Shown: piece by piece, positions 1-64,000 of the stretch
Layout of the letters: each line of letters opens with the position of its first letter
Position numbering within the stretch: position 1 is the stretch's first letter
Assembly (NCBI RefSeq): GCF_000517625.1
Contig: NZ_CP007056.1
Location: forward strand, 1 to 64,000
Direction: 5' to 3'
DNA from: Halostagnicola larsenii XH-48
GTDB taxonomy: Archaea; Halobacteriota; Halobacteria; Halobacteriales; Natrialbaceae
Length of the DNA stretch: 64,000 nucleotides
Program-made: the position numbers and the translations under genes
The notes under the pieces: model-generated
The model's input: only the letters and a program-made list of their open reading frames with translations
Told to the model about the DNA's origin: nothing
Database searches by the model: none

Positions 1-11
1 AACTGGACCAT

Positions 12-31
12 AACAGCGGACAAAGTGGTGT
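12..31 (+). repeat. Origin repeat 1
   Basis: This is one 20-base copy of the origin repeat in direct orientation, 35 bases upstream of copy 2. It is a presumed initiator-binding site. Confidence 0.75.
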
Positions 32-46
32 CAATCCCGCACATAT

Positions 47-66
47 AACAGCGGACAGGGTGGTGT
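47..66 (+). repeat. Origin repeat 2
   Basis: This is a direct copy of the 20-base origin repeat, in tandem with copy 1. It differs only in the two or three variable bases in the middle. Confidence 0.75.
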
Positions 67-251
67 TCAAACGCCGAGCACAACAGTATATCACGTAGAG
101 ACTACAGCATATCACGAATAGATGTGAGTTCGAGAAAACCTGGCCTCGAGTAATCGGTATTTTGATCGATCGATATTCTCGGATGAGTGAAATCATGAGT
201 GACTAGACTTCCAAGGGGAAGAAAATTCAGATGGGGAGTTTGGCTAGTACC

Positions 252-271
252 ACACCACCCCGTCCGCTGTT
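252..271 (-). repeat. Origin repeat 3 (inverted)
   Basis: This is a reverse-strand copy of the origin repeat. It forms an inverted pair with the direct copy at 300-319. Confidence 0.75.
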
Positions 272-299
272 CTACGTGCTGAAGAATCCAACTGACAAG

Positions 300-319
300 A
301 ACAGCGGACATAGTGGTGT
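300..319 (+). repeat. Origin repeat 4
   Basis: This is a direct copy of the origin repeat. It is identical over 20 bases to the copy downstream of orc1/cdc6 at 2368-2387. Confidence 0.75.
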
Positions 320-549
320 GTGATGTTCAGGAATCGCGCTTGAATTTAAATCGGGGAATTAGTCACTGAGAGGAGTTCTCGAGCAGGAGATCCGAACCCA
401 TTGGATACACGAGACACCCTTGTTCGGTTCGTTGCCGATAGTACAGAATTATGTGATGACATCGGCGTACAAGAGGTTACGAAGTAATTTGGAAGATTTG
501 TTCACGAAGCAGATGACTGGATGAGGTAGTTCGGAATTCAGTGGGACAC

Positions 550-573
550 ACCCACCCCACTTTGTCCGCTGTT
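550..573 (-). repeat. Origin repeat 5 (inverted, extended G tract)
   Basis: This is a reverse-strand copy with a longer GTGGGGTGGGTGT tail. It borders the AT-rich segment at about 620-740 and pairs with the direct copy at 783-810 on the other side. Confidence 0.7.
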
Positions 574-782
574 CTTCACAAATGATGGGTGGGGGAAACT
601 GAGCGATAGGGATCGAGATTCGATCGTCGATATATTATCCCGCCGCTCAATTTGATATTCCTCTCCTCCTTGTTGTATTATTCTATGAAGACCTAGTACG
701 GACTAGCTTGTTGCATAAGATTATAAAACTTCCCCTATACAGAATACTCCGCAACCCACCCCATCCCACACTAGTACCCTAT

Positions 783-810
783 TACAGCGGACATCATGGA
801 GGGGGTGTGT
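783..810 (+). repeat. Origin repeat 6 (extended)
   Basis: This is a direct, longer copy with a G-rich GGAGGGGGTGTGT tail. It sits just upstream of the orc1/cdc6 TATA box, on the far side of the AT-rich segment from copy 5. Confidence 0.7.
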
Positions 811-822
811 CCCGCCGATTAG

Positions 823-829
823 TATATAA
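823..829 (+). promoter_or_regulatory. TATA box of orc1/cdc6
   Basis: TATATAA lies about 75-80 bases before the chosen ATG, predicting a start near 850. The short palindrome ATAACAGTTAT at 880-890 lies in the leader and may be a further operator. Confidence 0.5.
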
Positions 830-836
830 AAACAAC

Positions 837-864
837 AACAGCGGACACTCCGGACACGGTGGTT
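837..864 (+). repeat. Origin repeat 7 in the orc1/cdc6 promoter
   Basis: This direct copy lies 7-35 bases downstream of the TATA box at 823-829, so it covers the expected transcription start of orc1/cdc6. Initiator bound here could repress its own gene (inference). Confidence 0.65.
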
Positions 865-903
865 TTATAAACTGTCGTGATAACAGTTATCCCAAGAAAA
901 CGA

Positions 904-2181
904 ATGGGCTTGTTCGAACGCGATACGGAAATCTACAAAAATCGCGACGCACTACGCGAAGATTATCAACCCGAGGAACTTGTGGGCCGTGACGAAGAAA
1001 TCCAGATGTACCAGGCATCGCTCCAGCCGGTCATCAACGGGGAACAACCCAACAACGTCTTTCTCTATGGGAAAACTGGGGTCGGAAAAACGGCGGCGAC
1101 GCGATATCTCCTCTCTCATCTCGAGGAAGACGCAAGCCAGTACGACGACATCGATCTTCATCTAACCTTTCTCAACTGCGACGGTCTCACATCCTCCTAC
1201 CAAATCGCGACTCGTCTGGTCAACGAACTTCGCGAAGAGACGAACCAGATCAGCACGACCGGGTATCCTCGAGCAACCGTCTACGAAATGTTGTGGGACG
1301 ATCTCGACGCGCTCGGGGGAACGAATTTGATCGTTCTCGACGAAGTCGATCACGTCGAAGACGATTCGATCCTCTATCAGCTCCCACGGGCGCGTGCGAA
1401 CAACAACCTCTCCGAAGCGAAGATCGGTATTATTGGGATCTCGAACGACTTTTCGTTCCGGGACGATCTATCGCCGAAGGTCAAAAGTTCGCTCTGTGAA
1501 CAGGAGATCCACTTCCCGGCGTACGATGCGGGGGATCTACAGAAGATCCTCGAGCAGCGGGCACAGGTTGCGTTCCACGACGGCGTCATCGACGATGCGG
1601 TTATTCCGCTGTGTGCTGCCTACGGAGCGAAAGACGCCGGCGATGCCCGTCAGTCGATCGATCTGTTGATGAAAGCGGGCGATCTGGCTCGCGAGGAAGA
1701 AGTTACCCAGGAACAACCGGATGAGATCGTCATCACCGAAGCACACGTCGAAGCGGGTCGCCACGATCTCGAGCGCGGTCGCATCGAGGAGGGCATCAAT
1801 GGGTTGACCCAGCACGGCCATCTCGTCTTGTATTCGTTGTTGACCCTGCATCTCCAGGATGAAACCCCGATCCGGTCTCGAGATGTCCGGCCACGATACA
1901 CCAACTTCGCCCAGCGAGCCGGACGCGATCCGCTCGTTCCGCGCCGAATGCGCGACCATCTCTCGGAGCTCGCGATGCTCGGTCTCGTTTCCGTGACGGA
2001 GCGAAACGAGGGACGCCGGGGCGGAACGTATCGAGAGTACACCCTCGATATGGACATCGAACTGATCCTCTCGGCGCTGGATGACGTCCTCGAGGATGTC
2101 GGTATCCACGATTCTGTCAAGCGGTATCTGTCGGATGGCGAGTCTCCGGAAGGTGACACCTCGTTGTTGGAATTTCAGTAG
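904..2181 (+). CDS. orc1/cdc6: Orc1/Cdc6 replication initiator
   Basis: This is an origin-binding AAA+ ATPase that recognises the neighbouring repeats and recruits the MCM helicase. In this 425-residue protein the Walker A motif GKTGVGKT is near residue 56 and Walker B LIVLDEVD near 142-149. A sensor-1-like segment (GIIGISND) follows, and the C-terminal third has winged-helix character. The start MGLFERDTEIYKNRDALRE fits the usual haloarchaeal N-terminus. An in-frame GTG at 877 would add nine residues that look unrelated. Length is normal and both ATPase motifs are intact, so it should be active. The flanking repeats suggest it serves this specific origin. Confidence 0.95.
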   Translation: MGLFERDTEIYKNRDALREDYQPEELVGRDEEIQMYQASLQPVINGEQPNNVFLYGKTGVGKTAATRYLLSHLEEDASQYDDIDLHLTFLNCDGLTSSYQIATRLVNELREETNQISTTGYPRATVYEMLWDDLDALGGTNLIVLDEVDHVEDDSILYQLPRARANNNLSEAKIGIIGISNDFSFRDDLSPKVKSSLCEQEIHFPAYDAGDLQKILEQRAQVAFHDGVIDDAVIPLCAAYGAKDAGDARQSIDLLMKAGDLAREEEVTQEQPDEIVITEAHVEAGRHDLERGRIEEGINGLTQHGHLVLYSLLTLHLQDETPIRSRDVRPRYTNFAQRAGRDPLVPRRMRDHLSELAMLGLVSVTERNEGRRGGTYREYTLDMDIELILSALDDVLEDVGIHDSVKRYLSDGESPEGDTSLLEFQ

Positions 2182-2367
2182 GCCGCCAACTCGTTCGAAA
2201 TTACCTCGGCTGGGTGGCCCGTTCGAGACGACTATCTTCGCAGCACAACACCAGTGTGTCCGGAGTAATTCTCGAGTAGCGGCGGTTCTCTCGAGGGGTA
2301 TACCTAACTGTTCCGATCTGAACACGTTCTCGACGAAGCGGACCGCGAGTGGGCGATCGACCGCACT

Positions 2368-2387
2368 AACAGCGGACATAGTGGTGT
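2368..2387 (+). repeat. Origin repeat 8 downstream of orc1/cdc6
   Basis: This perfect copy of the repeat at 300-319 lies 187 bases past the orc1/cdc6 stop. It extends the origin repeat array to both sides of the initiator gene. Confidence 0.75.
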
Positions 2388-2546
2388 CGAAAACTCCATA
2401 CCTGTGGGGAATTTATTCGATGGTGACGGGTTGATTTCGATCGGCTGACCTCGTTTTAGTGGACGCCGAGCAATGACTTTCGAGAACGTCTCACTGTTCG
2501 ACTGTTGCCGACCCCGTTACCGAAAGCCGATTCAAGCCACATATTA

Positions 2547-2563
2547 TACACACTATTTGTTAT
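2547..2563. promoter_or_regulatory. Candidate operator upstream of doeA
   Basis: TACACACTATTTGTTAT is an imperfect TACACA-N5-TGT inverted repeat. It lies upstream of the T-rich promoter element at about 2579-2587 and 62 bases before the doeA ATG. It resembles the sites at 11997-12013 and 15185-15201. Confidence 0.35.
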
Positions 2564-2624
2564 CGACATACACGAAAACTTTTTAGTTCTGCTGGTGGAC
2601 CCTCTCACTAGAGTCCCTGTTATC

Positions 2625-3803
2625 ATGTCTCGTGATGTTTTCGACGAATCCGAATACGAACGACGAGTGAAACAAACGAAAGAACGGCTACGCGAGGAAC
2701 GTCTCGATGCAATCGTCGTCTCCGACCCGGCCAACATGAACTATCTGACCGGCTACGACGGCTGGTCGTTTTACGTCCATCAGGCCGTCATCGTCACGCC
2801 CGAGAACGACGAACCCGTCTGGGTCGGCCGCGAGATGGACGCCAACGGGGCGCGAGCGACGGCCTGGCTTTCCGAACCGAACATTCGATCCTACAGCGAC
2901 GATCACGTCCACTCGCCGTACGACTTGCACCCGATGGATTACGTCGCGAAAGTCCTCGAGGACCTCGATGTCGAAGACGGCCGCATCGGCCTCGAGATGG
3001 ACGCCGCGTACTTCACCGCGAAATCCTATACGCGCCTCCAGCAGAACCTTCCGGCGGCCGATTTCGAGGACCGAACGTTACTGGTCAACTGGGTTCGGGT
3101 CAAAAAGTCCGAACGGGAACTCGAGTACATGCGCGAGGCCGCTCGGATTTCGGAACTGGCGATGCGGGCCGGCCTCGAGACGATCGAGGAGGGAGTCCCC
3201 GAGTACGAAGCTGCCGCCGCGATATACGAGGCGCTGATCACCGGAACCGACGCGTTCGGCGGCGATTACCCGTCGATCGTTCCGTTGATGCCGGCTGGCG
3301 ATCACACCGGAACGCCGCACCTGACGTGGACCGATCGGTCGTTCGAACGGGGCGATCCCGTTATCATCGAGCTCTCTGGCTGTCGGCACCGGTATCACTC
3401 ACCGCTGGCGCGGACGACGTTCGTCGGCGAGCCGCCGGAAGCGATCGCACACACTGCGGAAGTCGTCGTCGAAGGGCTCGAGGCCGCACTCGACGCCGCA
3501 GAACCCGGTGTCACCTGCGAGTCCGTCGAACGGGTCTGGCGAGAGACGATCGCCAAACACGACATGGAGAAGGAAGACCGAATCGGCTACTCGATGGGGC
3601 TCGGCTATCCGCCGGACTGGGGCGAACACACGGCGAGCATCCGCCCCGGAGACGAAACCGTTCTCGAGGAGGACATGACCTTTCACATGATCCCCGGCAT
3701 CTGGCTGGACGACTACGGCGTCGAGATCAGCGAAACGTTTCACGTCACCAGCGACGGAGCGGAGACGCTTGCGGAGTTCCCGCGAAAACTGTTCACGACG
3801 TAG
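2625..3803 (+). CDS. doeA: Ectoine hydrolase-like M24 family protein (DoeA/EutD)
   Basis: This 392-residue protein has the creatinase/prolidase two-domain (pita-bread) layout. DoeA opens the ectoine ring to N-acetyl-2,4-diaminobutyrate, the first step of ectoine breakdown in the cytoplasm. NMNYLTGYDGWSFYVHQ (about residues 37-53), DANGA, the LTW segment and GYPPDWGEHT match what I recall of Halomonas DoeA across the whole length. The canonical M24 metal-binding aspartates are missing (the segment reads ELSGCRHRYHSP), as in the metal-independent creatinase-like branch, which argues against an Xaa-Pro peptidase. The ATG at 2625 is preferred over an upstream in-frame start because it follows a promoter-like element. 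Ectoine itself as substrate is inferred from similarity. Confidence 0.8.
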   Translation: MSRDVFDESEYERRVKQTKERLREERLDAIVVSDPANMNYLTGYDGWSFYVHQAVIVTPENDEPVWVGREMDANGARATAWLSEPNIRSYSDDHVHSPYDLHPMDYVAKVLEDLDVEDGRIGLEMDAAYFTAKSYTRLQQNLPAADFEDRTLLVNWVRVKKSERELEYMREAARISELAMRAGLETIEEGVPEYEAAAAIYEALITGTDAFGGDYPSIVPLMPAGDHTGTPHLTWTDRSFERGDPVIIELSGCRHRYHSPLARTTFVGEPPEAIAHTAEVVVEGLEAALDAAEPGVTCESVERVWRETIAKHDMEKEDRIGYSMGLGYPPDWGEHTASIRPGDETVLEEDMTFHMIPGIWLDDYGVEISETFHVTSDGAETLAEFPRKLFTT

Positions 3804-3873
3804 GTAGCTCGAGTTCCGACATAATCTCTGCAAACGGTGCACAACTGCTCGAAACTGCTCGTGAGCGGACGGA

Positions 3874-4068
3874 GTGGGAGAGTCACATCACGACGGCGAG
3901 CATGCGACGTACTTCTATGATGAGACAATCCACCAAAGCTTCTGCAAGGACTGTGGCCTGGTAATCAACGAACAACGCATCGATCACGGACAGCACATGT
4001 CGTCTCCGGATCAACATCGAGTCGGACACGCTGCAGCCGACAGAATTCTAATTGAATCACTCGCGTAG
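3874..4068 (+). pseudogene. Relic of a transcription factor B zinc-ribbon N-terminus
   Basis: The 64-residue open frame (GTG start) reads YFYDETIHQSFCKDCGLVINE, then a basic/acidic stretch and RVG. This matches the second half of the TFB zinc ribbon (CxxCGLV) and the linker before the cyclin repeats. The first CxxC pair is gone (HHDGEH stands there) and there are no cyclin folds. It is therefore most likely a decayed fragment of a TFB gene, although a free-standing small protein cannot be excluded. It sits at the edge of a mobile/toxin-antitoxin islet. Confidence 0.5.
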
Positions 4069-4127
4069 CATAGCGCCTGCTGCATATCGCCGCCATTTCT
4101 TTATACCTCGTTGCACAAAATCAGATA

Positions 4128-4817
4128 GTGTCTGAAACAACGAAACAGGATATAACAGTCCGTATCGATGCGTATCTCGACGCGGACACCGACGTGTTTC
4201 GTATCGGTGCCGCGGACGACATCCTCCGACTGCTAGTCGACGCCCACGACACGGAGTTTACGATCCCTGAACTCGTCGACGCCACGGGTGTCACCCGCTC
4301 GACTGTCTGGCGAGCCGTCGACCTCCTCGACAGCATCGGTGCCGTACAAATTCGAGAGACACCACAACGAAACTATATCGCGATCAACCCGGACCGACTC
4401 CAGAAAGACGACCCGATCCTCGCTATTCCACAGTCGGAATTTCACGCGCCGATTCGAGCATTCGTTGACCGCGTGCACGCAACGATCACCGATGCCGACG
4501 ACATCACCGAACTACTCGGTATCGTCGTCTTCGGGAGCGTCGCTCGTGGCGAGGCTGACCGTCAGAGCGACATCGATTGCTTCGTTGTCGTCGATGGCGA
4601 CCGGACGACGGCCCGCCGTCGGATTACCGATGTCGGTGCTGATCTCCAGTCCGAACGCTTCGACGGTGACCGGTTTGTGTTCGAGCCGTATATCGAATCC
4701 GCAGAGAGCGCACGCAGAGCCGGCTCAAAACTCCGCGAAATCTTCGCGGAGGGAGTTACGGTGTCCGGGAGCGACCAACTTGACTCGCTTCGAAAGGAGG
4801 TCGTCGCCGATGAGTAG
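4128..4817 (+). CDS. MNT-type nucleotidyltransferase with N-terminal HTH (antitoxin)
   Basis: This 229-residue protein has two parts. Residues of about 25-95 form a winged helix-turn-helix (TIPELVDATGVTRSTVWRAVDLL). From about residue 115 there is a minimal nucleotidyltransferase with the signature GSVARGEADRQSDIDCFV, giving the GSx10DxD metal-binding pattern. Proteins of this class neutralise a HEPN partner, in studied cases by AMP transfer to the toxin, and the HTH suggests autoregulation. The start is a GTG at 4128 closely following a TTTATA element. The frame overlaps the next gene by eight bases, which signals translational coupling to the HEPN partner. Confidence 0.85.
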   Translation: MSETTKQDITVRIDAYLDADTDVFRIGAADDILRLLVDAHDTEFTIPELVDATGVTRSTVWRAVDLLDSIGAVQIRETPQRNYIAINPDRLQKDDPILAIPQSEFHAPIRAFVDRVHATITDADDITELLGIVVFGSVARGEADRQSDIDCFVVVDGDRTTARRRITDVGADLQSERFDGDRFVFEPYIESAESARRAGSKLREIFAEGVTVSGSDQLDSLRKEVVADE

Positions 4818-5307
4818 TACGCGAATCGAGCAACTCATCAACAACGTACAAGCAGCGTTCGACCGCTGCCCGGCAGAGATCGAAGCCGGACTCGATGTCG
4901 ACGCCGCCGCTCTCCTCCAGTTGCGGAAGGCCTGTCGCTTACTCGCCGGTGCAGAGGCACTCCGGGATGCCAACTACTACCCGCTCGTGATCGAAGCGTC
5001 GTTTGTTGCTATCGAACGAACCGTGGAATTCCGGCTCCTTGAGCGTGGGACGATGAAACCAGATGATCTTCCCGGCACGCATCCTGGGGTGTACCGAGAG
5101 GCGGCAGCAGTCGGCGTCTTCGGGGAATCGACGGCCGCGAACCTCGCAGATCTCTGGCGCGACCACCGAGCAAAGACGTACTATCAGGATGGACTCGCCT
5201 CAGCAGCGCGTGCCGAAGCGATGTACGAACTCGCCACCGAGATTCACACATACGTTACTGGCCGGTCTCGACAGGAGCACGAGTGTATTTGCGGTGCGAT
5301 GGCGTAG
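4810..5307 (+). CDS. HEPN-domain protein (toxin partner of MNT)
   Basis: This 165-residue all-helical protein starts within the end of the MNT gene, and the pair is the standard order of a type VII-like MNT/HEPN module. HEPN toxins are ribonucleases that use an Rx4-6H motif. Here the matching helix reads LWRDHRAKTYYQDG, with no histidine at the usual spacing, so either a variant active site or a non-nuclease partner is possible. It has the HEPN-like pattern of helices rich in alanine and leucine. The last residues (HECICGAMA) end just before an IS-like hairpin, so the tail may have been altered by insertion. Confidence 0.75.
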   Translation: MSSTRIEQLINNVQAAFDRCPAEIEAGLDVDAAALLQLRKACRLLAGAEALRDANYYPLVIEASFVAIERTVEFRLLERGTMKPDDLPGTHPGVYREAAAVGVFGESTAANLADLWRDHRAKTYYQDGLASAARAEAMYELATEIHTYVTGRSRQEHECICGAMA

Positions 5308-5722
5308 CGAATTCTTGACATCCTCCTGCGCCTGAAGGCACAGGAATCCTGAGCGTTGGAGGTTTCAGGTTTACAACCTCACCGAGCATCCGAAGGTGAG
5401 AATCCGTGGGGATGCTCATGGTCTTTGGCGGTGGGACTGCTGGGAGTGCCAAGCTCCCGGTACTCCTATCCTCCATCGGCTTCGGACCCCCAGTGTTGTT
5501 TTTGCCACGGGGAGTCCGGCAGACTTCAACGGACTTGGAGTTACTTTGAGTCGTGCGCACAGCAGTCAACTCCGCAATCGATTCAGAGAAGAATCGGGCG
5601 GTCATCGACTGGTTCCGATTATTGCTTGGTTGCTTGGGGCGGGCAGACCGCCATCGTAGGACTAGGCGGAATCGCTCCGTTCCCAGCCTGATTCCTACTT
5701 CCACGGTATAATTCCCTGACAC
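5308..5722 (-). mobile_element. Degenerate 3' end of an IS200/IS605 (IS1341-type) element
   Basis: Read on the minus strand, this stretch ends in GATTCCTGTGCCTTCAGG followed by a stem return and AGGATGTCAAG. That is the hairpin plus GAGGATGTCA right end typical of haloarchaeal IS1341/IS605 elements. Upstream of it an open minus-strand frame reads through but lacks recognisable TnpB catalytic or zinc-finger motifs. It is best seen as a relic comprising the right end, where omega-RNA would be encoded, and perhaps a decayed tnpB tail. Element boundaries are not certain. Confidence 0.45.
5325..5344 (-). repeat. Right-end hairpin of the IS200/IS605 relic
   Basis: CCTGCGCCTGAAGGCACAGG forms a stem of eight pairs (one G-T) with a four-base loop. 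It lies 18 bases after the HEPN stop, which places the element border almost at the gene end. Confidence 0.5.
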
Positions 5723-5790
5723 TTAAAAACGCGGACTGAGATCTCGAGCGATTTGTTGTACGTGGATTGATTCTGTGTTGTCGGATTCAT

Positions 5791-5810
5791 CCTGCGGCTT
5801 TTGCCGCAGG
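5791..5810. repeat. Perfect 8-bp stem hairpin downstream of the dehydrogenase gene
   Basis: CCTGCGGCTTTTGCCGCAGG is a perfect stem-loop 96 bases past the stop of the minus-strand dehydrogenase. No T-run follows on the minus strand, so it may be a second IS end rather than a terminator. The rest of 5723-5905 shows nothing else. Confidence 0.4.
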
Positions 5811-5905
5811 TATTCTCCTCGAATCTGTATAACTGCCAAACTTGACTTCGCATCTTACGAGTGCATTCTCTGCCGATCAAGCGAAAGATCTCTTTCCGGT
5901 CGGAA

Positions 5906-6862
5906 TCAAGACACAACGTTTTCCAGTTCCCCATCAGACTCGAGCGCGTCGATGTTGTGCGCGACGATCGCCGCCAGTCGATCCCAGTGTTTTGGCGTGT
6001 GACCGCCGGTATGGGGTGTGATGAGGCAGTTCTCGAGATCCCAGAGCGGGTGATCGGCCGGGAGCGGTTCGGGGTCGGTAACGTCGAGTGCGGCCCCCCG
6101 AATTTTGTTCGACTGCAGCGCGGAGACGAGCGCGTCGGTGTCGACGATGGGCCCTCGAGCCGCGTTGACGACGACGGCATTCGGCGGAAGCGTCGCTAAT
6201 TCCGCCTCGCCGACGAGTCCCCGGGTCAGGTCGGTTAACGGACAGGCGAGGACGACGTACTCGCTGCGCGCGAAGGCGTCGTGAATCGCGTTTTCGTCGA
6301 AGCCGACGACTTCGTCGGTCGGGCCGCCCTTTGCGGGCGTGTATCGGACGCCGACGGTGTCCACGTCGAACCCCTCGAGTCGCCTGACGATTTCCTGGCC
6401 GATCGAGCCGAGGCCGACGATCGCGACGGTGCTGCCGGCTAACTCCTGGGATTGGAAGTGACGCCATTCGTGGTTCCTCTTTCGTCGCCAGCCCTCGTGG
6501 AGGTTCCGCGCGAAGACGAGCACGTTTCCGATCGTCTGTTCGGCGATTCCTGGGGCGTGAATGCCGCCCGCGTTCGTCACGGCGACGCCGTGTTCGGCGA
6601 GGGTCTCGACGGGAACGTGCTCGGTGCCGGCGAACGTGCACGCGAAGAGTTCGAGGTTGTCGGCCCGAGCGACGAGTTCTTCGTCGATCGTGATTCCGGT
6701 CGCGATCCGCGCCTGCTCTATGAGGTCTCGTTCTTCTCGAGGCGTCCGCGCGTGTTCGATAGCGAGTGATGGTAACTGCTCGCGCAGCGTTTCGGCGTAC
6801 GATTCCATGGACAGTCCTTCCGTCCCTTCTCGAAGGACGACGACGTCGGGGTTCGTGCTCAT
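5906..6862 (-). CDS. D-2-hydroxyacid dehydrogenase family protein
   Basis: This is a cytoplasmic NAD(P)-dependent oxidoreductase of 318 residues from the chosen start. It shows the Rossmann loop VGLGSIGQE and the catalytic triad context of the family: Arg in NAARGPIVD, Glu in DVTDPEPLP and His in TPHTGGH. The substrate is a 2-keto acid or D-2-hydroxyacid and cannot be specified. The start MSTNPDVVVLREG fits the haloarchaeal family; an in-frame GTG at 6910 would add 16 residues that overlap the promoter. It is transcribed divergently from the AbgA-like hydrolase at 6992, sharing a short region with two TGTGTAT half-sites, which hints at joint regulation. Confidence 0.85.
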   Translation of the reverse strand: MSTNPDVVVLREGTEGLSMESYAETLREQLPSLAIEHARTPREERDLIEQARIATGITIDEELVARADNLELFACTFAGTEHVPVETLAEHGVAVTNAGGIHAPGIAEQTIGNVLVFARNLHEGWRRKRNHEWRHFQSQELAGSTVAIVGLGSIGQEIVRRLEGFDVDTVGVRYTPAKGGPTDEVVGFDENAIHDAFARSEYVVLACPLTDLTRGLVGEAELATLPPNAVVVNAARGPIVDTDALVSALQSNKIRGAALDVTDPEPLPADHPLWDLENCLITPHTGGHTPKHWDRLAAIVAHNIDALESDGELENVVS

Positions 6863-6928
6863 AACGATATCCGTCGCACCGGTGTGATGCGCCTGCATCA
6901 GGATTCTCACGGACGTTCTTATCCTTTA

Positions 6929-6959
6929 TGTGTATTCGACATCAACGACAATTGTGTAT
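6929..6959. promoter_or_regulatory. Paired TGTGTAT half-sites in a divergent promoter
   Basis: TGTGTAT occurs at 6929-6935 and 6953-6959, 24 bases apart, between two divergent genes. The half-site matches the arms of the operators near the aminotransferase and BCCT genes. Confidence 0.3.
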
Positions 6960-6991
6960 AATTAAGGGATTGGGGCGCGTCAGCTAGTCGC

Positions 6992-8296
6992 ATGAACGAA
7001 CCGATTCAGGATCGACTCGTTTCGGTGCGTCGGAGTTTCCACCGCCACCCGGAACCGGCGTGGCGAGAGTTCGTCACTACTGCTCGACTCGTCGACGAAC
7101 TCCAGCGGATCGGCGTCGACGAACTGGCCGTCGGTCCGGACGCCTACGATCCGGACGATCGAATGGCCGTTCCCGACGACGAAGAACTCGAGCCCTGGCT
7201 CGATCGGGCTCGCGAACGCGGCACAGATGAGGCGCTGCTCGATCGGATGGCGGGCGGAAACACCGGTGCGGTCGCCGTCCTCGACCGCGGCGACGGGCCG
7301 ATGATCGGTCTGCGCGTCGATATCGACGGCCTGTTTATCGAGGAGGCGACCAGCGACGAGCACGCGCCGGCCGCGGCCGGCTTTCGCTCGGAGATCGAGG
7401 GAACGATGCACGCCTGCGGTCACGACGTCCACATGACCTGGGGACTGGCGGTTCTCGAGGCGATCGCGGACAGCGATTTCGCGGGTCGGCTGGTCGTCTT
7501 CTTCCAGCCCGCAGAGGAAGTCGGCGGCGGCGGCTGCCCGATGGCGGAGAGTCGTTTCGTCGACGATCTGGACTACCTGCTTGCGATCCACGTGGGCCTC
7601 GACCACCCGTCGGGGGAGGTCGTCGCCGGAATCGAAAAACCGCTCGCGATGTGCCACGTCGACGTCACGATCGAGGGAACGTCCGCTCACGCGGGGAAGG
7701 CACCGGAGGAGGGTGACAACGCGATGCAGGCGACGGGAACCGCGATCGAGAACACCTACGGAATCCCGCGTCACAGCGGCGGTATGACCCGAGTGAACAT
7801 CGGCCGCGCGGAGGTGGGAACCGCGAGCAACGTCATCGCCGATCGGGCCCACCTCGAGGCCGAAGCGCGGGGCGAAACGACGGAACTGATGGAGTACGCG
7901 AAAACGAAACTCGAGCGGGTAATGCGATCGGCCGCAACGATGCACGGCTGTCGGGCCGACGTGAACGTGGTCAGCGAGTCGCCGCGGGCGGATAGCGACC
8001 CGGAACTCGTCGATCTGATCGTCGATGCGGTCAGCGATGCGAGCGGAACCGAGACGCTCGTGCCGACGGCGGATTTCGGTGCGAGCGAGGACGCGACCTT
8101 CCTGATGGAGCGCGTGCAGGAAAACGGCGGGCTCGCATCGTACCTGATCGTTGGAACCGACCACCCTACGAGCCACCACACCCCGACGTTCGATGTCGAC
8201 GAGTCGAGCCTCGATCACGGCCTATCGGTCCTGCTCGAAACGATTCGCGAACTCGAGCACCGACACCCGCTCGCACGCCCGGAGGACGAGCCGTGA
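6992..8296 (+). CDS. AbgA-like M20D amidohydrolase
   Basis: This zinc amidohydrolase of 434 residues contains HACGHD near 140-145 and FQPAEE near 171-176, followed by a lid/dimerisation domain and a HHTPTFDVDE ending. The segment DDRMAVPDDEELEPWLDRAR is characteristic of AbgA, subunit A of p-aminobenzoyl-glutamate hydrolase, and the rest also follows AbgA as I remember it. It should release an amino acid from an N-acyl or N-aroyl derivative; the true substrate is unknown. No AbgB partner is present in the window. The stop overlaps the GTG of the next gene (GTGA), so the two are cotranscribed. A paralogue lies at 16310-17704. Confidence 0.85.
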   Translation: MNEPIQDRLVSVRRSFHRHPEPAWREFVTTARLVDELQRIGVDELAVGPDAYDPDDRMAVPDDEELEPWLDRARERGTDEALLDRMAGGNTGAVAVLDRGDGPMIGLRVDIDGLFIEEATSDEHAPAAAGFRSEIEGTMHACGHDVHMTWGLAVLEAIADSDFAGRLVVFFQPAEEVGGGGCPMAESRFVDDLDYLLAIHVGLDHPSGEVVAGIEKPLAMCHVDVTIEGTSAHAGKAPEEGDNAMQATGTAIENTYGIPRHSGGMTRVNIGRAEVGTASNVIADRAHLEAEARGETTELMEYAKTKLERVMRSAATMHGCRADVNVVSESPRADSDPELVDLIVDAVSDASGTETLVPTADFGASEDATFLMERVQENGGLASYLIVGTDHPTSHHTPTFDVDESSLDHGLSVLLETIRELEHRHPLARPEDEP

Positions 8297-9522
8297 GCAC
8301 GACTCCGGTCACACTTGAGGACGTCGAGGCGGCCGGCGAGCGCATCGCTGACGTCGTTCACCGGACGCCGCTCGATAGATCCCGAACGTTCGCCGATATG
8401 AGCGGTGCCACGTCGGTCGGGCTCAAACTCGAGAACGTCCAGCGTACGGGTTCGTTCAAGATTCGCGGCGCGTACAACAGGATGGCCCAGCTTTCGGCGG
8501 CCGAACGCGCCGTAGGAGTTATCTCCTCGAGCGCTGGCAACCACGCGCAGGGAGTAGCACTCGCCGGAGAATTGCTCGATATCGACACCACCATCGTCGT
8601 TCCGGACGTGACGCCCGCCGCGAAAATCGAGGCCACGCGAGGCTACGGCGCGGACGTCGTCGTCGAGGGTGAGATCTACGAACGATCCTACGAGTACGCC
8701 CTCGAACGGGCCGACGAGACGGGCGAAACGTTCGTCCACCCTTTCGACGACGAGGCGATCATCGCGGGTCAGGGAACGGTCGGTCTCGAGTTGCGAGAGC
8801 AGTACCCCGAGCTCGACACGGTCCTCGTCGCAATCGGCGGCGGCGGCCTCATCTCCGGCATCGGAACCGTGATGAAGGCCGTCGATCCGGATATTCGCGT
8901 CGTCGGCGTTCAACCCGAGGGGGCGCTTCACGCGAAGCCCTCGCTCGAGAACGATCGAATCCGCGAACTAGAGACCGTCGACACCGTGGCCGAAGGGATC
9001 GCAGACACGCGGATGTTAGAGACGACATTCGCGGCCGCTCGAGAAGTGGTCGACGACGTGGTCGGGGTTACCGACACCGAACTGGCCGTCGCCGTGACGC
9101 TTCTGGCCGAACGGGCCAAGACCGTCGCCGAGAGCGCCGGTGGCGCACCGCTGGCGGCCGCGCTCTCGGATTCGATCGATCTCGAAGGCGAGCACGTTGG
9201 CCTCGTGATCTCCGGCGGCAACGTCAATCTCACTGAACACGCGGAACTGACTCGAACGGGTTTGGGTGAACTCGGCCGGTACGTCGAAGCCAGACTGGCC
9301 GTCGACGGCTGGCCGACGGCCCTCGGCGATGTCCTCGAGACGGTCGAAGATCACGGAGCCGAACTCGACGTTCTCGAGCGCGCTCGACGCCGCGGCGTCG
9401 ATCAGCCCAACCGCGTTCCGGTGACGATCGGACTCGAGGGGAGCGGCCCCGAGCACCTGAGTGCAGTCCTCGATACCCTCTCGGAACTCGACGACGTGTC
9501 GGTACTCGAATACCCGCAGTAG
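8293..9522 (+). CDS. Threonine dehydratase-like PLP enzyme with C-terminal ACT domain
   Basis: This fold-type II PLP enzyme of 409 residues has its Schiff-base lysine at 56 in GSFKIRGAYN, the substrate loop SSAGNHAQG and the phosphate-binding GGGG at 182-185. A C-terminal ACT-like domain from about 330 suggests amino-acid feedback. Catabolic or biosynthetic threonine ammonia-lyase is the simplest call. In ectoine degraders a related enzyme, EutB, acts on hydroxyectoine-derived 3-hydroxy-diaminobutyrate, and the doeA neighbourhood keeps that open. The GTG start overlaps the preceding amidohydrolase by four bases. Confidence 0.85.
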   Translation: MSTTPVTLEDVEAAGERIADVVHRTPLDRSRTFADMSGATSVGLKLENVQRTGSFKIRGAYNRMAQLSAAERAVGVISSSAGNHAQGVALAGELLDIDTTIVVPDVTPAAKIEATRGYGADVVVEGEIYERSYEYALERADETGETFVHPFDDEAIIAGQGTVGLELREQYPELDTVLVAIGGGGLISGIGTVMKAVDPDIRVVGVQPEGALHAKPSLENDRIRELETVDTVAEGIADTRMLETTFAAAREVVDDVVGVTDTELAVAVTLLAERAKTVAESAGGAPLAAALSDSIDLEGEHVGLVISGGNVNLTEHAELTRTGLGELGRYVEARLAVDGWPTALGDVLETVEDHGAELDVLERARRRGVDQPNRVPVTIGLEGSGPEHLSAVLDTLSELDDVSVLEYPQ

Positions 9523-9532
9523 CTCTCGTTTC

Positions 9533-9907
9533 TCACTCCGGCTCTTCTATCGCGATTCGATCCGCTGTCACACCGTCGAACGATTGATCGGACGAAATGA
9601 GTGGGTCCTCGTCCGCGTAGGCAACGTGGTAGGCGTCGAATGCGGTAAGTCCGTCCTGCTCCATATAGTCCGCCGCCTGGAACAGCACGTCTTCGTTTTC
9701 GGGGACCGAAGCAATCTCGAGTGCGTAGGTGAGTGCTTTCATCCGATCGAATTCAAACCGATTCGAAATCATAAGGAGTTCGAGCAACGTCGCTCGTGAG
9801 GTGTAGATGTTCCCCTCGTTTTCGAGTGCGATTTCGGCTGCGCGAGGCTGGAGCCAGTCGTCGTCTTTCACGAGTGCGATAAAGAAGTCCGTGTCGGCGT
9901 AGATCAT
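9533..9907 (-). CDS. vapC: PIN-domain toxin VapC
   Basis: This 124-residue PIN ribonuclease has the expected acidic residues: Asp5 (MIYADTDFF), Glu43, Asp91 (TAFDAYHVAYA) and Asp107 (SSDQSFD). It follows the AbrB-type gene with a two-base gap, forming a VapBC toxin-antitoxin operon. VapC toxins cleave tRNA or rRNA when the antitoxin is degraded. All catalytic residues are present. Only 10 bases separate it from the convergent threonine dehydratase-like gene. Confidence 0.9.
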   Translation of the reverse strand: MIYADTDFFIALVKDDDWLQPRAAEIALENEGNIYTSRATLLELLMISNRFEFDRMKALTYALEIASVPENEDVLFQAADYMEQDGLTAFDAYHVAYADEDPLISSDQSFDGVTADRIAIEEPE

Positions 9908-9909
9908 TC

Positions 9910-10161
9910 TTACTCGCTCACTTCGTCGACGGCGTCTTCTCGAGCAGCCTCGCGCGATTCCCGTTTTATCTCCTCGATCGATTTTTCGTCGAAGGCGTCA
10001 CCGACAGCATTTCGGAGCCCTTCGATCGGGTCATCGGTGAGCGGGATCAGTTCGACCCGGTCGTCGAGTTCGACGACACGATATCGGTCACCGTGTTTCT
10101 CTCGGATCTTTTGCGGGATGACGATTCGTCCACGATCGTCGGCCTCCGCTGTTTTGCTCAT
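9910..10161 (-). CDS. vapB: AbrB/SpoVT-family antitoxin VapB
   Basis: This 83-residue DNA-binding antitoxin has an N-terminal swapped-hairpin AbrB domain (AEADDRGRIVIPQKIREKHG) and an acidic helical C-terminus for wrapping VapC. The ATG at 10161 is chosen over an upstream in-frame start because the added residues would cover the promoter palindrome at 10175-10188, the likely autoregulatory operator. It is cotranscribed with vapC. Confidence 0.9.
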   Translation of the reverse strand: MSKTAEADDRGRIVIPQKIREKHGDRYRVVELDDRVELIPLTDDPIEGLRNAVGDAFDEKSIEEIKRESREAAREDAVDEVSE

Positions 10162-10174
10162 GGTAGTCTCACCT

Positions 10175-10188
10175 ACTGTGGGAACAGT
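10175..10188. promoter_or_regulatory. Palindromic operator of vapBC
   Basis: ACTGTGGGAACAGT has 5-base inverted arms and lies 14 bases upstream of vapB. The TATTAATATT element at about 10203-10213 would start transcription close to this site. Confidence 0.45.
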
Positions 10189-10213
10189 AAAAATCCTTCC
10201 CACGAATATTAAT

Positions 10214-10635
10214 ACATTCCCCAGCTATACTGGTCTGGAACGTTCATACGGTGCTCTCGAGCAGTACCTCTCGAGAATTCTACGCGAATGTGTCGAGGAC
10301 ACCGCTGAGCGCTCTCGAATCGTGAAAAGCCCGTGGGATGCCCGGGGGATGCCTATGGGACGAGGGGGTGGAGATGAAGGCTGAGTGGGGATGGGGTGTG
10401 TGGAGGGCGCATGTCGCCCACGGGTAGTTTTCGATTGGCCCCATGGAAGTATAGACTCTGCCGCCGATCCCCACTGAGTGGGAATGCGACTATGAGGCTA
10501 TTTACGGCACGTTTTAGCGTAACTGCCAGAACCCGATGAGTATTTGTGGGGTTTTCGAAGCGGATTCGGAGACGCTGCCCGTCTTGTAGGTACGTCGCGT
10601 TCCGATCCCCGTCTTCTACTTTGATACACCGATTT
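10214..10635. other. Intergenic region with a G-rich tract
   Basis: No credible gene is seen. The plus strand from about 10330 to 10402 is strongly purine/G-rich, with runs of GGG and GGGGG alternating with short ATG-like spacers. The tract could be structured DNA or RNA or decayed sequence. The rest is unremarkable. Confidence 0.4.
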
Positions 10636-11997
10636 TCAGGCCGCTCTCGGGCTCGTTCCGACGGAATCGATCGCCTCGAGAAAGCGCCCGACGCCGAGTT
10701 CGATCTCTCGCTCGCTCGAGTCAAGCGGCGGGAGGAGCCGGATCGTCTTCTCGCCACAACCGAGGGTCAACAAACCGTGCTCGAGGCTCGCCTTCACGAC
10801 CGCGTTCCGCCGGTCGGCCGTGTCGAATTCGACGGCGAGCATCAACCCTTTACCGCGTACGTCCTCGACGGCGTCCGGCGCGTCGTCGCGGAGCAGTTCT
10901 TTCGCCTGCCTGCCGCGGCGGGTGGCGTTCGCGAGCAGGTCGTACTCCTCGATGGCCTCGAGGGTAAACGCGCCGATCATCGAACCGAGAAGGTCGCCGC
11001 CGCCGAACGTCGAGCCGAGTCGATTCTTTTCGGCGGGGAACACGTCCGACCGCGAGATGGTCGCGCCGACCCGGAGCGCTTTGGCGCTGGCGATGACGTC
11101 GGGTTCGATGGGATAGTGATCCGACGCCCAGATCTCGCCCGTGCGTCCGATTCCGGACTGGATCTCGTCGACGACGAGGGGGATGTCGTAGGTCTTGGTC
11201 ACGTCCGCGACCTCCTGCATGAACGTCTCGCTCGGGAAGCGGTAGCCGCCGACGCCCTGAATCGGCTCGAGCGCAAGAAAGGCGATTTCGTCGGGATCGA
11301 TGTGGCCGCCTTCGGGCGCGAGCATCGATCGGAGCTGCGATCCGCCGCCCGCGAAGAACCCGCAGTCGCAGCTCTCGGCGTCACAGCCCCGATCGTCGCA
11401 GAACGGCACCGTCTCGATCCCGCTGATTTCGGGGTAGTGACGCGTGTAGACCTCCTTTGATTTCGTCAGCGATAACGTTCCGAGCGTGCGGCCGTGGAAG
11501 CTCCCCGAAAACGCGACGCCGTACTTCGACGGCGCGCGGTAGTCGTTCGTGATCTTCATCGCGTTCTCCATGGCCTCCGCGCCCGAATTCGAGAGGAAGA
11601 CTGTGTCCATTCCATATTGACTCGAGACCTCGACGAGTTTCTCCATCAGGTGACTCGAGCCGGGAACGTCCGATTCGTCGGGGGTCGGCCCCGCACCGAA
11701 GTACATGTCCTGGCCGGCGATCTTCATCGGTTCGACGAGGTCGAACTCCCGAAGCTTCCCGAGAATATTCTCGTTGTTGTATCCGAGCGGTGCAGCGCCG
11801 ATGTGACACGTAAAATCCAGAAGAACGTTGCCGTCGACATCCGTGACGAACGGGCCGTCGGCTTCGCGGGTGATGTCCCAGACGAACTCGTGTGAGTACT
11901 CACTCGGTGCCGCGTTGGCCCCGTGGAACTCGACCCACTCGCGAGCATTGGGGCCAGGGAAGACATCCACGTCCGGTTTGGCAGTGTCCCTATCCAT
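10636..11997 (-). CDS. Class III aminotransferase with a cysteine-rich insert
   Basis: This 453-residue PLP enzyme has fold-type I hallmarks: Asp277 in VVDEIQSGIGRTG and Schiff-base Lys306 in ASAKALRVG. It transfers an omega- or alpha-amino group to a keto acid; gamma-aminobutyrate, lysine or diaminobutyrate-like substrates are possible. Unusual for the fold are Cys200, Cys205, Cys210 and Cys212 in one short loop, which could bind a metal. The ATG is immediately preceded by the palindrome at 11997-12013 and a T/A-rich TATA element, implying a leaderless transcript repressed by a regulator bound between TATA and start. The BCCT gene, two genes away on the same strand, carries a matching site. 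Confidence 0.85.
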   Translation of the reverse strand: MDRDTAKPDVDVFPGPNAREWVEFHGANAAPSEYSHEFVWDITREADGPFVTDVDGNVLLDFTCHIGAAPLGYNNENILGKLREFDLVEPMKIAGQDMYFGAGPTPDESDVPGSSHLMEKLVEVSSQYGMDTVFLSNSGAEAMENAMKITNDYRAPSKYGVAFSGSFHGRTLGTLSLTKSKEVYTRHYPEISGIETVPFCDDRGCDAESCDCGFFAGGGSQLRSMLAPEGGHIDPDEIAFLALEPIQGVGGYRFPSETFMQEVADVTKTYDIPLVVDEIQSGIGRTGEIWASDHYPIEPDVIASAKALRVGATISRSDVFPAEKNRLGSTFGGGDLLGSMIGAFTLEAIEEYDLLANATRRGRQAKELLRDDAPDAVEDVRGKGLMLAVEFDTADRRNAVVKASLEHGLLTLGCGEKTIRLLPPLDSSEREIELGVGRFLEAIDSVGTSPRAA

Positions 11998-12013
11998 ACA
12001 CAGATAATGTGTA
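11997..12013. promoter_or_regulatory. Palindromic operator at the aminotransferase start
   Basis: TACACAGATAATGTGTA has perfect 6-base inverted arms and abuts the start codon of the minus-strand aminotransferase. It lies downstream of the TTTAATGTAT-like TATA element at about 12016-12028 (minus strand). Confidence 0.5.
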
Positions 12014-12325
12014 CGTCATACATTAAATCTTGGTATAAGGTGCAGGGGAGATCTGCCATCGCGACTCCCGAACCAATCGGAAATCGACGCAGAGCGAATC
12101 GATTTGAGTCGCGAAAACTGGGTCGTAACCATCGTTCAATCGTTGTCGGTTTCGATGGGCCTGCTGGGACCGGGTGGCGGTCTAAGTCGGGCGACGGTCT
12201 TTCGATTTGAACCGCCAATCGTCTCCCTTTTGTTGAAAAACTCACTGGCATTTACTATATCTAACCTCAATTTAATATATTAAGTATAGGAAGATTTATA
12301 TTCAGCACTAAAATATAGTTCTAAT
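12014..12325. other. Intergenic region becoming AT-rich
   Basis: This region holds the aminotransferase promoter at its left end. From about 12240 the sequence turns AT-rich with an inverted TTTAATATATTAA at 12271-12283. A TTTATA element at 12295-12300 gives a very short leader for the next gene. Confidence 0.4.
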
Positions 12326-13120
12326 ATGGTGGATAAGAAGAAAGACCTAATCAGTCGACGAAACGTATTGCGGAAAGGTGTCTTTGCCTCGGCCACTTTA
12401 ACAAGTATAGGAGCGATCACAAATTCGGCTTCAGCTACAGATTGGAGGCCTCCTGAGGGAGGAGGGTTTCAAGTAATTAATACCACAAGTGAAGGAGACT
12501 ATACGTCACATACGATGGATAAGGCCGAAGGAGTTGAAGCTGAACTATCAATCGGCTCATCGGTAACCGCATCTCCTTATACAAATCCTCCTGGACCTGT
12601 ATTTGTGAATTGGCTTGCTCACGTTAATGATGGAGGAGGATCAAAAGCAACCAAGAAAATTAGTAATCTTGAGGTTGAAGTCACTATTAGCGATTCCAGC
12701 AGTATAAACGACCAGTGGCGATTCCTGGATCCGTATGCTTCATTGCAGAATGCACCCGAGGAAGACGGTTATGTAGATTCCTTTGGTGTCAGTGCTGGAT
12801 ATATGGGTCTTGGCATTGGCATCTCGTTTTCAGCAGGAGGCGATCAGACATCGGTAGATAGGCAGGAAAAGAAAATATCATATAACTTTGGGGATCGGGT
12901 CGTATCTGCAGGAGGTTATGAAAACGATTCAAATACCGGTTGGCTCCAATTTAATGTAAATAATCCAGTCTATTCAAATATTGACTACCCTGTATGTGCG
13001 CTCAAGGTGACGGTAACTGGTGATTTCATATACGATAGTGGTTGTCCAGGGCCCTATTGTCAATCAGAGAAAAATACCTTGCTTTGCACCGAAAAGATTG
13101 CTATCGATTTCTCTAATTAG
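12326..13120 (+). CDS. Tat-exported protein of unknown function, AT-rich gene
   Basis: I do not recognise this 264-residue protein. It has a twin-arginine signal (SRRNVLRKG, residues 10-18) with hydrophobic core and an ASATDW cleavage region near 37. The mature part is rich in Ser, Gly, Asn and Thr, looks beta-structured, and is much less acidic than typical haloarchaeal proteins. Four cysteines lie in its last 45 residues, two of them in CPGPYC. Codon and base use are visibly AT-rich against GC-rich neighbours, suggesting recent transfer. A secreted bacteriocin-like (halocin) or surface protein is conceivable but unsupported by a recognised motif. Confidence 0.75.
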   Translation: MVDKKKDLISRRNVLRKGVFASATLTSIGAITNSASATDWRPPEGGGFQVINTTSEGDYTSHTMDKAEGVEAELSIGSSVTASPYTNPPGPVFVNWLAHVNDGGGSKATKKISNLEVEVTISDSSSINDQWRFLDPYASLQNAPEEDGYVDSFGVSAGYMGLGIGISFSAGGDQTSVDRQEKKISYNFGDRVVSAGGYENDSNTGWLQFNVNNPVYSNIDYPVCALKVTVTGDFIYDSGCPGPYCQSEKNTLLCTEKIAIDFSN

Positions 13121-13224
13121 CATCTAGATGTCTAATCTAGTCCAAATACTTAATCATATGTGTGTCGTCCAAGGAACCTGTCTACGTCCAGTTCAGCAGC
13201 ACCTGTCTTTATAAAATCCATTTT

Positions 13225-13239
13225 TGTTCCCTGGGAACA
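13225..13239. repeat. Short palindrome in an intergenic region
   Basis: TGTTCCCTGGGAACA has 7-base inverted arms. It lies between the AT-rich Tat gene and the BCCT gene, downstream of both. It could be a terminator-like or border element. Confidence 0.3.
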
Positions 13240-13399
13240 GGTTCTACAGTATTCCATTCATACATAGTTTCTATGCATTTGTATCTCGTACATCAAGTGA
13301 CATTATTGGTCAGCGGAGAGTGCGGCGCGAACCGCGAGTGAACTGCCCGCAAAAACCTGAATAGCATGACGACCAGCGCGGCTGAGGGCCGAAAGTGGT

Positions 13400-15046
13400 T
13401 CAGTCGTCGTCCGATTCGACGGCGCCGCCGGGACCGGACGGCGATTCCGTATCCGGCTTTCTGCCCGAGCCGATGAGGACGGTTTCGTCCTGCAGCAACA
13501 CCCGACCGTGGCTCGAGGCGAAGTCCTTGATCAGCGAGAGCATCGCGAGGAAACAGACGAACGCGAACGGGGCGCCGGTGATGATGACCGCGTTCTGGAG
13601 CGCAGTCGTTCCGCCCTCGCCGCCGATGATCATGAGGATCGCCGCGGTCATACCGAGGACGACCCCCCAGAAGACCCGATTGATGGTCGAGGGGCTCGCT
13701 TTCCCGCCGGTCGTCATCATCGAGACGGCGAGCGTCGAGGAGTCTGCCGACGTGATGAAGAACGTCGTCACGAGAATCATGAAGGCGATCATGAACACCG
13801 TTCCGAGCGGGAAGGCGTCGAAGAGGATGAAGCCCGAAATCTCCGGGGCAATAGGAGGTTCGATTACACTCGAGAAGTTGGCCGTTCCGTTGTGGTGGTA
13901 TCGCAGCGCGGTACCGCCGACGAAGGTGAACCACGGGATGGTCGCGGCCGAGGTCGCGCCGATTCCGGTGAAGGCGACTTCGCGGACCGTTCGACCCTTG
14001 GAAATGCGGGCGATGAACAGGCCGGCGAACGGCGACCACGAGAGCGCCCACGCCCAGTAGAAGACCGTCCAGTCGTTCATCCACTGCGTGCCGCCATCGG
14101 TGCCGGCTCCCGTGTAGAGGCTCATGGACGTGAAGTCGGCGATCATTCCGCCGATCGCCTGCGAACCGAGCAGGAGCAAGAACAGCGTCGGACCGAGGAT
14201 GAACGTCGCCAGCATGAGTGCGACGAACAGTATCATGTTGAAGTTCGAGAGCCGGCGGATCCCCCGATCGACGCCGAGGACCATCGAGATGGTAAACAGC
14301 AGCGTCATCGTCGTCACGACGAGGAGGATGCCGACGTCCCCGAGGTTAATCCCCCACTGGTAGTTGAGACCGGCGATGAACTGGCTCCCGATGAAGCCGA
14401 GCGACGTCGCCACGCCGCCGATCGTCGCGAACACGGCGAGAATGTCGACCACCTTCGCGGCCGGTCCGTCGAGGTTCTCCTTGCCGAGAATCGGCGTCAG
14501 CGCCGAGGAGACCCGAAGCGGGACACTCTCGTAGTTGTACGCGAAGTAGGCGATCGCGAGTCCCATGATCGTGAACACGGCCAGTTGGGGCAGCGCCCAG
14601 TGGAACAGCGTCTGCTGGACCGCGATAGGTACCGCCTCGCTCGTGCCACCCTCGACGCCGAACAACGGTGATGGATTGTCGTAGTAAAACAACGCCTCGG
14701 TAGGTCCCCAGAACACGACGCCCGCTGCGAACCCGGCGGAGTACAACATTGCGAAAAACGACAGAAAACTATACTCCGGATCCTCGTCTCCCATCTTGAT
14801 CTTGCCCCACGGCCCGACGATCAAGAACAGGAGAAAGAGAACGATCAGGAACACGATCACCAACAGCGCCCAGTTCAGGTACTCGACTACTAGGCCGTAG
14901 ACGAGATTGATCGTATCCGTGACTGCAGTCTGATCAATGAAAAACGCCGCGATCACGCCGACGGTCAACAGCGCCCCGAACGTGAACACAACCAGGTCGA
15001 TCTCCTCGAGGAACGTGCCGACGGCCCCCTTTTCGTCGCTGCTCAC
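13400..15046 (-). CDS. BCCT family compatible-solute transporter
   Basis: This 548-residue integral membrane carrier has about 12 hydrophobic segments and the BCCT signature WAWALSWSPFAGLFIARISK, followed by GRTVRE. BCCT carriers import betaine, carnitine, choline or ectoine, generally with sodium. The acidic C-terminal tail is short, so osmosensing by a long tail is not indicated. An operator-like site at 15185-15201 matches that of the aminotransferase at 11997 and resembles that of doeA. Uptake of an osmolyte as a nutrient, such as ectoine, is therefore a reasonable inference. Confidence 0.9.
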   Translation of the reverse strand: MSSDEKGAVGTFLEEIDLVVFTFGALLTVGVIAAFFIDQTAVTDTINLVYGLVVEYLNWALLVIVFLIVLFLLFLIVGPWGKIKMGDEDPEYSFLSFFAMLYSAGFAAGVVFWGPTEALFYYDNPSPLFGVEGGTSEAVPIAVQQTLFHWALPQLAVFTIMGLAIAYFAYNYESVPLRVSSALTPILGKENLDGPAAKVVDILAVFATIGGVATSLGFIGSQFIAGLNYQWGINLGDVGILLVVTTMTLLFTISMVLGVDRGIRRLSNFNMILFVALMLATFILGPTLFLLLLGSQAIGGMIADFTSMSLYTGAGTDGGTQWMNDWTVFYWAWALSWSPFAGLFIARISKGRTVREVAFTGIGATSAATIPWFTFVGGTALRYHHNGTANFSSVIEPPIAPEISGFILFDAFPLGTVFMIAFMILVTTFFITSADSSTLAVSMMTTGGKASPSTINRVFWGVVLGMTAAILMIIGGEGGTTALQNAVIITGAPFAFVCFLAMLSLIKDFASSHGRVLLQDETVLIGSGRKPDTESPSGPGGAVESDDD

Positions 15047-15184
15047 GACCGCTCACCCCCTTCACCCGACCGATGGCTCGCCGTTGCGATGCACCGACCT
15101 CGGTTGCCATCTACCATGCTGTGCAATGGCATACCGTAGTGGATGCGAGTATCCAGTATAAGTATTTCCTTTTTGTAACCGACA

Positions 15185-15201
15185 TACACAGATTATGTTT
15201 A
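15185..15201. promoter_or_regulatory. Candidate operator upstream of the BCCT gene
   Basis: TACACAGATTATGTTTA matches the palindrome at 11997-12013 in 15 of 17 positions. It lies upstream of the likely BCCT TATA element at about 15155-15170 (minus strand). The rest of 15047-15439 holds no supported gene. Confidence 0.45.
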
Positions 15202-15439
15202 TTAGAAATCGTCAAGCGACGGCGGACCGACAGCAACTAGGAACGCCAATCTGTGGATAAATAACCCTATCTACAAATCATTTGCTAGGATCATCGGAGA
15301 AAGAAACGAATCGGACCACGATGTGGCTCACTCGCTCGAATTAACCGACATTTATCATCCTGATGCCGCATTCAATACCGACCGGTCGGTCGGAGGACTG
15401 CAATTCGATCCGCGAAAACGGCACTCGAGTCGGAACCGG

Positions 15440-16099
15440 TCAATTCGTCAGTTCCTCGAGTTTCTGTTCGCGCGTCTCGGCGCTCTCGTTGACCTGCTGG
15501 GTGTACTCGTCGACGCGGTCTTTGATCTCTTCGCGGGTCTCGTCGGGCGAGAAGTCGTCTGACATCGTCAACAGCCGGACGAACGCGCGGAGCTCCTCGT
15601 CGGTGAGCTGGGCGAACTCCTCGTCCTCGAGTTTTTCGACGACGTCGTCGACGTCGATCTGGCCCACCGGATCGACGTTGAACTCGACGTTGACCATCCG
15701 GTAGTTCGATCCGGCGAGACGCTGTTCTGCCTTGCCGACTCCCTCCGAGAGCATGTCCTTGAACGGGGTGTGATAGCCCATCGTCCCGAGGTGCAAGAAC
15801 GCGAGCATATCCGTGATTCCCTGGGTGTAGGCGTCCCGTTCGTCGTCGTCGGGGTCGAAGACGGTGTTCCGGTCGCGCTCTTCTAAGTATTCGAAGAGGA
15901 TACTGAAATCGAGCACCGCGTTTCGGACCCGCCGACGGATGCGGTTTCGTTTCTGTTTTTTCGAGTGATCCGTGTAATCCGTTTTCCGCCCGAGCAAGAA
16001 GTCGCGATCCGACGGTGTGAGGATCCCACGGGGGCGATCCGCGTCCGCCGCTGTTCGAAGCGACTCCGGCATCTCCTCCTGACTCACGTCCTGACTCAT
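15440..16099 (-). CDS. Haloarchaeal conserved protein of unknown function
   Basis: This soluble, charged protein of 219 residues has a conserved core that I recall from other haloarchaea (RGILTPSDRDFLLGRKTDYT, then a basic KKQKRNRIRRRVRNA helix). The C-terminal half is acidic and helical and probably coiled (DDVVEKLEDEEFAQLTDEEL; ETREEIKDRVDEYTQQVNE). The basic patch could bind nucleic acid. No enzymatic motif is visible. It appears to be a single-gene unit. Confidence 0.75.
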   Translation of the reverse strand: MSQDVSQEEMPESLRTAADADRPRGILTPSDRDFLLGRKTDYTDHSKKQKRNRIRRRVRNAVLDFSILFEYLEERDRNTVFDPDDDERDAYTQGITDMLAFLHLGTMGYHTPFKDMLSEGVGKAEQRLAGSNYRMVNVEFNVDPVGQIDVDDVVEKLEDEEFAQLTDEELRAFVRLLTMSDDFSPDETREEIKDRVDEYTQQVNESAETREQKLEELTN

Positions 16100-16309
16100 A
16101 CACTGAACACGGATAGCCCGCGAATTAATGCTTCTGATCCGTTATATGTGATACAGGATCAACACTTCCGTCGTACGTGGACATCTGTAAAAGTAGTCGA
16201 AAACGGCCACTGCTTCCAGGAAATCCGTCGTTGTAGTGACTCTCCGTGCTCGAGAATCGAACAGCGTCGCAAAACGCGCCGTTACACCCTCGAGTTAGTT
16301 GACGGGACC

Positions 16310-17704
16310 CTACGTGCGATCGCCGTACCGTTCCGAACATGCCAGTACCGCCTCGGACAGCACTGAGACGCCGATCTCGAGGCTATCCTCGTCGATGTCG
16401 AACGTGGGCGTCTGGTGGTTCGTGGGCGAGTCCGTCCCGACGAGGACGTAGGAGGCGAGCCCGCCGTTTTCGCTGACCCGTTCCATCAGGTAGGTTGCGT
16501 CCTCGCTCGCGCCGAACTCGTCGGTCGGCACGACCGAATCGACGCCGTCGACGCCCCTCGCGACCTCGCTGACGAGGTCTCGAAGCGCCGGATCGCTGTC
16601 GACGCTCGGCGACTCGCTGATGACTCGCGGCGTCACGTCGCAGTCGTGCATCTCCGCGGCGGCGTACAGCACTCGCTCGAGTTCGGTTCTCGTGTACTCC
16701 ATCAGCGCCGTCGTTTCGCCGCGAATCTCGCCCTCAAGGGTGATCTCTTCGGCGATGACGTTGCTCGCGGTGCCGCCTTCGATGCGACCGAAGTTGATCC
16801 GCGTCATCCCGTCGCTGTGGCGCGGAATCGCGTAGGCGTTCTGGACGGCGCTCGCGACGGCCTGCATCGCATTCGCCCCCGCGTTCGGGGCCGTACCCGC
16901 GTGGGCGCTCGCCCCCTCGAAGGTCACGGTCAGGTGCGACATCGCCAGTGGCTTTTCCATTCCGGCAACGACCGTGCCGGTCGGGTTGTCGAGGCCGACG
17001 TGGACGGCGAGCAGATACTCCACGTCGTCGAGGTACCCGCCTCGAGCCATCGCCCGGCCGCCGCCGGAAATCTCCTCCGCGGGTTGGAAGAAGACCTTGA
17101 ACGTGCCCGTAAAGTCGCTTTCTTTCACCGCCTCGAGGGTCCCGAGTCCCATCGCGATGTGTGCGTCGTGACCGCAGGCGTGCATGTAGCCGTCGTGTTC
17201 CGATCGAAACCCCTCCGCAGCCGGTCTGTGACTGGCTTCGTCCGACTCCCGTAACGAGAGGGCGTCCATATCGACTCGCAATCCGACACACGGCCCCGGT
17301 CGCCGTTCGCTGTCCTGCTCGCTCACGAAGTCTGTACCGTCGGCGCTCTCGTCGCGGTCGTACTCCTCGCCCAGTTGCTCGACGCTGCCCTCCGGCGTGT
17401 CGGGCTCTTGCTCGATAACTGCGACCACGCCCGTATGGCCGTCTTTCGTCCGCTCGAGGATATCCTCCCGAACCCCCGCTACACGCGCTCGCTCGAGCCA
17501 AGGGCGGATGGTTTCCCCGTCGGGAACGGCCATCCGGGCGTCCGAGGCGAGCGCCTCTTGACCGACGGCGATCTCGTCCACCCCGATTCGCTCGAGTTCC
17601 GCGACGATCCCAGCGGTCGTCCGGAACTCACACCAGCCCGGCTCCGGGTAGCGATGAAACGACCGTCGGAGCCCGATCAGGGTTGTCCGCCCTTCGTGAA
17701 CCAT
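16310..17704 (-). CDS. AbgA-like M20D amidohydrolase, paralogue with acidic insert
   Basis: This 464-residue zinc amidohydrolase is closely related to the one at 6992-8296. It has HACGHD, FQPAEE and the AbgA-type DARMAVPDGETIRPWLERAR. It should remove an N-acyl group from an amino acid. An insertion of about 35 acidic residues precedes the RVDMDAL strand and is absent from the paralogue. It lies downstream of ridA and an aminotransferase on the same strand, 136 bases after ridA, suggesting a joint pathway of deacylation, transamination and enamine clean-up. Confidence 0.85.
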   Translation of the reverse strand: MVHEGRTTLIGLRRSFHRYPEPGWCEFRTTAGIVAELERIGVDEIAVGQEALASDARMAVPDGETIRPWLERARVAGVREDILERTKDGHTGVVAVIEQEPDTPEGSVEQLGEEYDRDESADGTDFVSEQDSERRPGPCVGLRVDMDALSLRESDEASHRPAAEGFRSEHDGYMHACGHDAHIAMGLGTLEAVKESDFTGTFKVFFQPAEEISGGGRAMARGGYLDDVEYLLAVHVGLDNPTGTVVAGMEKPLAMSHLTVTFEGASAHAGTAPNAGANAMQAVASAVQNAYAIPRHSDGMTRINFGRIEGGTASNVIAEEITLEGEIRGETTALMEYTRTELERVLYAAAEMHDCDVTPRVISESPSVDSDPALRDLVSEVARGVDGVDSVVPTDEFGASEDATYLMERVSENGGLASYVLVGTDSPTNHQTPTFDIDEDSLEIGVSVLSEAVLACSERYGDRT

Positions 17705-17840
17705 CTCGGCTACGCGTACGAATCGGGGATACTTAATCGTGGTCGATTATCGCATACGGTAGTATCGCGATCGGTGTAGGGACCGATCCATCGGGCCGCC
17801 GGTCCATCGACGTTTGGAGTCGACGATCCGCCGTTGATCG

Positions 17841-18230
17841 CTAGCCGAGCGACGCGATCGCGTCCAGTTCGACGCGTACGTCCTCGGGAAGCCGGGAGAC
17901 TTCGACGCAGACTCGAGCCGGCGGCGTGTCGCCGAACCGAGCACCGTACGCGTCGTTGACTCGTTCGTAATCTTCGAGATCGGTGAGATAGACGGTCACC
18001 TTGACGAGATCCTCGAGGCCGTTGCCGCCGGCCTCGTCGACGACGGCGGCGATGTTATCGAGGACCTGACCCGTCTGTGTGCCGACATCCCCGTCGACGA
18101 CTTCGTCCGTCTTCGGATCGACCGGCCCGTAGCCGGAGACGTAGAGCGTGTCGCCGTCGCGAACGCCCTGAGAGTACGGATTGTCGTTGTTCGGGGCCTC
18201 GTCGGTCTCGACGGGTTCGGTATCCGCCAT
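17841..18230 (-). CDS. ridA: RidA family enamine/imine deaminase
   Basis: This 129-residue RidA/YjgF protein hydrolyses reactive 2-aminoacrylate-type enamines released by PLP enzymes. The key arginine is Arg106 in PPARVCVEVSRLPEDV, with the family ending ELDAIA. A short acidic N-terminal extension is typical of haloarchaea. It follows the class III aminotransferase by six bases and is clearly cotranscribed with it. The threonine dehydratase-like enzyme at 8293 could also generate its substrate. Confidence 0.9.
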   Translation of the reverse strand: MADTEPVETDEAPNNDNPYSQGVRDGDTLYVSGYGPVDPKTDEVVDGDVGTQTGQVLDNIAAVVDEAGGNGLEDLVKVTVYLTDLEDYERVNDAYGARFGDTPPARVCVEVSRLPEDVRVELDAIASLG

Positions 18231-18236
18231 CGCGGA

Positions 18237-19607
18237 TCACTCCGCTCCGGTCGCGTGCTCGATAGCGTCCACGACGATGTCGAGCGCCGTTTCGGCCAGT
18301 TCGTGGGTGAGCACGAGCGGCGGGAGAAATCGAAGCACGTTGCCGTGTCGACCGGCCGTCCAGACGAGGACGCCGCGTTCGAAACAGTACTGCTGGATCG
18401 CGTCGACCGCGTCGCCGTCAGGGTCGCCCGACTCGTCGACGAACTCCGCGCCGATGAACAGGCCGCGACCGCGGATATCCGCGAGACGATCGGTACCGTC
18501 GGCGGCCTCGCGGAGTCGGTCCCGAACGTATTCGCCGAGTTCGCGGGCGTGTGCGAGCAGGTCGCGTTCCTGAATGTACTCGATCGCTCGCGTTCCGGCC
18601 CGCATACCGACGACGTGGCCGCGGTAGGTGCCCGCGTGGTCGCCCGGACCCCACGTGTCGAGGTCTTCGTGGTAGATCGTCGCCGAAAGCGGAAAGCCGG
18701 CCCCGCCCAGGGCCTTCGCAGAGGTCATCGCGTCCGGCGTGACGCCCTCCCAGTCGCAGGCCCACCACTCCCCGGTTCGACCGAGTCCGCTCTGAATCTC
18801 GTCGAAGACGAGGACGATATCGTTGTCGTCCGCGATGTCGCGCAATCCCTGGAGGAACCCCTCTGGCGGTGTCACGATACCGCCCTCGCCCTGGATCGGT
18901 TCGACGACGATTCCGGCCGGGTTGGCCAGCCCGCCGTACGGATCTTCGACGATCGCTTGCACCTCTTCTAGGGCGTGGTCAACGGCCTCCTGCGAGTTCG
19001 TTTCCTGTCGGAACGGGTCCGGATACGGCGCGTGGACGACGTCGGAGAGCAACGGCGTGTAGTGTTCTTTGAAACTCGTATTCGAAGTGAGGCTCATCGC
19101 TCCCGTCGTCGCGCCGTGGTAGGCACCGCGGAAGGCGATGAGTCCGTCGCCGCCCGTGTTGTACTTCGCGAGCTTGATCGAGGCCTCGATGGCGTCACTG
19201 CCGGTCGGGCCGCCGAAGACGACCCGATTGTTCCCCCGCAATCCTGCTGGCGCGATTTCGTCGAGTTTTTCGATCAGCTCGAGGCGTGCCTCCGTCGGGA
19301 AATCGACCGTGTGGACGAACTTGTCGGCCTGCTCGTGGACGGCCTCGAGGACGTACGGATTCGAGTGGCCGACGTTGAGAACGCCGATTCCGGCGAATAA
19401 ATCGATGTACGTGTTCCCGTCTGCGTCTCGAACCGTCGCACCCCGTCCCTCCTCGAACGCAATCGGAATGTCGTCGGGATAGGCGACGGCGCTGCTGTCT
19501 ATTTTCCGTTGCTTTTCGAGCAGTCGCCTGGTCTCTGGCCCGGGAACGGAGCCGACGTTCGGTGCATCTTCGAAGTGAAGGTCTTCGATCGGCGGTCCAA
19601 CCGTCAT
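18237..19607 (-). CDS. Class III aminotransferase, diaminobutyrate-type
   Basis: This 456-residue PLP enzyme has Lys298 in [10 protein letters not shown] and Asp269 in [13 protein letters not shown]. The cofactor-loop segment [18 protein letters not shown] resembles the GPTGTNAVEA segment of diaminobutyrate aminotransferases such as EctB and DoeD. With doeA and a BCCT importer in the window, a catabolic 2,4-diaminobutyrate:2-oxoglutarate aminotransferase is a reasonable guess, though other omega-amino acids are possible. It is the first gene of a unit with ridA. The promoter has a TTTTTATAATT element at about 19629-19640, giving an almost leaderless transcript, and a TACACA half-site at 19664. 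Confidence 0.85.
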
Positions 19608-19873
19608 ACGTTGTCACAGGCGAATCAATTATAAAAATCTGTCTACAAAAACCATATTGGTAGTACACAAATACTGATTCAACAGTCGATATTGGGGTGA
19701 ACGATTCAACTAGGTTCTTGCTGAAACTCCGCCTGTAACGCCCGTAACGGCTCCTGTAGTGGTATCGTGATTCATTCTGAACGACCTGTGGTATTGTGCA
19801 TCGCGGTACCGTGAAACATACGTTACAGTAATCAAACGCGCTATTTTTATTCCCCGAGGACATACGGCGGTCA

Positions 19874-21310
19874 ATGACACTCGAGTTCACGCCGACGACC
19901 GTCGACGAACTGGATCCGGACCGGCGTCCGTCGGTTCGCCTCGCACTCGTTCCGGTTCTCGCCGTCGTCGTCTTTCTCGGGATCGGATCCGCGGTTCTCG
20001 GCCTCGATCCGCACGTTCCGCTCCTCTGGAGTATCGTCTTCGTCGGCGCGTTCGGACAGTACCTCGGCTATTCGTGGCCCGAGCTCTACGACGGTATCGC
20101 GAACGCTCTGCTGATGGGACTGCAGGCGCTGCTCATAATCTTCACCATCTACGCGCTCATCGCGACGTGGGTCGACGCGGGCACCATTCCGGCGATGATG
20201 TACTACGGGCTCGAGTTACTGTCTCCGACGGTGTTCCTCCCCGTAGCGGCCGTTCTCGCTGCCGTCGTCGCGTTTTCGATCGGCTCGTCGTGGACGACGG
20301 TCGGGACGCTCGGCGTCGCGTTCGTCGGTATCGGCGCGGGTCTCGGCGTTCCCGGTCCCATGACCGTCGGCGCGGTGATCTCGGGCGCATACGCCGGTGA
20401 CAAACAATCGCCGCTCTCGGACACGACGAACCTCGCTGCCGGCGTGACGAACACACCCTTGTACGACCACATCTATCGCATGCGGACGGGAACCCTCATC
20501 GCGTTCGGGATCGCAATTATCGGGTTCGCGATCCTCGGTCTCCAGTCCAGCGGAGCCGTCCCGGCCGGTCAGGTCGAGACGATTCAGACCGCGCTCACCG
20601 GAACGTACGACGTTTCGCCGCTCGTGTTTCTTCCCCTCGTGAGTACCTTCGCCCTCGCCCTTCGAGGGTATCCAGCGCTTCCGACGCTCGTCCTCGGCGT
20701 CTTCGTCGGCGTCGGTACGTCCATACTGTTCCAGGGCAGCGGATTCGTCCCCGCGTGGGAAGTGTTCCTCACCGGGACGGCACCCGCGACCGGATCGGAC
20801 CTCGTCGACGAACTCCTCCAGACCGGCGGTCTCACCGGATCTGCGTGGACGATCGCGGTCGTCGTCGCGGCGCTCGTCCTCGGCGGACTCCTCGAGAAGA
20901 CCGGCGTCCTCGCGGTGCTTGCTCACCGACTCTCGCAGGGAGTGCGGAGTTCGGGAGCCCTGATCGCCGGGACCGGCATTTCCGCGATCCTCATCAACGC
21001 GCTCACCGCACAGCAGTACATGAGCATCGTGCTACCGGGAATGACGCTCCGAAACCTCTACGACAAGTTCGGACTCGAGAGCGATCAACTCTCGCGGGCC
21101 GTCGAGGCGGCGGGGACCCCCACCGGCGCGCTCATCCCGTGGCACGCGGGCGGGGTCTTCATGGCCAGCGCGACGGGCGTCCCGACGCTCGAGTACGCCC
21201 CCTACTACCTGTTCGGCCTGCTCTCCCCGCTGGTTCTGTTCATGATGGCCCTGTCCGGCGTCGGCGTTCCGTCGACCCGGCGGACTGAGAGCATCCAGAC
21301 GGCGGATTGA
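19874..21310 (+). CDS. nhaC: NhaC family Na+/H+ antiporter-type carrier
   Basis: This 478-residue membrane protein has about 11-12 hydrophobic segments. The NhaC-type motifs GSSWTTVGTLGVAFVGIG and GDKQSPLSDTTNLAAGV are present, as is a second half with LINALTAQQYMSIVL. It exchanges sodium for protons, or in related members an organic anion or amino-acid pair. A TATTTTTAT promoter lies about 20-30 bases upstream of the ATG. It is transcribed divergently from the diaminobutyrate-type aminotransferase. Confidence 0.9.
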   Translation: MTLEFTPTTVDELDPDRRPSVRLALVPVLAVVVFLGIGSAVLGLDPHVPLLWSIVFVGAFGQYLGYSWPELYDGIANALLMGLQALLIIFTIYALIATWVDAGTIPAMMYYGLELLSPTVFLPVAAVLAAVVAFSIGSSWTTVGTLGVAFVGIGAGLGVPGPMTVGAVISGAYAGDKQSPLSDTTNLAAGVTNTPLYDHIYRMRTGTLIAFGIAIIGFAILGLQSSGAVPAGQVETIQTALTGTYDVSPLVFLPLVSTFALALRGYPALPTLVLGVFVGVGTSILFQGSGFVPAWEVFLTGTAPATGSDLVDELLQTGGLTGSAWTIAVVVAALVLGGLLEKTGVLAVLAHRLSQGVRSSGALIAGTGISAILINALTAQQYMSIVLPGMTLRNLYDKFGLESDQLSRAVEAAGTPTGALIPWHAGGVFMASATGVPTLEYAPYYLFGLLSPLVLFMMALSGVGVPSTRRTESIQTAD

Positions 21311-21698
21311 ACTGCGCCGTCTCGACGGAGAGAAATTAGAAACCAGACACGATTTGGTTCTAATTCGAAAGTTGTTACGTTTGGCGGCGAGCGAGTCGGT
21401 TGGACTCATTCCCTCCGATATTATCGGTAACGGCCTACGTGGCTGGGATATTGTCCAAAAGCGTCGATATAAGACCTCGTACCTCGAGATTAAATCAGTA
21501 AAATGATATTCCGTCGAAAACCGTTTTAAAACCCGGTAGTCGTCCGCGAACGAGGAAAATTCCGTTTCACGGAGATTCGTCGCCTTCTCGCAGCGGTAGC
21601 TGAAATATCTCCTTTCAAAGTAGTATCCGAAATTGATAGTGAGCCGATAGCGTCCGATCCGAAGCGACTGTTCTCGCAGACGCGCGATGAGTTATTCG
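21311..21698. other. Intergenic region, no feature recognised
   Basis: This 388-base stretch separates convergent genes. No gene, RNA or repeat was recognised in it. Confidence 0.4.
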
Positions 21699-22061
21699 CT
21701 ACTCAAGCTGCAGACTCGGACCGGCACTTGCCGAATCGCCGGCTCGAAGCGTGACGATGTCTCCGAATTCGACCGAATCCCCGCTCGAGACTGGGGGTCC
21801 ACGCACCTGTGCGATGAGGCGAATTCCGCCGTCGAACTGGACCAACGCGAGCCGGTTCGGCGCTCGCACGCCCGGCGGCGTGGCGTGAACCGTCGTCGTC
21901 GCCATCACCCGCCCCGTCTCGAGCGGGTACGTCTCGAACGCTGTCGATCCGCAGTCCGTACAGCGAGCGCGGGTGTAATACCAGCGGTTCGAGCACGATT
22001 CACATTCGAACGCTCGATCGATGCCGTCGCTTCCTGCCATCGGGTTTTTGATTTCAGTCAT
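21699..22061 (-). CDS. DUF35 OB-fold/zinc-ribbon protein, partner of thiolase-like enzyme
   Basis: This 120-residue protein has a rubredoxin-like zinc ribbon with Cys20, Cys23, Cys34 and Cys37, then a beta-rich OB fold (residues of about 45-115). DUF35 proteins bind acyl-CoA and form complexes with thiolase-superfamily enzymes, both acetyl-CoA acetyltransferases of the archaeal mevalonate pathway and steroid side-chain aldolases. Its ATG overlaps the thiolase-like stop (ATGA), so it should be a stoichiometric partner of that protein. Confidence 0.85.
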   Translation of the reverse strand: MTEIKNPMAGSDGIDRAFECESCSNRWYYTRARCTDCGSTAFETYPLETGRVMATTTVHATPPGVRAPNRLALVQFDGGIRLIAQVRGPPVSSGDSVEFGDIVTLRAGDSASAGPSLQLE

Positions 22062-23197
22062 GTGCTCTCTACGATCGTACAGATCGAATTGTTGCCGAAG
22101 CCGGCCACGTTGATCGCGAGTCCGGTCTCCGGATCCTCGAGCTGCCGGTCCGTTCCGGGCGCGTCGCCGCGTAGCTGCCAGACGAGTTCGATCACCTGCG
22201 AAATACCGGTCGCGCCGAGGGGGTGTCCGCGGGCCTTCAGCCCGCCGCCCGGATTGACCGGGAGCACCCCGTCGCGGTCCGTCTCTCCGGCCATGGTCGC
22301 CCGCCAGGCGTCGCCGCTGTCGTAGAAGCCCAACTCCTCGAGTTCGAGCAGCTCGAGGATCGTAAACGCGTCGTGGATGCACGCGACGTCGATGTCATCG
22401 TGTTCGACGCCGGCGCTCGTCATGGCGCGTTCGCCGGCTCGAGAAACGCTCTCGATCTCGAGCGGATCGGGCCGTTCGGCGACCGCGTGCGTTCCGGTCG
22501 CGCTCTCGATTCCGGACACCCGAACGTCGCCGTCGTCGGCCGACAGCACGACGGCGGCGGCCCCGTCGCTGGTCGGGCAGCAATCGTACAATCGAAGCGG
22601 CTCCGCGACGGGCGGGGACTCGAGGGCCTCGTCGACCGTGATCTCCTTTTGAAACTGCGCGTACGGATTCGCGGCCGCGTTCCGGTGGTTCTTGACCGCA
22701 ACCGCTGCGAGTCCGGCACGATCGGCGTCGTAGCGCTCGAGGTAGGCGTCTGCCGCCAGCCCGGCGAACGAGGGAAGCGTGATCCCCTGCTGGTACTCGC
22801 GGTCGTGTACGAGGCTGCTGATAACGTCCGTCGAAACCTCCCTGTCGACTGCGGACATCGTCTCGACGCCGACGACGAGCGCCGTCCGCGCTCGACCGGC
22901 GCAGATCGCATCGACCCCGCGAAGGAGCGCGCTCGCGCCGCTGGCGCTGGTGTTTTCGATTCGGTCCGCCATCGCGCCCTCGATCCCAAGCGCGCCACAG
23001 AGGGCGTTCTCGATTCCCGTTCGCCGATCGAACGCTTCGGCGGCCATGTTTCCGACGTGCACCGATTCGACGCCGTCGGGTTCGATGTCGGCATCGTCTA
23101 GGGCGGTCCAGGCGACGCGTTCGGCGAGATCCAGTGTGCTCGAGCCGCTGGCGCTTTCGAAGGGAACCATGCCGACGCCGCTGATGAAGACGTCCAT
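22058..23197 (-). CDS. Thiolase-like (SCP2-type) protein with Ser in place of the nucleophilic Cys
   Basis: This 379-residue thiolase-superfamily protein includes IHDAFT and GGGLKARGHPLGATGISQ in the C-terminal half. At the position of the usual nucleophilic cysteine (xxxCASG) it reads ENTSASG, with Ser84. The C-terminal CGG-type motif also differs (GFGNNSICTI). Classical Claisen chemistry through a cysteine acyl-enzyme is therefore unlikely. With a DUF35 partner, a retro-aldolase like Ltp2/ChsH2 or a non-catalytic CoA-binding role is possible. It lies between DUF35 and a CaiB/BaiF CoA-transferase, all cotranscribed. Confidence 0.85.
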   Translation of the reverse strand: MDVFISGVGMVPFESASGSSTLDLAERVAWTALDDADIEPDGVESVHVGNMAAEAFDRRTGIENALCGALGIEGAMADRIENTSASGASALLRGVDAICAGRARTALVVGVETMSAVDREVSTDVISSLVHDREYQQGITLPSFAGLAADAYLERYDADRAGLAAVAVKNHRNAAANPYAQFQKEITVDEALESPPVAEPLRLYDCCPTSDGAAAVVLSADDGDVRVSGIESATGTHAVAERPDPLEIESVSRAGERAMTSAGVEHDDIDVACIHDAFTILELLELEELGFYDSGDAWRATMAGETDRDGVLPVNPGGGLKARGHPLGATGISQVIELVWQLRGDAPGTDRQLEDPETGLAINVAGFGNNSICTIVEST

Positions 23198-23203
23198 CGC
23201 GGG

Positions 23204-24409
23204 TTATTCCCCACCGAACGCGCCGCGTTCCTCGAGGTCGTCCAGTTCATCCTCGTCGTAGCCCAGCGCCGCGAAGACGCTGCGGTTGTGCTCGCCGAGT
23301 TGGGGCGGCGGCGACTCGAACCCGCTGCTCGAGCGGTCGTACTTGAGTGGGTGCTCGATGACGGGAATCTCGCCGCGGTCGGGGTCCTCGATGGACGTAA
23401 CCGTCTCTCGGGCCTCGGTCTGTTCGTTGTAGAGTGCGTCTTCGGGCTCGAATACCGGCCCCGCGGGAATGCCGGCTTCCTCTACGAGGAGGACCATCCA
23501 CTCGTCGGTGGTCAGTTCGCGGAACGTCTCCTCGAGTTCCGCCTCGAGTTCGCCCATGTGCTCGACGCGGTCGGCGTTCGTTTCGAACCGCTCGTCCTCG
23601 AGGAGATCCGGTCGCTCGAGGGCCGCACAGAGACCCTTCCAGAGCTTCTGGTTGAGACAGGCGACGTTGATGTGGCCGTCGGCGGTCTCGAAGGTCTGGT
23701 ACGGCGCGAGGACGGGGTCTTTGGTCCCCATCCTCGAGGGCGATTCGCCGGCGAAGACCTTGCCGGCCTGTTTCGTCAGCCACGGCAACGTTGCGTCGAG
23801 CATACCGAGGTCGATGTACTCGCCCTCGCCGGTTCGCTCGCGACGATAGAGCGCGTTCGAGACGCCGAACGCGGCCCACATCGCGGTGATGAGGTCGGTC
23901 ATCGGGAGGCCGACCTTCACGGGCTTGCCGTCGGCTTCGCCGGTGACGCTCATGATGCCGCTCATCCCCTGAATCAACAGGTCGTAACCGGGGCGCTCCC
24001 GCCAGGGGCCGGTCTGGCCGAACGCCGAAATCGCACAGTAGATGATGTCGTCGTTGTGCGCGCGGATCGCGTCCTCGTCGACGTCGAGCCGTTCTGCGGT
24101 TCCCGGTCGATAGTTCTGGATGAAAACGTCCGCTTCGCTCGCGAGTTCGTAGAGCGCTTCTCGGCCCGCGTCGCTTTTCAGATCGAGTTCGACGCTCTTC
24201 TTGCCGTAGTTGACCGACCAGAAGTACGGCGACTCGCCGTCGACGAACGGCGGTCCGGAGTGGCGGTTGTCGTCGCCGACTTCGGGCCGTTCGACCTTGA
24301 TAACCTCCGCGCCCTGATTCGCGAGCATCAGCGAACAGAAGCCGCCGGTGACGAACGTCGTTAGATCGAGGACTCTCACGCCGTCTAAAATGCGATCGCT
24401 GCCAGTCAT
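23204..24409 (-). CDS. CaiB/BaiF family CoA-transferase
   Basis: This 401-residue class III CoA-transferase moves CoA between carboxylic acids in the cytoplasm through an aspartyl-CoA thioester. The catalytic aspartate is expected in EYIDLGMLDATLPW. Other family segments are NYRPGTAERL and YDLLIQGMSGIMSVTG. It sits six bases upstream of the thiolase-like gene on the same strand, so the three-gene set CoA-transferase, thiolase-like and DUF35 should activate a carboxylic acid and process its CoA ester. The acid is unknown. Confidence 0.9.
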   Translation of the reverse strand: MTGSDRILDGVRVLDLTTFVTGGFCSLMLANQGAEVIKVERPEVGDDNRHSGPPFVDGESPYFWSVNYGKKSVELDLKSDAGREALYELASEADVFIQNYRPGTAERLDVDEDAIRAHNDDIIYCAISAFGQTGPWRERPGYDLLIQGMSGIMSVTGEADGKPVKVGLPMTDLITAMWAAFGVSNALYRRERTGEGEYIDLGMLDATLPWLTKQAGKVFAGESPSRMGTKDPVLAPYQTFETADGHINVACLNQKLWKGLCAALERPDLLEDERFETNADRVEHMGELEAELEETFRELTTDEWMVLLVEEAGIPAGPVFEPEDALYNEQTEARETVTSIEDPDRGEIPVIEHPLKYDRSSSGFESPPPQLGEHNRSVFAALGYDEDELDDLEERGAFGGE

Positions 24410-24550
24410 GTGATGTCATGACAATCGGATCGGGCCCGGCAAAAAGCTTCCTATCAGGTGTAACGCCGACTGGACCAACTCGTTCGGTGTGAAACGGGAG
24501 GCCCGTCGGGCCCCCAACCGCCCCGAGCGATCACCGATAACGGCCCTGCA

Positions 24551-25762
24551 CTACTCGAGGGTCGACGTTTGAACCACCGACACCCGTTCGCCGGCCGCGA
24601 TATCGCTCGTCGTCAGGACGAACCCGTCGGCCGTCGCCGCCCGCGTGCTCGAGGAGAGGACGCTCGGATCGAACGTGTCCTCGTAGACCGCGAGCGGGGA
24701 ATCGACGTGGCCGAGCGGGGTCGCCGTTCTGCCTTCGAGGGTGACCGGAATCGCGTACTCGAAGCCCTCGGGGCCGAGCCCGACGTCGTGGGTAAACTCT
24801 CGCTCGAGGGTCGGTAGCGTCTCCTCGCCGGTGAAAAGCACTCGAGCGACGAGCACCGCGCTGACGTACGCGCCGATCGGCTTTCCGGGAATCGCGACGG
24901 CCAGTGCGTCGTGGTCTGGCAACCGAGCCACGGCGATGGGCTTGCCGGGGCGGATTCGGACGCGGTGAAATTCCACGCTTCCGTGACTCGAGAGCGCGTC
25001 GATGACGTAATCCTTCGCGCCGACGCTGGTTCCGCCCGTGGTCACGACGATATCGTGTTCGCGAGCGAGTTCCGAAATCCGCTGCTCGACGCTGTCTCCC
25101 TCGTCGGGGACCGATTCCTCGTATACGGGGTCGTGGCCCCACGAACGCAGTAGATTACAGAGCATCGGCGAGTCGAGGTCGGTGTGTTTCCCCTCGTGAA
25201 TCTCGGTCCCGGTCGCGAGCACGCCGACGGAAAACGGCTCGAAACCCTCGAGGGTTTCGTAGCCGATGTCGCGGAGCAAGACCGCATCCAGCGCCGAGAG
25301 CCGGTCGCCGCGCTCGTAGAGCCGGTCGCCCGCTACGAGGTTCGACCCGCGTTCATAGACGTACGTTCCCGCCGGGAGCGACGGCGCGTCGAACGTTCCG
25401 TTCTCGACGACGACGTCTTCTTGCTTAACCACCGTGTCCGCCCGTTCGGGAAGCGGTGCGCCCGTCGCGATCTCGATCGCCTTTCCCCGCTCGATCGATG
25501 GCCGATCCGACTCGGGGAAGCTCGATTTCGAGACCACTTCGAGCGGGCCCTCGTCGTCCGACGCGTAGGCGTAGCCGTCCATCGTCGCCCGGTCGTCGGC
25601 GGGTCGATCGGCGGGCGCGCTGATCGGTTCGGCGAGGTGGCACCCGGCGAGGTCATCGACCGAGCGGGATCTCGTTGCACGCTCCTCGAGGAACGCTTCC
25701 CGGACGGCGAGCGTGCGGTCGACGGCCTCGCGTCTCCAGAGTAGATCGTCGTGGTCGTCCAT
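24551..25762 (-). CDS. moeA: Molybdopterin molybdenumtransferase MoeA
   Basis: This enzyme inserts molybdate or tungstate into adenylylated molybdopterin. The 403-residue protein carries DRATMDGYA, TGAPLPERADTVV, TTGGTSVGAKDYV and AIPGKPIGAYV, with a C-terminal domain IV. The ATG at 25762 gives the usual N-terminus; an upstream in-frame start would add 19 non-conserved residues. The window also encodes two pterin enzymes, an aldehyde:ferredoxin oxidoreductase and a molybdenum hydroxylase, which this copy may serve. Confidence 0.92.
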   Translation of the reverse strand: MDDHDDLLWRREAVDRTLAVREAFLEERATRSRSVDDLAGCHLAEPISAPADRPADDRATMDGYAYASDDEGPLEVVSKSSFPESDRPSIERGKAIEIATGAPLPERADTVVKQEDVVVENGTFDAPSLPAGTYVYERGSNLVAGDRLYERGDRLSALDAVLLRDIGYETLEGFEPFSVGVLATGTEIHEGKHTDLDSPMLCNLLRSWGHDPVYEESVPDEGDSVEQRISELAREHDIVVTTGGTSVGAKDYVIDALSSHGSVEFHRVRIRPGKPIAVARLPDHDALAVAIPGKPIGAYVSAVLVARVLFTGEETLPTLEREFTHDVGLGPEGFEYAIPVTLEGRTATPLGHVDSPLAVYEDTFDPSVLSSSTRAATADGFVLTTSDIAAGERVSVVQTSTLE

Positions 25763-25869
25763 GGCGGTTATCGTGGTCGAACCGAAAAAAGGGTAGCGAC
25801 GAACGGACCACAGCAACACAACCGTCCCCCGTCTCGAACTTGCTGTGGCGTCCCGAACTACCGAGGCGG

Positions 25870-27465
25870 TCAGTCGGCGCGGTCGACCGGCTTCGATCTG
25901 TCGTCCGAACCCAGTCGTTCGAAGAACGTGACGAAATCGTCTTCGTCCTCCGAGAGTTCGTCCCAGGCGTCGATACCGCGCTCTTCGGTCGTCCCTTCGA
26001 TGGTGTTGTCGAGGACGAACGCGATGATGCCCCCGATGGCCATTCCGGTGCCGAGGATGACGAACAACGTCTGTGCGACGAGTTCAGTTCCTAACACCGG
26101 GCCGAGGACGGCGACGCCCTCGAGTCCAGCCTGAAAGTCGGATACGGCGCCAACGTTGGCGATGTAGTTCGGAATTGCGAGTCCCGAGAACAGCGCGATG
26201 CCGACGATGAACACGTTGCGGTTCTTGTCGAGGTCGACGTACTTCAGGTTCGAGAGACCGACCGCGGTAATCTGCCCGAACATTGCGAGGAACAGCGCAC
26301 CGACGATCGGATTGGGAATGGTAGCGACCAGTTGGCCGAAGTAGCCGACGAAGCCGACGATCAGCATGACGATCGCCCCGATCTGGACGACGTATCGGGA
26401 AGCCACGCCGGTGATACCGATGGCGCCGACGTTCTCGGAGTACGACGTCGATCCGTTTCCGGTTCCCATGATCCCGGCGAAGAGATTGCCCAGACCTTCC
26501 ATGCCGATACCGTGATTGATGCGTTTCTTGCTGGGTGCGGCCATCCCCGACAGTCGAGCGACGGCGAAGTAATCGCCGTAGCTCTCGAGCATGGACGCGA
26601 CGACGCCGGCGAACATCCCGATGATGAACGACGTCGTGAACGTTGGTACTCCCCACTGGAACGGTGTGATCGGTTGAATGGCCGACGCCGAGGTAACGGT
26701 TCCGAAATCGATGAATCCGGCCGCACCGCTGCCGTAGACCCCAGCCACTGACAGCAGCGCAGCGATGAGCCATGCAGATCCGACTCCCAGCAGAATCGGG
26801 TAGAGGCGGAACACGCTGTGGTACTTATCGAGGTACTGCGAGAACGCGATGATCAGCACCAGGGTGAGCCCGAACAGCCACCAGTCCTGGCCCGCGCTCG
26901 TGATCTGTCCCGTATTGAACAGTGCGAGACCGATGAGGGCGATGGTCGGTGCGATGACCACGGGTGAGAGGAATCGCTTTAGCGTCCCCATCACTCCCAG
27001 GTATCCGATCACCACTTCTGCTAGCGCGGCAACGATGATCGCCCCCTGCAGTTCGCGTAACATCAGTTCGTATCCGACTCCTTGGGCGCCGAGGGCGGCG
27101 ATGATCGCCGTCGCGGGGGCGATCATCGAGAACGTCCCGCCCTGGACGATCGGATACCGATTACCGATCGTCGTCTGGGCGAGCGTCGCGATACCCGAGA
27201 CGACGAAGAAGGTGCCGATCAGTTGTGCCTGATCCGCCTCGGGCATACCGCCGCCCGCTGCCTGTATCGCTCCGATGAGCACCAACGGGATTGCGATGGT
27301 CGAACCGATCATCGTGAGGTAATGCTGGAACCCCAGGACGATCGACTGCAAAAGCGGCGGTTTGTCTTCGATGCTGTACTCGACGAAATCCGATTCCTCC
27401 GGCGGCGTCACGTTCCCCTCCGCTGCCGCGATGCCGTCGTCGGTCGGTGGATTGTTGTCTGTCAT
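25870..27465 (-). CDS. NCS2 nucleobase:cation symporter (uracil/xanthine permease)
   Basis: This 531-residue membrane carrier has about 14 hydrophobic segments. NCS2 features include YSIEDKPPLLQSIVLGFQHY near the N-terminus, IVQGGTFSM, and the substrate-site segment GLGNLFAGIMGTGNGSTSYS followed by ENVGAIGITGVASR. It imports uracil, xanthine or a related base. The gene is divergent from the hydantoinase across a 209-base region, so uptake and ring opening may be coordinately controlled. Confidence 0.9.
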   Translation of the reverse strand: MTDNNPPTDDGIAAAEGNVTPPEESDFVEYSIEDKPPLLQSIVLGFQHYLTMIGSTIAIPLVLIGAIQAAGGGMPEADQAQLIGTFFVVSGIATLAQTTIGNRYPIVQGGTFSMIAPATAIIAALGAQGVGYELMLRELQGAIIVAALAEVVIGYLGVMGTLKRFLSPVVIAPTIALIGLALFNTGQITSAGQDWWLFGLTLVLIIAFSQYLDKYHSVFRLYPILLGVGSAWLIAALLSVAGVYGSGAAGFIDFGTVTSASAIQPITPFQWGVPTFTTSFIIGMFAGVVASMLESYGDYFAVARLSGMAAPSKKRINHGIGMEGLGNLFAGIMGTGNGSTSYSENVGAIGITGVASRYVVQIGAIVMLIVGFVGYFGQLVATIPNPIVGALFLAMFGQITAVGLSNLKYVDLDKNRNVFIVGIALFSGLAIPNYIANVGAVSDFQAGLEGVAVLGPVLGTELVAQTLFVILGTGMAIGGIIAFVLDNTIEGTTEERGIDAWDELSEDEDDFVTFFERLGSDDRSKPVDRAD

Positions 27466-27654
27466 AACGTGTCTCTAATACTGCGTGTGAATCTCATCCG
27501 TGAACTGTACGCCTCATAATTCAAGGACTATTACTTAAGTCTATTGCAAGATAGGGGGTATGACCCATTCGAAAATTATGAAATTCATTGAATATGGGCC
27601 ATTGAATACGACAGATATTAGCCTATATCCGACCGAAACCTATATTTGTTATTT

Positions 27655-27672
27655 CCAATCACATATGATTGG
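27655..27672. promoter_or_regulatory. Palindromic operator at the hydantoinase start
   Basis: CCAATCACATATGATTGG has 7-base inverted arms around CATA. It lies 3 bases before the ATG and about 8 bases after a TATATTT box at 27641-27647, so it would cover the transcription start. Nearby, near-repeats of CATTGAATA occur at about 27592-27609. Confidence 0.45.
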
Positions 27673-27674
27673 AC

Positions 27675-29057
27675 ATGGTAGATACACTCATACGCGGTGG
27701 CACGGTTGTCACGGAAAGTGACACGTTCGAGGCCGACATCGGAATCACGGGCGAACGGATCGTTACCGTTGGGGACGAAACCGAGATGAGCGAGGCCGAG
27801 ACGGTTGTTGATGCAACGGACAAACTGGTTTTACCCGGCGTCGTCGACCCGCACGTCCACATCGACGACATGTTCTCGTTCGACACGTACGAGAGTGCCT
27901 CGAAAGCAGCAGCCCTCGGCGGCACGACCACCTTCATCGACTTCGCCTGGGAGGCCTGGGTCGGCGAAACAAGCCTGTGGGATGAGCCGGGAACGATTCT
28001 CGAGGGAATCGAACGAAAGCGCGACAAAGCGGAGAAGCCCGTCGTCGACTTCGGACTGCACGGCGCGATCACTCGAGAGGACGAGTCAGTCTTCGAGGAA
28101 ATCGAAGCCGTCATCGAGGCGGGCGTGCCGACGTTCAAGCTCTTTACCGCCTACGAGTTCGGACTGCGCAACGGCTTCATGGATCGGACGTTTCGCGAAC
28201 TCGCAGACCACGACGCGATCGCCGTCTTGCACTCCGAAGACGCCGACCTCCTCGATTACCTGGCCGACCGCTTCCAGGCGGAGGGGAAAGGTGATCCCGA
28301 GTGGTATCCTCGTTCCCGGCCCGATTACGCGGAAGCGATGGCAGCCGAAGACGCCGTCCGGATGGCGATGGAGGCGGGCTGTCGGTACTACGGAATCCAC
28401 ACGACCTGCCGGAAATCCGCCGAGGTGCTCGCACAGTACCGCGAAGCGTTCGGCGAGGAGATGGTTCGCGCGGAGACGTGTACCCATTACACCACGCTGG
28501 ACGACTCGATTTTCGAGGAGATGGGTCTCCTTCCGATGATCGCGCCGCCGATTCGGAAACCCGCTGACAACGACGCGATGTTCGAGCACTTAGCGCGCGG
28601 CACGCTGGACGTCGTCTCGACGGACCACTGTGGCTACACGAAAGAGAGCAAGCAGGTCGACAACTGGTGGGACAGCAAGTTCGGCGCGAACGCCCTCCAG
28701 ACCAGCCTCCCGGTCTTTCACGACGAAGCGATCAACGAGCGCGACTACTCGTACCCGTTTCTCGTCCGCACGATGTGTACGAACCCGGCTCGAGTGTTCG
28801 GCCTGTCCGAGAAGGGGACGCTCGAGCCGGGAACCGACGCCGACGTCCTCGTGTTCGATCCCGAGGCGACCTACACGATCACGGCCGAGGACAACGCGAG
28901 CGTCGCCGACTTCTCGATCTACGAGGGGCGGGAGGTCACCGGTCGCGTCGAAAAGACGTTCGTGCGAGGAGAGCTCGTGGCCGATGACGGCGAGATCGTC
29001 GGCGAGCCGGGACACGGACGGTTCGTCGAGCGCGACCTCCCCGACTGGGAGTTCTGA
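27675..29057 (+). CDS. Dihydropyrimidinase/hydantoinase family amidohydrolase
   Basis: This 460-residue cyclic-amide hydrolase opens rings such as dihydrouracil, hydantoin or allantoin to N-carbamoyl amino acids. The binuclear metal site is complete: His60 and His62 (DPHVHID), carboxylated Lys155 (TFKLFTAY), His186, His242 and Asp317 (STDHCGY). The ATG at 27675 lies just past the palindrome and is preferred over a TTG two codons upstream. It is convergent with an M20 N-carbamoyl amidohydrolase, its natural next step. Confidence 0.88.
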   Translation: MVDTLIRGGTVVTESDTFEADIGITGERIVTVGDETEMSEAETVVDATDKLVLPGVVDPHVHIDDMFSFDTYESASKAAALGGTTTFIDFAWEAWVGETSLWDEPGTILEGIERKRDKAEKPVVDFGLHGAITREDESVFEEIEAVIEAGVPTFKLFTAYEFGLRNGFMDRTFRELADHDAIAVLHSEDADLLDYLADRFQAEGKGDPEWYPRSRPDYAEAMAAEDAVRMAMEAGCRYYGIHTTCRKSAEVLAQYREAFGEEMVRAETCTHYTTLDDSIFEEMGLLPMIAPPIRKPADNDAMFEHLARGTLDVVSTDHCGYTKESKQVDNWWDSKFGANALQTSLPVFHDEAINERDYSYPFLVRTMCTNPARVFGLSEKGTLEPGTDADVLVFDPEATYTITAEDNASVADFSIYEGREVTGRVEKTFVRGELVADDGEIVGEPGHGRFVERDLPDWEF

Positions 29058-29134
29058 TCGGCGGTCCCAACGCTGGGAATCGAGAATTGCGACGGTACGG
29101 TGGGAGGGCTCTCGGTCGTCCGAATCGTTTCTGC

Positions 29135-30370
29135 TTATTCGTCGGTCGCGAGGCGGTAGGCCGCGTTGGCGATGGTGTTCGCCGCCGAGTAACAGTCGTC
29201 CCAGCTGGTGTATTCATCTTCGTTGTGGCTCTTGCCGTCCTCGCTCACCGCAAATACCATACTGGTGTCACAGATGTCGGTCAGATGGACGGCATCGTGG
29301 CCAGCACCGCTGAAGATGCGCATGCTGTCGTAGCCCAGATCGTCCGCAGATGCCTGGACGGCGTCGATACACGTGTCGGCGAACTCGACGCTGTCCGACT
29401 GGTGGCGTTGCTCCCACTCCCAGTCGAGCCCCTCGCGCTGTGCCGCTGTCTGCGCTTCGGCGAGAACCCGTTCTTTGGCCTCCGCGACGATCTCGTCGGA
29501 CGGGTCGCGGAACCCGAACGTGATCGTTACCTCCTCAGGGATGATGTTGATGGAGTTGGGCTGTGCGTCGACGTAGCCGACCGTCCCGACGGTTCGGTCG
29601 CCGAGCGTTCCTGGGATCCGCCGAACCTGAGTAATCACGTCCGCGGCCGCGACTAGCGCGTCGTTGCGATAGTGCATCGGCGTTGGCCCGGAGTGATCTG
29701 CCTCGCCGTAGAACGTGATCGCTCCCCAGTAGAAGCCGACGACGCCCGTGACGACGCCGACGTCTTTTTCCTCGAGTTCGAGGTACGGACCCTGCTCAAT
29801 GTGGAGCTCGAGGTACGCCTCGTAGTCGTTCTGTGGCTCGACCGGTATGTCCCCCCGGTAGCCGATACGCTCGAGTTCGTCACCCAACCGCTCGCCGTTC
29901 TCGTCGGTCCGGTCGTACTCCGCGTCGATGTCGTGGACTCCGGCCCAGACGCCGCTGCCTTGCATCGCCGGCTGGAAGCGCGATCCCTCCTCGTTGGTCC
30001 AGTTGACGATCTCGATCGGGTGCTCCGTGACCCTGCCTTCCTCCTCTAGGGTGCGGAGCAACTCGAGGGGTGCGATCACGCCGAGGGCTCCGTCGTAGAT
30101 CCCGCCGTAGGGCTGGGAGTCGAGGTGCGAACCGATCAGGATCGGATCGGCGTCGGGATCCGTTCCCTCGCGCCGAGCGAACATATTGCCGAACGCGTCG
30201 ACTCGGACCTCGAGGCCGAGCGCCTCGAGCTGATCGCGAAACCAGTCCCGAATCGCCTTGTCCTCGTCGGAGAGAGCCAGCCGGTGGAGTCCCCCGCCGT
30301 CGGTAGCGCCGATATCGGCCTGTTCCTTCATCGTTTCGATAAACCGCTCCCTGTCAATCTCGATCGACAT
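29135..30370 (-). CDS. M20 N-carbamoyl amino acid amidohydrolase (beta-ureidopropionase/allantoate type)
   Basis: This 411-residue zinc amidohydrolase of the hydantoinase/carbamoylase subfamily has GSHLDSQPYGGIYDGALGV, NEEGSRFQPAMQGSGVWAG, HIEQGPYLE and ADHSGPTPM. The family hydrolyses N-carbamoyl-beta-alanine, N-carbamoyl L-amino acids or allantoate, releasing ammonia and carbon dioxide or ureidoglycine. The ATG at 30370 lies about 25 bases after a TTAATATGT promoter element on the minus strand, giving a nearly leaderless message. Together with the hydantoinase it would turn a cyclic ureide into a free amino acid. Confidence 0.88.
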   Translation of the reverse strand: MSIEIDRERFIETMKEQADIGATDGGGLHRLALSDEDKAIRDWFRDQLEALGLEVRVDAFGNMFARREGTDPDADPILIGSHLDSQPYGGIYDGALGVIAPLELLRTLEEEGRVTEHPIEIVNWTNEEGSRFQPAMQGSGVWAGVHDIDAEYDRTDENGERLGDELERIGYRGDIPVEPQNDYEAYLELHIEQGPYLELEEKDVGVVTGVVGFYWGAITFYGEADHSGPTPMHYRNDALVAAADVITQVRRIPGTLGDRTVGTVGYVDAQPNSINIIPEEVTITFGFRDPSDEIVAEAKERVLAEAQTAAQREGLDWEWEQRHQSDSVEFADTCIDAVQASADDLGYDSMRIFSGAGHDAVHLTDICDTSMVFAVSEDGKSHNEDEYTSWDDCYSAANTIANAAYRLATDE

Positions 30371-30531
30371 ACGTCCACTGACAGTGCGACACATATTAAC
30401 TATTGTCCAGCCGTGGCTCTATTGTTGGATGTATATCCGCACACGCTCGGATTGTCGGATCTGATTGCGCTATTTCGGTCTCGAGTTGGATCGAGCCAAG
30501 CTATAAGTGGACGGGGAGGGTCCGGAGGTGC

Positions 30532-30906
30532 ATGCACGCCACCCACACTGCCGTCCAGGTGAGCGACCTCGAAGCGACCACCGCGTTCTACGAGGACGTT
30601 CTCGGCCTGTCGTACCAGCGAGAGTTCACGGGTGAGGACGGGGTCCGAAACTACTACGTCGGAACCGACGCTGGCGCGAGTCTCCAGTTCAAGTACGATC
30701 CAAACGGTGACGACGACGTCGAGCCGTCCGGAATCGACCACCTCGCGTTCGCGGTCGACGACGTCGACGCGACCTTCGAACGGGTCGTCGACGAATCGGG
30801 GTGTGACGTCTTCCTCGAGCCGACGACGTTCGACGCCGCGGACAGACGCGCGGGGTTCGTCTACGACCCGGACGGATACGTCGTGGAGTTCGTTCAGCCA
30901 GTCTGA
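30532..30906 (+). CDS. VOC (glyoxalase) superfamily protein
   Basis: This 124-residue single-domain vicinal-oxygen-chelate protein has the expected paired beta-alpha-beta modules. Metal ligands are suggested by HTAVQV at the N-terminus, GIDHLAFAVDD in the middle and GYVVEFVQPV at the end. This is lactoylglutathione-lyase-like, but the substrate is unknown. The start is well supported by a GCTATAAGT box at about 30500 and a GGAGGTG ribosome site at 30524-30530, the latter unusual among these mostly leaderless genes. Confidence 0.85.
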   Translation: MHATHTAVQVSDLEATTAFYEDVLGLSYQREFTGEDGVRNYYVGTDAGASLQFKYDPNGDDDVEPSGIDHLAFAVDDVDATFERVVDESGCDVFLEPTTFDAADRRAGFVYDPDGYVVEFVQPV

Positions 30907-30907
30907 G

Positions 30908-31399
30908 TTACTCCGTTACGTCGTCGGCGTCACGTAGCGTCTCCACCTCGTAGCCAGCGAACGAGTCGTAATCGTCTTTGATCGTCGAGATGACGAAGTT
31001 CGACATCGTCCGCTGGATGCCGTCGATGGCCTCGAACTGCGAGAACATTCGCTCGACCATGTCGCGGTCCGTGAGCCGGGAAATAACGACGAAGTCGACG
31101 TCCCCCATCGTGAAAAAGACCTGCTTGACGCCCTCGACCGCTCCGATCTGCTCGCCGACGCGGTTGTGGTACTCTTCGTCGTAGACCGCGATGACCTCCG
31201 AGATGACGGTGATCTCGAGGCCGGCCGCCGCCAGATCGAACTCGTAGAGGTCGTTTTTGATGATGCCCTGCTCGCGAAGCTTCTGTATCCGATAGTGGAC
31301 GGTCGACGTGGGAATGTCTGTCTCCTCGGAGATCCGCTCGGAGCTACTCGTCTCGAGTTCCGAGATGGCGATCAGGATTTGGGCATCGCGTTCGTCCAT
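30908..31399 (-). CDS. Lrp/AsnC family transcriptional regulator
   Basis: This 163-residue regulator has an N-terminal helix-turn-helix (residues of about 1-50, ISEETDIPTSTVHYRIQKLR) and a C-terminal ligand-binding RAM domain (ISEVIAVYDEEYHNRVGEQI). Such proteins sense amino acids. It lies in the middle of amino-acid and cyclic-amide catabolism genes and is a candidate controller of them, or of the TACACA-N5-TGTRTA sites (inference). In ectoine degraders a regulator of this family, DoeX, accompanies doeA. Confidence 0.9.
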   Translation of the reverse strand: MDERDAQILIAISELETSSSERISEETDIPTSTVHYRIQKLREQGIIKNDLYEFDLAAAGLEITVISEVIAVYDEEYHNRVGEQIGAVEGVKQVFFTMGDVDFVVISRLTDRDMVERMFSQFEAIDGIQRTMSNFVISTIKDDYDSFAGYEVETLRDADDVTE

Positions 31400-31544
31400 A
31401 CACCGAAAAGCGCGGGCCCCCCTCAAAGTCCTTGTGTCGGTCCGTCACTCGAGGGTTTGTCCCATCGGTCGCGAGCCAGATGACACGAGTTCGCCCGTCG
31501 TTTCGACCACAACAGTAACGGCGGTGACGGATCATGGTGTACTC

Positions 31545-31949
31545 GTGTCTACCGAAAACGCGCCAGACGGGGTCGACGCGACGAAGACGTTTGCCCTTCG
31601 CCGCGGCAACGCGCTCACGCTCGCGGACGACCACGTCTACGTCGACCGGGGGGACGATACGCCGATTCGCTTCGCCTTCGAGGATATCGTCGAAGTCCAG
31701 TACGATTCGTTCGATTGGTTTCTCGCCGTACTCAGCGTCATACTCGTGCTGTTCGGCGGCTATTCGACGACCGAGAACGTCCTCGGAGGGCTCGGATTCG
31801 CCGCCGCCGGCGTCGGTAGTTTCTACCTGACCTACCGAAAGCGCGGGAAACTCTCGTTCAACGTAACCGGGCGCTCGAAACCGCTCATCGTCTACCCCGA
31901 ACACTCCGAGGCCGCCTACGAGGCGTTCCGACCTCATATGTCGGAGTGA
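31545..31949 (+). CDS. Small membrane protein with PH-like N-terminal part
   Basis: This 134-residue protein starts with a beta-rich region resembling a bacterial PH domain (TLADDHVYVDRGDDTPIRFA, then FEDIVEVQYD). A hydrophobic hairpin follows (WFLAVLSVILVLFGGY and GGLGFAAAGVGSFYLTY), then a short cytoplasmic tail. Function is unknown. The start is uncertain: GTG at 31545 is used here, and an in-frame GTG at 31524 is also possible. Confidence 0.6.
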   Translation: MSTENAPDGVDATKTFALRRGNALTLADDHVYVDRGDDTPIRFAFEDIVEVQYDSFDWFLAVLSVILVLFGGYSTTENVLGGLGFAAAGVGSFYLTYRKRGKLSFNVTGRSKPLIVYPEHSEAAYEAFRPHMSE

Positions 31950-32220
31950 GAGACGGCGCTGTCTCGAGTCGCACTCTTGGTAGTCTCTCGCGACCATCAG
32001 TATTCTCGAGAACGATTCGCTCGAGCGTGTGCTCGCACAGTTGTATCGAGGGAGGTTTGGATAACGGAATTGGTTCTGTCCGCTCCCCAACGGGTTGGCG
32101 TCACCGGGTGGCCAAGATATTAGTTTTTCATATAGGCCAACTCCCTATTAGTTGGATTTCAACCAATGTTATGCGATATTATAGGAATAGCTTTTACCTT
32201 CGCGTTCCATGCGGGATGAT

Positions 32221-33549
32221 ATGGCTAGTGAGTCATCGACACTCAACGATGTCGAACGCACGGACAAACGGTACGTCTTCGGGACGTGGTCCTATCAGAG
32301 CGAGGTGAGTCCGACGCAGGTCGTCAGCGGCGACGGTGCCCGGTTCACGACGGCCGACGGCGAGGAGTACCTCGATCTCTCCGGGCAGTTGATGTGCTCG
32401 AACCTCGGCCACTCCGCGGATCGGGTCGCCGACGCGATCGCCGAACAGGCCAGCGAGGGCGCGTACTTCGCACCCGGGTACGCGACGGAAGCCAGGGCGA
32501 AACTCGGCGAGAAACTCGCCGAGGTGACGCCCGGTGACCTCTCCAAGACGTTCTTTTCGACGAGCGGCACGGAAGCCGTCGAGGCCGCCATCAAGATCGC
32601 CCGCTTCTATACGGGCAAGCAGAAGATCCTCTCGCGGTACCGCTCGTACCACGGCGCGACCTACGGTTCGATCAGCGTCACCGGTGATCCCCGCAGACTC
32701 GCGGCTGAACCCGGTATTCCAGGGACGATCAAAGCCCCAGATCCCTACGCCTACGGCTCGACGCTCGAGCCGATGGAGAGCATAGAGTACATCGACGAGA
32801 TGCTCGAACTCGAGGGCGACACCGTCGCGGCCGTCCTCGTCGAACCGATCGTGGGCTCTAACGGCATCCTCGTCCCGCCCGATGAGTACCTACCCAGGCT
32901 CAAGGAGATCGCTCACGATCACGGGGCCCTGCTCATCTGCGACGAGGTGATGGCCGGGTTCGGCCGCACCGGCGAGTGGTTCGGCTGTGATGTCTTCGAC
33001 GTCACCCCCGACATCATGACGATGGCAAAGGGACTGACCGGCGCCTACCAGCCCCTCGGGGCGACCATCGTCACCCCCGAGATCGCCGACCACTTCGAGG
33101 AGAACATGTTCTGTCACGGCCACACCTACGCCGGCCATCCCGTCGCCTGTGCGGCCGGCCTCGCTGCCATCGAGACCTACGAACGGGAGAACCTGATCGA
33201 ACGGGCCCGAGAGACCGGCGCTTACCTCGGCGACCGCCTCGAGGAACTCGGCGCGGACCACCCGAGCGTCGGCGAGGTTCGGGGCATCGGGATGTTCCGC
33301 GGCATCGAACTCACGAAGTCTCCCACCGAACGCGTTCCGTTCGGTCACCGCGAGGACAAGGTCTCGAAAGGGACTACCGTCGTCGATGAAGTCGCTGCTC
33401 GCGCCGCCGACGAGGGCGTTTACGTGGCGAACATGATCAACACGCTGATCATCGCGCCGCCGCTCGTGTTGACGACCGAGGAGGTCGACGAGGGGGTCGA
33501 CGCGCTGGACATCGCGCTCGAGCACGCCGACGGCGCGATGGAGGACTAA
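32221..33549 (+). CDS. Class III omega-aminotransferase
   Basis: This 442-residue PLP enzyme has Schiff-base Lys270 (MAKGLTGAYQPLGA), the STSGTEAVEAAIKIAR cofactor loop and CDEVMAGFGRTGEW. The sequence is of the beta-alanine/taurine:pyruvate type. It should convert an omega-amino acid into a semialdehyde. A TATTATAGG box about 30-45 bases upstream gives a very short leader; an ATG at 32209 is also in frame. The next gene, an aldehyde:ferredoxin oxidoreductase, begins three bases after its stop, so the aldehyde product is probably handed to that enzyme. Confidence 0.88.
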   Translation: MASESSTLNDVERTDKRYVFGTWSYQSEVSPTQVVSGDGARFTTADGEEYLDLSGQLMCSNLGHSADRVADAIAEQASEGAYFAPGYATEARAKLGEKLAEVTPGDLSKTFFSTSGTEAVEAAIKIARFYTGKQKILSRYRSYHGATYGSISVTGDPRRLAAEPGIPGTIKAPDPYAYGSTLEPMESIEYIDEMLELEGDTVAAVLVEPIVGSNGILVPPDEYLPRLKEIAHDHGALLICDEVMAGFGRTGEWFGCDVFDVTPDIMTMAKGLTGAYQPLGATIVTPEIADHFEENMFCHGHTYAGHPVACAAGLAAIETYERENLIERARETGAYLGDRLEELGADHPSVGEVRGIGMFRGIELTKSPTERVPFGHREDKVSKGTTVVDEVAARAADEGVYVANMINTLIIAPPLVLTTEEVDEGVDALDIALEHADGAMED

Positions 33550-33552
33550 CGG

Positions 33553-35406
33553 ATGAGCGACCTGCCATCGACGTACGGTGGGGAGATCCTCCACGTCTAC
33601 CTCGATAGCGGCGAGACCGAACGCGAGGAACTCGCGCTCGAGGACGCACGGCTGTTCCTCGGCGGCAACGGGCTCGCCGTCGAACTCGTCGCCGACCGCG
33701 TCCCGCCGTCGGCCGACCCGTTCGACGCGGACAACGTCGTCGTCTTCGCCGTCGGGCCGATGAACGCCACCCCGTTTCAGAGCACGAGCCGCGGGGTCGT
33801 CGGCTTCGTCAGTCCGATGACCAACGGCTTCTTCGACAGCACGTTCGGCGGGACGTTCCCGCGGGCCCAGAAGACGACGGGGTTCGAAGCCATCGCGTTA
33901 CACGGAGCCGCCGACGAACTCTCGTACGTGCGTATCACCGAGGACGGCGCGTCCGTCGAACCCGCTGTGGACCTTGCTGGCCAGGGAACCTACGAGACCT
34001 GCGAGGCGGTTCGCGAACGCGAGGGCGTCGGCTACGACACCCACGTCATCGCCGCCGGGCCGGCCGGCGAGAACCAGGTGCGCTACGCCTGCCTGTTACA
34101 CGAGTCAGAGCGTCGCGAGGGCGTCGCCGGTCGGGGCGGCAGCGGAGCGGTACTGGGATCGAAGAACGTCAAAGCCGTCGCGATCCGTGAGGGTGAGTTC
34201 GAACCCGAACTCGCGGACGCCGACGGCCTCCGAAAACTCGCGACGGGGCGGATGAAGCCGTTGATGGAGGGGACCGAGATGCTTCAGGAGTACGGAACCA
34301 GCGGGCTCGTGAACCCGATAAACGAGATGGGAAAGCTCGGCCAGCACAACAACCGCTACGAGCAAACGACCCCGGAGAACGCCGAAGCGATAAGCGGCGA
34401 GCGCTTTCGAGAGGAGTTCGTCACCGAGGACACCACCTGTGCTAACTGCGCGGTCGCCTGCGGCAAGCATATCGCCGTCCAGTCGGCGGGAATCACCGAG
34501 GCGAAGATCCCCGAGTTCGAGAGCCTCTTCGGGACTGCCACGATGCAGGAGGTCTACGACGTCAAACGCGTCATGGAGGCGAACGACCTCTGTGACCGGC
34601 TGGGGATGGACACCATCAGCTGGGGCGTGACCGTCGCGTTCGCCCGGGAGTGCTACGAGGAGGGACTGCTTCCCGAAGACGCGTCCCCCCACCTCGAGTT
34701 CGGTGACGCCGAGGGGCTCGTCGAACTCGCGAAACTGACCGCGCGGCGCGAGGGCATCGGCGACCGCCTCGCCGCGGGATCGTTCCGGCTCGCCGAATCA
34801 CTCGACGCCGAGGAGGCGACGCGGTACCTCCACGGCGCGAAGGGGCTCGAGTTCGCGGCTCACTCCCCGCGCGGTCTCAAGGGGATGGCGATCGGGTACG
34901 CAACCTCGACGCGGGGCGGCTCGCACCACGATACGCGTCCGACCCTCCAGTATCAGGCGGAACACGACGAGACGACCGACGGGACCGCCGAGTTCGCCGC
35001 CCGCTCCCAACACTTCACCGCCGTCGGCGACTCGCTGACCCAGTGTCGGTTCGTCAGCGAAGGCGGCTGGGGAGAGCGGCTTAACGAACGCTACGCGGAG
35101 GCCGTGCAGTATGCGACCGGGTGGGACCTCGACGTCGACGACATCGAACGCATCGGCGAGCGAATCTACAACCTTGAACGGCTCGTCAACGTCCAGCGGG
35201 GGATCGCGGGCCGCGAGGACGATACGCTCCCCTACCGCGTCATGCACGAGGCGATTCCGGACGGACCGGCCGCCGGGATGTTCTGTCCGCCCGAGGAACT
35301 CGAGGCCATGCTCGAGGAGTACTACGCGTTCCGCGGCTGGGACGACGACGGCCGCCCGACCGACGAGACGCTTGAGCGCCTCGACCTCGAGCGGTTCGCT
35401 GCCTGA
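33553..35406 (+). CDS. Tungsten-type aldehyde:ferredoxin oxidoreductase
   Basis: This 617-residue AOR-family enzyme oxidises an aldehyde to a carboxylate, passing electrons to ferredoxin through a bis-pterin tungsten (or molybdenum) site and a 4Fe-4S cluster. Three cluster cysteines are in CANCAVAC (296, 299, 303). The fourth is probably Cys498 in DSLTQC, where most relatives have DxxGLC. The pterin-binding stretch GRGGSGAVLGSKNVKAVA is intact. Immediate coupling to an omega-aminotransferase suggests a semialdehyde, such as malonate semialdehyde, as substrate (inference). Confidence 0.88.
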   Translation: MSDLPSTYGGEILHVYLDSGETEREELALEDARLFLGGNGLAVELVADRVPPSADPFDADNVVVFAVGPMNATPFQSTSRGVVGFVSPMTNGFFDSTFGGTFPRAQKTTGFEAIALHGAADELSYVRITEDGASVEPAVDLAGQGTYETCEAVREREGVGYDTHVIAAGPAGENQVRYACLLHESERREGVAGRGGSGAVLGSKNVKAVAIREGEFEPELADADGLRKLATGRMKPLMEGTEMLQEYGTSGLVNPINEMGKLGQHNNRYEQTTPENAEAISGERFREEFVTEDTTCANCAVACGKHIAVQSAGITEAKIPEFESLFGTATMQEVYDVKRVMEANDLCDRLGMDTISWGVTVAFARECYEEGLLPEDASPHLEFGDAEGLVELAKLTARREGIGDRLAAGSFRLAESLDAEEATRYLHGAKGLEFAAHSPRGLKGMAIGYATSTRGGSHHDTRPTLQYQAEHDETTDGTAEFAARSQHFTAVGDSLTQCRFVSEGGWGERLNERYAEAVQYATGWDLDVDDIERIGERIYNLERLVNVQRGIAGREDDTLPYRVMHEAIPDGPAAGMFCPPEELEAMLEEYYAFRGWDDDGRPTDETLERLDLERFAA

Positions 35407-35575
35407 ACAACCCTTTCGAATCGTCTGTCGGCGATTAGCGCCGTCGCTGGCACGGTGTGTGGATCGACAGCAAGTGGATCGACCAGAAATAGGGTGGATC
35501 GACCTGAACGGTAGTTCCGACGATGGGGTCCGTGGGGAATGAACTAATACCTCTCGGGAAAATTCATACGATGTA

Positions 35576-37462
35576 ATGGTTTCCGATCCGGAGTACGCGG
35601 TCCACGCCGAGTTGAACGTACAGGTCGAAACGCGCGATGGAATACACCTCGCGACCGATATCTACCGTCCCGCAGACCCGGAGACGGGTGAGCCGATCGA
35701 CGAACCGAAGCCGGTCCTGCTCGACCGGACGCCCTACGGCAAGCGCGGGCGCATGGAACGACACGGCGAGTGGTACGCCAAACGCGGCTACGTCGTCGCG
35801 ATACAGGACTGTCGCGGCCGCTTCGACAGCGAGGGCGAGTACTACATCTTCAAGAACGAACCCGAAGACGGCTACGACGCCGTCGAGTGGCTCGCCGAAC
35901 GACCCTACTGCGACGGGCAGGTCGGCACCTTCGGCACCTCCTACGGCGCGTGGGTCCAGAGCGCGCTCGCGACCCAGGACCCGCCCCACCTCGAGGCCAT
36001 GTTCGTCAATCAGGGCGCGGCGAACGGCCGAAAGGCGACGTTCCGACACAACGGCGCGTTCGAACTGCGTTGGCTCGCCTGGGCCTTTACCCTCGGCGGC
36101 GGGTTCGCCAAACGCGCGCTCGAGAACGAGGACGTCCAGCAGCGTCTGGCCAACGTCGACGTCGGCGACGTCCTCGAGAACGGCCCGGTTCAGCGCGGAC
36201 AGTCGCCGCTGCGGCACATCCCCGACTACGAGGAGTGGGCCTTCGACATCATGACGCAGGGAAGCGCCAGCGACGACCTCTGGCAGGAACCTGGCTTTAA
36301 CTTCGAGGCGTTCTACGACGAGTCGGCCGACGTGCCTACCGTCTACTCGGGCGCGTGGTACGACTCCTACACGAAGGCGACCTGTGACAACTTCGAGGCG
36401 CTGGCCGAGCGCAAGGACAGCGACCACTACCTGCTGATGGGGCCCTGGACCCACGGCTGGAACACGTATCCGCTGCCCTCCTGGAACAAGTCCTACTCGG
36501 GAGAACTCGAGTTCGGCGAGGCGGCCCTGCGGGACTACCAGGAGACCAGGCTGCGATTCTTCGATCACTACCTCAAGGGCGAAGACACCTGGTCGGACCA
36601 GCCGACGGTCCAGTACTTCGAGATGGGGACTGGCGACGGCTCCCGGTCCGGCGACCGACTCTTCCACGGCGGCGAGTGGCGCTCGGCGTCGGCGTGGCCG
36701 CTCCCCGATACCGAGTTCGAGACCTATTACGTCCACGGCGACGGGACGCTCTCGACGGAGCAGCCGACCGCAGAGAACGATTCGACCACCTACGAGTTCG
36801 ACCCCAAAGACCCTGTCCCGACGCTCGGCGGCAACTGTTCGTCGTACATCACCTACGAGCAACGCGAGGAGAACATCCTCGAGTATCCACTCGCCCAGCG
36901 CAAACTGCAGGACCTCACCGGTCGAGGCGGCTACGATCAACGGACCCGGCCCGACACGCTCGGAGCCGACGAACCCTACGGCCCGCTCGAGCAGCGAAGC
37001 GACGTGCTGGTCTATCGCACCTCGCCGCTCGAGGAGGCGGTCGAGGTTACGGGCCCGATCAACGTAACCGTCTACGGGTCGACCGACGCGCCGGACACCG
37101 ACTTCACGGCGAAGCTGATCGACGAGTATCCGGCAAGCGAGGACTTCCCCAACGGCTTCGCGGTCAACGTCTCGGACTCGATCTGTCGCGGCCGGTATCG
37201 CGGCTACCGCGACGAACCGGACTTCCTCGAGGCCGGCGAGGTTTACGCGTTCGAGATGGAGCCGTACCCGACGTCGACCGTCTTCGAGGAAGGCCACCGG
37301 ATCCGGCTCGATATCTCCTCGTCGAACTACCCGCGCTTCGACGTGAACCACAACACGGGCGGTCCGCTCTACGGCGACCGCGAGTACAACGTGGCGACCA
37401 ACACGGTCCACCACGACAGCGAGTACGCGACGCGGATCGAACTGCCGGTCCAGCCGCGGTAA
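35576..37462 (+). CDS. CocE/NonD family alpha/beta hydrolase (S15-like)
   Basis: This 628-residue hydrolase has the S15/CocE fold. The serine nucleophile is in GTFGTSYGAW, the aspartate probably in YSGAWYDSYTK and the histidine in MGPWTHGWN. A C-terminal jelly-roll domain follows (RPDTLG onward, ending with IRLDISSSNYPRF). Members cleave esters or amides such as cocaine, glutaryl-cephalosporin acids or Xaa-Pro peptides. No signal peptide is seen, so it should be cytoplasmic. The substrate is unknown; context suggests an amide or ester feeding the same catabolic island. Confidence 0.88.
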   Translation: MVSDPEYAVHAELNVQVETRDGIHLATDIYRPADPETGEPIDEPKPVLLDRTPYGKRGRMERHGEWYAKRGYVVAIQDCRGRFDSEGEYYIFKNEPEDGYDAVEWLAERPYCDGQVGTFGTSYGAWVQSALATQDPPHLEAMFVNQGAANGRKATFRHNGAFELRWLAWAFTLGGGFAKRALENEDVQQRLANVDVGDVLENGPVQRGQSPLRHIPDYEEWAFDIMTQGSASDDLWQEPGFNFEAFYDESADVPTVYSGAWYDSYTKATCDNFEALAERKDSDHYLLMGPWTHGWNTYPLPSWNKSYSGELEFGEAALRDYQETRLRFFDHYLKGEDTWSDQPTVQYFEMGTGDGSRSGDRLFHGGEWRSASAWPLPDTEFETYYVHGDGTLSTEQPTAENDSTTYEFDPKDPVPTLGGNCSSYITYEQREENILEYPLAQRKLQDLTGRGGYDQRTRPDTLGADEPYGPLEQRSDVLVYRTSPLEEAVEVTGPINVTVYGSTDAPDTDFTAKLIDEYPASEDFPNGFAVNVSDSICRGRYRGYRDEPDFLEAGEVYAFEMEPYPTSTVFEEGHRIRLDISSSNYPRFDVNHNTGGPLYGDREYNVATNTVHHDSEYATRIELPVQPR

Positions 37463-37536
37463 CCGCTCCAGTTTCTTCCGGTTTCCGTCCCCGACGCGGC
37501 CCCGTTGGACTCTCGTTGGTACACGGGTACGCGCTT

Positions 37537-38700
37537 TCAGTGCCCGATCGTTCGAACCCAGAGCAGCCAGATCGCACCGACCGAGAGTCCCATCGCCGCG
37601 AAGCCCGCCGCGTATCCCGCCGTCGCCGTCAGCAATCGGCCGACGAGCCACGGGTACGCGAGCGCTCCGGCGTTCCCGACGAGTAACATTCCCGAAAGCG
37701 TCACGCCCGAGTCGTCGGTCAGTTCCGAGAACGCGAGGCTAAACAGCGGCCCGAACGGAATCCCGAAGCCGAAACCGGTCAGGACGAGTCCCGCGGCGAT
37801 TCCGATCGCTGACTGCGCTGCGATCGACGCTGCAAGGCCGCCGAGGACGATCGTCAGGCCGAGCAACGACCCTGCTACCGTGGCCCGCTCGCCGTAGCCT
37901 CGAGACAGCCACCCGCCCAGGCCGCGGCCCAGCACCGTCGCCAGCGCGAAGCCGACGAGGACGGCGACTGCCGGGACGGCCGCGGTGGCGAGGACCTCCG
38001 TGTACCACGTCGCCGCGACCATCAGGAAGCCGAACGTCGCCATGTTTCCGAGACCGAGCGCGAGGCCGCCGGCCGACGTGAAGGGCTCGATGTACGCCCG
38101 AAAGGGAGCGATCGCGTTTCCGGTGACCGGTGTTAACCGCAGGGTCAACGCGGCCCCGAGAAGCGTGCTTGCGGCCGCGGCGAGCACCGGTGCGATCGGG
38201 CCGAGCGCATCGACTGCAGGCGGACTCGCCGCGAGGGCGACGGCCAGACCCAGCGTGAACAGCGCGCCGAGCATCCCCTGGGCGGTCGCGGTGTCGGCTC
38301 CGGTCGTCCGAAGCCCGACGTACTTCATGCCGGCGACGAACGCCGTTCCCTGCCCCAGACCGAGCAGGAGCCGGGAGAGGTACGTCGTCTCGAGTGTCAC
38401 GCCGGCCCCGATAGCGATGCCGACGCCGGCTCCAGCGAGGCCGAGCGCGCCGACCCGTTCGACCCGCATCGTTCGCGTGAGCCGATCGGCGGGAACGACC
38501 GCAAGCAGTTGGCCGAGCAAGAACAACGACATGCCGAACCCGGCTGCATCGGGCCCGACCCCGCTCGCGATAAGCAGCGTCACGTATGTCCCGTAGGAGC
38601 CAACGGCGAGCCCGAGGCCGAACAGTCCGACGCCGACGGCACCGACCGCTCGCCACGGGATCGACTGGCTACCCGTCGCCGTCTCCTTCGCGGTTGCCAT
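37537..38700 (-). CDS. MFS transporter
   Basis: This 387-residue protein has about 12 hydrophobic segments and an MFS-type loop between segments 2 and 3 (ADRLTRTMRVERVGALGL). Substrate and direction are unknown. The ATG at 38700 is preferred over a TTG four codons upstream. It is divergent from the NCS2 permease at 38821, sharing a 120-base promoter region. Confidence 0.85.
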   Translation of the reverse strand: MATAKETATGSQSIPWRAVGAVGVGLFGLGLAVGSYGTYVTLLIASGVGPDAAGFGMSLFLLGQLLAVVPADRLTRTMRVERVGALGLAGAGVGIAIGAGVTLETTYLSRLLLGLGQGTAFVAGMKYVGLRTTGADTATAQGMLGALFTLGLAVALAASPPAVDALGPIAPVLAAAASTLLGAALTLRLTPVTGNAIAPFRAYIEPFTSAGGLALGLGNMATFGFLMVAATWYTEVLATAAVPAVAVLVGFALATVLGRGLGGWLSRGYGERATVAGSLLGLTIVLGGLAASIAAQSAIGIAAGLVLTGFGFGIPFGPLFSLAFSELTDDSGVTLSGMLLVGNAGALAYPWLVGRLLTATAGYAAGFAAMGLSVGAIWLLWVRTIGH

Positions 38701-38820
38701 TGACGTGTCCAACCCGTTACCTCACTAAATGCATTGCGGCGACGGTGATCGACGAGTAATTGACCCTGCGCGCGACGACTCCGGAGTAAGCTATATACGT
38801 ACCTGATCGCATCTGGACAC

Positions 38821-40188
38821 ATGGTGGATGGTAACACTGAACGCCGTCCGGCGCCGGACGATGACCAACTGATCGAGTACGGCATCGAAGACAAGCCGCC
38901 GCTGGCGGAGGCGATTCCGCTGGGGATGCAACACCTGCTGGCGATGTTCCTCTCGACGGTCGCGTTACCGCTCGTGATCGCGGGTGCGATCGGCCTCGAC
39001 GGCGCTGAAACAACGTTTATCGTACAGATGGCGCTGCTGGTCGCCGGGGTCGCGACGATCGTGCAGGTCTACTCGATCGGTCCGGTCGGGGCGCGGCTTC
39101 CGATCGTAATGGGCACGAGCGCTATCTTCGTCGCCCCGCTTATCAACATCGGCGGGACCTACGGCATTGGGGCTATCTTCGGTGCGGTCATCATCGCCGC
39201 GCCCGTCGAGATCGTTATCGGGTACTTCTACGAAGACCTTCGTCGATTGTTCCCACCGCTCGTGACGGGGATCGTCGTGATGCTCGTCGGTCTGACGCTG
39301 ATTCCGGTCGCTATGGAGTACTCCGCGGGCGGCGTCGGATCCGAGGACTTCGGCGCGTTGCACAACCTCGGCCTCGCGGGGCTCGTATTCGTCCTCGCGA
39401 TCGGGTTGAATCAGTACTTCGAGGGCTTCGTCTCGATCTCGAGCATCCTGATCGCGGTCGTCGTCGGCTACCTCGTCGCTTACCCGCTCGGCTTGCTCGA
39501 CCTCTCGGGCGTGGCCGAGGCGGCGTGGATCGAAGCGCCGACGCCGCTACAGTTCGGCGTCGAGTTCCACCCGAGCGCGATCGTGATCGCCGCGTTCGCC
39601 TACGTTATCACCTCGATCGAGACGATCGGGGACATCGAGGGGACCACGGGGACGGTCGATCGACGCGCAACCTCCGACGAGATGAGCGGTGGCCTCATCG
39701 CAGACGGCGTCATGAGCATGCTCGCCGGCGTGTTCAACGCGTTCCCCAACACCTCGTTCTCCCAGAACGTCGGGCTCATCGGCTTTACCGGCGTCGCCAG
39801 TCGATTCGTCGTCGGCATCTGCGGCGTGTTCCTCGTGATCCTCGGACTCGTACCGAAAGTCGCTGCCGTCGCCGCCGCGATGCCCGATCCCGTTCTCGGC
39901 GGCGCTGCGGTCGTCCTGTTCGGGATGATCTTTTCGATCGGACTCCGGATCGTGGCGGACCGCGTGGAACTCGAGCGACGGAACCTGACGATCATCGCCG
40001 CCTCCGTGGTCCTCGGCGTCGGCGTCGAAACCACGCCCGAGATACTCGAGCAACTACCGGAGTCCGTGAGCGTGCTGGTCGGCTCCGGATTGCTGGTCGG
40101 CGGGGTTACGGCGCTCGTGCTCAATCTGGTGCTTCCCGGCGACGGCGGACTGGGCGGCGGGTCGAGTCAGACGCCGATGTCCGACTAA
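38821..40188 (+). CDS. NCS2 xanthine/urate-type permease
   Basis: This 455-residue membrane carrier of the NCS2 family has YGIEDKPPLAEAIPLGMQHL near the start. The substrate-site segment FNAFPNTSFSQNVGLIGFTG is the form typical of purine (xanthine, urate) rather than uracil carriers. A GCTATATACG promoter lies about 30 bases upstream. It probably supplies the molybdenum hydroxylase encoded at 45.9-50.5 kb. Confidence 0.9.
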   Translation: MVDGNTERRPAPDDDQLIEYGIEDKPPLAEAIPLGMQHLLAMFLSTVALPLVIAGAIGLDGAETTFIVQMALLVAGVATIVQVYSIGPVGARLPIVMGTSAIFVAPLINIGGTYGIGAIFGAVIIAAPVEIVIGYFYEDLRRLFPPLVTGIVVMLVGLTLIPVAMEYSAGGVGSEDFGALHNLGLAGLVFVLAIGLNQYFEGFVSISSILIAVVVGYLVAYPLGLLDLSGVAEAAWIEAPTPLQFGVEFHPSAIVIAAFAYVITSIETIGDIEGTTGTVDRRATSDEMSGGLIADGVMSMLAGVFNAFPNTSFSQNVGLIGFTGVASRFVVGICGVFLVILGLVPKVAAVAAAMPDPVLGGAAVVLFGMIFSIGLRIVADRVELERRNLTIIAASVVLGVGVETTPEILEQLPESVSVLVGSGLLVGGVTALVLNLVLPGDGGLGGGSSQTPMSD

Positions 40189-40241
40189 CCGCGAGAAGAT
40201 GAGATACGCTGTTTTTCTCTCTGTCATCGGGGTAGCATCGA

Positions 40242-41279
40242 CTAGGGCTCGAAAACGACCATCCCGTGACTCTCGCCGTTTCGAATCCGCTCGTGGGCTG
40301 CGGGCACCTCTTCGAGGCCGATGCGTTCGGAGATGATCGGATCGATCCGACCGGCGGCGAACAGTTCGCCGGCTCTGACCACCTCGTCTTTCGTCGCGTA
40401 CCGCGACCCGAGCAGCGCTCCTTCTTTCACGACGAACTCCTTTAGCAGCGGCGCGAACGAGCGCTCGTGGTGGGTCGTCAGCGTGACGATCTGGCCGCCC
40501 ATTCCCAGGGCCTCCCAGGCCGCCTCGAGCGTTTCAACATCACCGACGGTATCGACGACGACCGTCGGGCCGCGTTCGGTCGGTGCTGCCTCGCGGAGTC
40601 GGTCGGCGAACCCCTCCCCGCGGGCGTCGATCGGCGTCACCATCCCGCCGGTTACGCGGTCGACGTGCTCGAGGCGTTCGTCGTCGATGTCCGCCGCGAG
40701 CACTCGAGCGCCTCGCCGGGCGGCCAGCTGCGAGAGGTGAATACCAACCCGTCCTGCAGCGCCGATAACGACGACGGTGTCGGTGTCGTCGATTCCGGTT
40801 CGCCGGCAGATGTGAAGCGGCGTCGCGAGTCCGTCGGTGGCGATCGCTCCCGCGGCGAAACTCGCCCCGTCGGGCAGGGGAAGGACGTTCGTCGCCGGGG
40901 CGACCGCCTTCTCGGCGTACGCGCCGTCGCAGTTCACGCCGTACCAGCCCTCGACGTCCAGACACTGATTCGTCTCGCCGCGCCGGCAGGCGCTACAGTC
41001 GCCACACGAGAGATAGAAGTACGCGAGGACGCGATCCCCCGGCCGCACCCCCTCGACGCCGTCGCCAATCGCGTCGACGATTCCGGCAAACTCGTGGCCC
41101 GGTATCCGCGGGGTGAGCGTGGGATCGTCCACGAGCCCACCTTGAATCGCGTTTTCGATCGTCCGGGTGACGCCACAGGCGCGAACGTCGATTCGAACCT
41201 CGCCCGGCCCGGGCTCGGGTTCCGGCACCGTTTCGACCGAGAGCGATCCGCCCCACTCCTCGAGAACGCAGGCTTTCAT
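40242..41279 (-). CDS. Zinc-dependent alcohol dehydrogenase family protein
   Basis: This medium-chain dehydrogenase/reductase of 345 residues has catalytic-zinc residues around RACGVTR and GHEFAG. Four structural-zinc cysteines lie in LSCGDCSACRRGETNQC, and there is an NAD(P) loop VVIGAAGRVGIHLSQLA. Substrate is unknown; members act on alcohols, aldehydes or quinones. MKACVLEEWGG is the family N-terminus; two residues (MS) would be added from an in-frame ATG at 41285. Confidence 0.88.
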   Translation of the reverse strand: MKACVLEEWGGSLSVETVPEPEPGPGEVRIDVRACGVTRTIENAIQGGLVDDPTLTPRIPGHEFAGIVDAIGDGVEGVRPGDRVLAYFYLSCGDCSACRRGETNQCLDVEGWYGVNCDGAYAEKAVAPATNVLPLPDGASFAAGAIATDGLATPLHICRRTGIDDTDTVVVIGAAGRVGIHLSQLAARRGARVLAADIDDERLEHVDRVTGGMVTPIDARGEGFADRLREAAPTERGPTVVVDTVGDVETLEAAWEALGMGGQIVTLTTHHERSFAPLLKEFVVKEGALLGSRYATKDEVVRAGELFAAGRIDPIISERIGLEEVPAAHERIRNGESHGMVVFEP

Positions 41280-41405
41280 ACTCATACGTCCGAGTGTCTC
41301 GCGCGAGGCTAATAGCGTTACCCCCGGGTGAGAGCCATTCCCCTTCTTTCTCGCCTCCCTAACTGTCGGTGAAAGTATAATACTACTGCGGTCCGTATAG
41401 AGCGT

Positions 41406-41831
41406 ATGGCCGACCGAATTCTGGTTCCAGTCGATGGATCGGACCGATCAGACGAGACGCTCGAGTACGCGATGGAGACGTTTCCCGACGCAGAGATCAC
41501 GGCGCTGCACGTCGTCGAAGTGGGACAGGGCGACATCGGCACGTTCTCCGCGATGACGGGGGACGTTCCCGGCGACGAGGCCGAACTGGAACGCTCCGAG
41601 GGGATCCTCGAGGCCGCTCGCGAGCGCGGCGAGGAACACGGCGTCGAGATCGAGACCGAACGCGGACGCGGACGCCCCGACCGCCTGATCGTCAGACGGG
41701 CCGAGGACGGTAACTACGACCTGATCGTCATCGGCAGTCACGGTCGAGACGGCCTCGCGCGGGTGCTTCTCGGAAGCGTCGCGGAGAAAGTCACGCGGCG
41801 GTCGCCGGTGCCGGTGTTGGTCGCTCGATAG
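41406..41831 (+). CDS. UspA universal stress protein
   Basis: This 141-residue single-domain Usp protein begins ILVPVDGSDRSDETLEYA. It has the ATP-binding pattern GSHGRDGLARVLLGSVAEKV before RRSPVPVLV. It probably binds ATP and acts in stress or energy-state response. It is a stand-alone gene with a GTATAATAC box about 25 bases upstream. Confidence 0.93.
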   Translation: MADRILVPVDGSDRSDETLEYAMETFPDAEITALHVVEVGQGDIGTFSAMTGDVPGDEAELERSEGILEAARERGEEHGVEIETERGRGRPDRLIVRRAEDGNYDLIVIGSHGRDGLARVLLGSVAEKVTRRSPVPVLVAR

Positions 41832-41878
41832 GAACGTTCGAAAACGGCCGCCGAACTCTGCCGTCTATTTTCGCCCGC

Positions 41879-43267
41879 TCAGACCCGGTCGGCGTCCTCG
41901 GGGATCTCGTGGGCGGGAAGCAGGCCGGGTTTCTCGAGGGCGTAGTAGCCGACGACGTGGACGACCGCCGCCGCGATCATCCCGTTGAGTGCGGCGATTC
42001 CGGGAAGCGGTGCCGCGACCGTGAGCCCCGGAAGCACCGACCCGGCGGTCAGAACGGCGACGAGACAGCCGGCGACGTACGCGATGATGCTCGTCCACCG
42101 AATGCTCGTGAACCGGACGTCACTCATTCGCGGAATCGCTCCCCGCCAGCACAGCAGAAAGTCGACGATGATGATCGCACCGAGCGGCGGGACGTACTGG
42201 CCCAGCAACTCGAGCCACGGCAGGAGGAGGCTGTCCGCGCCCGCGAGGGCCAGACCGATCCCGACGAAACAGCCCACGATGACGAACGGCCGCTTTCGGT
42301 CGAAGTCGAAGGCTTCCGCCCCCGCGACGCTGAACGCGTAGGCCGCGTTGTCGTTGGTCGTCCAGATGTTCAAGATCAGCGCGATCAGGCCGACGGTCGC
42401 CAGCCCCTGTGCGACCAGCACTTCGTAGAGATCGCCCGATGGCGTCACGTCGTAGACGGCCCCGCCGACCGCGCCGCTGAGAAAGAGAAAGCTGTTTCCG
42501 ACGAGGAAGGCGATCAACCCGGCCCAGAACGCGACTCGAGAGTTGATCGCAAAGCGCGCCCAGTTCGGGGCCTGCGTGCCGGCGCTGATGAACGTTCCAA
42601 CGACGATGGTCACCGCGAGGCCGAACGACATCTCGCCGCCCCCAACCTGGGACAGCAGCCCGTCGATACCGCCGGCGTCGCCCAGCGCGAGGACGATCGA
42701 GAGGACGCCGACGATCACGAGGAACGGCACTGCAATATAGGACAGCTTCTCCATCCCGTCGTATCCGAAGTACGCGGTCAGCATGTGCATCAACCCCCAG
42801 ACGACGATTAACCCGCTGAGCATCGCCGCGCTCTCGAGTCCTAGGTAGGTCGCTGTCGGCACCGCGACCATCGGAATGGTTACGCCGAACCAGCCGACCT
42901 GGGTCCCACCCAGCAGGAGATCGGCCCACTTCGCGCCGATCTGGCCGAAGGAGTACCGGGCCAGCAGGACCGTCGTCAATCCGGCTCTCGCGGAGATTGC
43001 ACAGAGCAGCGCGACGTAGCCCCCGAGGATAATGTGGCCGACGACCATCGCCGAGAGCATTTCCTGGAACCCCATCGCCGCGCTGACCTCCGCCCCTGCC
43101 CACATCGTCCCCGCGAAGAAGACGAGACCGAGCAGAACCGCCGAGAGACTGACCAGCCCCTTTCGTTCGTCCTTCGGAACGTGCTCGAGCGGATAGTCGG
43201 GGTCGGGGAGGCTCTCGTCTCCGAATACGATACGCCGCCAGTCGAAGCCACCGTCGCGTGTTGCCAT
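41879..43267 (-). CDS. codB: NCS1 cytosine/purine permease (CodB-like)
   Basis: This 462-residue membrane protein has 12 hydrophobic segments and CodB-like features: VGWFGVTIPMVAVP, QAPNWARFA and IWTTNDNAAYAFSVAGAEAF. The NCS1 family imports cytosine, hydantoin, allantoin or thiamine precursors. It is divergent from a CodA-like deaminase, reproducing the codBA association but on opposite strands. The ATG at 43267 is used because an upstream in-frame start would add non-conserved residues. Confidence 0.88.
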   Translation of the reverse strand: MATRDGGFDWRRIVFGDESLPDPDYPLEHVPKDERKGLVSLSAVLLGLVFFAGTMWAGAEVSAAMGFQEMLSAMVVGHIILGGYVALLCAISARAGLTTVLLARYSFGQIGAKWADLLLGGTQVGWFGVTIPMVAVPTATYLGLESAAMLSGLIVVWGLMHMLTAYFGYDGMEKLSYIAVPFLVIVGVLSIVLALGDAGGIDGLLSQVGGGEMSFGLAVTIVVGTFISAGTQAPNWARFAINSRVAFWAGLIAFLVGNSFLFLSGAVGGAVYDVTPSGDLYEVLVAQGLATVGLIALILNIWTTNDNAAYAFSVAGAEAFDFDRKRPFVIVGCFVGIGLALAGADSLLLPWLELLGQYVPPLGAIIIVDFLLCWRGAIPRMSDVRFTSIRWTSIIAYVAGCLVAVLTAGSVLPGLTVAAPLPGIAALNGMIAAAVVHVVGYYALEKPGLLPAHEIPEDADRV

Positions 43268-43419
43268 GGTACATGACAGCTCACCCCGAGATAATGAATG
43301 TTTTGGACAACTGACCAAGGCTTCGTGGCATAATTTCTGATATGCGAATGATTTCCGCCAAGCGGTTCTGGCCTGGCACCCACGGAACTATTATCGGGGT
43401 GGGCGACAGTCGTAGGGAC

Positions 43420-44718
43420 ATGACCACGTGGCTCATCACCGACGCGACGACGCTCGAGGGATCCGCGGTCGACATCGCGATTGAGGACGGCACGATCTCC
43501 CGGATCGAGGACGCCGGCTCGATCGATCCGTCGGTCGCTCCCGAGGATCGGCGGTACGACGCCAACGGCAGGCTCGTGACGCCGACGCTGACCGAACCGC
43601 ACATCCATCTCGACGCGACGCTCACCGCCGGCGAACCGAGCTGGAACGAATCGGGCACCCTCGCCGAGGGAATCGGCATCTGGGGAGACCGAAAGGAGAC
43701 GCTCGAGACCGACGACGTGAAAGACAGAGCCGAGCGGGCCATCGAGTGGATGGCGGCAAACGGCATCACCCGCGTTCGGACGCACGCGGATACGACCGAG
43801 GAGTCGCTGACGGGCGTTCGCGCCCTGCTCGAGTTGCGCGAGGAGGTCTCGGATCTGGTCGACCTGCAGGTCGTCGCCTTCCCGCAGGACGGCGTCTTTA
43901 CCGCAGACTCCCACGAGGACCTGCTTCGGGAGTCCCTCGAGATGGGTGCCGATCTCGTCGGCGCGATCCCGCACAACGAACACACCCGCGAGGACGGCGT
44001 CGCCTCGGTCGAACTCGCGATGGACCTCGCCGAGCGGTACGACCGTCCGGTCGACATGCACATCGACGAGACGGACGATCCGGGCTCGAGATTCACGGAA
44101 GTGCTCGCGAGCGAGTCGATCAAACGGGGAATCGGCGACCGCGTCACGGCGAGTCACACAACGGCGATGCACTCCTATTCCAACGCCTACGCGGCGAAAG
44201 TCATCTCGCTGCTGGCCGAAAGCGGTGCCAGCGTGATAACCAATCCGCCGGACAACGCGGTCTTGCAGGGACGGTACGACGACTACCCGCGTCGTCGCGG
44301 CCACACTCGCATCGACGAGCTACTCGAGGCGGGCGTGACTGTCGGGCTTGGTCACGACTCGGTTATGGATCCGTGGTATCACTACGGGCGCGGCGATCAG
44401 CTCGATGCGGCGTTCGTCCTGTTGCACTACGCCCACATGAGCGGGCGGAACGACGTGGGGCCGCTCTGGGAGATGCTCACGACGGCGAACGCCGCGGTCT
44501 TCGGCGTCGACGACTACGGCCTCTCCGTCGGCGCAACAGGCTCGCTGGTCGTCTACGACGCGCCGGACCCGTTCAACGCGCTTCGAACGCGCGCGCCGCG
44601 AACGCTGGTCCTCAAGGATGGTCGGGAAATCGCTCGCACCGAACCCGCGAAGACGCGCGTGCTCCGCGATGGCGACGGTGGGAACCAGACCGAACGCGAT
44701 ATCGATTTCCACCGCTGA
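43420..44718 (+). CDS. codA: Cytosine deaminase-like amidohydrolase (CodA family)
   Basis: This 432-residue metal-dependent deaminase aligns along its length with what I recall of E. coli CodA, even in numbering: His61 and His63 (EPHIHLD), Gln156 (FPQDG), His214 and Glu217 (HIDETDD), His246 (SHTTAMHSY) and Asp313. The residue after Asp313 is Ser314, where E. coli has Asp314, a position known to affect cytosine versus 5-fluorocytosine preference. Cytosine to uracil is the likely reaction; isoguanine, isocytosine or creatinine-type substrates remain possible. The start at 43420 skips 26 non-conserved upstream residues. Confidence 0.88.
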   Translation: MTTWLITDATTLEGSAVDIAIEDGTISRIEDAGSIDPSVAPEDRRYDANGRLVTPTLTEPHIHLDATLTAGEPSWNESGTLAEGIGIWGDRKETLETDDVKDRAERAIEWMAANGITRVRTHADTTEESLTGVRALLELREEVSDLVDLQVVAFPQDGVFTADSHEDLLRESLEMGADLVGAIPHNEHTREDGVASVELAMDLAERYDRPVDMHIDETDDPGSRFTEVLASESIKRGIGDRVTASHTTAMHSYSNAYAAKVISLLAESGASVITNPPDNAVLQGRYDDYPRRRGHTRIDELLEAGVTVGLGHDSVMDPWYHYGRGDQLDAAFVLLHYAHMSGRNDVGPLWEMLTTANAAVFGVDDYGLSVGATGSLVVYDAPDPFNALRTRAPRTLVLKDGREIARTEPAKTRVLRDGDGGNQTERDIDFHR

Positions 44719-44776
44719 CGGGCAATTCTGCGGTCGGTGGGTTACTCGCGATAAAACGTGAAAAGCGGTCGGTCCC

Positions 44777-45535
44777 TTATTTGAACGCGACGCAGCGACA
44801 GACGCTCGACTCGCCGCCGCGGAAGCGCCACGGGAAGGTACCAATCTGGACGCGCTCGTTGAGCAGTTCCTCGGGGACCTGCGCGTTCTCGACGTGGATG
44901 ATTCCCTCCGGGAACAGCTCGTTGTGCATGAGCTGATAGCCCTCCGGCGGGAAGATCTCGTCTAAGTCGTCGACGCCGAGGGCGTCTTCGGCTTCCGACG
45001 CGAGGTCGGGACGGATGTCGCGGATGATCGTGTTCATCGGGTGGTCCGCGCTTCCGCAGTCGAGAAGGAGGTAGTTGATCTCCATCTCCTTACACCAGTC
45101 GGCGAACTCCTGGTTCGGGCCGGGGTGCTTGCTGAAGAATCGGTCCGGATTGGCGTTTTCCTTGTGCCAGGCGTACTCCTGATAGCCCGTGTGGATGAAC
45201 AGGATGTCGCCTTTCTGGACGTCACAGACGTCTTCGATCATCTCGCTCGTGTAGACGTCGTAGTCGCCGACCTTGTCCGAGATGTCCGCGACGACCGCGT
45301 CGCCGACGAGTTCGTCCAGACCCACCTGCTCGATGTCCCGGCCGCTGGCGACGAAGTGTTTCTCCCCGTCTAGGTGCGTCCCGGTGTGGTTCATGAACTC
45401 GATTTTCTGTCCGTTGACTTTCTCGGTATCGAGGCTCTTCTCGTACCACACCTTCGGATTGTCGTACGTGGGCCACGCAGGCGTATCCTGTGACCATGGC
45501 TGTGTCAGATCGTACATTTCATAGCCGTCTAGCAT
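44777..45535 (-). CDS. Cyclase-family (kynurenine formamidase-like) metal hydrolase
   Basis: This 252-residue protein has the signature NHTGTHLDGEKHF, giving metal ligands His50, His54 and Asp56, and the family start YDLTQPWSQDTPAWP. The family includes arylformamidase and isatin hydrolase, which hydrolyse amide bonds of cyclic or N-formyl compounds. Its place between a deaminase and a molybdenum hydroxylase suggests hydrolysis of a nucleobase-derived intermediate. ATG 45535 is used; ATG 45517 (MYDLTQ) is equally possible. Confidence 0.82.
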   Translation of the reverse strand: MLDGYEMYDLTQPWSQDTPAWPTYDNPKVWYEKSLDTEKVNGQKIEFMNHTGTHLDGEKHFVASGRDIEQVGLDELVGDAVVADISDKVGDYDVYTSEMIEDVCDVQKGDILFIHTGYQEYAWHKENANPDRFFSKHPGPNQEFADWCKEMEINYLLLDCGSADHPMNTIIRDIRPDLASEAEDALGVDDLDEIFPPEGYQLMHNELFPEGIIHVENAQVPEELLNERVQIGTFPWRFRGGESSVCRCVAFK

Positions 45536-45911
45536 GACCTGAAGGTAGCCGGCCCCGCCACTTAAAGCTACGTGAACGGGAGAACGGATCCAGATCGAGA
45601 CGTGTGACACAATCCGCGGTCGAGACGCTTCCCACTTTCCGAGTACCGCGGGACTCGAGCGGCCGGCCTCTCTGCCCGCGCTCCTGTCATTTGTGGGCAT
45701 GCCAACTGCCAACAACACTTATTAGTACCGCTGGAATAATTGTACGGTATCCGTGTGACCGACAGATGACTATACGAACCACCGCCCAGTACGGACTCGA
45801 ATCTACCCACCAGTCGCCGGCCCGCCGGCGCTCCCGCCGGTTCGCCTCGAGCGGACGGCCGCGAATCCGAGGGGAGCCCCGTGACGGGAGTGGACGCCGA
45901 TTCGAGGGGCT
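45536..45911. promoter_or_regulatory. Promoter and long leader before the FAD subunit gene
   Basis: CTTATTAGTA at about 45718-45727 or AATAATTGTA at 45733-45742 may be the TATA element, leaving a leader of about 150 bases. A doubled TGCCAACTGCCAAC lies at 45700-45713. CCGGCCCGCCGGCGCTCCCG at 45819-45838 can fold with the bases that follow it. No gene is supported. Confidence 0.3.
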
Positions 45912-46811
45912 ATGAAACCAGCACCGTTTACACACCACCGCCCGGAGACGATCGAGGAGGCCCTCGAACTCCTCGAAGAGCTCGAGGACGCGGAGCTGAT
46001 GGCGGGCAATCAGTCGCTCGGCATCGTGATGGCGAATCGGCTCGCGACGCCCGACCACCTCGTCGATCTCAACGGGATAGACGACCTCGCGTACATCGAG
46101 GAGAGCGAGGACGAAGTCCGGATCGGTGCAATGACGACCCACCGAACGCTCGAGCGCTCGGAACGACTCGCGGAGAGACTGCCGATGCTGCCCGATGCGG
46201 CCGGACAGATCGCCGGCCCCGCCGTTAGAAATCAGGGCACCGTCGGCGGCAGCCTCGGTGAGGCCGACCCGGCGGGTAACTACCCGGCGGCGCTGCTCGC
46301 GCTCGATGGATCGATCACGCTCCACTCGCTCGAGGGGACCCGATCGATACCCGTCAGCGAGTTCTTTATCGCGTACATGTTTACCGATCTTCGAGAGGAG
46401 GAACTCATCGAGAGCGTCTCCGTTCCGACCGAGCCGTTCCCGCCCGAGCGAACGGGAATGGCGTTCGTCGAACTCAAGCGGGCCGCCCAGACGTTCCCGA
46501 CGGTCAGCGCGGCGACGTCGGTTCGCGTCGACGACCCGACCGCCGACGAGCCCGTTATCGAGGACGCGCGAATTGCACTCGCGAACGCGGCGGATATCCC
46601 GCTTCGAGTCGAAGACGCCGAATCGGTTCTGGAGGGAGCGCCGCTGTCCGAGGACGGACTCGCGGAAGTCGCCGAGATCGTCTCCGGATCGGTCACCCCC
46701 GAGGGCGAGATGCACGCGGATCGAGAGTACAAAGAAGAAGTCGCCGGCGAGTACGCCAAACGCTCGATAAAGCAAGCCTACGACGACGCCGTCGCGGCGT
46801 CGGATTCGTAG
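45912..46811 (+). CDS. Xanthine dehydrogenase-family FAD-binding subunit
   Basis: This 299-residue medium subunit carries FAD between the iron-sulfur and acceptor sites. The two FAD segments are AGNQSLGIVMANRLA (about 32-46) and GTVGGSLGEADPAGNYPA (about 108-125); a C-terminal CO-dehydrogenase flavoprotein domain follows. It is cotranscribed with coxG 48 bases downstream. The molybdenum and 2Fe-2S subunits lie on the opposite strand, an unusual split of the three-subunit enzyme. Confidence 0.92.
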   Translation: MKPAPFTHHRPETIEEALELLEELEDAELMAGNQSLGIVMANRLATPDHLVDLNGIDDLAYIEESEDEVRIGAMTTHRTLERSERLAERLPMLPDAAGQIAGPAVRNQGTVGGSLGEADPAGNYPAALLALDGSITLHSLEGTRSIPVSEFFIAYMFTDLREEELIESVSVPTEPFPPERTGMAFVELKRAAQTFPTVSAATSVRVDDPTADEPVIEDARIALANAADIPLRVEDAESVLEGAPLSEDGLAEVAEIVSGSVTPEGEMHADREYKEEVAGEYAKRSIKQAYDDAVAASDS

Positions 46812-46859
46812 TCGTCACACCACTACCAACCAACTACCGTCGCAGCATACCAATCACAC

Positions 46860-47378
46860 ATGTTAGAATTCACTGGCGAAAACGAGATGGAACAGTCGAG
46901 AGAAGAATTGTGGCCCTACTTTACCGACCCGGATATCCTCGCGGAGTGTGCGCCGGGCTGTAAGGAGATGATCCTCGAGTCTCCCCATGAGATCACCGCG
47001 GTTCTTGCGGTCGGCGTCGGAAGCGTCAAACCCGAGTTCGAGGTCGAGGCGGTCGTGACGAACATCGAGTACCCCGAGGTGCTCGAGTTGACCGCGGTCG
47101 GACAGGCGCCGCGAAACGAGTTCGAGATGACGGCGACGATGGAGCTGATCGAACAGGACGACGGCGGAACGATCGTCGACTGGGAGGCCAAAGCCGACGT
47201 CTCGGGAACGATCGTTAGCCTGGGCAGTCGAGCGTTAAAGAGCGTGACCAACCGGCTGGTCAAGAAGTACTTCTCGGACATGCAGGCGATCATCGAGGAG
47301 GGGCGGGACGCCGAATCGAAACTCGAGGAAGCGCCGGACGACGCGACCGACGATCTGGACGTCGAAATCGAATCGTAG
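46860..47378 (+). CDS. coxG: CoxG-like SRPBCC protein
   Basis: This 172-residue protein has the START/SRPBCC fold of CoxG (MLEFTGENEMEQSREELWPY, LAECAPGCKEM). In CO-dehydrogenase systems CoxG helps tether the enzyme to the membrane. This copy has no C-terminal membrane segment, so it may act as a chaperone or quinone/lipid-interacting factor. It ends 170 bases before the convergent molybdenum-subunit gene. Confidence 0.88.
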   Translation: MLEFTGENEMEQSREELWPYFTDPDILAECAPGCKEMILESPHEITAVLAVGVGSVKPEFEVEAVVTNIEYPEVLELTAVGQAPRNEFEMTATMELIEQDDGGTIVDWEAKADVSGTIVSLGSRALKSVTNRLVKKYFSDMQAIIEEGRDAESKLEEAPDDATDDLDVEIES

Positions 47379-47548
47379 TCGAGAGCACCGTTTTCCACCG
47401 CCGGAGTTCCGTACTTCACTCAGTCTGCGCTGGTCACCCGAGAATGACCCGTGGTGTGTTGCGCGCGTAGACGCTTCTTGAGCAGTGTGGTGGATTCGTC
47501 GAACGAAAACGGAGATCGAACCGGTTACTCGAAGTTCCAAACGGCCGA

Positions 47549-50023
47549 TTACTCGAGGTCTCGAACGCTCCGACGAATGTGATCCGGCGCGACCGGGATC
47601 TGATCCGCCGGTTCGTCGATACCGAGGGGCTCGAGCGCCGCGTTGATCGACGTGGCGATGCTCGCGGGCGCGTCGATCATCCCGCCCTCGCCGACGCCTT
47701 TCGCGCCGGTTTCGGTGTACGGCGACGGTGTCTCGGTGTGTTCCATCTGGATCTCCGGGACGTTCTCGATCGACGGGAGCAGGTAATCGAACAGCGTAAT
47801 CGCCTGGGGCTGGCCGTCGTCCTCGTAGCCGAACTCCTCGAGGAGCGACGCGCCGATTCCCTGGGCGATGCCGCCGTGGGCCTGGCCCTCGACGATCATC
47901 GGGTTCAACATCGTTCCGCAGTCACGCACCGTGTGGAACGTGAGGATGTCGACCTCGCCGGTTTCGATGTCGACCTCGACGATGGGCGCGTTCGCCCCGA
48001 AGGCGGCGGTCGGGTAGACCGGGAACTTCCGGGAGAAGGCCTCGTCGAACTCCTCGAACTCGGTCGCGGGGTGTTCGTAGTTGTAGCTGACCTGGGTGAG
48101 CCGTCGTTCGTCGGTGTCGACCGCCGCGAGATCTGCGAGCGAGAGCGAATCGCCCGTATCGATCCGTTCGACCGAGCCGTCGCGGTAACTCACGTCGGCT
48201 TCGGAGATGCCCCAGTGATCGGCCGCGACGGCGGTCGCGGTTTGGACGAACCGCTCTGCGAGCCCGACGGTCGCGCCGGAGAGCATCACGGCCATCCGTG
48301 ATGCCGCGCTTCCGTACTCCGTCGGCGCGTCGATGCTGTCGAGATAATCGACTTCGATGTCGCTGGGCAGGATCTCGAGTTCGTCGGCGAGCAGTTGGGA
48401 AACCAGCGTCTGGTGGCCCTGGCCGGACGAGTCAGTCGCCAGGTACGCCGTTACGGTGCCGTCGTCCTCGAGGGTCGCCCGGAGGTGCTCTGGGAGTTCC
48501 TCGACGTCGTCACGGTCCCGGTCCTCGAGCGCCTCGCGGTCACTTCGCTGGCGGTCGGTCCAGTCGGAGCCGCTGACGCCCGGTTCGATGATGACGCTCG
48601 GCTGCACGCCGCGGTACTTGCCCTCCGCGCGTTTTGCTTCTACGACCTCGGGGTCGAGGAGGCCGCCGTCGCGTTCGTCCTCGATGATCTCCTCGATCCG
48701 GTCGAGGGTCGCGGGATAGTCCCCGGAGTCGTAGATGTTCTTCGAGGGAAGGGTGTAGGGCATCTGCTCGGGCTGGATCAGGTTGTGCCGACGGAACGCC
48801 GTCGGATCCATGTCGATCGCTCGGGCGGCCTTGTCAATTACCATCTCGAGCGCGTAGATGTGCGGATCGACGCCGAAGCCGCGGTAGGCCGTCTGGGAGG
48901 TTTTGTTCGTCAGCACCAGGTCGTACTCGTAGGTCACGTCGTCGATATCGTAGGAGTTGGTGACCACCGACAGCGGTTTGAGTACCTGGTTGACCGGATA
49001 CCGCGGGTACGCGCCGAAGTCGTCGACGAACCAGACCTCGAGCCCGCGAATGGTGCCGTCGTCGTCGACGGCCATGCGCATCTCGTAGTCTCGATCCGAA
49101 CAGTGCATGTCTCCGCCCTGGAGGTTCTCGATGCGATCCTCCTCGAATTTTACGGGCCGCTCGAGCTGGTGGCTCGCCATCGCGGTCAGACAGCAGTAGC
49201 GGTGGATGCCGATTTTGGTTCCGTAGCTGCCGCCGACGTCGGCCGGGACGTTCACTCGAACGTCGTCTGATTCGTACCCGAGCGTCTCGTAGATCATGTT
49301 GTCGACGAGGGTGTGCAACTGGATGTTGCAGTCGATGTCGAACGAATCGCCCTCGTCGTCGTAGCTCGAGACAACGCCCGCGGTCTCGAGTGGAACGCCG
49401 GAGATGCGACCCCACGAGTACTCGCCTTCGACGACGTTGTCTGCGTCCTCGAACGCGCCCGCCGGATCGCCGAACTCGATGCGTTCGTGATCGACGACGT
49501 TCGTTCCGACATCCTCGTGGACGACCACGTCGTTCTCTCGAGCGGCCATCCCGTCCGCGACGGCGTCGACGGAGTTGTACTCGACGGTAACGAGATCCGC
49601 GACGTCTTCTGCGGCGTACCGGTTCGAGGCGACGACGGCGACGACGGGCTCGCCGACGAAGCGAGCCTTCTCGTCGGCCAGCGACCATTCGAACAGGTCG
49701 GCGACGCCGTCTTCGGTTTCGACGCTATCGATGCCGGTCGGCATCGGGTTGTATTCGGCCTTAAGGTCCTCTGCGGTCAAGACCAGTTCGCAGTCGGGGT
49801 GGGCTTCGGCTTCGTCCGTGTCGATAGATTCGATCTCCGCGTGTGCGTGCATGCTGCGCACGAGCGCCATGTGCAGACAGTTCTCCGGCGTGATATCGTG
49901 GATGTACTGGGCGTTTCCGGTCAGAATCCGGTGATCTTCGACTCGGGGCAGCCCCTGTCCCGTAAACGATTCCGACTCCGTTTCGGGATCGGCCCCGACA
50001 TCCGTTGGGTGTGAACTGGACAT
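47549..50023 (-). CDS. Xanthine dehydrogenase-family molybdenum-binding subunit
   Basis: This 824-residue catalytic subunit has GGSYGTK (264-270), AYRGFG (379-384) and the catalytic glutamate in AKGVGEGG (Glu779). The AYRGFG segment excludes form I CO dehydrogenase, which has AYxCSFR, so it is a hydroxylase of purines or other N-heterocycles or of aldehydes. It is probably loaded with the cytosine-dinucleotide form of the cofactor, given mocA nearby. Three bases separate it from the upstream 2Fe-2S subunit gene. Confidence 0.93.
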   Translation of the reverse strand: MSSSHPTDVGADPETESESFTGQGLPRVEDHRILTGNAQYIHDITPENCLHMALVRSMHAHAEIESIDTDEAEAHPDCELVLTAEDLKAEYNPMPTGIDSVETEDGVADLFEWSLADEKARFVGEPVVAVVASNRYAAEDVADLVTVEYNSVDAVADGMAARENDVVVHEDVGTNVVDHERIEFGDPAGAFEDADNVVEGEYSWGRISGVPLETAGVVSSYDDEGDSFDIDCNIQLHTLVDNMIYETLGYESDDVRVNVPADVGGSYGTKIGIHRYCCLTAMASHQLERPVKFEEDRIENLQGGDMHCSDRDYEMRMAVDDDGTIRGLEVWFVDDFGAYPRYPVNQVLKPLSVVTNSYDIDDVTYEYDLVLTNKTSQTAYRGFGVDPHIYALEMVIDKAARAIDMDPTAFRRHNLIQPEQMPYTLPSKNIYDSGDYPATLDRIEEIIEDERDGGLLDPEVVEAKRAEGKYRGVQPSVIIEPGVSGSDWTDRQRSDREALEDRDRDDVEELPEHLRATLEDDGTVTAYLATDSSGQGHQTLVSQLLADELEILPSDIEVDYLDSIDAPTEYGSAASRMAVMLSGATVGLAERFVQTATAVAADHWGISEADVSYRDGSVERIDTGDSLSLADLAAVDTDERRLTQVSYNYEHPATEFEEFDEAFSRKFPVYPTAAFGANAPIVEVDIETGEVDILTFHTVRDCGTMLNPMIVEGQAHGGIAQGIGASLLEEFGYEDDGQPQAITLFDYLLPSIENVPEIQMEHTETPSPYTETGAKGVGEGGMIDAPASIATSINAALEPLGIDEPADQIPVAPDHIRRSVRDLE

Positions 50024-50026
50024 GCG

Positions 50027-50533
50027 TTAGTCCTCCATCTTTTCGGCGGCACGTTCGACCGCCTCGTAGATGTTCTGGTAGCCGGTGCATCTGCAGATGT
50101 TGTCGGCTAACCCGGTCTCGATCTCCTCTCTCGTCGGATCCGGGTTCTCTTCTAACAGTTCCTTCGTCGCCATGACGAAGCCGCTCGTACAGAACCCACA
50201 CTGGAGCGCGTGCGTTTCGTGGAACGCCTCCTGAATCGGGTGAAGCGAGCCGTCGTCGTCGAGGCCCTCGACTGTCTCGATTTCTGCACCGTCGGCCTGG
50301 ACGGCGTAGGATAGACAACTTTTGACGCTAGTTCCGTCTTGCTGGACCGTACACGCGCCACAGACGCCGTGTTCGCAGCCGACCCGGACGCCGTTGCGAT
50401 CGCACTCATAGCGCAGGAAATCCGAAAGCTTGAGCCGCGGTTCGACCTGTCTGGTTATCGTTTCGCCGTCGACCGTGACCGTAACCTCTTGAGAAGCGGG
50501 GCCATCGGTTCCATCTGTGCTATCGATGCTCAT
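50027..50533 (-). CDS. Xanthine dehydrogenase-family 2Fe-2S subunit
   Basis: This 168-residue small subunit has a plant-type ferredoxin cluster (CDRNGVRVGCEHGVCGACTV plus a later Cys) and a helical-domain cluster (CGFCTSG and ICRCTGY). All eight cysteines are present. It shuttles electrons from the molybdenum centre to FAD. The N-terminus has a short haloarchaeal extension. It is the first gene of the minus-strand unit, divergent from the second hydantoinase-type gene. Confidence 0.95.
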   Translation of the reverse strand: MSIDSTDGTDGPASQEVTVTVDGETITRQVEPRLKLSDFLRYECDRNGVRVGCEHGVCGACTVQQDGTSVKSCLSYAVQADGAEIETVEGLDDDGSLHPIQEAFHETHALQCGFCTSGFVMATKELLEENPDPTREEIETGLADNICRCTGYQNIYEAVERAAEKMED

Positions 50534-50674
50534 GTGATAGTTACACTAACCCGTGACCGAGGCATAAGCGTTGTGTTGCCAACGGACGATTTTCACCCCC
50601 ACGAACGCTCGTCACACCGTCGATTGTACCGACTGATCGGGTACACTCAAGTAGGATGAGCTACGTGTATTCGT

Positions 50675-52105
50675 ATGGTCGACACAACCGGAGACCTTCG
50701 AGTGACGAATGCGCGAGTTGTCACGCCGAACGGCACGATCAGCGGCGGCGTTGTAGCGAAAGACGGCATCATCGTCGGCGTCGGCGACGAATCGAACCTC
50801 CCAGACGCGGATCGAGAGATCGATGCCGAAGGGAATTACCTCATTCCCGGCTTCATCGATCCCCACGTTCACTGGGGCCTCTCGAGGTACGAATTCGACT
50901 ACCACGAGGGTCTCGAGCACGACTTCGAGACTGAGACGCGCGGGGCGATTCACGGCGGTGTGACGACCGTCGTCAACTTCCTGCTCCAGAAAGAGCCTTA
51001 CGTGCCGGATATGGACTTCTTCAAGCGCGCCGGCGAGGAGAACTCCTACATCGACTTCGGCTATCACGCGATCGTCCACCAGGACCATCACGTCGACGAG
51101 ATCGAGGCGCTCGCCGATTCCGGGGTCCGGTCGTACAAGGTGTTCTTCAACTGGTACAAACACGCCTCGCCCGAACTCGGCATCGATCACTCCGACGCCG
51201 GTCGAACCTACCGCGTGCTCGACAAGGTATCGGATATCCCCGGCGGCGTCGTGATGTTCCACGCCGAGAACGAGGACCTGGCGATCGAACGGCGCAAGGA
51301 ACTCCAGGAAGAGGGTCGCAACGACCTCGAGGCGTGGTCCGAAGCCTCGCCGAACGTCGCCGAGGCGATGCAGATCGATCAGATCGGCCGCCTGACGGAG
51401 TACACCGACTCGCGCGCCTACATCGTCCACATGAGTACCGGCGAAGGCGTCGACGTCGTCGAACGCTTCCAGGACAAGGGCGTCAACCTGCACGCGGAAA
51501 CGCTGCCCGCCTTCCTCAGTCACACGTACGAACAGGACGACCTCGGTATCTGGGGCAAAATCTCTCCACCGCTGCGCGGCGAGGAGAGCAAAAAGCGGCT
51601 CTGGGAGGGAATCCGAACCGGCGTCGTCGACTACGTCGGGACCGACCACTGTCCGCACAAGATCGAGTTCAAGGAAAAGGACACGGGCAAGCACGGCGAC
51701 ATCTGGGACGCGATTCCCGGCGACAACAACGGCATCGAGTACTTCCTCCCGGTCATGATGAGCGAGGGCGTCAACAAGAACCGTCTCAGCATGGAACGGC
51801 TCGTCGAGGTCTGCTCGACGAATAACGCCAAACGCTGGGGACTGTACCCCCGAAAAGGAGCGATCGCGGAGGGCTCCGACGCCGACATGGTCATCGTCGA
51901 CTTGGAGAAGAGCGCGGTCGTCGATGACGACTTCTACCACACGATGGAGCCGCGATACTCGACGTTCCACGGCGACGAACTCACTGGGCTCCCGACACAC
52001 ACCATCGTCGACGGCGAGGTCGTCGTCGAGGACGGCGAGTTGCTCGCCGAACCGGGCGGACGCGAGTACCTGCCACGCGGTCCGGAAGGCGTCGCGCTCG
52101 AGTAA
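50675..52105 (+). CDS. Hydantoinase/allantoinase-type cyclic amidohydrolase
   Basis: This 476-residue amidohydrolase has a full binuclear metal site: His64 and His66 (DPHVHWG), carboxylated Lys155 (SYKVFFNWYKH), His196, His252 and Asp324 (GTDHCPH). It is only distantly similar to the one at 27675. Ring opening of hydantoin, dihydropyrimidine, allantoin or a hydroxylated base is expected. It is followed two bases later by mocA and divergent from the molybdenum hydroxylase, so it may act on the hydroxylase product. Confidence 0.87.
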   Translation: MVDTTGDLRVTNARVVTPNGTISGGVVAKDGIIVGVGDESNLPDADREIDAEGNYLIPGFIDPHVHWGLSRYEFDYHEGLEHDFETETRGAIHGGVTTVVNFLLQKEPYVPDMDFFKRAGEENSYIDFGYHAIVHQDHHVDEIEALADSGVRSYKVFFNWYKHASPELGIDHSDAGRTYRVLDKVSDIPGGVVMFHAENEDLAIERRKELQEEGRNDLEAWSEASPNVAEAMQIDQIGRLTEYTDSRAYIVHMSTGEGVDVVERFQDKGVNLHAETLPAFLSHTYEQDDLGIWGKISPPLRGEESKKRLWEGIRTGVVDYVGTDHCPHKIEFKEKDTGKHGDIWDAIPGDNNGIEYFLPVMMSEGVNKNRLSMERLVEVCSTNNAKRWGLYPRKGAIAEGSDADMVIVDLEKSAVVDDDFYHTMEPRYSTFHGDELTGLPTHTIVDGEVVVEDGELLAEPGGREYLPRGPEGVALE

Positions 52106-52107
52106 GC

Positions 52108-52716
52108 ATGACCGGACTCGTCGGCGTCGTGCTCGCGGCCGGCCTCGGAACCCGATTCGAGGACGGGAACAAGCTACTCGCGAGAGTCGAGGGTGAACCG
52201 ATCGTCGGTCGCGCCGCTCGGTCGATAGCCGACGCCTCCCTCGACCGAACGATCGCTACCCTCGGTCACGACGGGCCAGCCGTTCGGCGTGCGGTCGATC
52301 CTCACGTCGACGAAACGATTCAGGTCGACGAGTACGAACGCGGACAGAGCCGTTCGGTTCGAGCGGGTGCGCGGTACGCTCGAGAGACCACTGCCGATGC
52401 TGCGCTCTTTCTTCCCGGAGACATGCCGTGTGTCGAGTCGAAAACCGTTCGCCGACTCGTCGACGCGTATCGATCTGCGGGCGACGGCGCGGTCGTTCCG
52501 ACCTACGATGACAGGCGCGGGAATCCGGTGCTGTTCGATGCCGCACACTTCGACGAACTGGCGTCTCTTGCGGGGGATACCGGCGGCCGCGAGCTGTTCG
52601 AGAAGATCGACGTTCGTCGGGTGCCGACAAACGATCCTGGTATCCACGTCGATATCGACACGAGGACCGATCTCTGGAGCGTCCGTCAGTCCGGCTGTGA
52701 TACCGGCCGGTCGTGA
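52108..52716 (+). CDS. mocA: MocA-like molybdenum cofactor cytidylyltransferase
   Basis: This 202-residue MobA-like NTP transferase has LAAGLGTRFEDGNKLL at the N-terminus, LPGDMPCV near 100 and RGNPVLF near 138. MocA joins CMP to molybdopterin for xanthine/CO-dehydrogenase-type enzymes, which fits the neighbouring molybdenum hydroxylase. It is cotranscribed with the hydantoinase-type gene. Its last 31 bases overlap the convergent xdhC gene. Confidence 0.87.
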   Translation: MTGLVGVVLAAGLGTRFEDGNKLLARVEGEPIVGRAARSIADASLDRTIATLGHDGPAVRRAVDPHVDETIQVDEYERGQSRSVRAGARYARETTADAALFLPGDMPCVESKTVRRLVDAYRSAGDGAVVPTYDDRRGNPVLFDAAHFDELASLAGDTGGRELFEKIDVRRVPTNDPGIHVDIDTRTDLWSVRQSGCDTGRS

Positions 52717-53831
52717 ATCGGGCCGCCCCGATTACGGAGCCGCCCGCCGCTTTTTCCGTTGCTCACCGCGACGACTTCCGAAACGATACTCAGCGCGATT
52801 TCGACGGGTTCGCCGCCGCCGAGGTGGAGTCCGACAGGAGCGGCGATTCGCTCGAAGTCGGTCTCCGAGAACCGTACCCCTTCGGCTTCGAGGTCGTCAC
52901 GAAGCCGACGAAACCGTTCTCGAGGCCCCATTAGTCCGATAAACGGCACCGACGTCTCGAGCAGGCTCTCGAGTGCGAGCCGATCGTCGAGGAAATTGTG
53001 CGACATCACGACGACGTACGTTCGGTGGTCGACCAGTTCACCGAGGTCGGTCGGGCGGGTTGCGACGACCCGGTCTGCCCGCGGGAACGACGATTCGTCA
53101 GCTTGTCCGCCCCTCGCCGTCGCGACCGTAACGTGCAATCCAACGTCTCGAGCCAGTCTCGTGACCGGGCGCACGTCGGGCTGACCGCCGAACAGTACCA
53201 GCCGCGTCGCGGGCGTGATCCCGTCGATAAACAGCTCGAGGTCGCCGTCGTCGGTCGCCGCGGTTCGTCTACACCAGTTGCCCTCGCTCGCACGTTTTCG
53301 TGCGGTTTCGTCGATCTGCGCTATAACTTCCGGGGGAAGCGACCGCTCGCCGTCCGCCTCAGTGACGGCTCCGTCGGGCGTGAAGACGGTTCTCGAACCC
53401 GTCGGAACCGCATCCGTCCCGTCGATTGCGGTGACGAGCGCTCGCGATTCGCCGCGGTGGTAGGCCTCGACCGGCTCAGCCCAGCGCTCGTCGACCGGTT
53501 CGACGAGTACGTCCACGACGCCCTCGCAGCCGAGTCCGAGCCCCCACCCGTCATCGTCGTCAGTGAGGTCGAAGGTAACGAACTCCGGTGTCCCCGCCGC
53601 GATGACGTCTCGCGCAACGTCCTGGAGGGGTCCTTCGAGGCAGCCGGCCGTGATCCCGCCGTAGGTCGACCCGTCTTCTCCGAGTATCATCTTCGCGCCG
53701 GGTCGCCGGTAGGCAGAGCCGTCCACACCCACGACGGTCGCGACGGCCTGCTCGACCGGTCCCCCGAGGGTTTCCTCGAGCAGTTCGAAGAGTTCGAGGG
53801 TAGTTACGCCCCACGGGTCTGTTTCGCTCAT
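52686..53831 (-). CDS. xdhC: XdhC/CoxI family maturation factor
   Basis: This 381-residue protein has an N-terminal XdhC domain (VDGSAYRRPGAKMIL, GGITAGCLEG) and a C-terminal Rossmann domain (LVLFGGQPDVRPVTRLARDV, MSHNFLDDR, GPRERFRRL). XdhC binds the sulfurated molybdenum cofactor and inserts it into the hydroxylase. With mocA it supports a dedicated maturation set for the adjacent enzyme. A CTGTATATG element lies about 20 bases upstream. Confidence 0.9.
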   Translation of the reverse strand: MSETDPWGVTTLELFELLEETLGGPVEQAVATVVGVDGSAYRRPGAKMILGEDGSTYGGITAGCLEGPLQDVARDVIAAGTPEFVTFDLTDDDDGWGLGLGCEGVVDVLVEPVDERWAEPVEAYHRGESRALVTAIDGTDAVPTGSRTVFTPDGAVTEADGERSLPPEVIAQIDETARKRASEGNWCRRTAATDDGDLELFIDGITPATRLVLFGGQPDVRPVTRLARDVGLHVTVATARGGQADESSFPRADRVVATRPTDLGELVDHRTYVVVMSHNFLDDRLALESLLETSVPFIGLMGPRERFRRLRDDLEAEGVRFSETDFERIAAPVGLHLGGGEPVEIALSIVSEVVAVSNGKSGGRLRNRGGPIHDRPVSQPD

Positions 53832-54101
53832 ACGGGAGTGAAAGAGAGCAAGCTGTATATGTGTTATCCTATCTCATTCTCCGTTTCGTATCGTGGGACG
53901 GTGCCCGAATTGGCCGGATAGACGCTTGTTCAGGACGAATCTGCTGGCGACTCGAGTATTGTCCGTTCGTCGTGATAGTGGGCGAGTTTTGGCCATCCCT
54001 GCAAACCACACCGCTTGAGAGTCGCGTATTCCTTACTCAGTCGATCCGACGCGTTCTACGATGCTGAACATTTAATATCGTCCAGCACGTACCGATTTCC
54101 C

Positions 54102-54866
54102 ATGACAGACACCCGCCAAAACGGCATTCAAGCCATCGAGCGTACGTTCACCATCGTGGAAGCCCTGAACGAACTCGACGGCGCGGGCGTCTCTGAGCTC
54201 GCGCGATACGTCGACCTCCCCAAGAGCACCGTTCACAACCACCTGAACACCCTCGAGTCTGCTGAGTACATCGTCAGACGAGGCGACGAGTATCGAACCG
54301 GCTTGAAGTTCCTCCAGACCGGCGAAATCGCTCGAAACCAGCACAAACTGTATCAGGTGGCGCGCTCCGAAGTCGACAAGCTCGCCGAAAAGACCGGCGA
54401 CATCTCCGGACTAATGACCGAAGAGCATGGTCGTGGCGTCTTTATCTATCGGGGCCGCGGGTCAGAGGCGGCGCGAATCGACACGCACATCGGGGATCGA
54501 ACACCGCTTCACACGACCGCCCTCGGAAAAGTCATCATGGCGTTTCTCCCTGACGAGCGCGTCGAGGAAATCCTCGATCAACACGGGTTAGTGGAACTCA
54601 CCCACAACACGATCACCGACCGCGACCAACTGCTCGAGGAACTCGAGGTGGCTCGAGAGCGCAAGATCGCGTTCGACGACGAAGAGCGGTTGAACGGTCT
54701 TCGGAGCGTCGCAGCGCCGATCCTCGATGGAACGAATACGGTAATCGGCGCCATTAGCGTCGCTGGTCCAACCCACCGGATGCAGGGGGATCGGTTTCGA
54801 ACGGAACTGCCGGATCAGGCCCTCGGCGTCGCGAATATCATCGAACTCAATATTCAACACTCCTGA
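54102..54866 (+). CDS. IclR family transcriptional regulator
   Basis: This 254-residue regulator has an N-terminal winged helix (about 10-70, VSELARYVDLPKSTVHNHLN) and a C-terminal effector-binding domain (THIGDRTPLHTTALGKVIMA; GLRSVAAPI). IclR members respond to small carboxylates or ring-cleavage intermediates. It is next to the molybdenum-hydroxylase unit and probably controls it. A TTTAATAT box lies about 25 bases before the ATG; an upstream in-frame start is not supported. Confidence 0.9.
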   Translation: MTDTRQNGIQAIERTFTIVEALNELDGAGVSELARYVDLPKSTVHNHLNTLESAEYIVRRGDEYRTGLKFLQTGEIARNQHKLYQVARSEVDKLAEKTGDISGLMTEEHGRGVFIYRGRGSEAARIDTHIGDRTPLHTTALGKVIMAFLPDERVEEILDQHGLVELTHNTITDRDQLLEELEVARERKIAFDDEERLNGLRSVAAPILDGTNTVIGAISVAGPTHRMQGDRFRTELPDQALGVANIIELNIQHS

Positions 54867-55652
54867 TCGTTCTGTATCGTGGGACAGAGCTGGTCGACCG
54901 TCAACACATCCCTCGTTTTCGTCGCCACAAATTTACACACATATGATTGTAATTAAATCTGCGACGCCTCACCATCCAATCGCTGAGCGAGTTCATAACG
55001 TAGCCAGTGTACGCGAGGGCTCCTCTTTGGCTAGACTATTGAAAGTATCTTCTCATACACTCTCATCCCTTCATAACCGTTTTTCAACCTAACCAATCAC
55101 TAATTATCTCATCCAAACAGACTACGAAGTATATCGGGAGTCGCTGTTCACACGCGTGTTCCCGGTGGATACCGTTCGTGTCCGTCCGTTCGACGATCCG
55201 TAATGATTCGCTTCCATCTCGGCGTGGCAGTCTCTTGTCCGGGCTTTTCTGAATACATCTATCCCTCCCGTTTTCTCCTGTCGATGAGGCGAATCGAATC
55301 GTTCTGAACGCGCTCTCCTCTCCCGTTTTCAACTCGCTTGGTCACGAGTGATCTCTGGATCCAGTGATTCGCTATCAATAGGGCCACACAAGCTTGTTCC
55401 CGCCGATACTTCGATACCGTGGTACGCGGTGCTGCGTTCTACAACCCTCTTCCAGTGTTTATCCTCGAGTAAGTACTTTTAACTTCTATTCAGTCCATAG
55501 GGCCCGTCGTTCGTCTATACCGTGACACAATTTCAGGACCTGGGATACGATCACAGGATCTGAGCACCCTCTCAGGTGCCCACACGAACTGGATCGAACC
55601 ATCTGGACGGGCCGCTGCGGATTGGGCATCACACGCGCTGATTTCGTCCCCG
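54867..55652. other. Intergenic region, no gene recognised
   Basis: This stretch of about 785 bases has lower GC than its surroundings. Short open frames here lack homology or promoters that I can recognise. No repeat or RNA was seen. Confidence 0.4.
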
Positions 55653-56321
55653 TTACTCGCCCGTCGGTTCCCGTATCGTGAGTCCGACCGCTTCGATCTG
55701 CTCGTAGCGTTCGGTCTCGCCGGCGCGTAGTTCGATCGCGACACAAACAGTCTCACCCGCTGCGACGACGACGCCGTCTTCCTCGAGTAGTTCGCCGTGT
55801 TGTTCCCGTTCGGGGAGCGTATAGGGAAACGCCACTGCGTCGGTCGCTTGCACCACGGCACTCTCCTCGAGGGGCGTTCCGTCGTACAGTCTCAGGCTGA
55901 GTTCGACGGATTGGCCGATCCCGGAGTCGGCGTCGACTCCGCTGTGGTTCGCGATGAGGAACGCGGCCGCGGACGGATCGACGGTTCCTCCGTCGAACCT
56001 GCCGACGCGGGTCAGCGAATCCGCGTTAACCGATTCGAATTCGATTCCCCGGAGCAATCCGTTATCGTCAGCCTGGACGACGCTCGAGCGAGTGACACCG
56101 ATGCCGTCTCCGAGATCCTCCCGAAACCGACGCTTCATCGCGTCGGGGTTTGCGATCGTCCTCACGCTGACCTCGCCGCCGCTTTCGCCGTCGATCCGAT
56201 TCGCCTGCACCCAGTTCCCCCGCTCGGCGTCGGCTTGGGTCTCGAACGCACCGCTCACGATAAAACTCCCGCTGGCAAACACGACCGAGCCGATTCCGAG
56301 GAGCACGTTTCGTCGTCGCAT
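55653..56321 (-). CDS. Exported surface protein, DUF1102-like
   Basis: This 222-residue secreted protein has a short signal (MRRRNVLLGIGSVVFASG) and the start SGAFETQADAERGNW, which follows the DUF1102 pattern of G-A-F near the cleavage site. The mature part appears to be a beta sandwich with VAIELRAGETERYEQ near the end. It lies 62 bases downstream of a second DUF1102 gene. Such proteins resemble TasA-like or archaeal bundling-pilus subunits, processed by a dedicated signal peptidase like the one at 60448. Confidence 0.75.
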   Translation of the reverse strand: MRRRNVLLGIGSVVFASGSFIVSGAFETQADAERGNWVQANRIDGESGGEVSVRTIANPDAMKRRFREDLGDGIGVTRSSVVQADDNGLLRGIEFESVNADSLTRVGRFDGGTVDPSAAAFLIANHSGVDADSGIGQSVELSLRLYDGTPLEESAVVQATDAVAFPYTLPEREQHGELLEEDGVVVAAGETVCVAIELRAGETERYEQIEAVGLTIREPTGE

Positions 56322-56383
56322 TAGCGAGTGGATTCTGGAATGGTGTAATCTGTCATTCTCTGGGTGACTGGGCGAGTACTCCG

Positions 56384-56947
56384 TTAGTTGCCGTCGGTTT
56401 CCGCGTGAACCGTGATCGTGTAGGGGCTGTCATCGCCGGTGTAGGTCTCGTCGCTCTCCGATCGCGTATCGATCTCGAGACCAACGACGAGATCTGCGTC
56501 TTCCGGGTTCTCGCTGACGTCACCGAGTTCGACTTCCTGTGAGTTGTCCGCTCCCGTGATGCTCTCGCCTTCGCTGTTTATGAACGTCACTCCGTCGACG
56601 CCGTCGGTCTCGAACCAGACGTCGACGTCTTCAGTTCCGTTGTTTCCGACGGCGAAGAGATCAGTGAACGTCGTTAGCGCTTCGTCGTTGACTCCGGCAC
56701 TGTTCTCGTCGTCCGAACCGTCCGCGCCGATACTGATCTCGAGGATCTCGTTATCGTCGCCGCGCAGTTCGACGTACTCTTCGTCGATTTGTACCATCTG
56801 GAGGAGGGCGCTCGCGTCGTCGTCGAGTTCGACGTCGAAATCACGATCCGCCTGTACCGTATCGAACGCGCCCGTTCCGCCGATCAGTCCAACCCCGCCT
56901 GCGAACGTACCAAGGGCAAGTAGCGTGTTTCGTCGAGTAATTCTCAT
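56384..56947 (-). CDS. Exported DUF1102 protein, TasA/pilin-like
   Basis: This 187-residue protein has a short signal (MRITRRNTLLALGTFAGG) and the family hallmark GTGAFDTVQADRDFDVELDD, followed by a beta-rich acidic domain (FAVGNNGTEDVDVWFET). It fits the haloarchaeal DUF1102 family and the size and layout of SipW-processed TasA-like filament proteins. The ATG at 56947 precedes the conserved signal. It is upstream of the second exported protein on the same strand. Confidence 0.82.
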   Translation of the reverse strand: MRITRRNTLLALGTFAGGVGLIGGTGAFDTVQADRDFDVELDDDASALLQMVQIDEEYVELRGDDNEILEISIGADGSDDENSAGVNDEALTTFTDLFAVGNNGTEDVDVWFETDGVDGVTFINSEGESITGADNSQEVELGDVSENPEDADLVVGLEIDTRSESDETYTGDDSPYTITVHAETDGN

Positions 56948-57138
56948 ATAGTAGTTAGTTGCGGTGAAGGTCACTTTATACTAGAGTATCGTTTTTCGTC
57001 ACCGGTGGTCCCTGAACACCGGAAGGTCTCCCCTGTAGTGCGTTCTGGCACCGCCTGTAACTCCGCACCAGCGCCGCTACCGTCCGTATCCCGAACGCCA
57101 TCTAGAAATTGAATGGTGATCGACGCTCGCCACTCGTT

Positions 57139-57705
57139 TCAGGAATCGAATTCGTCGTCCAGTTCGGAGAAGTCGATATCGTCGGCGATGGTCTCTATTT
57201 TCTGATCAGCCTGGCGCTTTGCCTGTGCGTACTGCTCGAGAAGTTGGCTGTATTCGTCGCTCGATTCGAGTTCGGAATCGGATTTCGAGGCCTCAAGCGC
57301 CGCTTTTTTCGATGCGAGCTGGAAGTACTGCTGGATTGCGTCTTCGTAGGAAGGAAGCGAAATGAGGGTACCGACGAGCGATAGCAGCGCGTCCTGGTCG
57401 ACTGGTTTGACGAGATAATCGTCGAACCCCATCTCAACGATGTCGAAATCCGGCTGGACGGCGGTCACCATCGCGACGGGAAACTCGAAGCCGCGTTCGC
57501 GAATCACATCGAGCACCTCGTCTCCGGACAGGCCGGGCATCCGTCTGTCGAGCAGTGCCATATCGATTTCCCCGTCGAGGTGCTCGAGCGCTTGTTCCCC
57601 GTCGTTTTCGACCCGCACGTTGTACTCCGGCTCTAACCAGGTCGCGAACAGATCACCCAACATCTGCTCGTCTTCGACGATGAGAACTGTGGGGGTTGAC
57701 TCCAT
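57139..57705 (-). CDS. HalX-domain response regulator
   Basis: This 188-residue protein has an N-terminal receiver domain (IVEDEQ, phospho-acceptor Asp in ALLDRRMPGLSGDEVL, Lys in YLVKPVDQD) and a C-terminal helical HalX domain (about 120-180, QYAQAKRQADQKIETI), a haloarchaeal output module. No DNA-binding domain is visible. It lies between the DUF1102 genes and a second receiver-domain gene. A partner histidine kinase is not in the window. Confidence 0.9.
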   Translation of the reverse strand: MESTPTVLIVEDEQMLGDLFATWLEPEYNVRVENDGEQALEHLDGEIDMALLDRRMPGLSGDEVLDVIRERGFEFPVAMVTAVQPDFDIVEMGFDDYLVKPVDQDALLSLVGTLISLPSYEDAIQQYFQLASKKAALEASKSDSELESSDEYSQLLEQYAQAKRQADQKIETIADDIDFSELDDEFDS

Positions 57706-57821
57706 ATTGGTTGGTCCTTGTCGACCGAGCGTATAAATAGTACTGGCGATAGGTTCCGTCCGGGCTCACGGACACCAACCGGTCGCCGTTAAGGCGATCG
57801 CTGTCGACTGCTTGTGGGCGG

Positions 57822-58949
57822 TTATCGTGTCTCGCTTACGACATCAACACGATCTGAGCTCACCTCGAGTATATTGTCGAATATCGGCTTCAACGAGTTT
57901 ACGTCCTGCTGAGATTCGGCGGTGTGGTCGAGGTGAAAGTACGACGTGACTCCAGCCGAGCGTAACTTCGCGAGGAGAATGTGCAGGAACTGAAACACCT
58001 GTTTGACCGTCTTGTACTGTAACAATACGCTCACCGTATCGAAACAGAGAATCGACTTCGCGGGCTGGGATTTCCACCCCGAAACGATACCGGTCGTGAC
58101 GATGCCAAGGCGAGTGAGGTCCGTCGGACTGTCGATTCGGATGATTTCGACGTCGCTCTCGAGACGGCTGGGTGTCGGCTGCGTGTAGCCGATCGAGATG
58201 ATCGTCGTCCGGTTGGCCCGCGCTACGATCTCCGAGAGGGCGCTCTCGCCGATTCGCTTGTACCTGATGAGTACGACGTTTGGCGCTTCGCCGCGCGCCG
58301 TGGCGAGAATGTCCTGACAGGACGCACGTTCTCGTTTGGTTGCTGTATCCGCTTGAATCAGCGTGCTGGTTACGTCCGGGGGATCGTACCTGATCGGTTT
58401 CGGTTCGCTTCCGATAGCGACAGGCTCCCCGAGCGATTCGTGATTCGCCCGCCCGGAAAGATTTCGCTCTCCTTTCTCGACACCGCCGTGACCGGTCTCC
58501 GTTCTATCTAGATCGATGATATCGATGCTCATCGGCTTCGAGACGTCGCCGTTTGCCGTCTGCGTCGTGGTGTCTTCGGTCAACTGGCGGATTCGACGGA
58601 GAAGCACGTCCTCCGTTTCCATCGCCAGCGACTTCGACAGGTAATCGTCGGCCCCCTTTTCGATCGCTTCGTTGATCGTTCGGTCCTGTTCGTCCGCCGT
58701 AAAGAGGATAAACGGAATCTCGGGATCACGCGTTCGGACTTCCGTTAGAAACTCGAGATTTCGGGCGTCGGTCATCGACAGATCACTTAGCACACAGTCG
58801 AACTCGCCCGTCGAAATCGCGGTAACTCCCTCCGAAACGCTTGCTGCGGTCGTAACTGCGAGTTCGCTGTGATCTGCGAGGAAATCGGCCCACGTCCGTA
58901 ACGATTCCGGCGTATCGTTCACGTAGAGCACTCGAGTTTGATTGGACAT
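57822..58949 (-). CDS. Response regulator with C-terminal RecA-like haloarchaeal domain
   Basis: This 375-residue protein has a receiver domain (about 1-125, VLYVNDTPES, phospho-acceptor in CVLSDLSMTD, DDYLSKSLAM). A low-complexity linker and a C-terminal domain of about 160 residues (APNVVLIRYKRIG, TTIISIGYTQPTP, SILCFDTVSVLLQY) follow. The C-terminal domain resembles haloarchaeal RecA/KaiC-superfamily signalling domains (DUF7504-like) that have lost the Walker A motif. It presumably relays a signal by protein contact. Confidence 0.75.
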   Translation of the reverse strand: MSNQTRVLYVNDTPESLRTWADFLADHSELAVTTAASVSEGVTAISTGEFDCVLSDLSMTDARNLEFLTEVRTRDPEIPFILFTADEQDRTINEAIEKGADDYLSKSLAMETEDVLLRRIRQLTEDTTTQTANGDVSKPMSIDIIDLDRTETGHGGVEKGERNLSGRANHESLGEPVAIGSEPKPIRYDPPDVTSTLIQADTATKRERASCQDILATARGEAPNVVLIRYKRIGESALSEIVARANRTTIISIGYTQPTPSRLESDVEIIRIDSPTDLTRLGIVTTGIVSGWKSQPAKSILCFDTVSVLLQYKTVKQVFQFLHILLAKLRSAGVTSYFHLDHTAESQQDVNSLKPIFDNILEVSSDRVDVVSETR

Positions 58950-59217
58950 TGCAGCTTCTCACCCACGCTTGGAGTCGAATCGTCTTTAACTTACATATCT
59001 TCGATCACCGCAGCGCGTCCGTCCGTCCCGAGATCGAAATTCTAGGCGTTGACGATACCCCATCCATAGCCGGCGCCGTGCGGACCGGATAACCTGTCGG
59101 TTCCGTACAAACTGCTCACGGACGTGTATTGGGCGGGAAATATAAATAAGCCGAACGATAATTTACGTCCAAGCTCACGAACGCGTTCGAGTTGGGTGTT
59201 TTCGTGAGAGGGTCGCA

Positions 59218-60345
59218 ATGAACAGGGGGGATTGGTCGATACGAGTTCGCGCATTGTTGAGTGACTGGTTTCTCCCCGTCCTCCTGTGCGTGCTCGTTGT
59301 TGCGGCCCTTGGCGGAGTCTGGGCATATCAAGTAAACGCCGTTCCGGAGTTCGAACAGGAGGATCGAGTCATCGAACAGTGGCGGGAGTCGACGACGTAC
59401 AACCACAGCGCAGTCGTCACCGACGACACCGGTGTCTGGTCGTCCGGCGAGCGATTGACCGACCGGCCGATGTACTATACGGCCGTTTCGCCAGAACTGG
59501 ATGGGTCGTATTCCTACGAGTACTCGGCGGCGAACGGATCACTCGAGGTGACGACTGAGACAGTTCTGCTCGTGCGGGGTGTCGGCGAAAACGGTGACGA
59601 CATCTACTGGGAAACGTCCGAACCGCTTCAGGAGCGTACGACGGATTCGCTTGCCCCCGGAGAGGCGCATTCGACCGCGTTCACGGTCGATATCGAGGCG
59701 GTTCGACAGGAGATAGCCGATCTCGAAGAGGAGCTGCGAGCGAGCGAGGGTACCGTCGACGTGCGAGTCGTTTCGACCAGCGAAATCGCCGGTGAGATCG
59801 AAGGCGAGCAGGTCGAGACGACCTACGACAGCGAGATGCCGATCGATATCGGATCGTCGACGTTCAGCGTTGGCGACCTTGAGACAGTCGACGAACCCGA
59901 ACGGTCGACCGAACTGATCCAGACGCCCGTTCAGCCGTCGCCGCTCGAGTCGATCGGCTCGATCCTCGTGTTCGCCGTTGCGCTCGCGGCGGCTATCGCG
60001 CTTCTGGCGGGACGCAACACAAACTACATCGAAATAACCGACGACGAGAAGCAACGACTGCGATTCGAACGCGAACGCGAGCGATTCGACGAGTGGATCA
60101 CGACCGGCACGTTCCCCTCGGAACGCGAGTACGAATCGACCATCCTCGTCGACGACCTCACCGGACTGATCGACGTTGCAATCGACACGAACAAACGGGT
60201 GATCGAGGACCAACAGCTCGGGGTGAGCACGGTGCTCGACGAGGAGTACAGCTACATATACGTTCATCCGGGCTCCCCGGCCAGAGACTGGTTGCTGAAC
60301 TTCGCCGACGAAACGATCGACGAATTCGAGAGCAATGATTTCTGA
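59218..60345 (+). CDS. DUF5305 membrane protein
   Basis: This 375-residue protein has an N-terminal membrane anchor (FLPVLLCVLVVAALGGVWAY), a large extracellular beta-rich domain (about 45-240) and a second membrane segment near 250 (SILVFAVALAAAIALLAG). A cytoplasmic C-terminal domain ends with YIYVHPGSPARDWLLNFADE. This is DUF5305, commonly next to DUF1102 and signal peptidase genes in haloarchaea. A TATAAATAAG box lies about 65 bases upstream. The signal peptidase gene follows 102 bases later. Confidence 0.83.
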   Translation: MNRGDWSIRVRALLSDWFLPVLLCVLVVAALGGVWAYQVNAVPEFEQEDRVIEQWRESTTYNHSAVVTDDTGVWSSGERLTDRPMYYTAVSPELDGSYSYEYSAANGSLEVTTETVLLVRGVGENGDDIYWETSEPLQERTTDSLAPGEAHSTAFTVDIEAVRQEIADLEEELRASEGTVDVRVVSTSEIAGEIEGEQVETTYDSEMPIDIGSSTFSVGDLETVDEPERSTELIQTPVQPSPLESIGSILVFAVALAAAIALLAGRNTNYIEITDDEKQRLRFERERERFDEWITTGTFPSEREYESTILVDDLTGLIDVAIDTNKRVIEDQQLGVSTVLDEEYSYIYVHPGSPARDWLLNFADETIDEFESNDF

Positions 60346-60447
60346 GAAAGTGCGCTCTGCGGTCGACGCGAGTTCCCGGTCAATGGGCGCAGATTACCGT
60401 CTGACCCCTCTCGGTCGTTGGCCAGTTCGAGTCGCGCCGAGGGAACG

Positions 60448-62082
60448 ATGAGTTCGCTCGGACGGTGGCTCCAGTTCGCTCTGGTCGTCCTCGTCGTCCT
60501 CGTCGGTCTGTTCTCGTTGCTCGGGCAACCGATGCTCGTCTTCGTCGAAACGGGAAGTATGGAGCCGACGCTCGAGCCGGGTGACGGATACGTCGCCGTT
60601 CCGGAGATGTTCGCCGGCGAAATCGAACAAGGGGACGTAATCTTGTTCGAAGCCAAGGAACTCGGTGACGACGGCGAGTTGACGACTCACCGCGTGGACG
60701 CTGTGACGGACGAGGGGTATATCACGAAAGGCGATGCGAACCCGTTTACGGATCAAGAAGACGAGGAACCGCTGGTTCAAGACGAGCAGATTCGGTCAGT
60801 TGGCCTCGAGGTCGGCGGGGACCTGGTCGTCGTTCCCGGACTGGGCGCCGTCGTCGAAACGATTACCGGCGTTTTCGATACGATACAGGATCGGCTCTTC
60901 TCGTCGGTCGGACTCGAACCGCCGGGATCGGGAGCGTTCTCGTTGGGTGTCTTGGGTCTGAGCGTAACCGCGTACCTCGCGCTTTCGGCGCGGGACACGT
61001 TCGGGCGAGAGACGACTACCGGTCGATCGCGGCGCGAAGGCGCCAGGTCTGGCGCGGTCGTCATCGTCGTGCTCCTGTTGGTCGTGCTGGTACCGCTCAA
61101 TCTCACGATGTTGCTCCCCTCCGGCGTCTATCAGTACGAAATCGTGAGCTCAAACGCCCCCGGCGACGGGGAACAGACGATCGAAGCGGGGAGTTCCGCG
61201 GCGGTTCCGTACCCGCTTACCAACGGTGGGCAGATCCCAATGGTGGTGATTCTCGAGCCTGCGAGCGAGGGAGTCACCATCGAAAAACACCAGTATCACC
61301 TCTCGAGATCGTCGACCGAAAGCGCCTCGGTCACGATGCAGGCACCCGAGGAGACCGGAACACACTACCGGTTCGTCGAAGAGACGAGGTACGCGATGGT
61401 GCTCCCGCCGACGGTGATCGGCGCGTTACATTCCGTCCACCCCGTCGTCGCGCTGTTCGCGATCAACGTTCCCGTCGTCGCCGTTCTCACACTCCTCGGA
61501 ATCGGTCTCCTCGGAACGGGCCGAATGCGACTCAGGTCTCGTTCGCGGGGGCTATCGATGGGAGCGCACCTCCGGCGGAGCCTTCCGTTCGTTTCACCGC
61601 GTGACAGCCGATTCGTTCGGCCACCACCGTGGGAACCGGAACTGCCGAATTCGCGTCAACGCCCCGCCGATACGACCGAGGCTGACGCGGAGTCTGGGAT
61701 GAACGTGGAGTCTGGAACGAGCGTTGACGCTGGGAGAAGCGCTGACGATGGCGGGGCTGTTGGCTTCGGTACTGCGGGGCGTCGGCGTGTACACGCGCTC
61801 GAGCCGATGCCGATCCGCCGCTACGGGTGGATCGAGGATGTCACTCGAACGCCTCCCGACGACCTCGGACTCGACGAACCCGAATGGACGCCGTCGCTCC
61901 TCCAGCGGGCGCTCGAGGCGGCCTCCGACGAGCGATACACGCGAATCGAATGCAGAAGGGTGATCGAATCGACGGACTCGCCAGTAGAACGAAGAGCCCG
62001 GACCGAGACGGATTCGACCAGCAGTAAGCCGTCCCGGTCGGGCGCGACTGCCGGGCGGGAGACAGACGAGACAGAGCCATGA
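60448..62082 (+). CDS. SipW-like signal peptidase I with long C-terminal extension
   Basis: This 544-residue membrane serine protease has its catalytic Ser37 in VETGSMEPTLEPGD, with His81 in TTHRVDAV replacing the bacterial lysine, and Asp96 in TKGDAN, as in archaeal/SipW-type enzymes. Beyond about residue 150 it has extra membrane segments and a long region (about 220-330) that is probably outside the membrane. The last 150 residues are polar with serine-rich repeats such as ESGMNVESGTSVDAG. The neighbours suggest it matures the DUF1102 proteins. Its stop overlaps the next ATG. Confidence 0.85.
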   Translation: MSSLGRWLQFALVVLVVLVGLFSLLGQPMLVFVETGSMEPTLEPGDGYVAVPEMFAGEIEQGDVILFEAKELGDDGELTTHRVDAVTDEGYITKGDANPFTDQEDEEPLVQDEQIRSVGLEVGGDLVVVPGLGAVVETITGVFDTIQDRLFSSVGLEPPGSGAFSLGVLGLSVTAYLALSARDTFGRETTTGRSRREGARSGAVVIVVLLLVVLVPLNLTMLLPSGVYQYEIVSSNAPGDGEQTIEAGSSAAVPYPLTNGGQIPMVVILEPASEGVTIEKHQYHLSRSSTESASVTMQAPEETGTHYRFVEETRYAMVLPPTVIGALHSVHPVVALFAINVPVVAVLTLLGIGLLGTGRMRLRSRSRGLSMGAHLRRSLPFVSPRDSRFVRPPPWEPELPNSRQRPADTTEADAESGMNVESGTSVDAGRSADDGGAVGFGTAGRRRVHALEPMPIRRYGWIEDVTRTPPDDLGLDEPEWTPSLLQRALEAASDERYTRIECRRVIESTDSPVERRARTETDSTSSKPSRSGATAGRETDETEP

Positions 62083-62645
62083 TCCGAGAGAACCACGACG
62101 AGACGATCCAACCGAAAAGGCACGAAGAGCAAAACGACCTGTTCGATGCGCTCGGGAGCCACCGCAGCAGGTATGCGCTGTACGCGTGTCTCGAGACAGA
62201 AGGTCCCCGAGCGTTGTCAGTCATCGCGGACCAGGTCGCCGCCTGGGAGTACGACAAGCCGATCACCGAGGTGACGCCCGCCGAACACAAGCGCGTATAC
62301 ACGTCCCTCCAGCAACACCACCTCTCGAAACTCGAGGGAGCCGGCCTGATCGATGTCGACGACAAGTCGATCGACTGCACGGAGAAAGCGCGGAACCTCG
62401 ATCTGTACATCGAACTGGTGCCCGAATCGGACCTCCCCTGGAGTCTCTACTATCTCGGATTGAGCGCTATCTCGGGATTCCTTCTCGGACTACAGATCGC
62501 TGGGTTCCTTCCCGATGCGGTTTCGTTTCCGCTTCTCACTGCGGGGATACTGCTCGTGTTTTCGTGTTCGTCGCTCGTCCACTACCGCCGGGCGAACCGG
62601 ATCACGTTCGGGCCGGCGGACAGACCACTCGAGATCGACGACTAA
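62079..62645 (+). CDS. DUF7344-like winged-helix protein with membrane anchor
   Basis: This 188-residue protein has an N-terminal winged helix of the haloarchaeal type (LFDALGSHRSRYALYACLET, then QVAAWEYDKPITEVTPAEHK and KRVYTSLQQHHLSKLE). Two membrane segments at about 125-170 precede a short tail. It is probably a membrane-linked transcriptional regulator of the surface cluster. Its ATG overlaps the signal peptidase stop by four bases. Confidence 0.82.
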   Translation: MIRENHDETIQPKRHEEQNDLFDALGSHRSRYALYACLETEGPRALSVIADQVAAWEYDKPITEVTPAEHKRVYTSLQQHHLSKLEGAGLIDVDDKSIDCTEKARNLDLYIELVPESDLPWSLYYLGLSAISGFLLGLQIAGFLPDAVSFPLLTAGILLVFSCSSLVHYRRANRITFGPADRPLEIDD

Positions 62646-63151
62646 TTCGTTCGGGGCGTGTTCGACCGGCTTCGACCGTCGTAAACGCGTGGAACCATCC
62701 TTACTGTACCATCACGTTATCTCTGACACGTGTTGGTTTCTTCTTAGTGTCAGCGATATCACGTCCATATCTCTCTAACGGATATCGGAAGCTAATCTGC
62801 TACCACCAAGGGAAGATGGATGGCCAATAGACGAAGCAGTCTTGTATATGTTGCGGTATATCCTCGTCCCTGATGATCTGCTTAATATCTCCAGTATCTA
62901 CACCAAACGGGGTTTTCACGACGAATCATATGTGAATATCCATGTGGTAGTCTATTAATCGATGATATCGGCGAAATAGTTCATACATAGGTAACCAATT
63001 CCGTTAATATATTGTACCATTCCACTTTCGCTCTGTGAATGTCCTGTTATAGGAAATTACAGTCCTTACACTATCGACAGAGTATTTCGGACCACAATCA
63101 ATACCGCTCGTTCGATGCTGAATACGGTCAGAGCAGTACCGCAAGATGTTG
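62646..63151. other. Intergenic region, AT-rich, no gene recognised
   Basis: This 500-base stretch is AT-rich with several TATA-like words. No convincing gene, repeat or RNA was found. Confidence 0.4.
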
Positions 63152-63568
63152 TTATTCGTAGTAATCTTTTCGCTCGATAACCTCCGCGAAGGCGACGGTC
63201 TCCGTGACGTCCTCGATCTCGATCGTCACGCGTTCACCCTTCTCTGCGTCTGGCACGATGACGACGTAGCCGCGCTCGATTCGTGCGATTCCGTCCCCTT
63301 GCTCTCCAATATCTTCGATATCGACTGTACGGCTTTCACCTTCCTCGACGGGCGGTTCCGGACCGCCTCGATTCCGTTTTTGTGACGATTTCGGTTCCGA
63401 CGGTGATTCGCCACCCGATTCGGTCGAGAGTAGCGCGACACGGTAGACCTCACCGTTTTGGACGTCGCCGACCTCGAGTTCGTTTTTCGGAACTTCGATG
63501 CAATATGAATCCTGCTGCTCAGTTACTTCTGCGCTGAAGACGCACAATAACTCATCTGGTATTTCCAT
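63152..63568 (-). CDS. TRAM-domain RNA-binding protein
   Basis: This 138-residue protein has an N-terminal segment with few features, a polar linker (about 50-80) and a C-terminal TRAM domain (TVDIEDIGEQGDGIARIERG to TVAFAEVIE). TRAM proteins bind RNA and act as RNA chaperones in archaea. The TRAM-domain sequence is complete. Confidence 0.9.
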   Translation of the reverse strand: MEIPDELLCVFSAEVTEQQDSYCIEVPKNELEVGDVQNGEVYRVALLSTESGGESPSEPKSSQKRNRGGPEPPVEEGESRTVDIEDIGEQGDGIARIERGYVVIVPDAEKGERVTIEIEDVTETVAFAEVIERKDYYE

Positions 63569-63712
63569 GAATATCCTCCCGTATCAACGAAACGTGCAGA
63601 CAACCCCTTCAGTGCTCCGGTGAGGCTCCGTTGGAACCGGCCCGCTGCCTCTCGTGGATCGGGAGCAGTTCGTCCGCTTGAGCCCCGAGAGGAACCTGCT
63701 CGATCGTCGGCG

Positions 63713-63958
63713 TCAGCGCTGAATCACGATCTGGTCGTTAAGTCTCGAGATGTGATCCATCGGGATGAGGAGCCGTCCGTCGTCGTCGGTTTCGAAATCG
63801 ACCGATTGCAGGGGGAGGTCCTCGTTCGGATTGATAACCAGATTCCGTAGATCCGCTGATTCGATCCCCATCGTGACGTTGTAGAGGGTTCCAAAGTCGG
63901 TTCCGTCCGTTCCAATGATAGATTTATCTATGAGGTTTCTGGCAAGTATTTCGTCCAT
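63713..63958 (-). CDS. PRC-barrel domain protein, CdpB-like
   Basis: This 81-residue single-domain PRC-barrel protein has MDEILARNLIDKSIIGTDGT, LRNLVINPNEDLP and LLIPMDHISRLNDQIVI, the layout of haloarchaeal CdpB1/CdpB2. Those proteins form part of the FtsZ-associated division machinery. This copy is a paralogue-like version with a less acidic sequence, so a division role is only inferred. The ATG at 63958 gives the conserved start; 63964 would add two residues. Confidence 0.8.
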   Translation of the reverse strand: MDEILARNLIDKSIIGTDGTDFGTLYNVTMGIESADLRNLVINPNEDLPLQSVDFETDDDGRLLIPMDHISRLNDQIVIQR

Positions 63959-64000
63959 ATGCATTCATTTTCCACGGTTCTTCTTAAATGTAATGCCTTC

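Follow-up and report, generated by a model that had tools for sequence, protein, structure and literature searches.

A predicted tungsten aldehyde oxidoreductase in the place of MmsA beside a haloarchaeal aminotransferase of predicted beta-amino acid type

Known counterparts and the Halostagnicola locus

The closest described counterpart of the locus reported here is a set of Haloferax volcanii uracil/beta-alanine genes, dpyS, amaB2, mmsA and gabT6, which are upregulated on alanine, with mmsA lying divergent from gabT6; a pathway in which MmsA handles the semialdehyde has been proposed for this organism (PMC6801745). The Pyd pathway likewise reaches a semialdehyde through ring opening, decarbamoylation and transamination, and passes it to a dehydrogenase.

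Our analysis of a 64,000-nucleotide stretch of the haloarchaeon Halostagnicola larsenii XH-48 (hereinafter the window) showed a cluster comprising an NCS2 permease, a hydantoinase, a carbamoylase, a class-III omega-aminotransferase (AT) and an AOR-family aldehyde oxidoreductase (AOR) (Table 1). All five genes are full length, lack internal stops and lie where the first-pass annotation had placed them; it had also correctly noted that the AOR starts three bases after the AT (stop at 33549, start at 33553). The cluster shares with the H. volcanii set a dihydropyrimidinase, a carbamoylase and an omega-aminotransferase, the AT being the putative counterpart of GabT6; the divergent arrangement of the AT and mmsA in most relatives and a suggested Lrp-type regulation are further likenesses (PMC6801745). 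However, an AOR stands here where mmsA adjoins the aminotransferase there, and a CoA-transferase has been added to the island. It differs from the Pyd pathway in that a predicted tungsten AOR would yield a free acid in place of the dehydrogenase reaction, and in that we found no classical dihydropyrimidine dehydrogenase in this genome.

We read the cluster as a variant of the reductive pyrimidine or cyclic-ureide route in which AOR replaces MmsA, followed by CoA transfer, and place the probability of this reading at roughly 0.6. Gene content, the pattern of substitution, its recurrence and the conserved catalytic residues are shown by the sequences; the substrates, the electron acceptor and the CoA-transfer step are our predictions. 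What is new is the AOR variant, the MmsA version having been proposed earlier for H. volcanii (PMC6801745).

Table 1. Coordinates and family assignments of the features in and around the cluster
Feature	Coordinates	Strand	Evidence and remarks
Thiolase-domain protein	22058..23197	-	PF00108/PF22691; PRK06064 subfamily; beside CoA-transferase also in L227, L230
Family III CoA-transferase	23204..24409	-	PF02515 E 7.6e-127; NF052585 E 2.9e-91, under that model's cut-off
MoeA-like molybdenum/tungsten cofactor insertion protein	24551..25819	-	NCBIfam MoeA-type matches; same place in L227, L228
NCS2 purine/pyrimidine permease	25870..27465	-	PF00860 E 2.8e-72; NF037981 above cut-off
Hydantoinase/dihydropyrimidinase	27669..29057	+	TIGR02033 best model, 322.8 bits (cut-off 393, not reached)
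M20-family N-carbamoyl-amino-acid hydrolase, beta-ureidopropionase-like	29135..30364	-	TIGR01879 above cut-off
VOC/glyoxalase-fold protein	30523..30906	+	PF00903
Lrp/AsnC-type regulator	30908..31426	-	PF01037, PF13412
Class-III omega-aminotransferase (AT), predicted beta-alanine/beta-amino acid type	32209..33549	+	PF00202 E 5e-98
AOR-family (tungsten) aldehyde oxidoreductase, predicted	33553..35406	+	PF02730 E 4.7e-60; PF01314 E 3.2e-114
CocE/NonD (S15) family hydrolase	35576..37462	+	TIGR00976 above cut-off

The strands alternate along the cluster, which rules out a single operon; only the AT and AOR, perhaps together with the CocE-like gene, can be co-transcribed. Besides the VOC protein and the Lrp-type regulator, a protein without a family match lies between the carbamoylase and the AT, and the gene downstream of the thiolase-domain protein presumably codes for a DUF35/OB-fold-like protein. 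Since the arrangement recurs in other genera, it is not a product of chance. The island also holds a Mo-hydroxylase (xanthine dehydrogenase-like, 46–50.5 kb) and xanthine/uracil permeases, and has another hydantoinase-like gene besides the one in Table 1.

The enzymes of the predicted route

The hydantoinase has D-hydantoinases and dihydropyrimidinases as its nearest solved relatives and displays the metal-site motifs of the family: the HxH in DPHVHID at 60, the K in TFKLFTAYE at 155 and the D in STDHCG at 317. It would open a dihydropyrimidine or similar cyclic ureide. The carbamoylase, which would then remove the carbamoyl group to release a beta-amino acid, scores 305 bits against the N-carbamoyl-beta-alanine amidohydrolase 8c46, 270 against the beta-alanine synthase 1r3n and 179 against allantoate amidohydrolase. 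The AT, with its PLP-lysine motif MAKGLTG at 272, may use a keto acid as amino acceptor and so turn beta-alanine or beta-aminoisobutyrate into malonate or methylmalonate semialdehyde. Thus, families typified by dihydropyrimidinase, beta-ureidopropionase and beta-alanine aminotransferase are clustered together, with the specificities predicted from homology. Linkage of the AT to a hydantoinase and a carbamoylase is common across the order.

The absence of a dihydropyrimidine dehydrogenase, originally noted for the window, seems to extend to the whole genome: a search with the DHO_dh-family profile PF01180 recovered a single full-length match, a contig-4 gene that is probably pyrD, along with two short weak matches. 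The F420/luciferase-like gene seen in other loci, which we considered as the missing ring reductase, has no orthologue in this genome. The substrate may enter the pathway already reduced, and hence we do not claim a complete reductive pyrimidine pathway.

Few AOR-family enzymes have a known physiological substrate, and a haloarchaeal genome can carry several copies. H. larsenii codes for six, of which the one in the cluster is at most 38% identical to its paralogues. It combines the N-terminal and C-terminal domains of the family, and its closest solved relative is the Pyrococcus furiosus AOR (1aor, 331 bits). Equivalents of P. furiosus C288, C291, C295 and C494, the 4Fe–4S cluster ligands, and of the catalytic residues E313 and H448 are all present; the same six positions are kept in all covered sequences among 39 haloarchaeal AORs. 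The two domains, cluster cysteines and catalytic Glu and His are thus common to this enzyme, 1aor and the H. volcanii WOR83 (9q1t), from both of which it is set apart by a shortened loop after the catalytic His bearing the sequence SHHDTRPT, an invariant signature of its clade. For WOR83 itself we found no paper in the open-access literature searched. The haloarchaeal alignment yielded one weak position separating AT-linked AORs from the rest, and therefore offers no specificity marker for the former.

Alternation of MmsA and AOR beside the aminotransferase

We compared the neighborhoods of 65 AT copies from 392 haloarchaeal genomes. MmsA directly adjoins 46 of them, divergently in 45 cases with a gap of 186–251 bp; these MmsA proteins match TIGR01722 above its cut-off, and in Natrialba magadii the neighbor is annotated as a CoA-acylating methylmalonate-semialdehyde dehydrogenase. 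Beside six further copies AOR stands in place of MmsA, and no copy has both (Fisher 3e-4). In two of these (G040, G057), AOR is divergent from the AT with a gap of 255–264 bp, taking almost the position and orientation of MmsA. Neither the window nor any of the matching islands L166–L168 contains an MmsA-like gene; AOR is present there instead. Lrp-type genes adjoin the AT in many loci, including those of the MmsA type.

At the genome level, MmsA (scored absent with a cut-off of 1e-190) is missing in 11 of the 15 genomes with both AT and AOR, compared to one of the 48 AT genomes lacking AOR (Fisher 2.5e-8). A kinship-aware version of this test gave about eight independent pairs, about five in favor and none against, with a median P of 0.06. 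The AT itself is enriched among AOR genomes (15/28, odds ratio 7.6, P 2e-6). On the AT tree the AOR-adjacent label requires at least three changes among MmsA-linked ATs, and the AT-linked AORs are spread over separate AOR lineages. Thus, AOR seems to have replaced MmsA beside the AT several times in haloarchaea. This alternation and its independent recurrence provide strong comparative evidence for the proposal of the first-pass annotation that AOR serves in lieu of the dehydrogenase usual for the semialdehyde. The interpretation of that annotation as a whole is borne out in part; it overlooked the MmsA counterpart (PMC6801745) as well as the CoA-transferase, and did not mention the wider conserved island. 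A carbamoylase lies within 9 kb of all six AT–AOR pairs and a hydantoinase too in four, the remaining two having it elsewhere in the genome; hence, the pair does not occur mostly without hydantoinase genes, the pattern originally named as speaking against the proposal.

MmsA/IolA (TIGR01722) and AOR belong to unrelated protein families that share a genomic position and a predicted step. In most haloarchaea with this AT, MmsA would use CoA and NAD to convert the semialdehyde to acetyl- or propionyl-CoA, CO2 and NADH, whereas the AOR would oxidize it to free malonate or methylmalonate, with the electrons probably going to ferredoxin. We found no report of an AOR acting on malonate semialdehyde in the open-access literature searched; the repeated one-for-one swap with MmsA provides a concrete candidate substrate for one AOR clade.

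A different possibility is that the AOR is a general aldehyde oxidase, or one for another substrate, that entered a molybdenum/tungsten-rich catabolic island as a hitch-hiker, with the semialdehyde left to the contig-3 MmsA or another aldehyde dehydrogenase. The genome has 13 aldehyde-dehydrogenase-family genes and is not devoid of MmsA: its one MmsA-type gene, a more distant copy (58%) that could act in trans, lies on contig 3 in an apparent sugar-acid cluster and, at 1e-179, falls narrowly short of the cut-off for presence. Further, 13 of the 28 AOR genomes lack this AT, and AOR adjoins an iron-alcohol dehydrogenase in four loci (L030, L031, L032, L036), suggesting that its substrate may be broader. 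Nor do the AT and AOR form a strict unit: AOR occurs in unrelated neighborhoods and also adjoins hydantoinase and carbamoylase without the AT (L026/L171, L037), as in Natrialba swarupiae and Halobacterium bonnevillei. Yet a hitch-hiking AOR leaves unexplained its alternation with MmsA beside the AT, the loss of MmsA in genomes with both AT and AOR, and the recurrence on the AT tree, and we regard this explanation as unlikely.

A purine ureide route, with an allantoinase and an allantoate amidohydrolase tied to the Mo-hydroxylase and the AT and AOR acting on a glyoxylate-like product, draws on the Mo-hydroxylase, second hydantoinase-like gene and permeases sharing the island, and on a purine pathway with such genes speculatively proposed for H. 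volcanii (PMC8305020). We consider it improbable: the hydantoinase model outscores the allantoinase model (288.7 bits), the carbamoylase is closer to beta-ureidopropionases, both genes thus scoring lower as the purine enzymes, and MmsA, the usual partner of the AT, suits beta-amino acids rather than ureidoglycolate. Less probable still is a conversion of taurine to sulfoacetaldehyde by the AT and of the latter to sulfoacetate by the AOR, notwithstanding that the nearest solved chain to the AT is the taurine:2-oxoglutarate aminotransferase 6jix. Taurine aminotransferases often accept beta-alanine, and AT orthologues 77–86% identical to this one have as partners MmsA, whose substrate is (methyl)malonate semialdehyde, as well as a hydantoinase and a carbamoylase.

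The CoA-transferase and the wider island

Under the AOR-for-MmsA reading, the family III CoA-transferase of the island probably forms the CoA ester of the free acid. The nearest named families of this protein act on dicarboxylates (succinate–glutarate, mesaconate, oxalate), making it a candidate activator of the predicted AOR product. Four other genomes carry it at 83–86% identity in their matching islands, and in Halorientalis marina (L036) it lies about 30 bp ahead of AOR. It is present in 15 of 15 genomes with AT and AOR compared to 11 of 25 with AT and MmsA, an association sought post hoc that is non-significant at 70% identity (P 0.19); most of its distant copies sit elsewhere in their genomes.

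We tentatively suggest, with somewhat less than even confidence, that haloarchaea have repeatedly reorganized the last part of beta-amino-acid breakdown in this manner, with AOR and ferredoxin yielding a free dicarboxylate for the CoA-transferase. If so, a tungsten enzyme substitutes for a textbook dehydrogenase, and the destination of both carbon and electrons from pyrimidine and beta-alanine breakdown is changed: carbon could exit as malonyl- or methylmalonyl-CoA rather than acetyl- or propionyl-CoA, with low-potential electrons conserved. Such an ending was not found in the open-access literature searched.

Two other genes accompany AOR. The VOC gene is beside or near it in L166, L167, L168, L170, L037 and L208; as a methylmalonyl-CoA epimerase the protein can be rejected, since it scores 31.7 bits and the cut-off is 115. 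The CocE/NonD hydrolase is 67–87% identical in the AOR-type islands L166, L167, L168, L171 and L037.

Predicted replacement of the semialdehyde dehydrogenase by an aldehyde oxidoreductase

We searched 392 genomes of the order with the AOR-family (tungsten) aldehyde oxidoreductase (AOR), the class III omega-aminotransferase (AT) and the CoA-acylating (methyl)malonate-semialdehyde dehydrogenase (MmsA) of locus L137 as queries, and found AOR in 28, AT in 63 (65 copies) and MmsA in 107. MmsA, which passes the TIGR01722 cut-off and beside the Natrialba magadii AT carries the annotation CoA-acylating methylmalonate-semialdehyde dehydrogenase, directly adjoins AT in 46 of the 65 copies, with 45 arranged divergently (gap 186–251 bp). 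AOR directly adjoins AT in six copies, four on the same strand with AOR 6–11 bp downstream (distance between matched stretches) and two divergent (gap 255–264 bp). None of the 65 copies is directly adjoined by both (Fisher p = 3 × 10−4). MmsA is missing in 11/15 genomes with AT and AOR as against 1/48 AT genomes lacking AOR (Fisher p = 2.5 × 10−8, counted over genomes that are not independent). About eight independent pairs on the AT tree differ in AOR, with MmsA absence concordant in about five and opposite in none (median p = 0.06), and the tree forces at least three separate changes in the AOR-adjacent state within the MmsA-linked ATs. Two genera, g2 and g13, have MmsA in some species and AOR in others, and in genome G040 AOR lies between AT and an MmsA 2.6 kb away, which might be an intermediate state of the swap. 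Recurrent replacement of MmsA by AOR within a known pathway is a credible prediction from these genes.

The Halostagnicola larsenii genome (4.13 Mb, five contigs; the window opens a contig of 574 kb and spans its initial 64 kb) has another MmsA-type gene (58%) that could act in trans. It scores just below the cut-off that defined MmsA absence, and thus the search would also have passed over similar copies in other genomes. Its neighbors (locus L225; named by eye except MmsA and the thiamine enzyme) include an IclR regulator, an ABC sugar transporter, and Gfo/Idh-like, enolase-like and thiamine-dependent enzymes, apparently a sugar-acid or inositol-like pathway cluster.

AOR displays both AOR domains and shares with the P. 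furiosus enzyme the residues for cluster binding and catalysis; the Haloferax volcanii tungsten aldehyde oxidoreductase WOR83 is among its closest solved relatives. Its clade is marked by a shortened loop bearing the signature SHHDTRPT C-terminal to the catalytic histidine. The genome codes for six AOR-family proteins (L001–L006), this one sharing 34–38% identity with its five paralogs.

Gene cluster and conserved island

Coordinates of the features
Feature	Position	Strand
NCS2 permease	25870-27465	-
Hydantoinase/dihydropyrimidinase	27669-29057	+
M20 carbamoylase	29135-30364	-
AT	32209-33549	+
AOR	33553-35406	+
Second block	43342-55000	
Cytosine permease and deaminase	41.9-44.7 kb	
MmsA-type gene of H. 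larsenii	G000:C3:156423	
Neighborhood of the latter (L225)	G000:C3:146001-166000	
Luciferase-like F420-type oxidoreductase	L134:7416-8453; also L135, L136, L139, L145, L152, L153	
Second class III aminotransferase	L134:13089-14522; L135:4979-6292; L146:4810-6195	

The five genes of the first-pass annotation were all recovered as described. As strands alternate across the cluster, an operon is possible only for AT and AOR (3 bp apart), perhaps with the next, CocE-like gene. Across this archaeal order AT, hydantoinase and carbamoylase commonly lie close together, mostly with MmsA. In line with the first-pass annotation, the AT–AOR pair occurs mostly with ring-opening genes: a carbamoylase lies within 9 kb in 6/6 cases and a hydantoinase within 6 kb in 4/6. 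Such an AT is absent from 13 of the 28 AOR genomes.

Most of the 22–55 kb region is kept in four more genomes (G389, G264, Natronorubrum halalkaliphilum and Natrialba swarupiae) and partly in Halobacterium bonnevillei (L037). This island comprises a CoA-transferase, permeases, hydantoinase, carbamoylase, AOR, CocE-like hydrolase, cyclase, Mo-hydroxylase with a second hydantoinase, and an IclR regulator; in Natrialba swarupiae AT is instead at another site, adjoining MmsA. The family III CoA-transferase (83–86% identity across islands) is closest to dicarboxylate CoA-transferases. Relatives at ≥64% identity, a cut-off picked post hoc, occur in 15/15 AT+AOR versus 11/25 AT+MmsA genomes (p = 3 × 10−4); raising it to 70% removes the significance (p = 0.19).

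Predicted route and related loci

The most likely working route, predicted from the genes, would open a cyclic ureide, likely a dihydropyrimidine, to a carbamoyl-beta-amino acid, release the beta-amino acid and transaminate it to (methyl)malonate semialdehyde. AOR would oxidize this to the free acid, as the replacement pattern suggests, with ferredoxin the acceptor expected from family membership; CoA transfer to the acid, the weakest step, would yield the CoA ester. The early steps draw on family membership and H. volcanii work, in which dpyS, amaB2, mmsA and gabT6 rise jointly on alanine, mmsA is divergent from gabT6, and uracil breakdown via beta-alanine is proposed (PMC6801745). D-hydantoinase/dihydropyrimidinase is a better match for the hydantoinase than allantoinase is, with scores under both curated cut-offs; the carbamoylase is closer to N-carbamoyl-beta-alanine amidohydrolase and beta-alanine synthase than to allantoate amidohydrolase; and the closest solved relative of AT is taurine:2-oxoglutarate aminotransferase. 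No paper tying AOR to malonate semialdehyde oxidation turned up in the incomplete literature collection searched.

Cytosine permease and deaminase genes, absent from some islands, suggest pyrimidine input. For the reduction that would feed ring opening, H. larsenii offers one full-length DHO_dh-family gene, which is probably pyrD. In many MmsA-type loci a luciferase-like protein (PF00296, closest to Mer-type models) lies beside the carbamoylase, a candidate F420-dependent pyrimidine reductase or oxygenase; no ortholog was found in H. larsenii. The luciferase-family gene HVO_A0295A is listed among the co-regulated H. volcanii genes (PMC6801745).

The second block, largely common to G389, G264 and N. 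halalkaliphilum, codes for a cytosine-deaminase-like enzyme, cyclase (PF04199), Mo-hydroxylase (FAD, CoxG, large and 2Fe-2S parts), second hydantoinase, MobA-like and XdhC-like proteins and the IclR regulator, possibly acting on a further N-heterocycle or purine.

At several loci an iron-containing alcohol dehydrogenase accompanies AOR: directly after a same-clade AOR in L030, L031, L032 and L036, and near AOR in L141. A 93-aa MoaD/ThiS-like protein (named by eye) intervenes in L031 and L032, and a CoA-transferase lies upstream in L036. These loci suggest an alcohol–aldehyde–acid–CoA route. In Haladaptatus-type loci, a second, more distant class III aminotransferase (38% in L134) adjoins AT–MmsA, accompanied by an SSS-type transporter and an M20 peptidase-like gene, perhaps for uptake and processing of beta-amino-acid derivatives.
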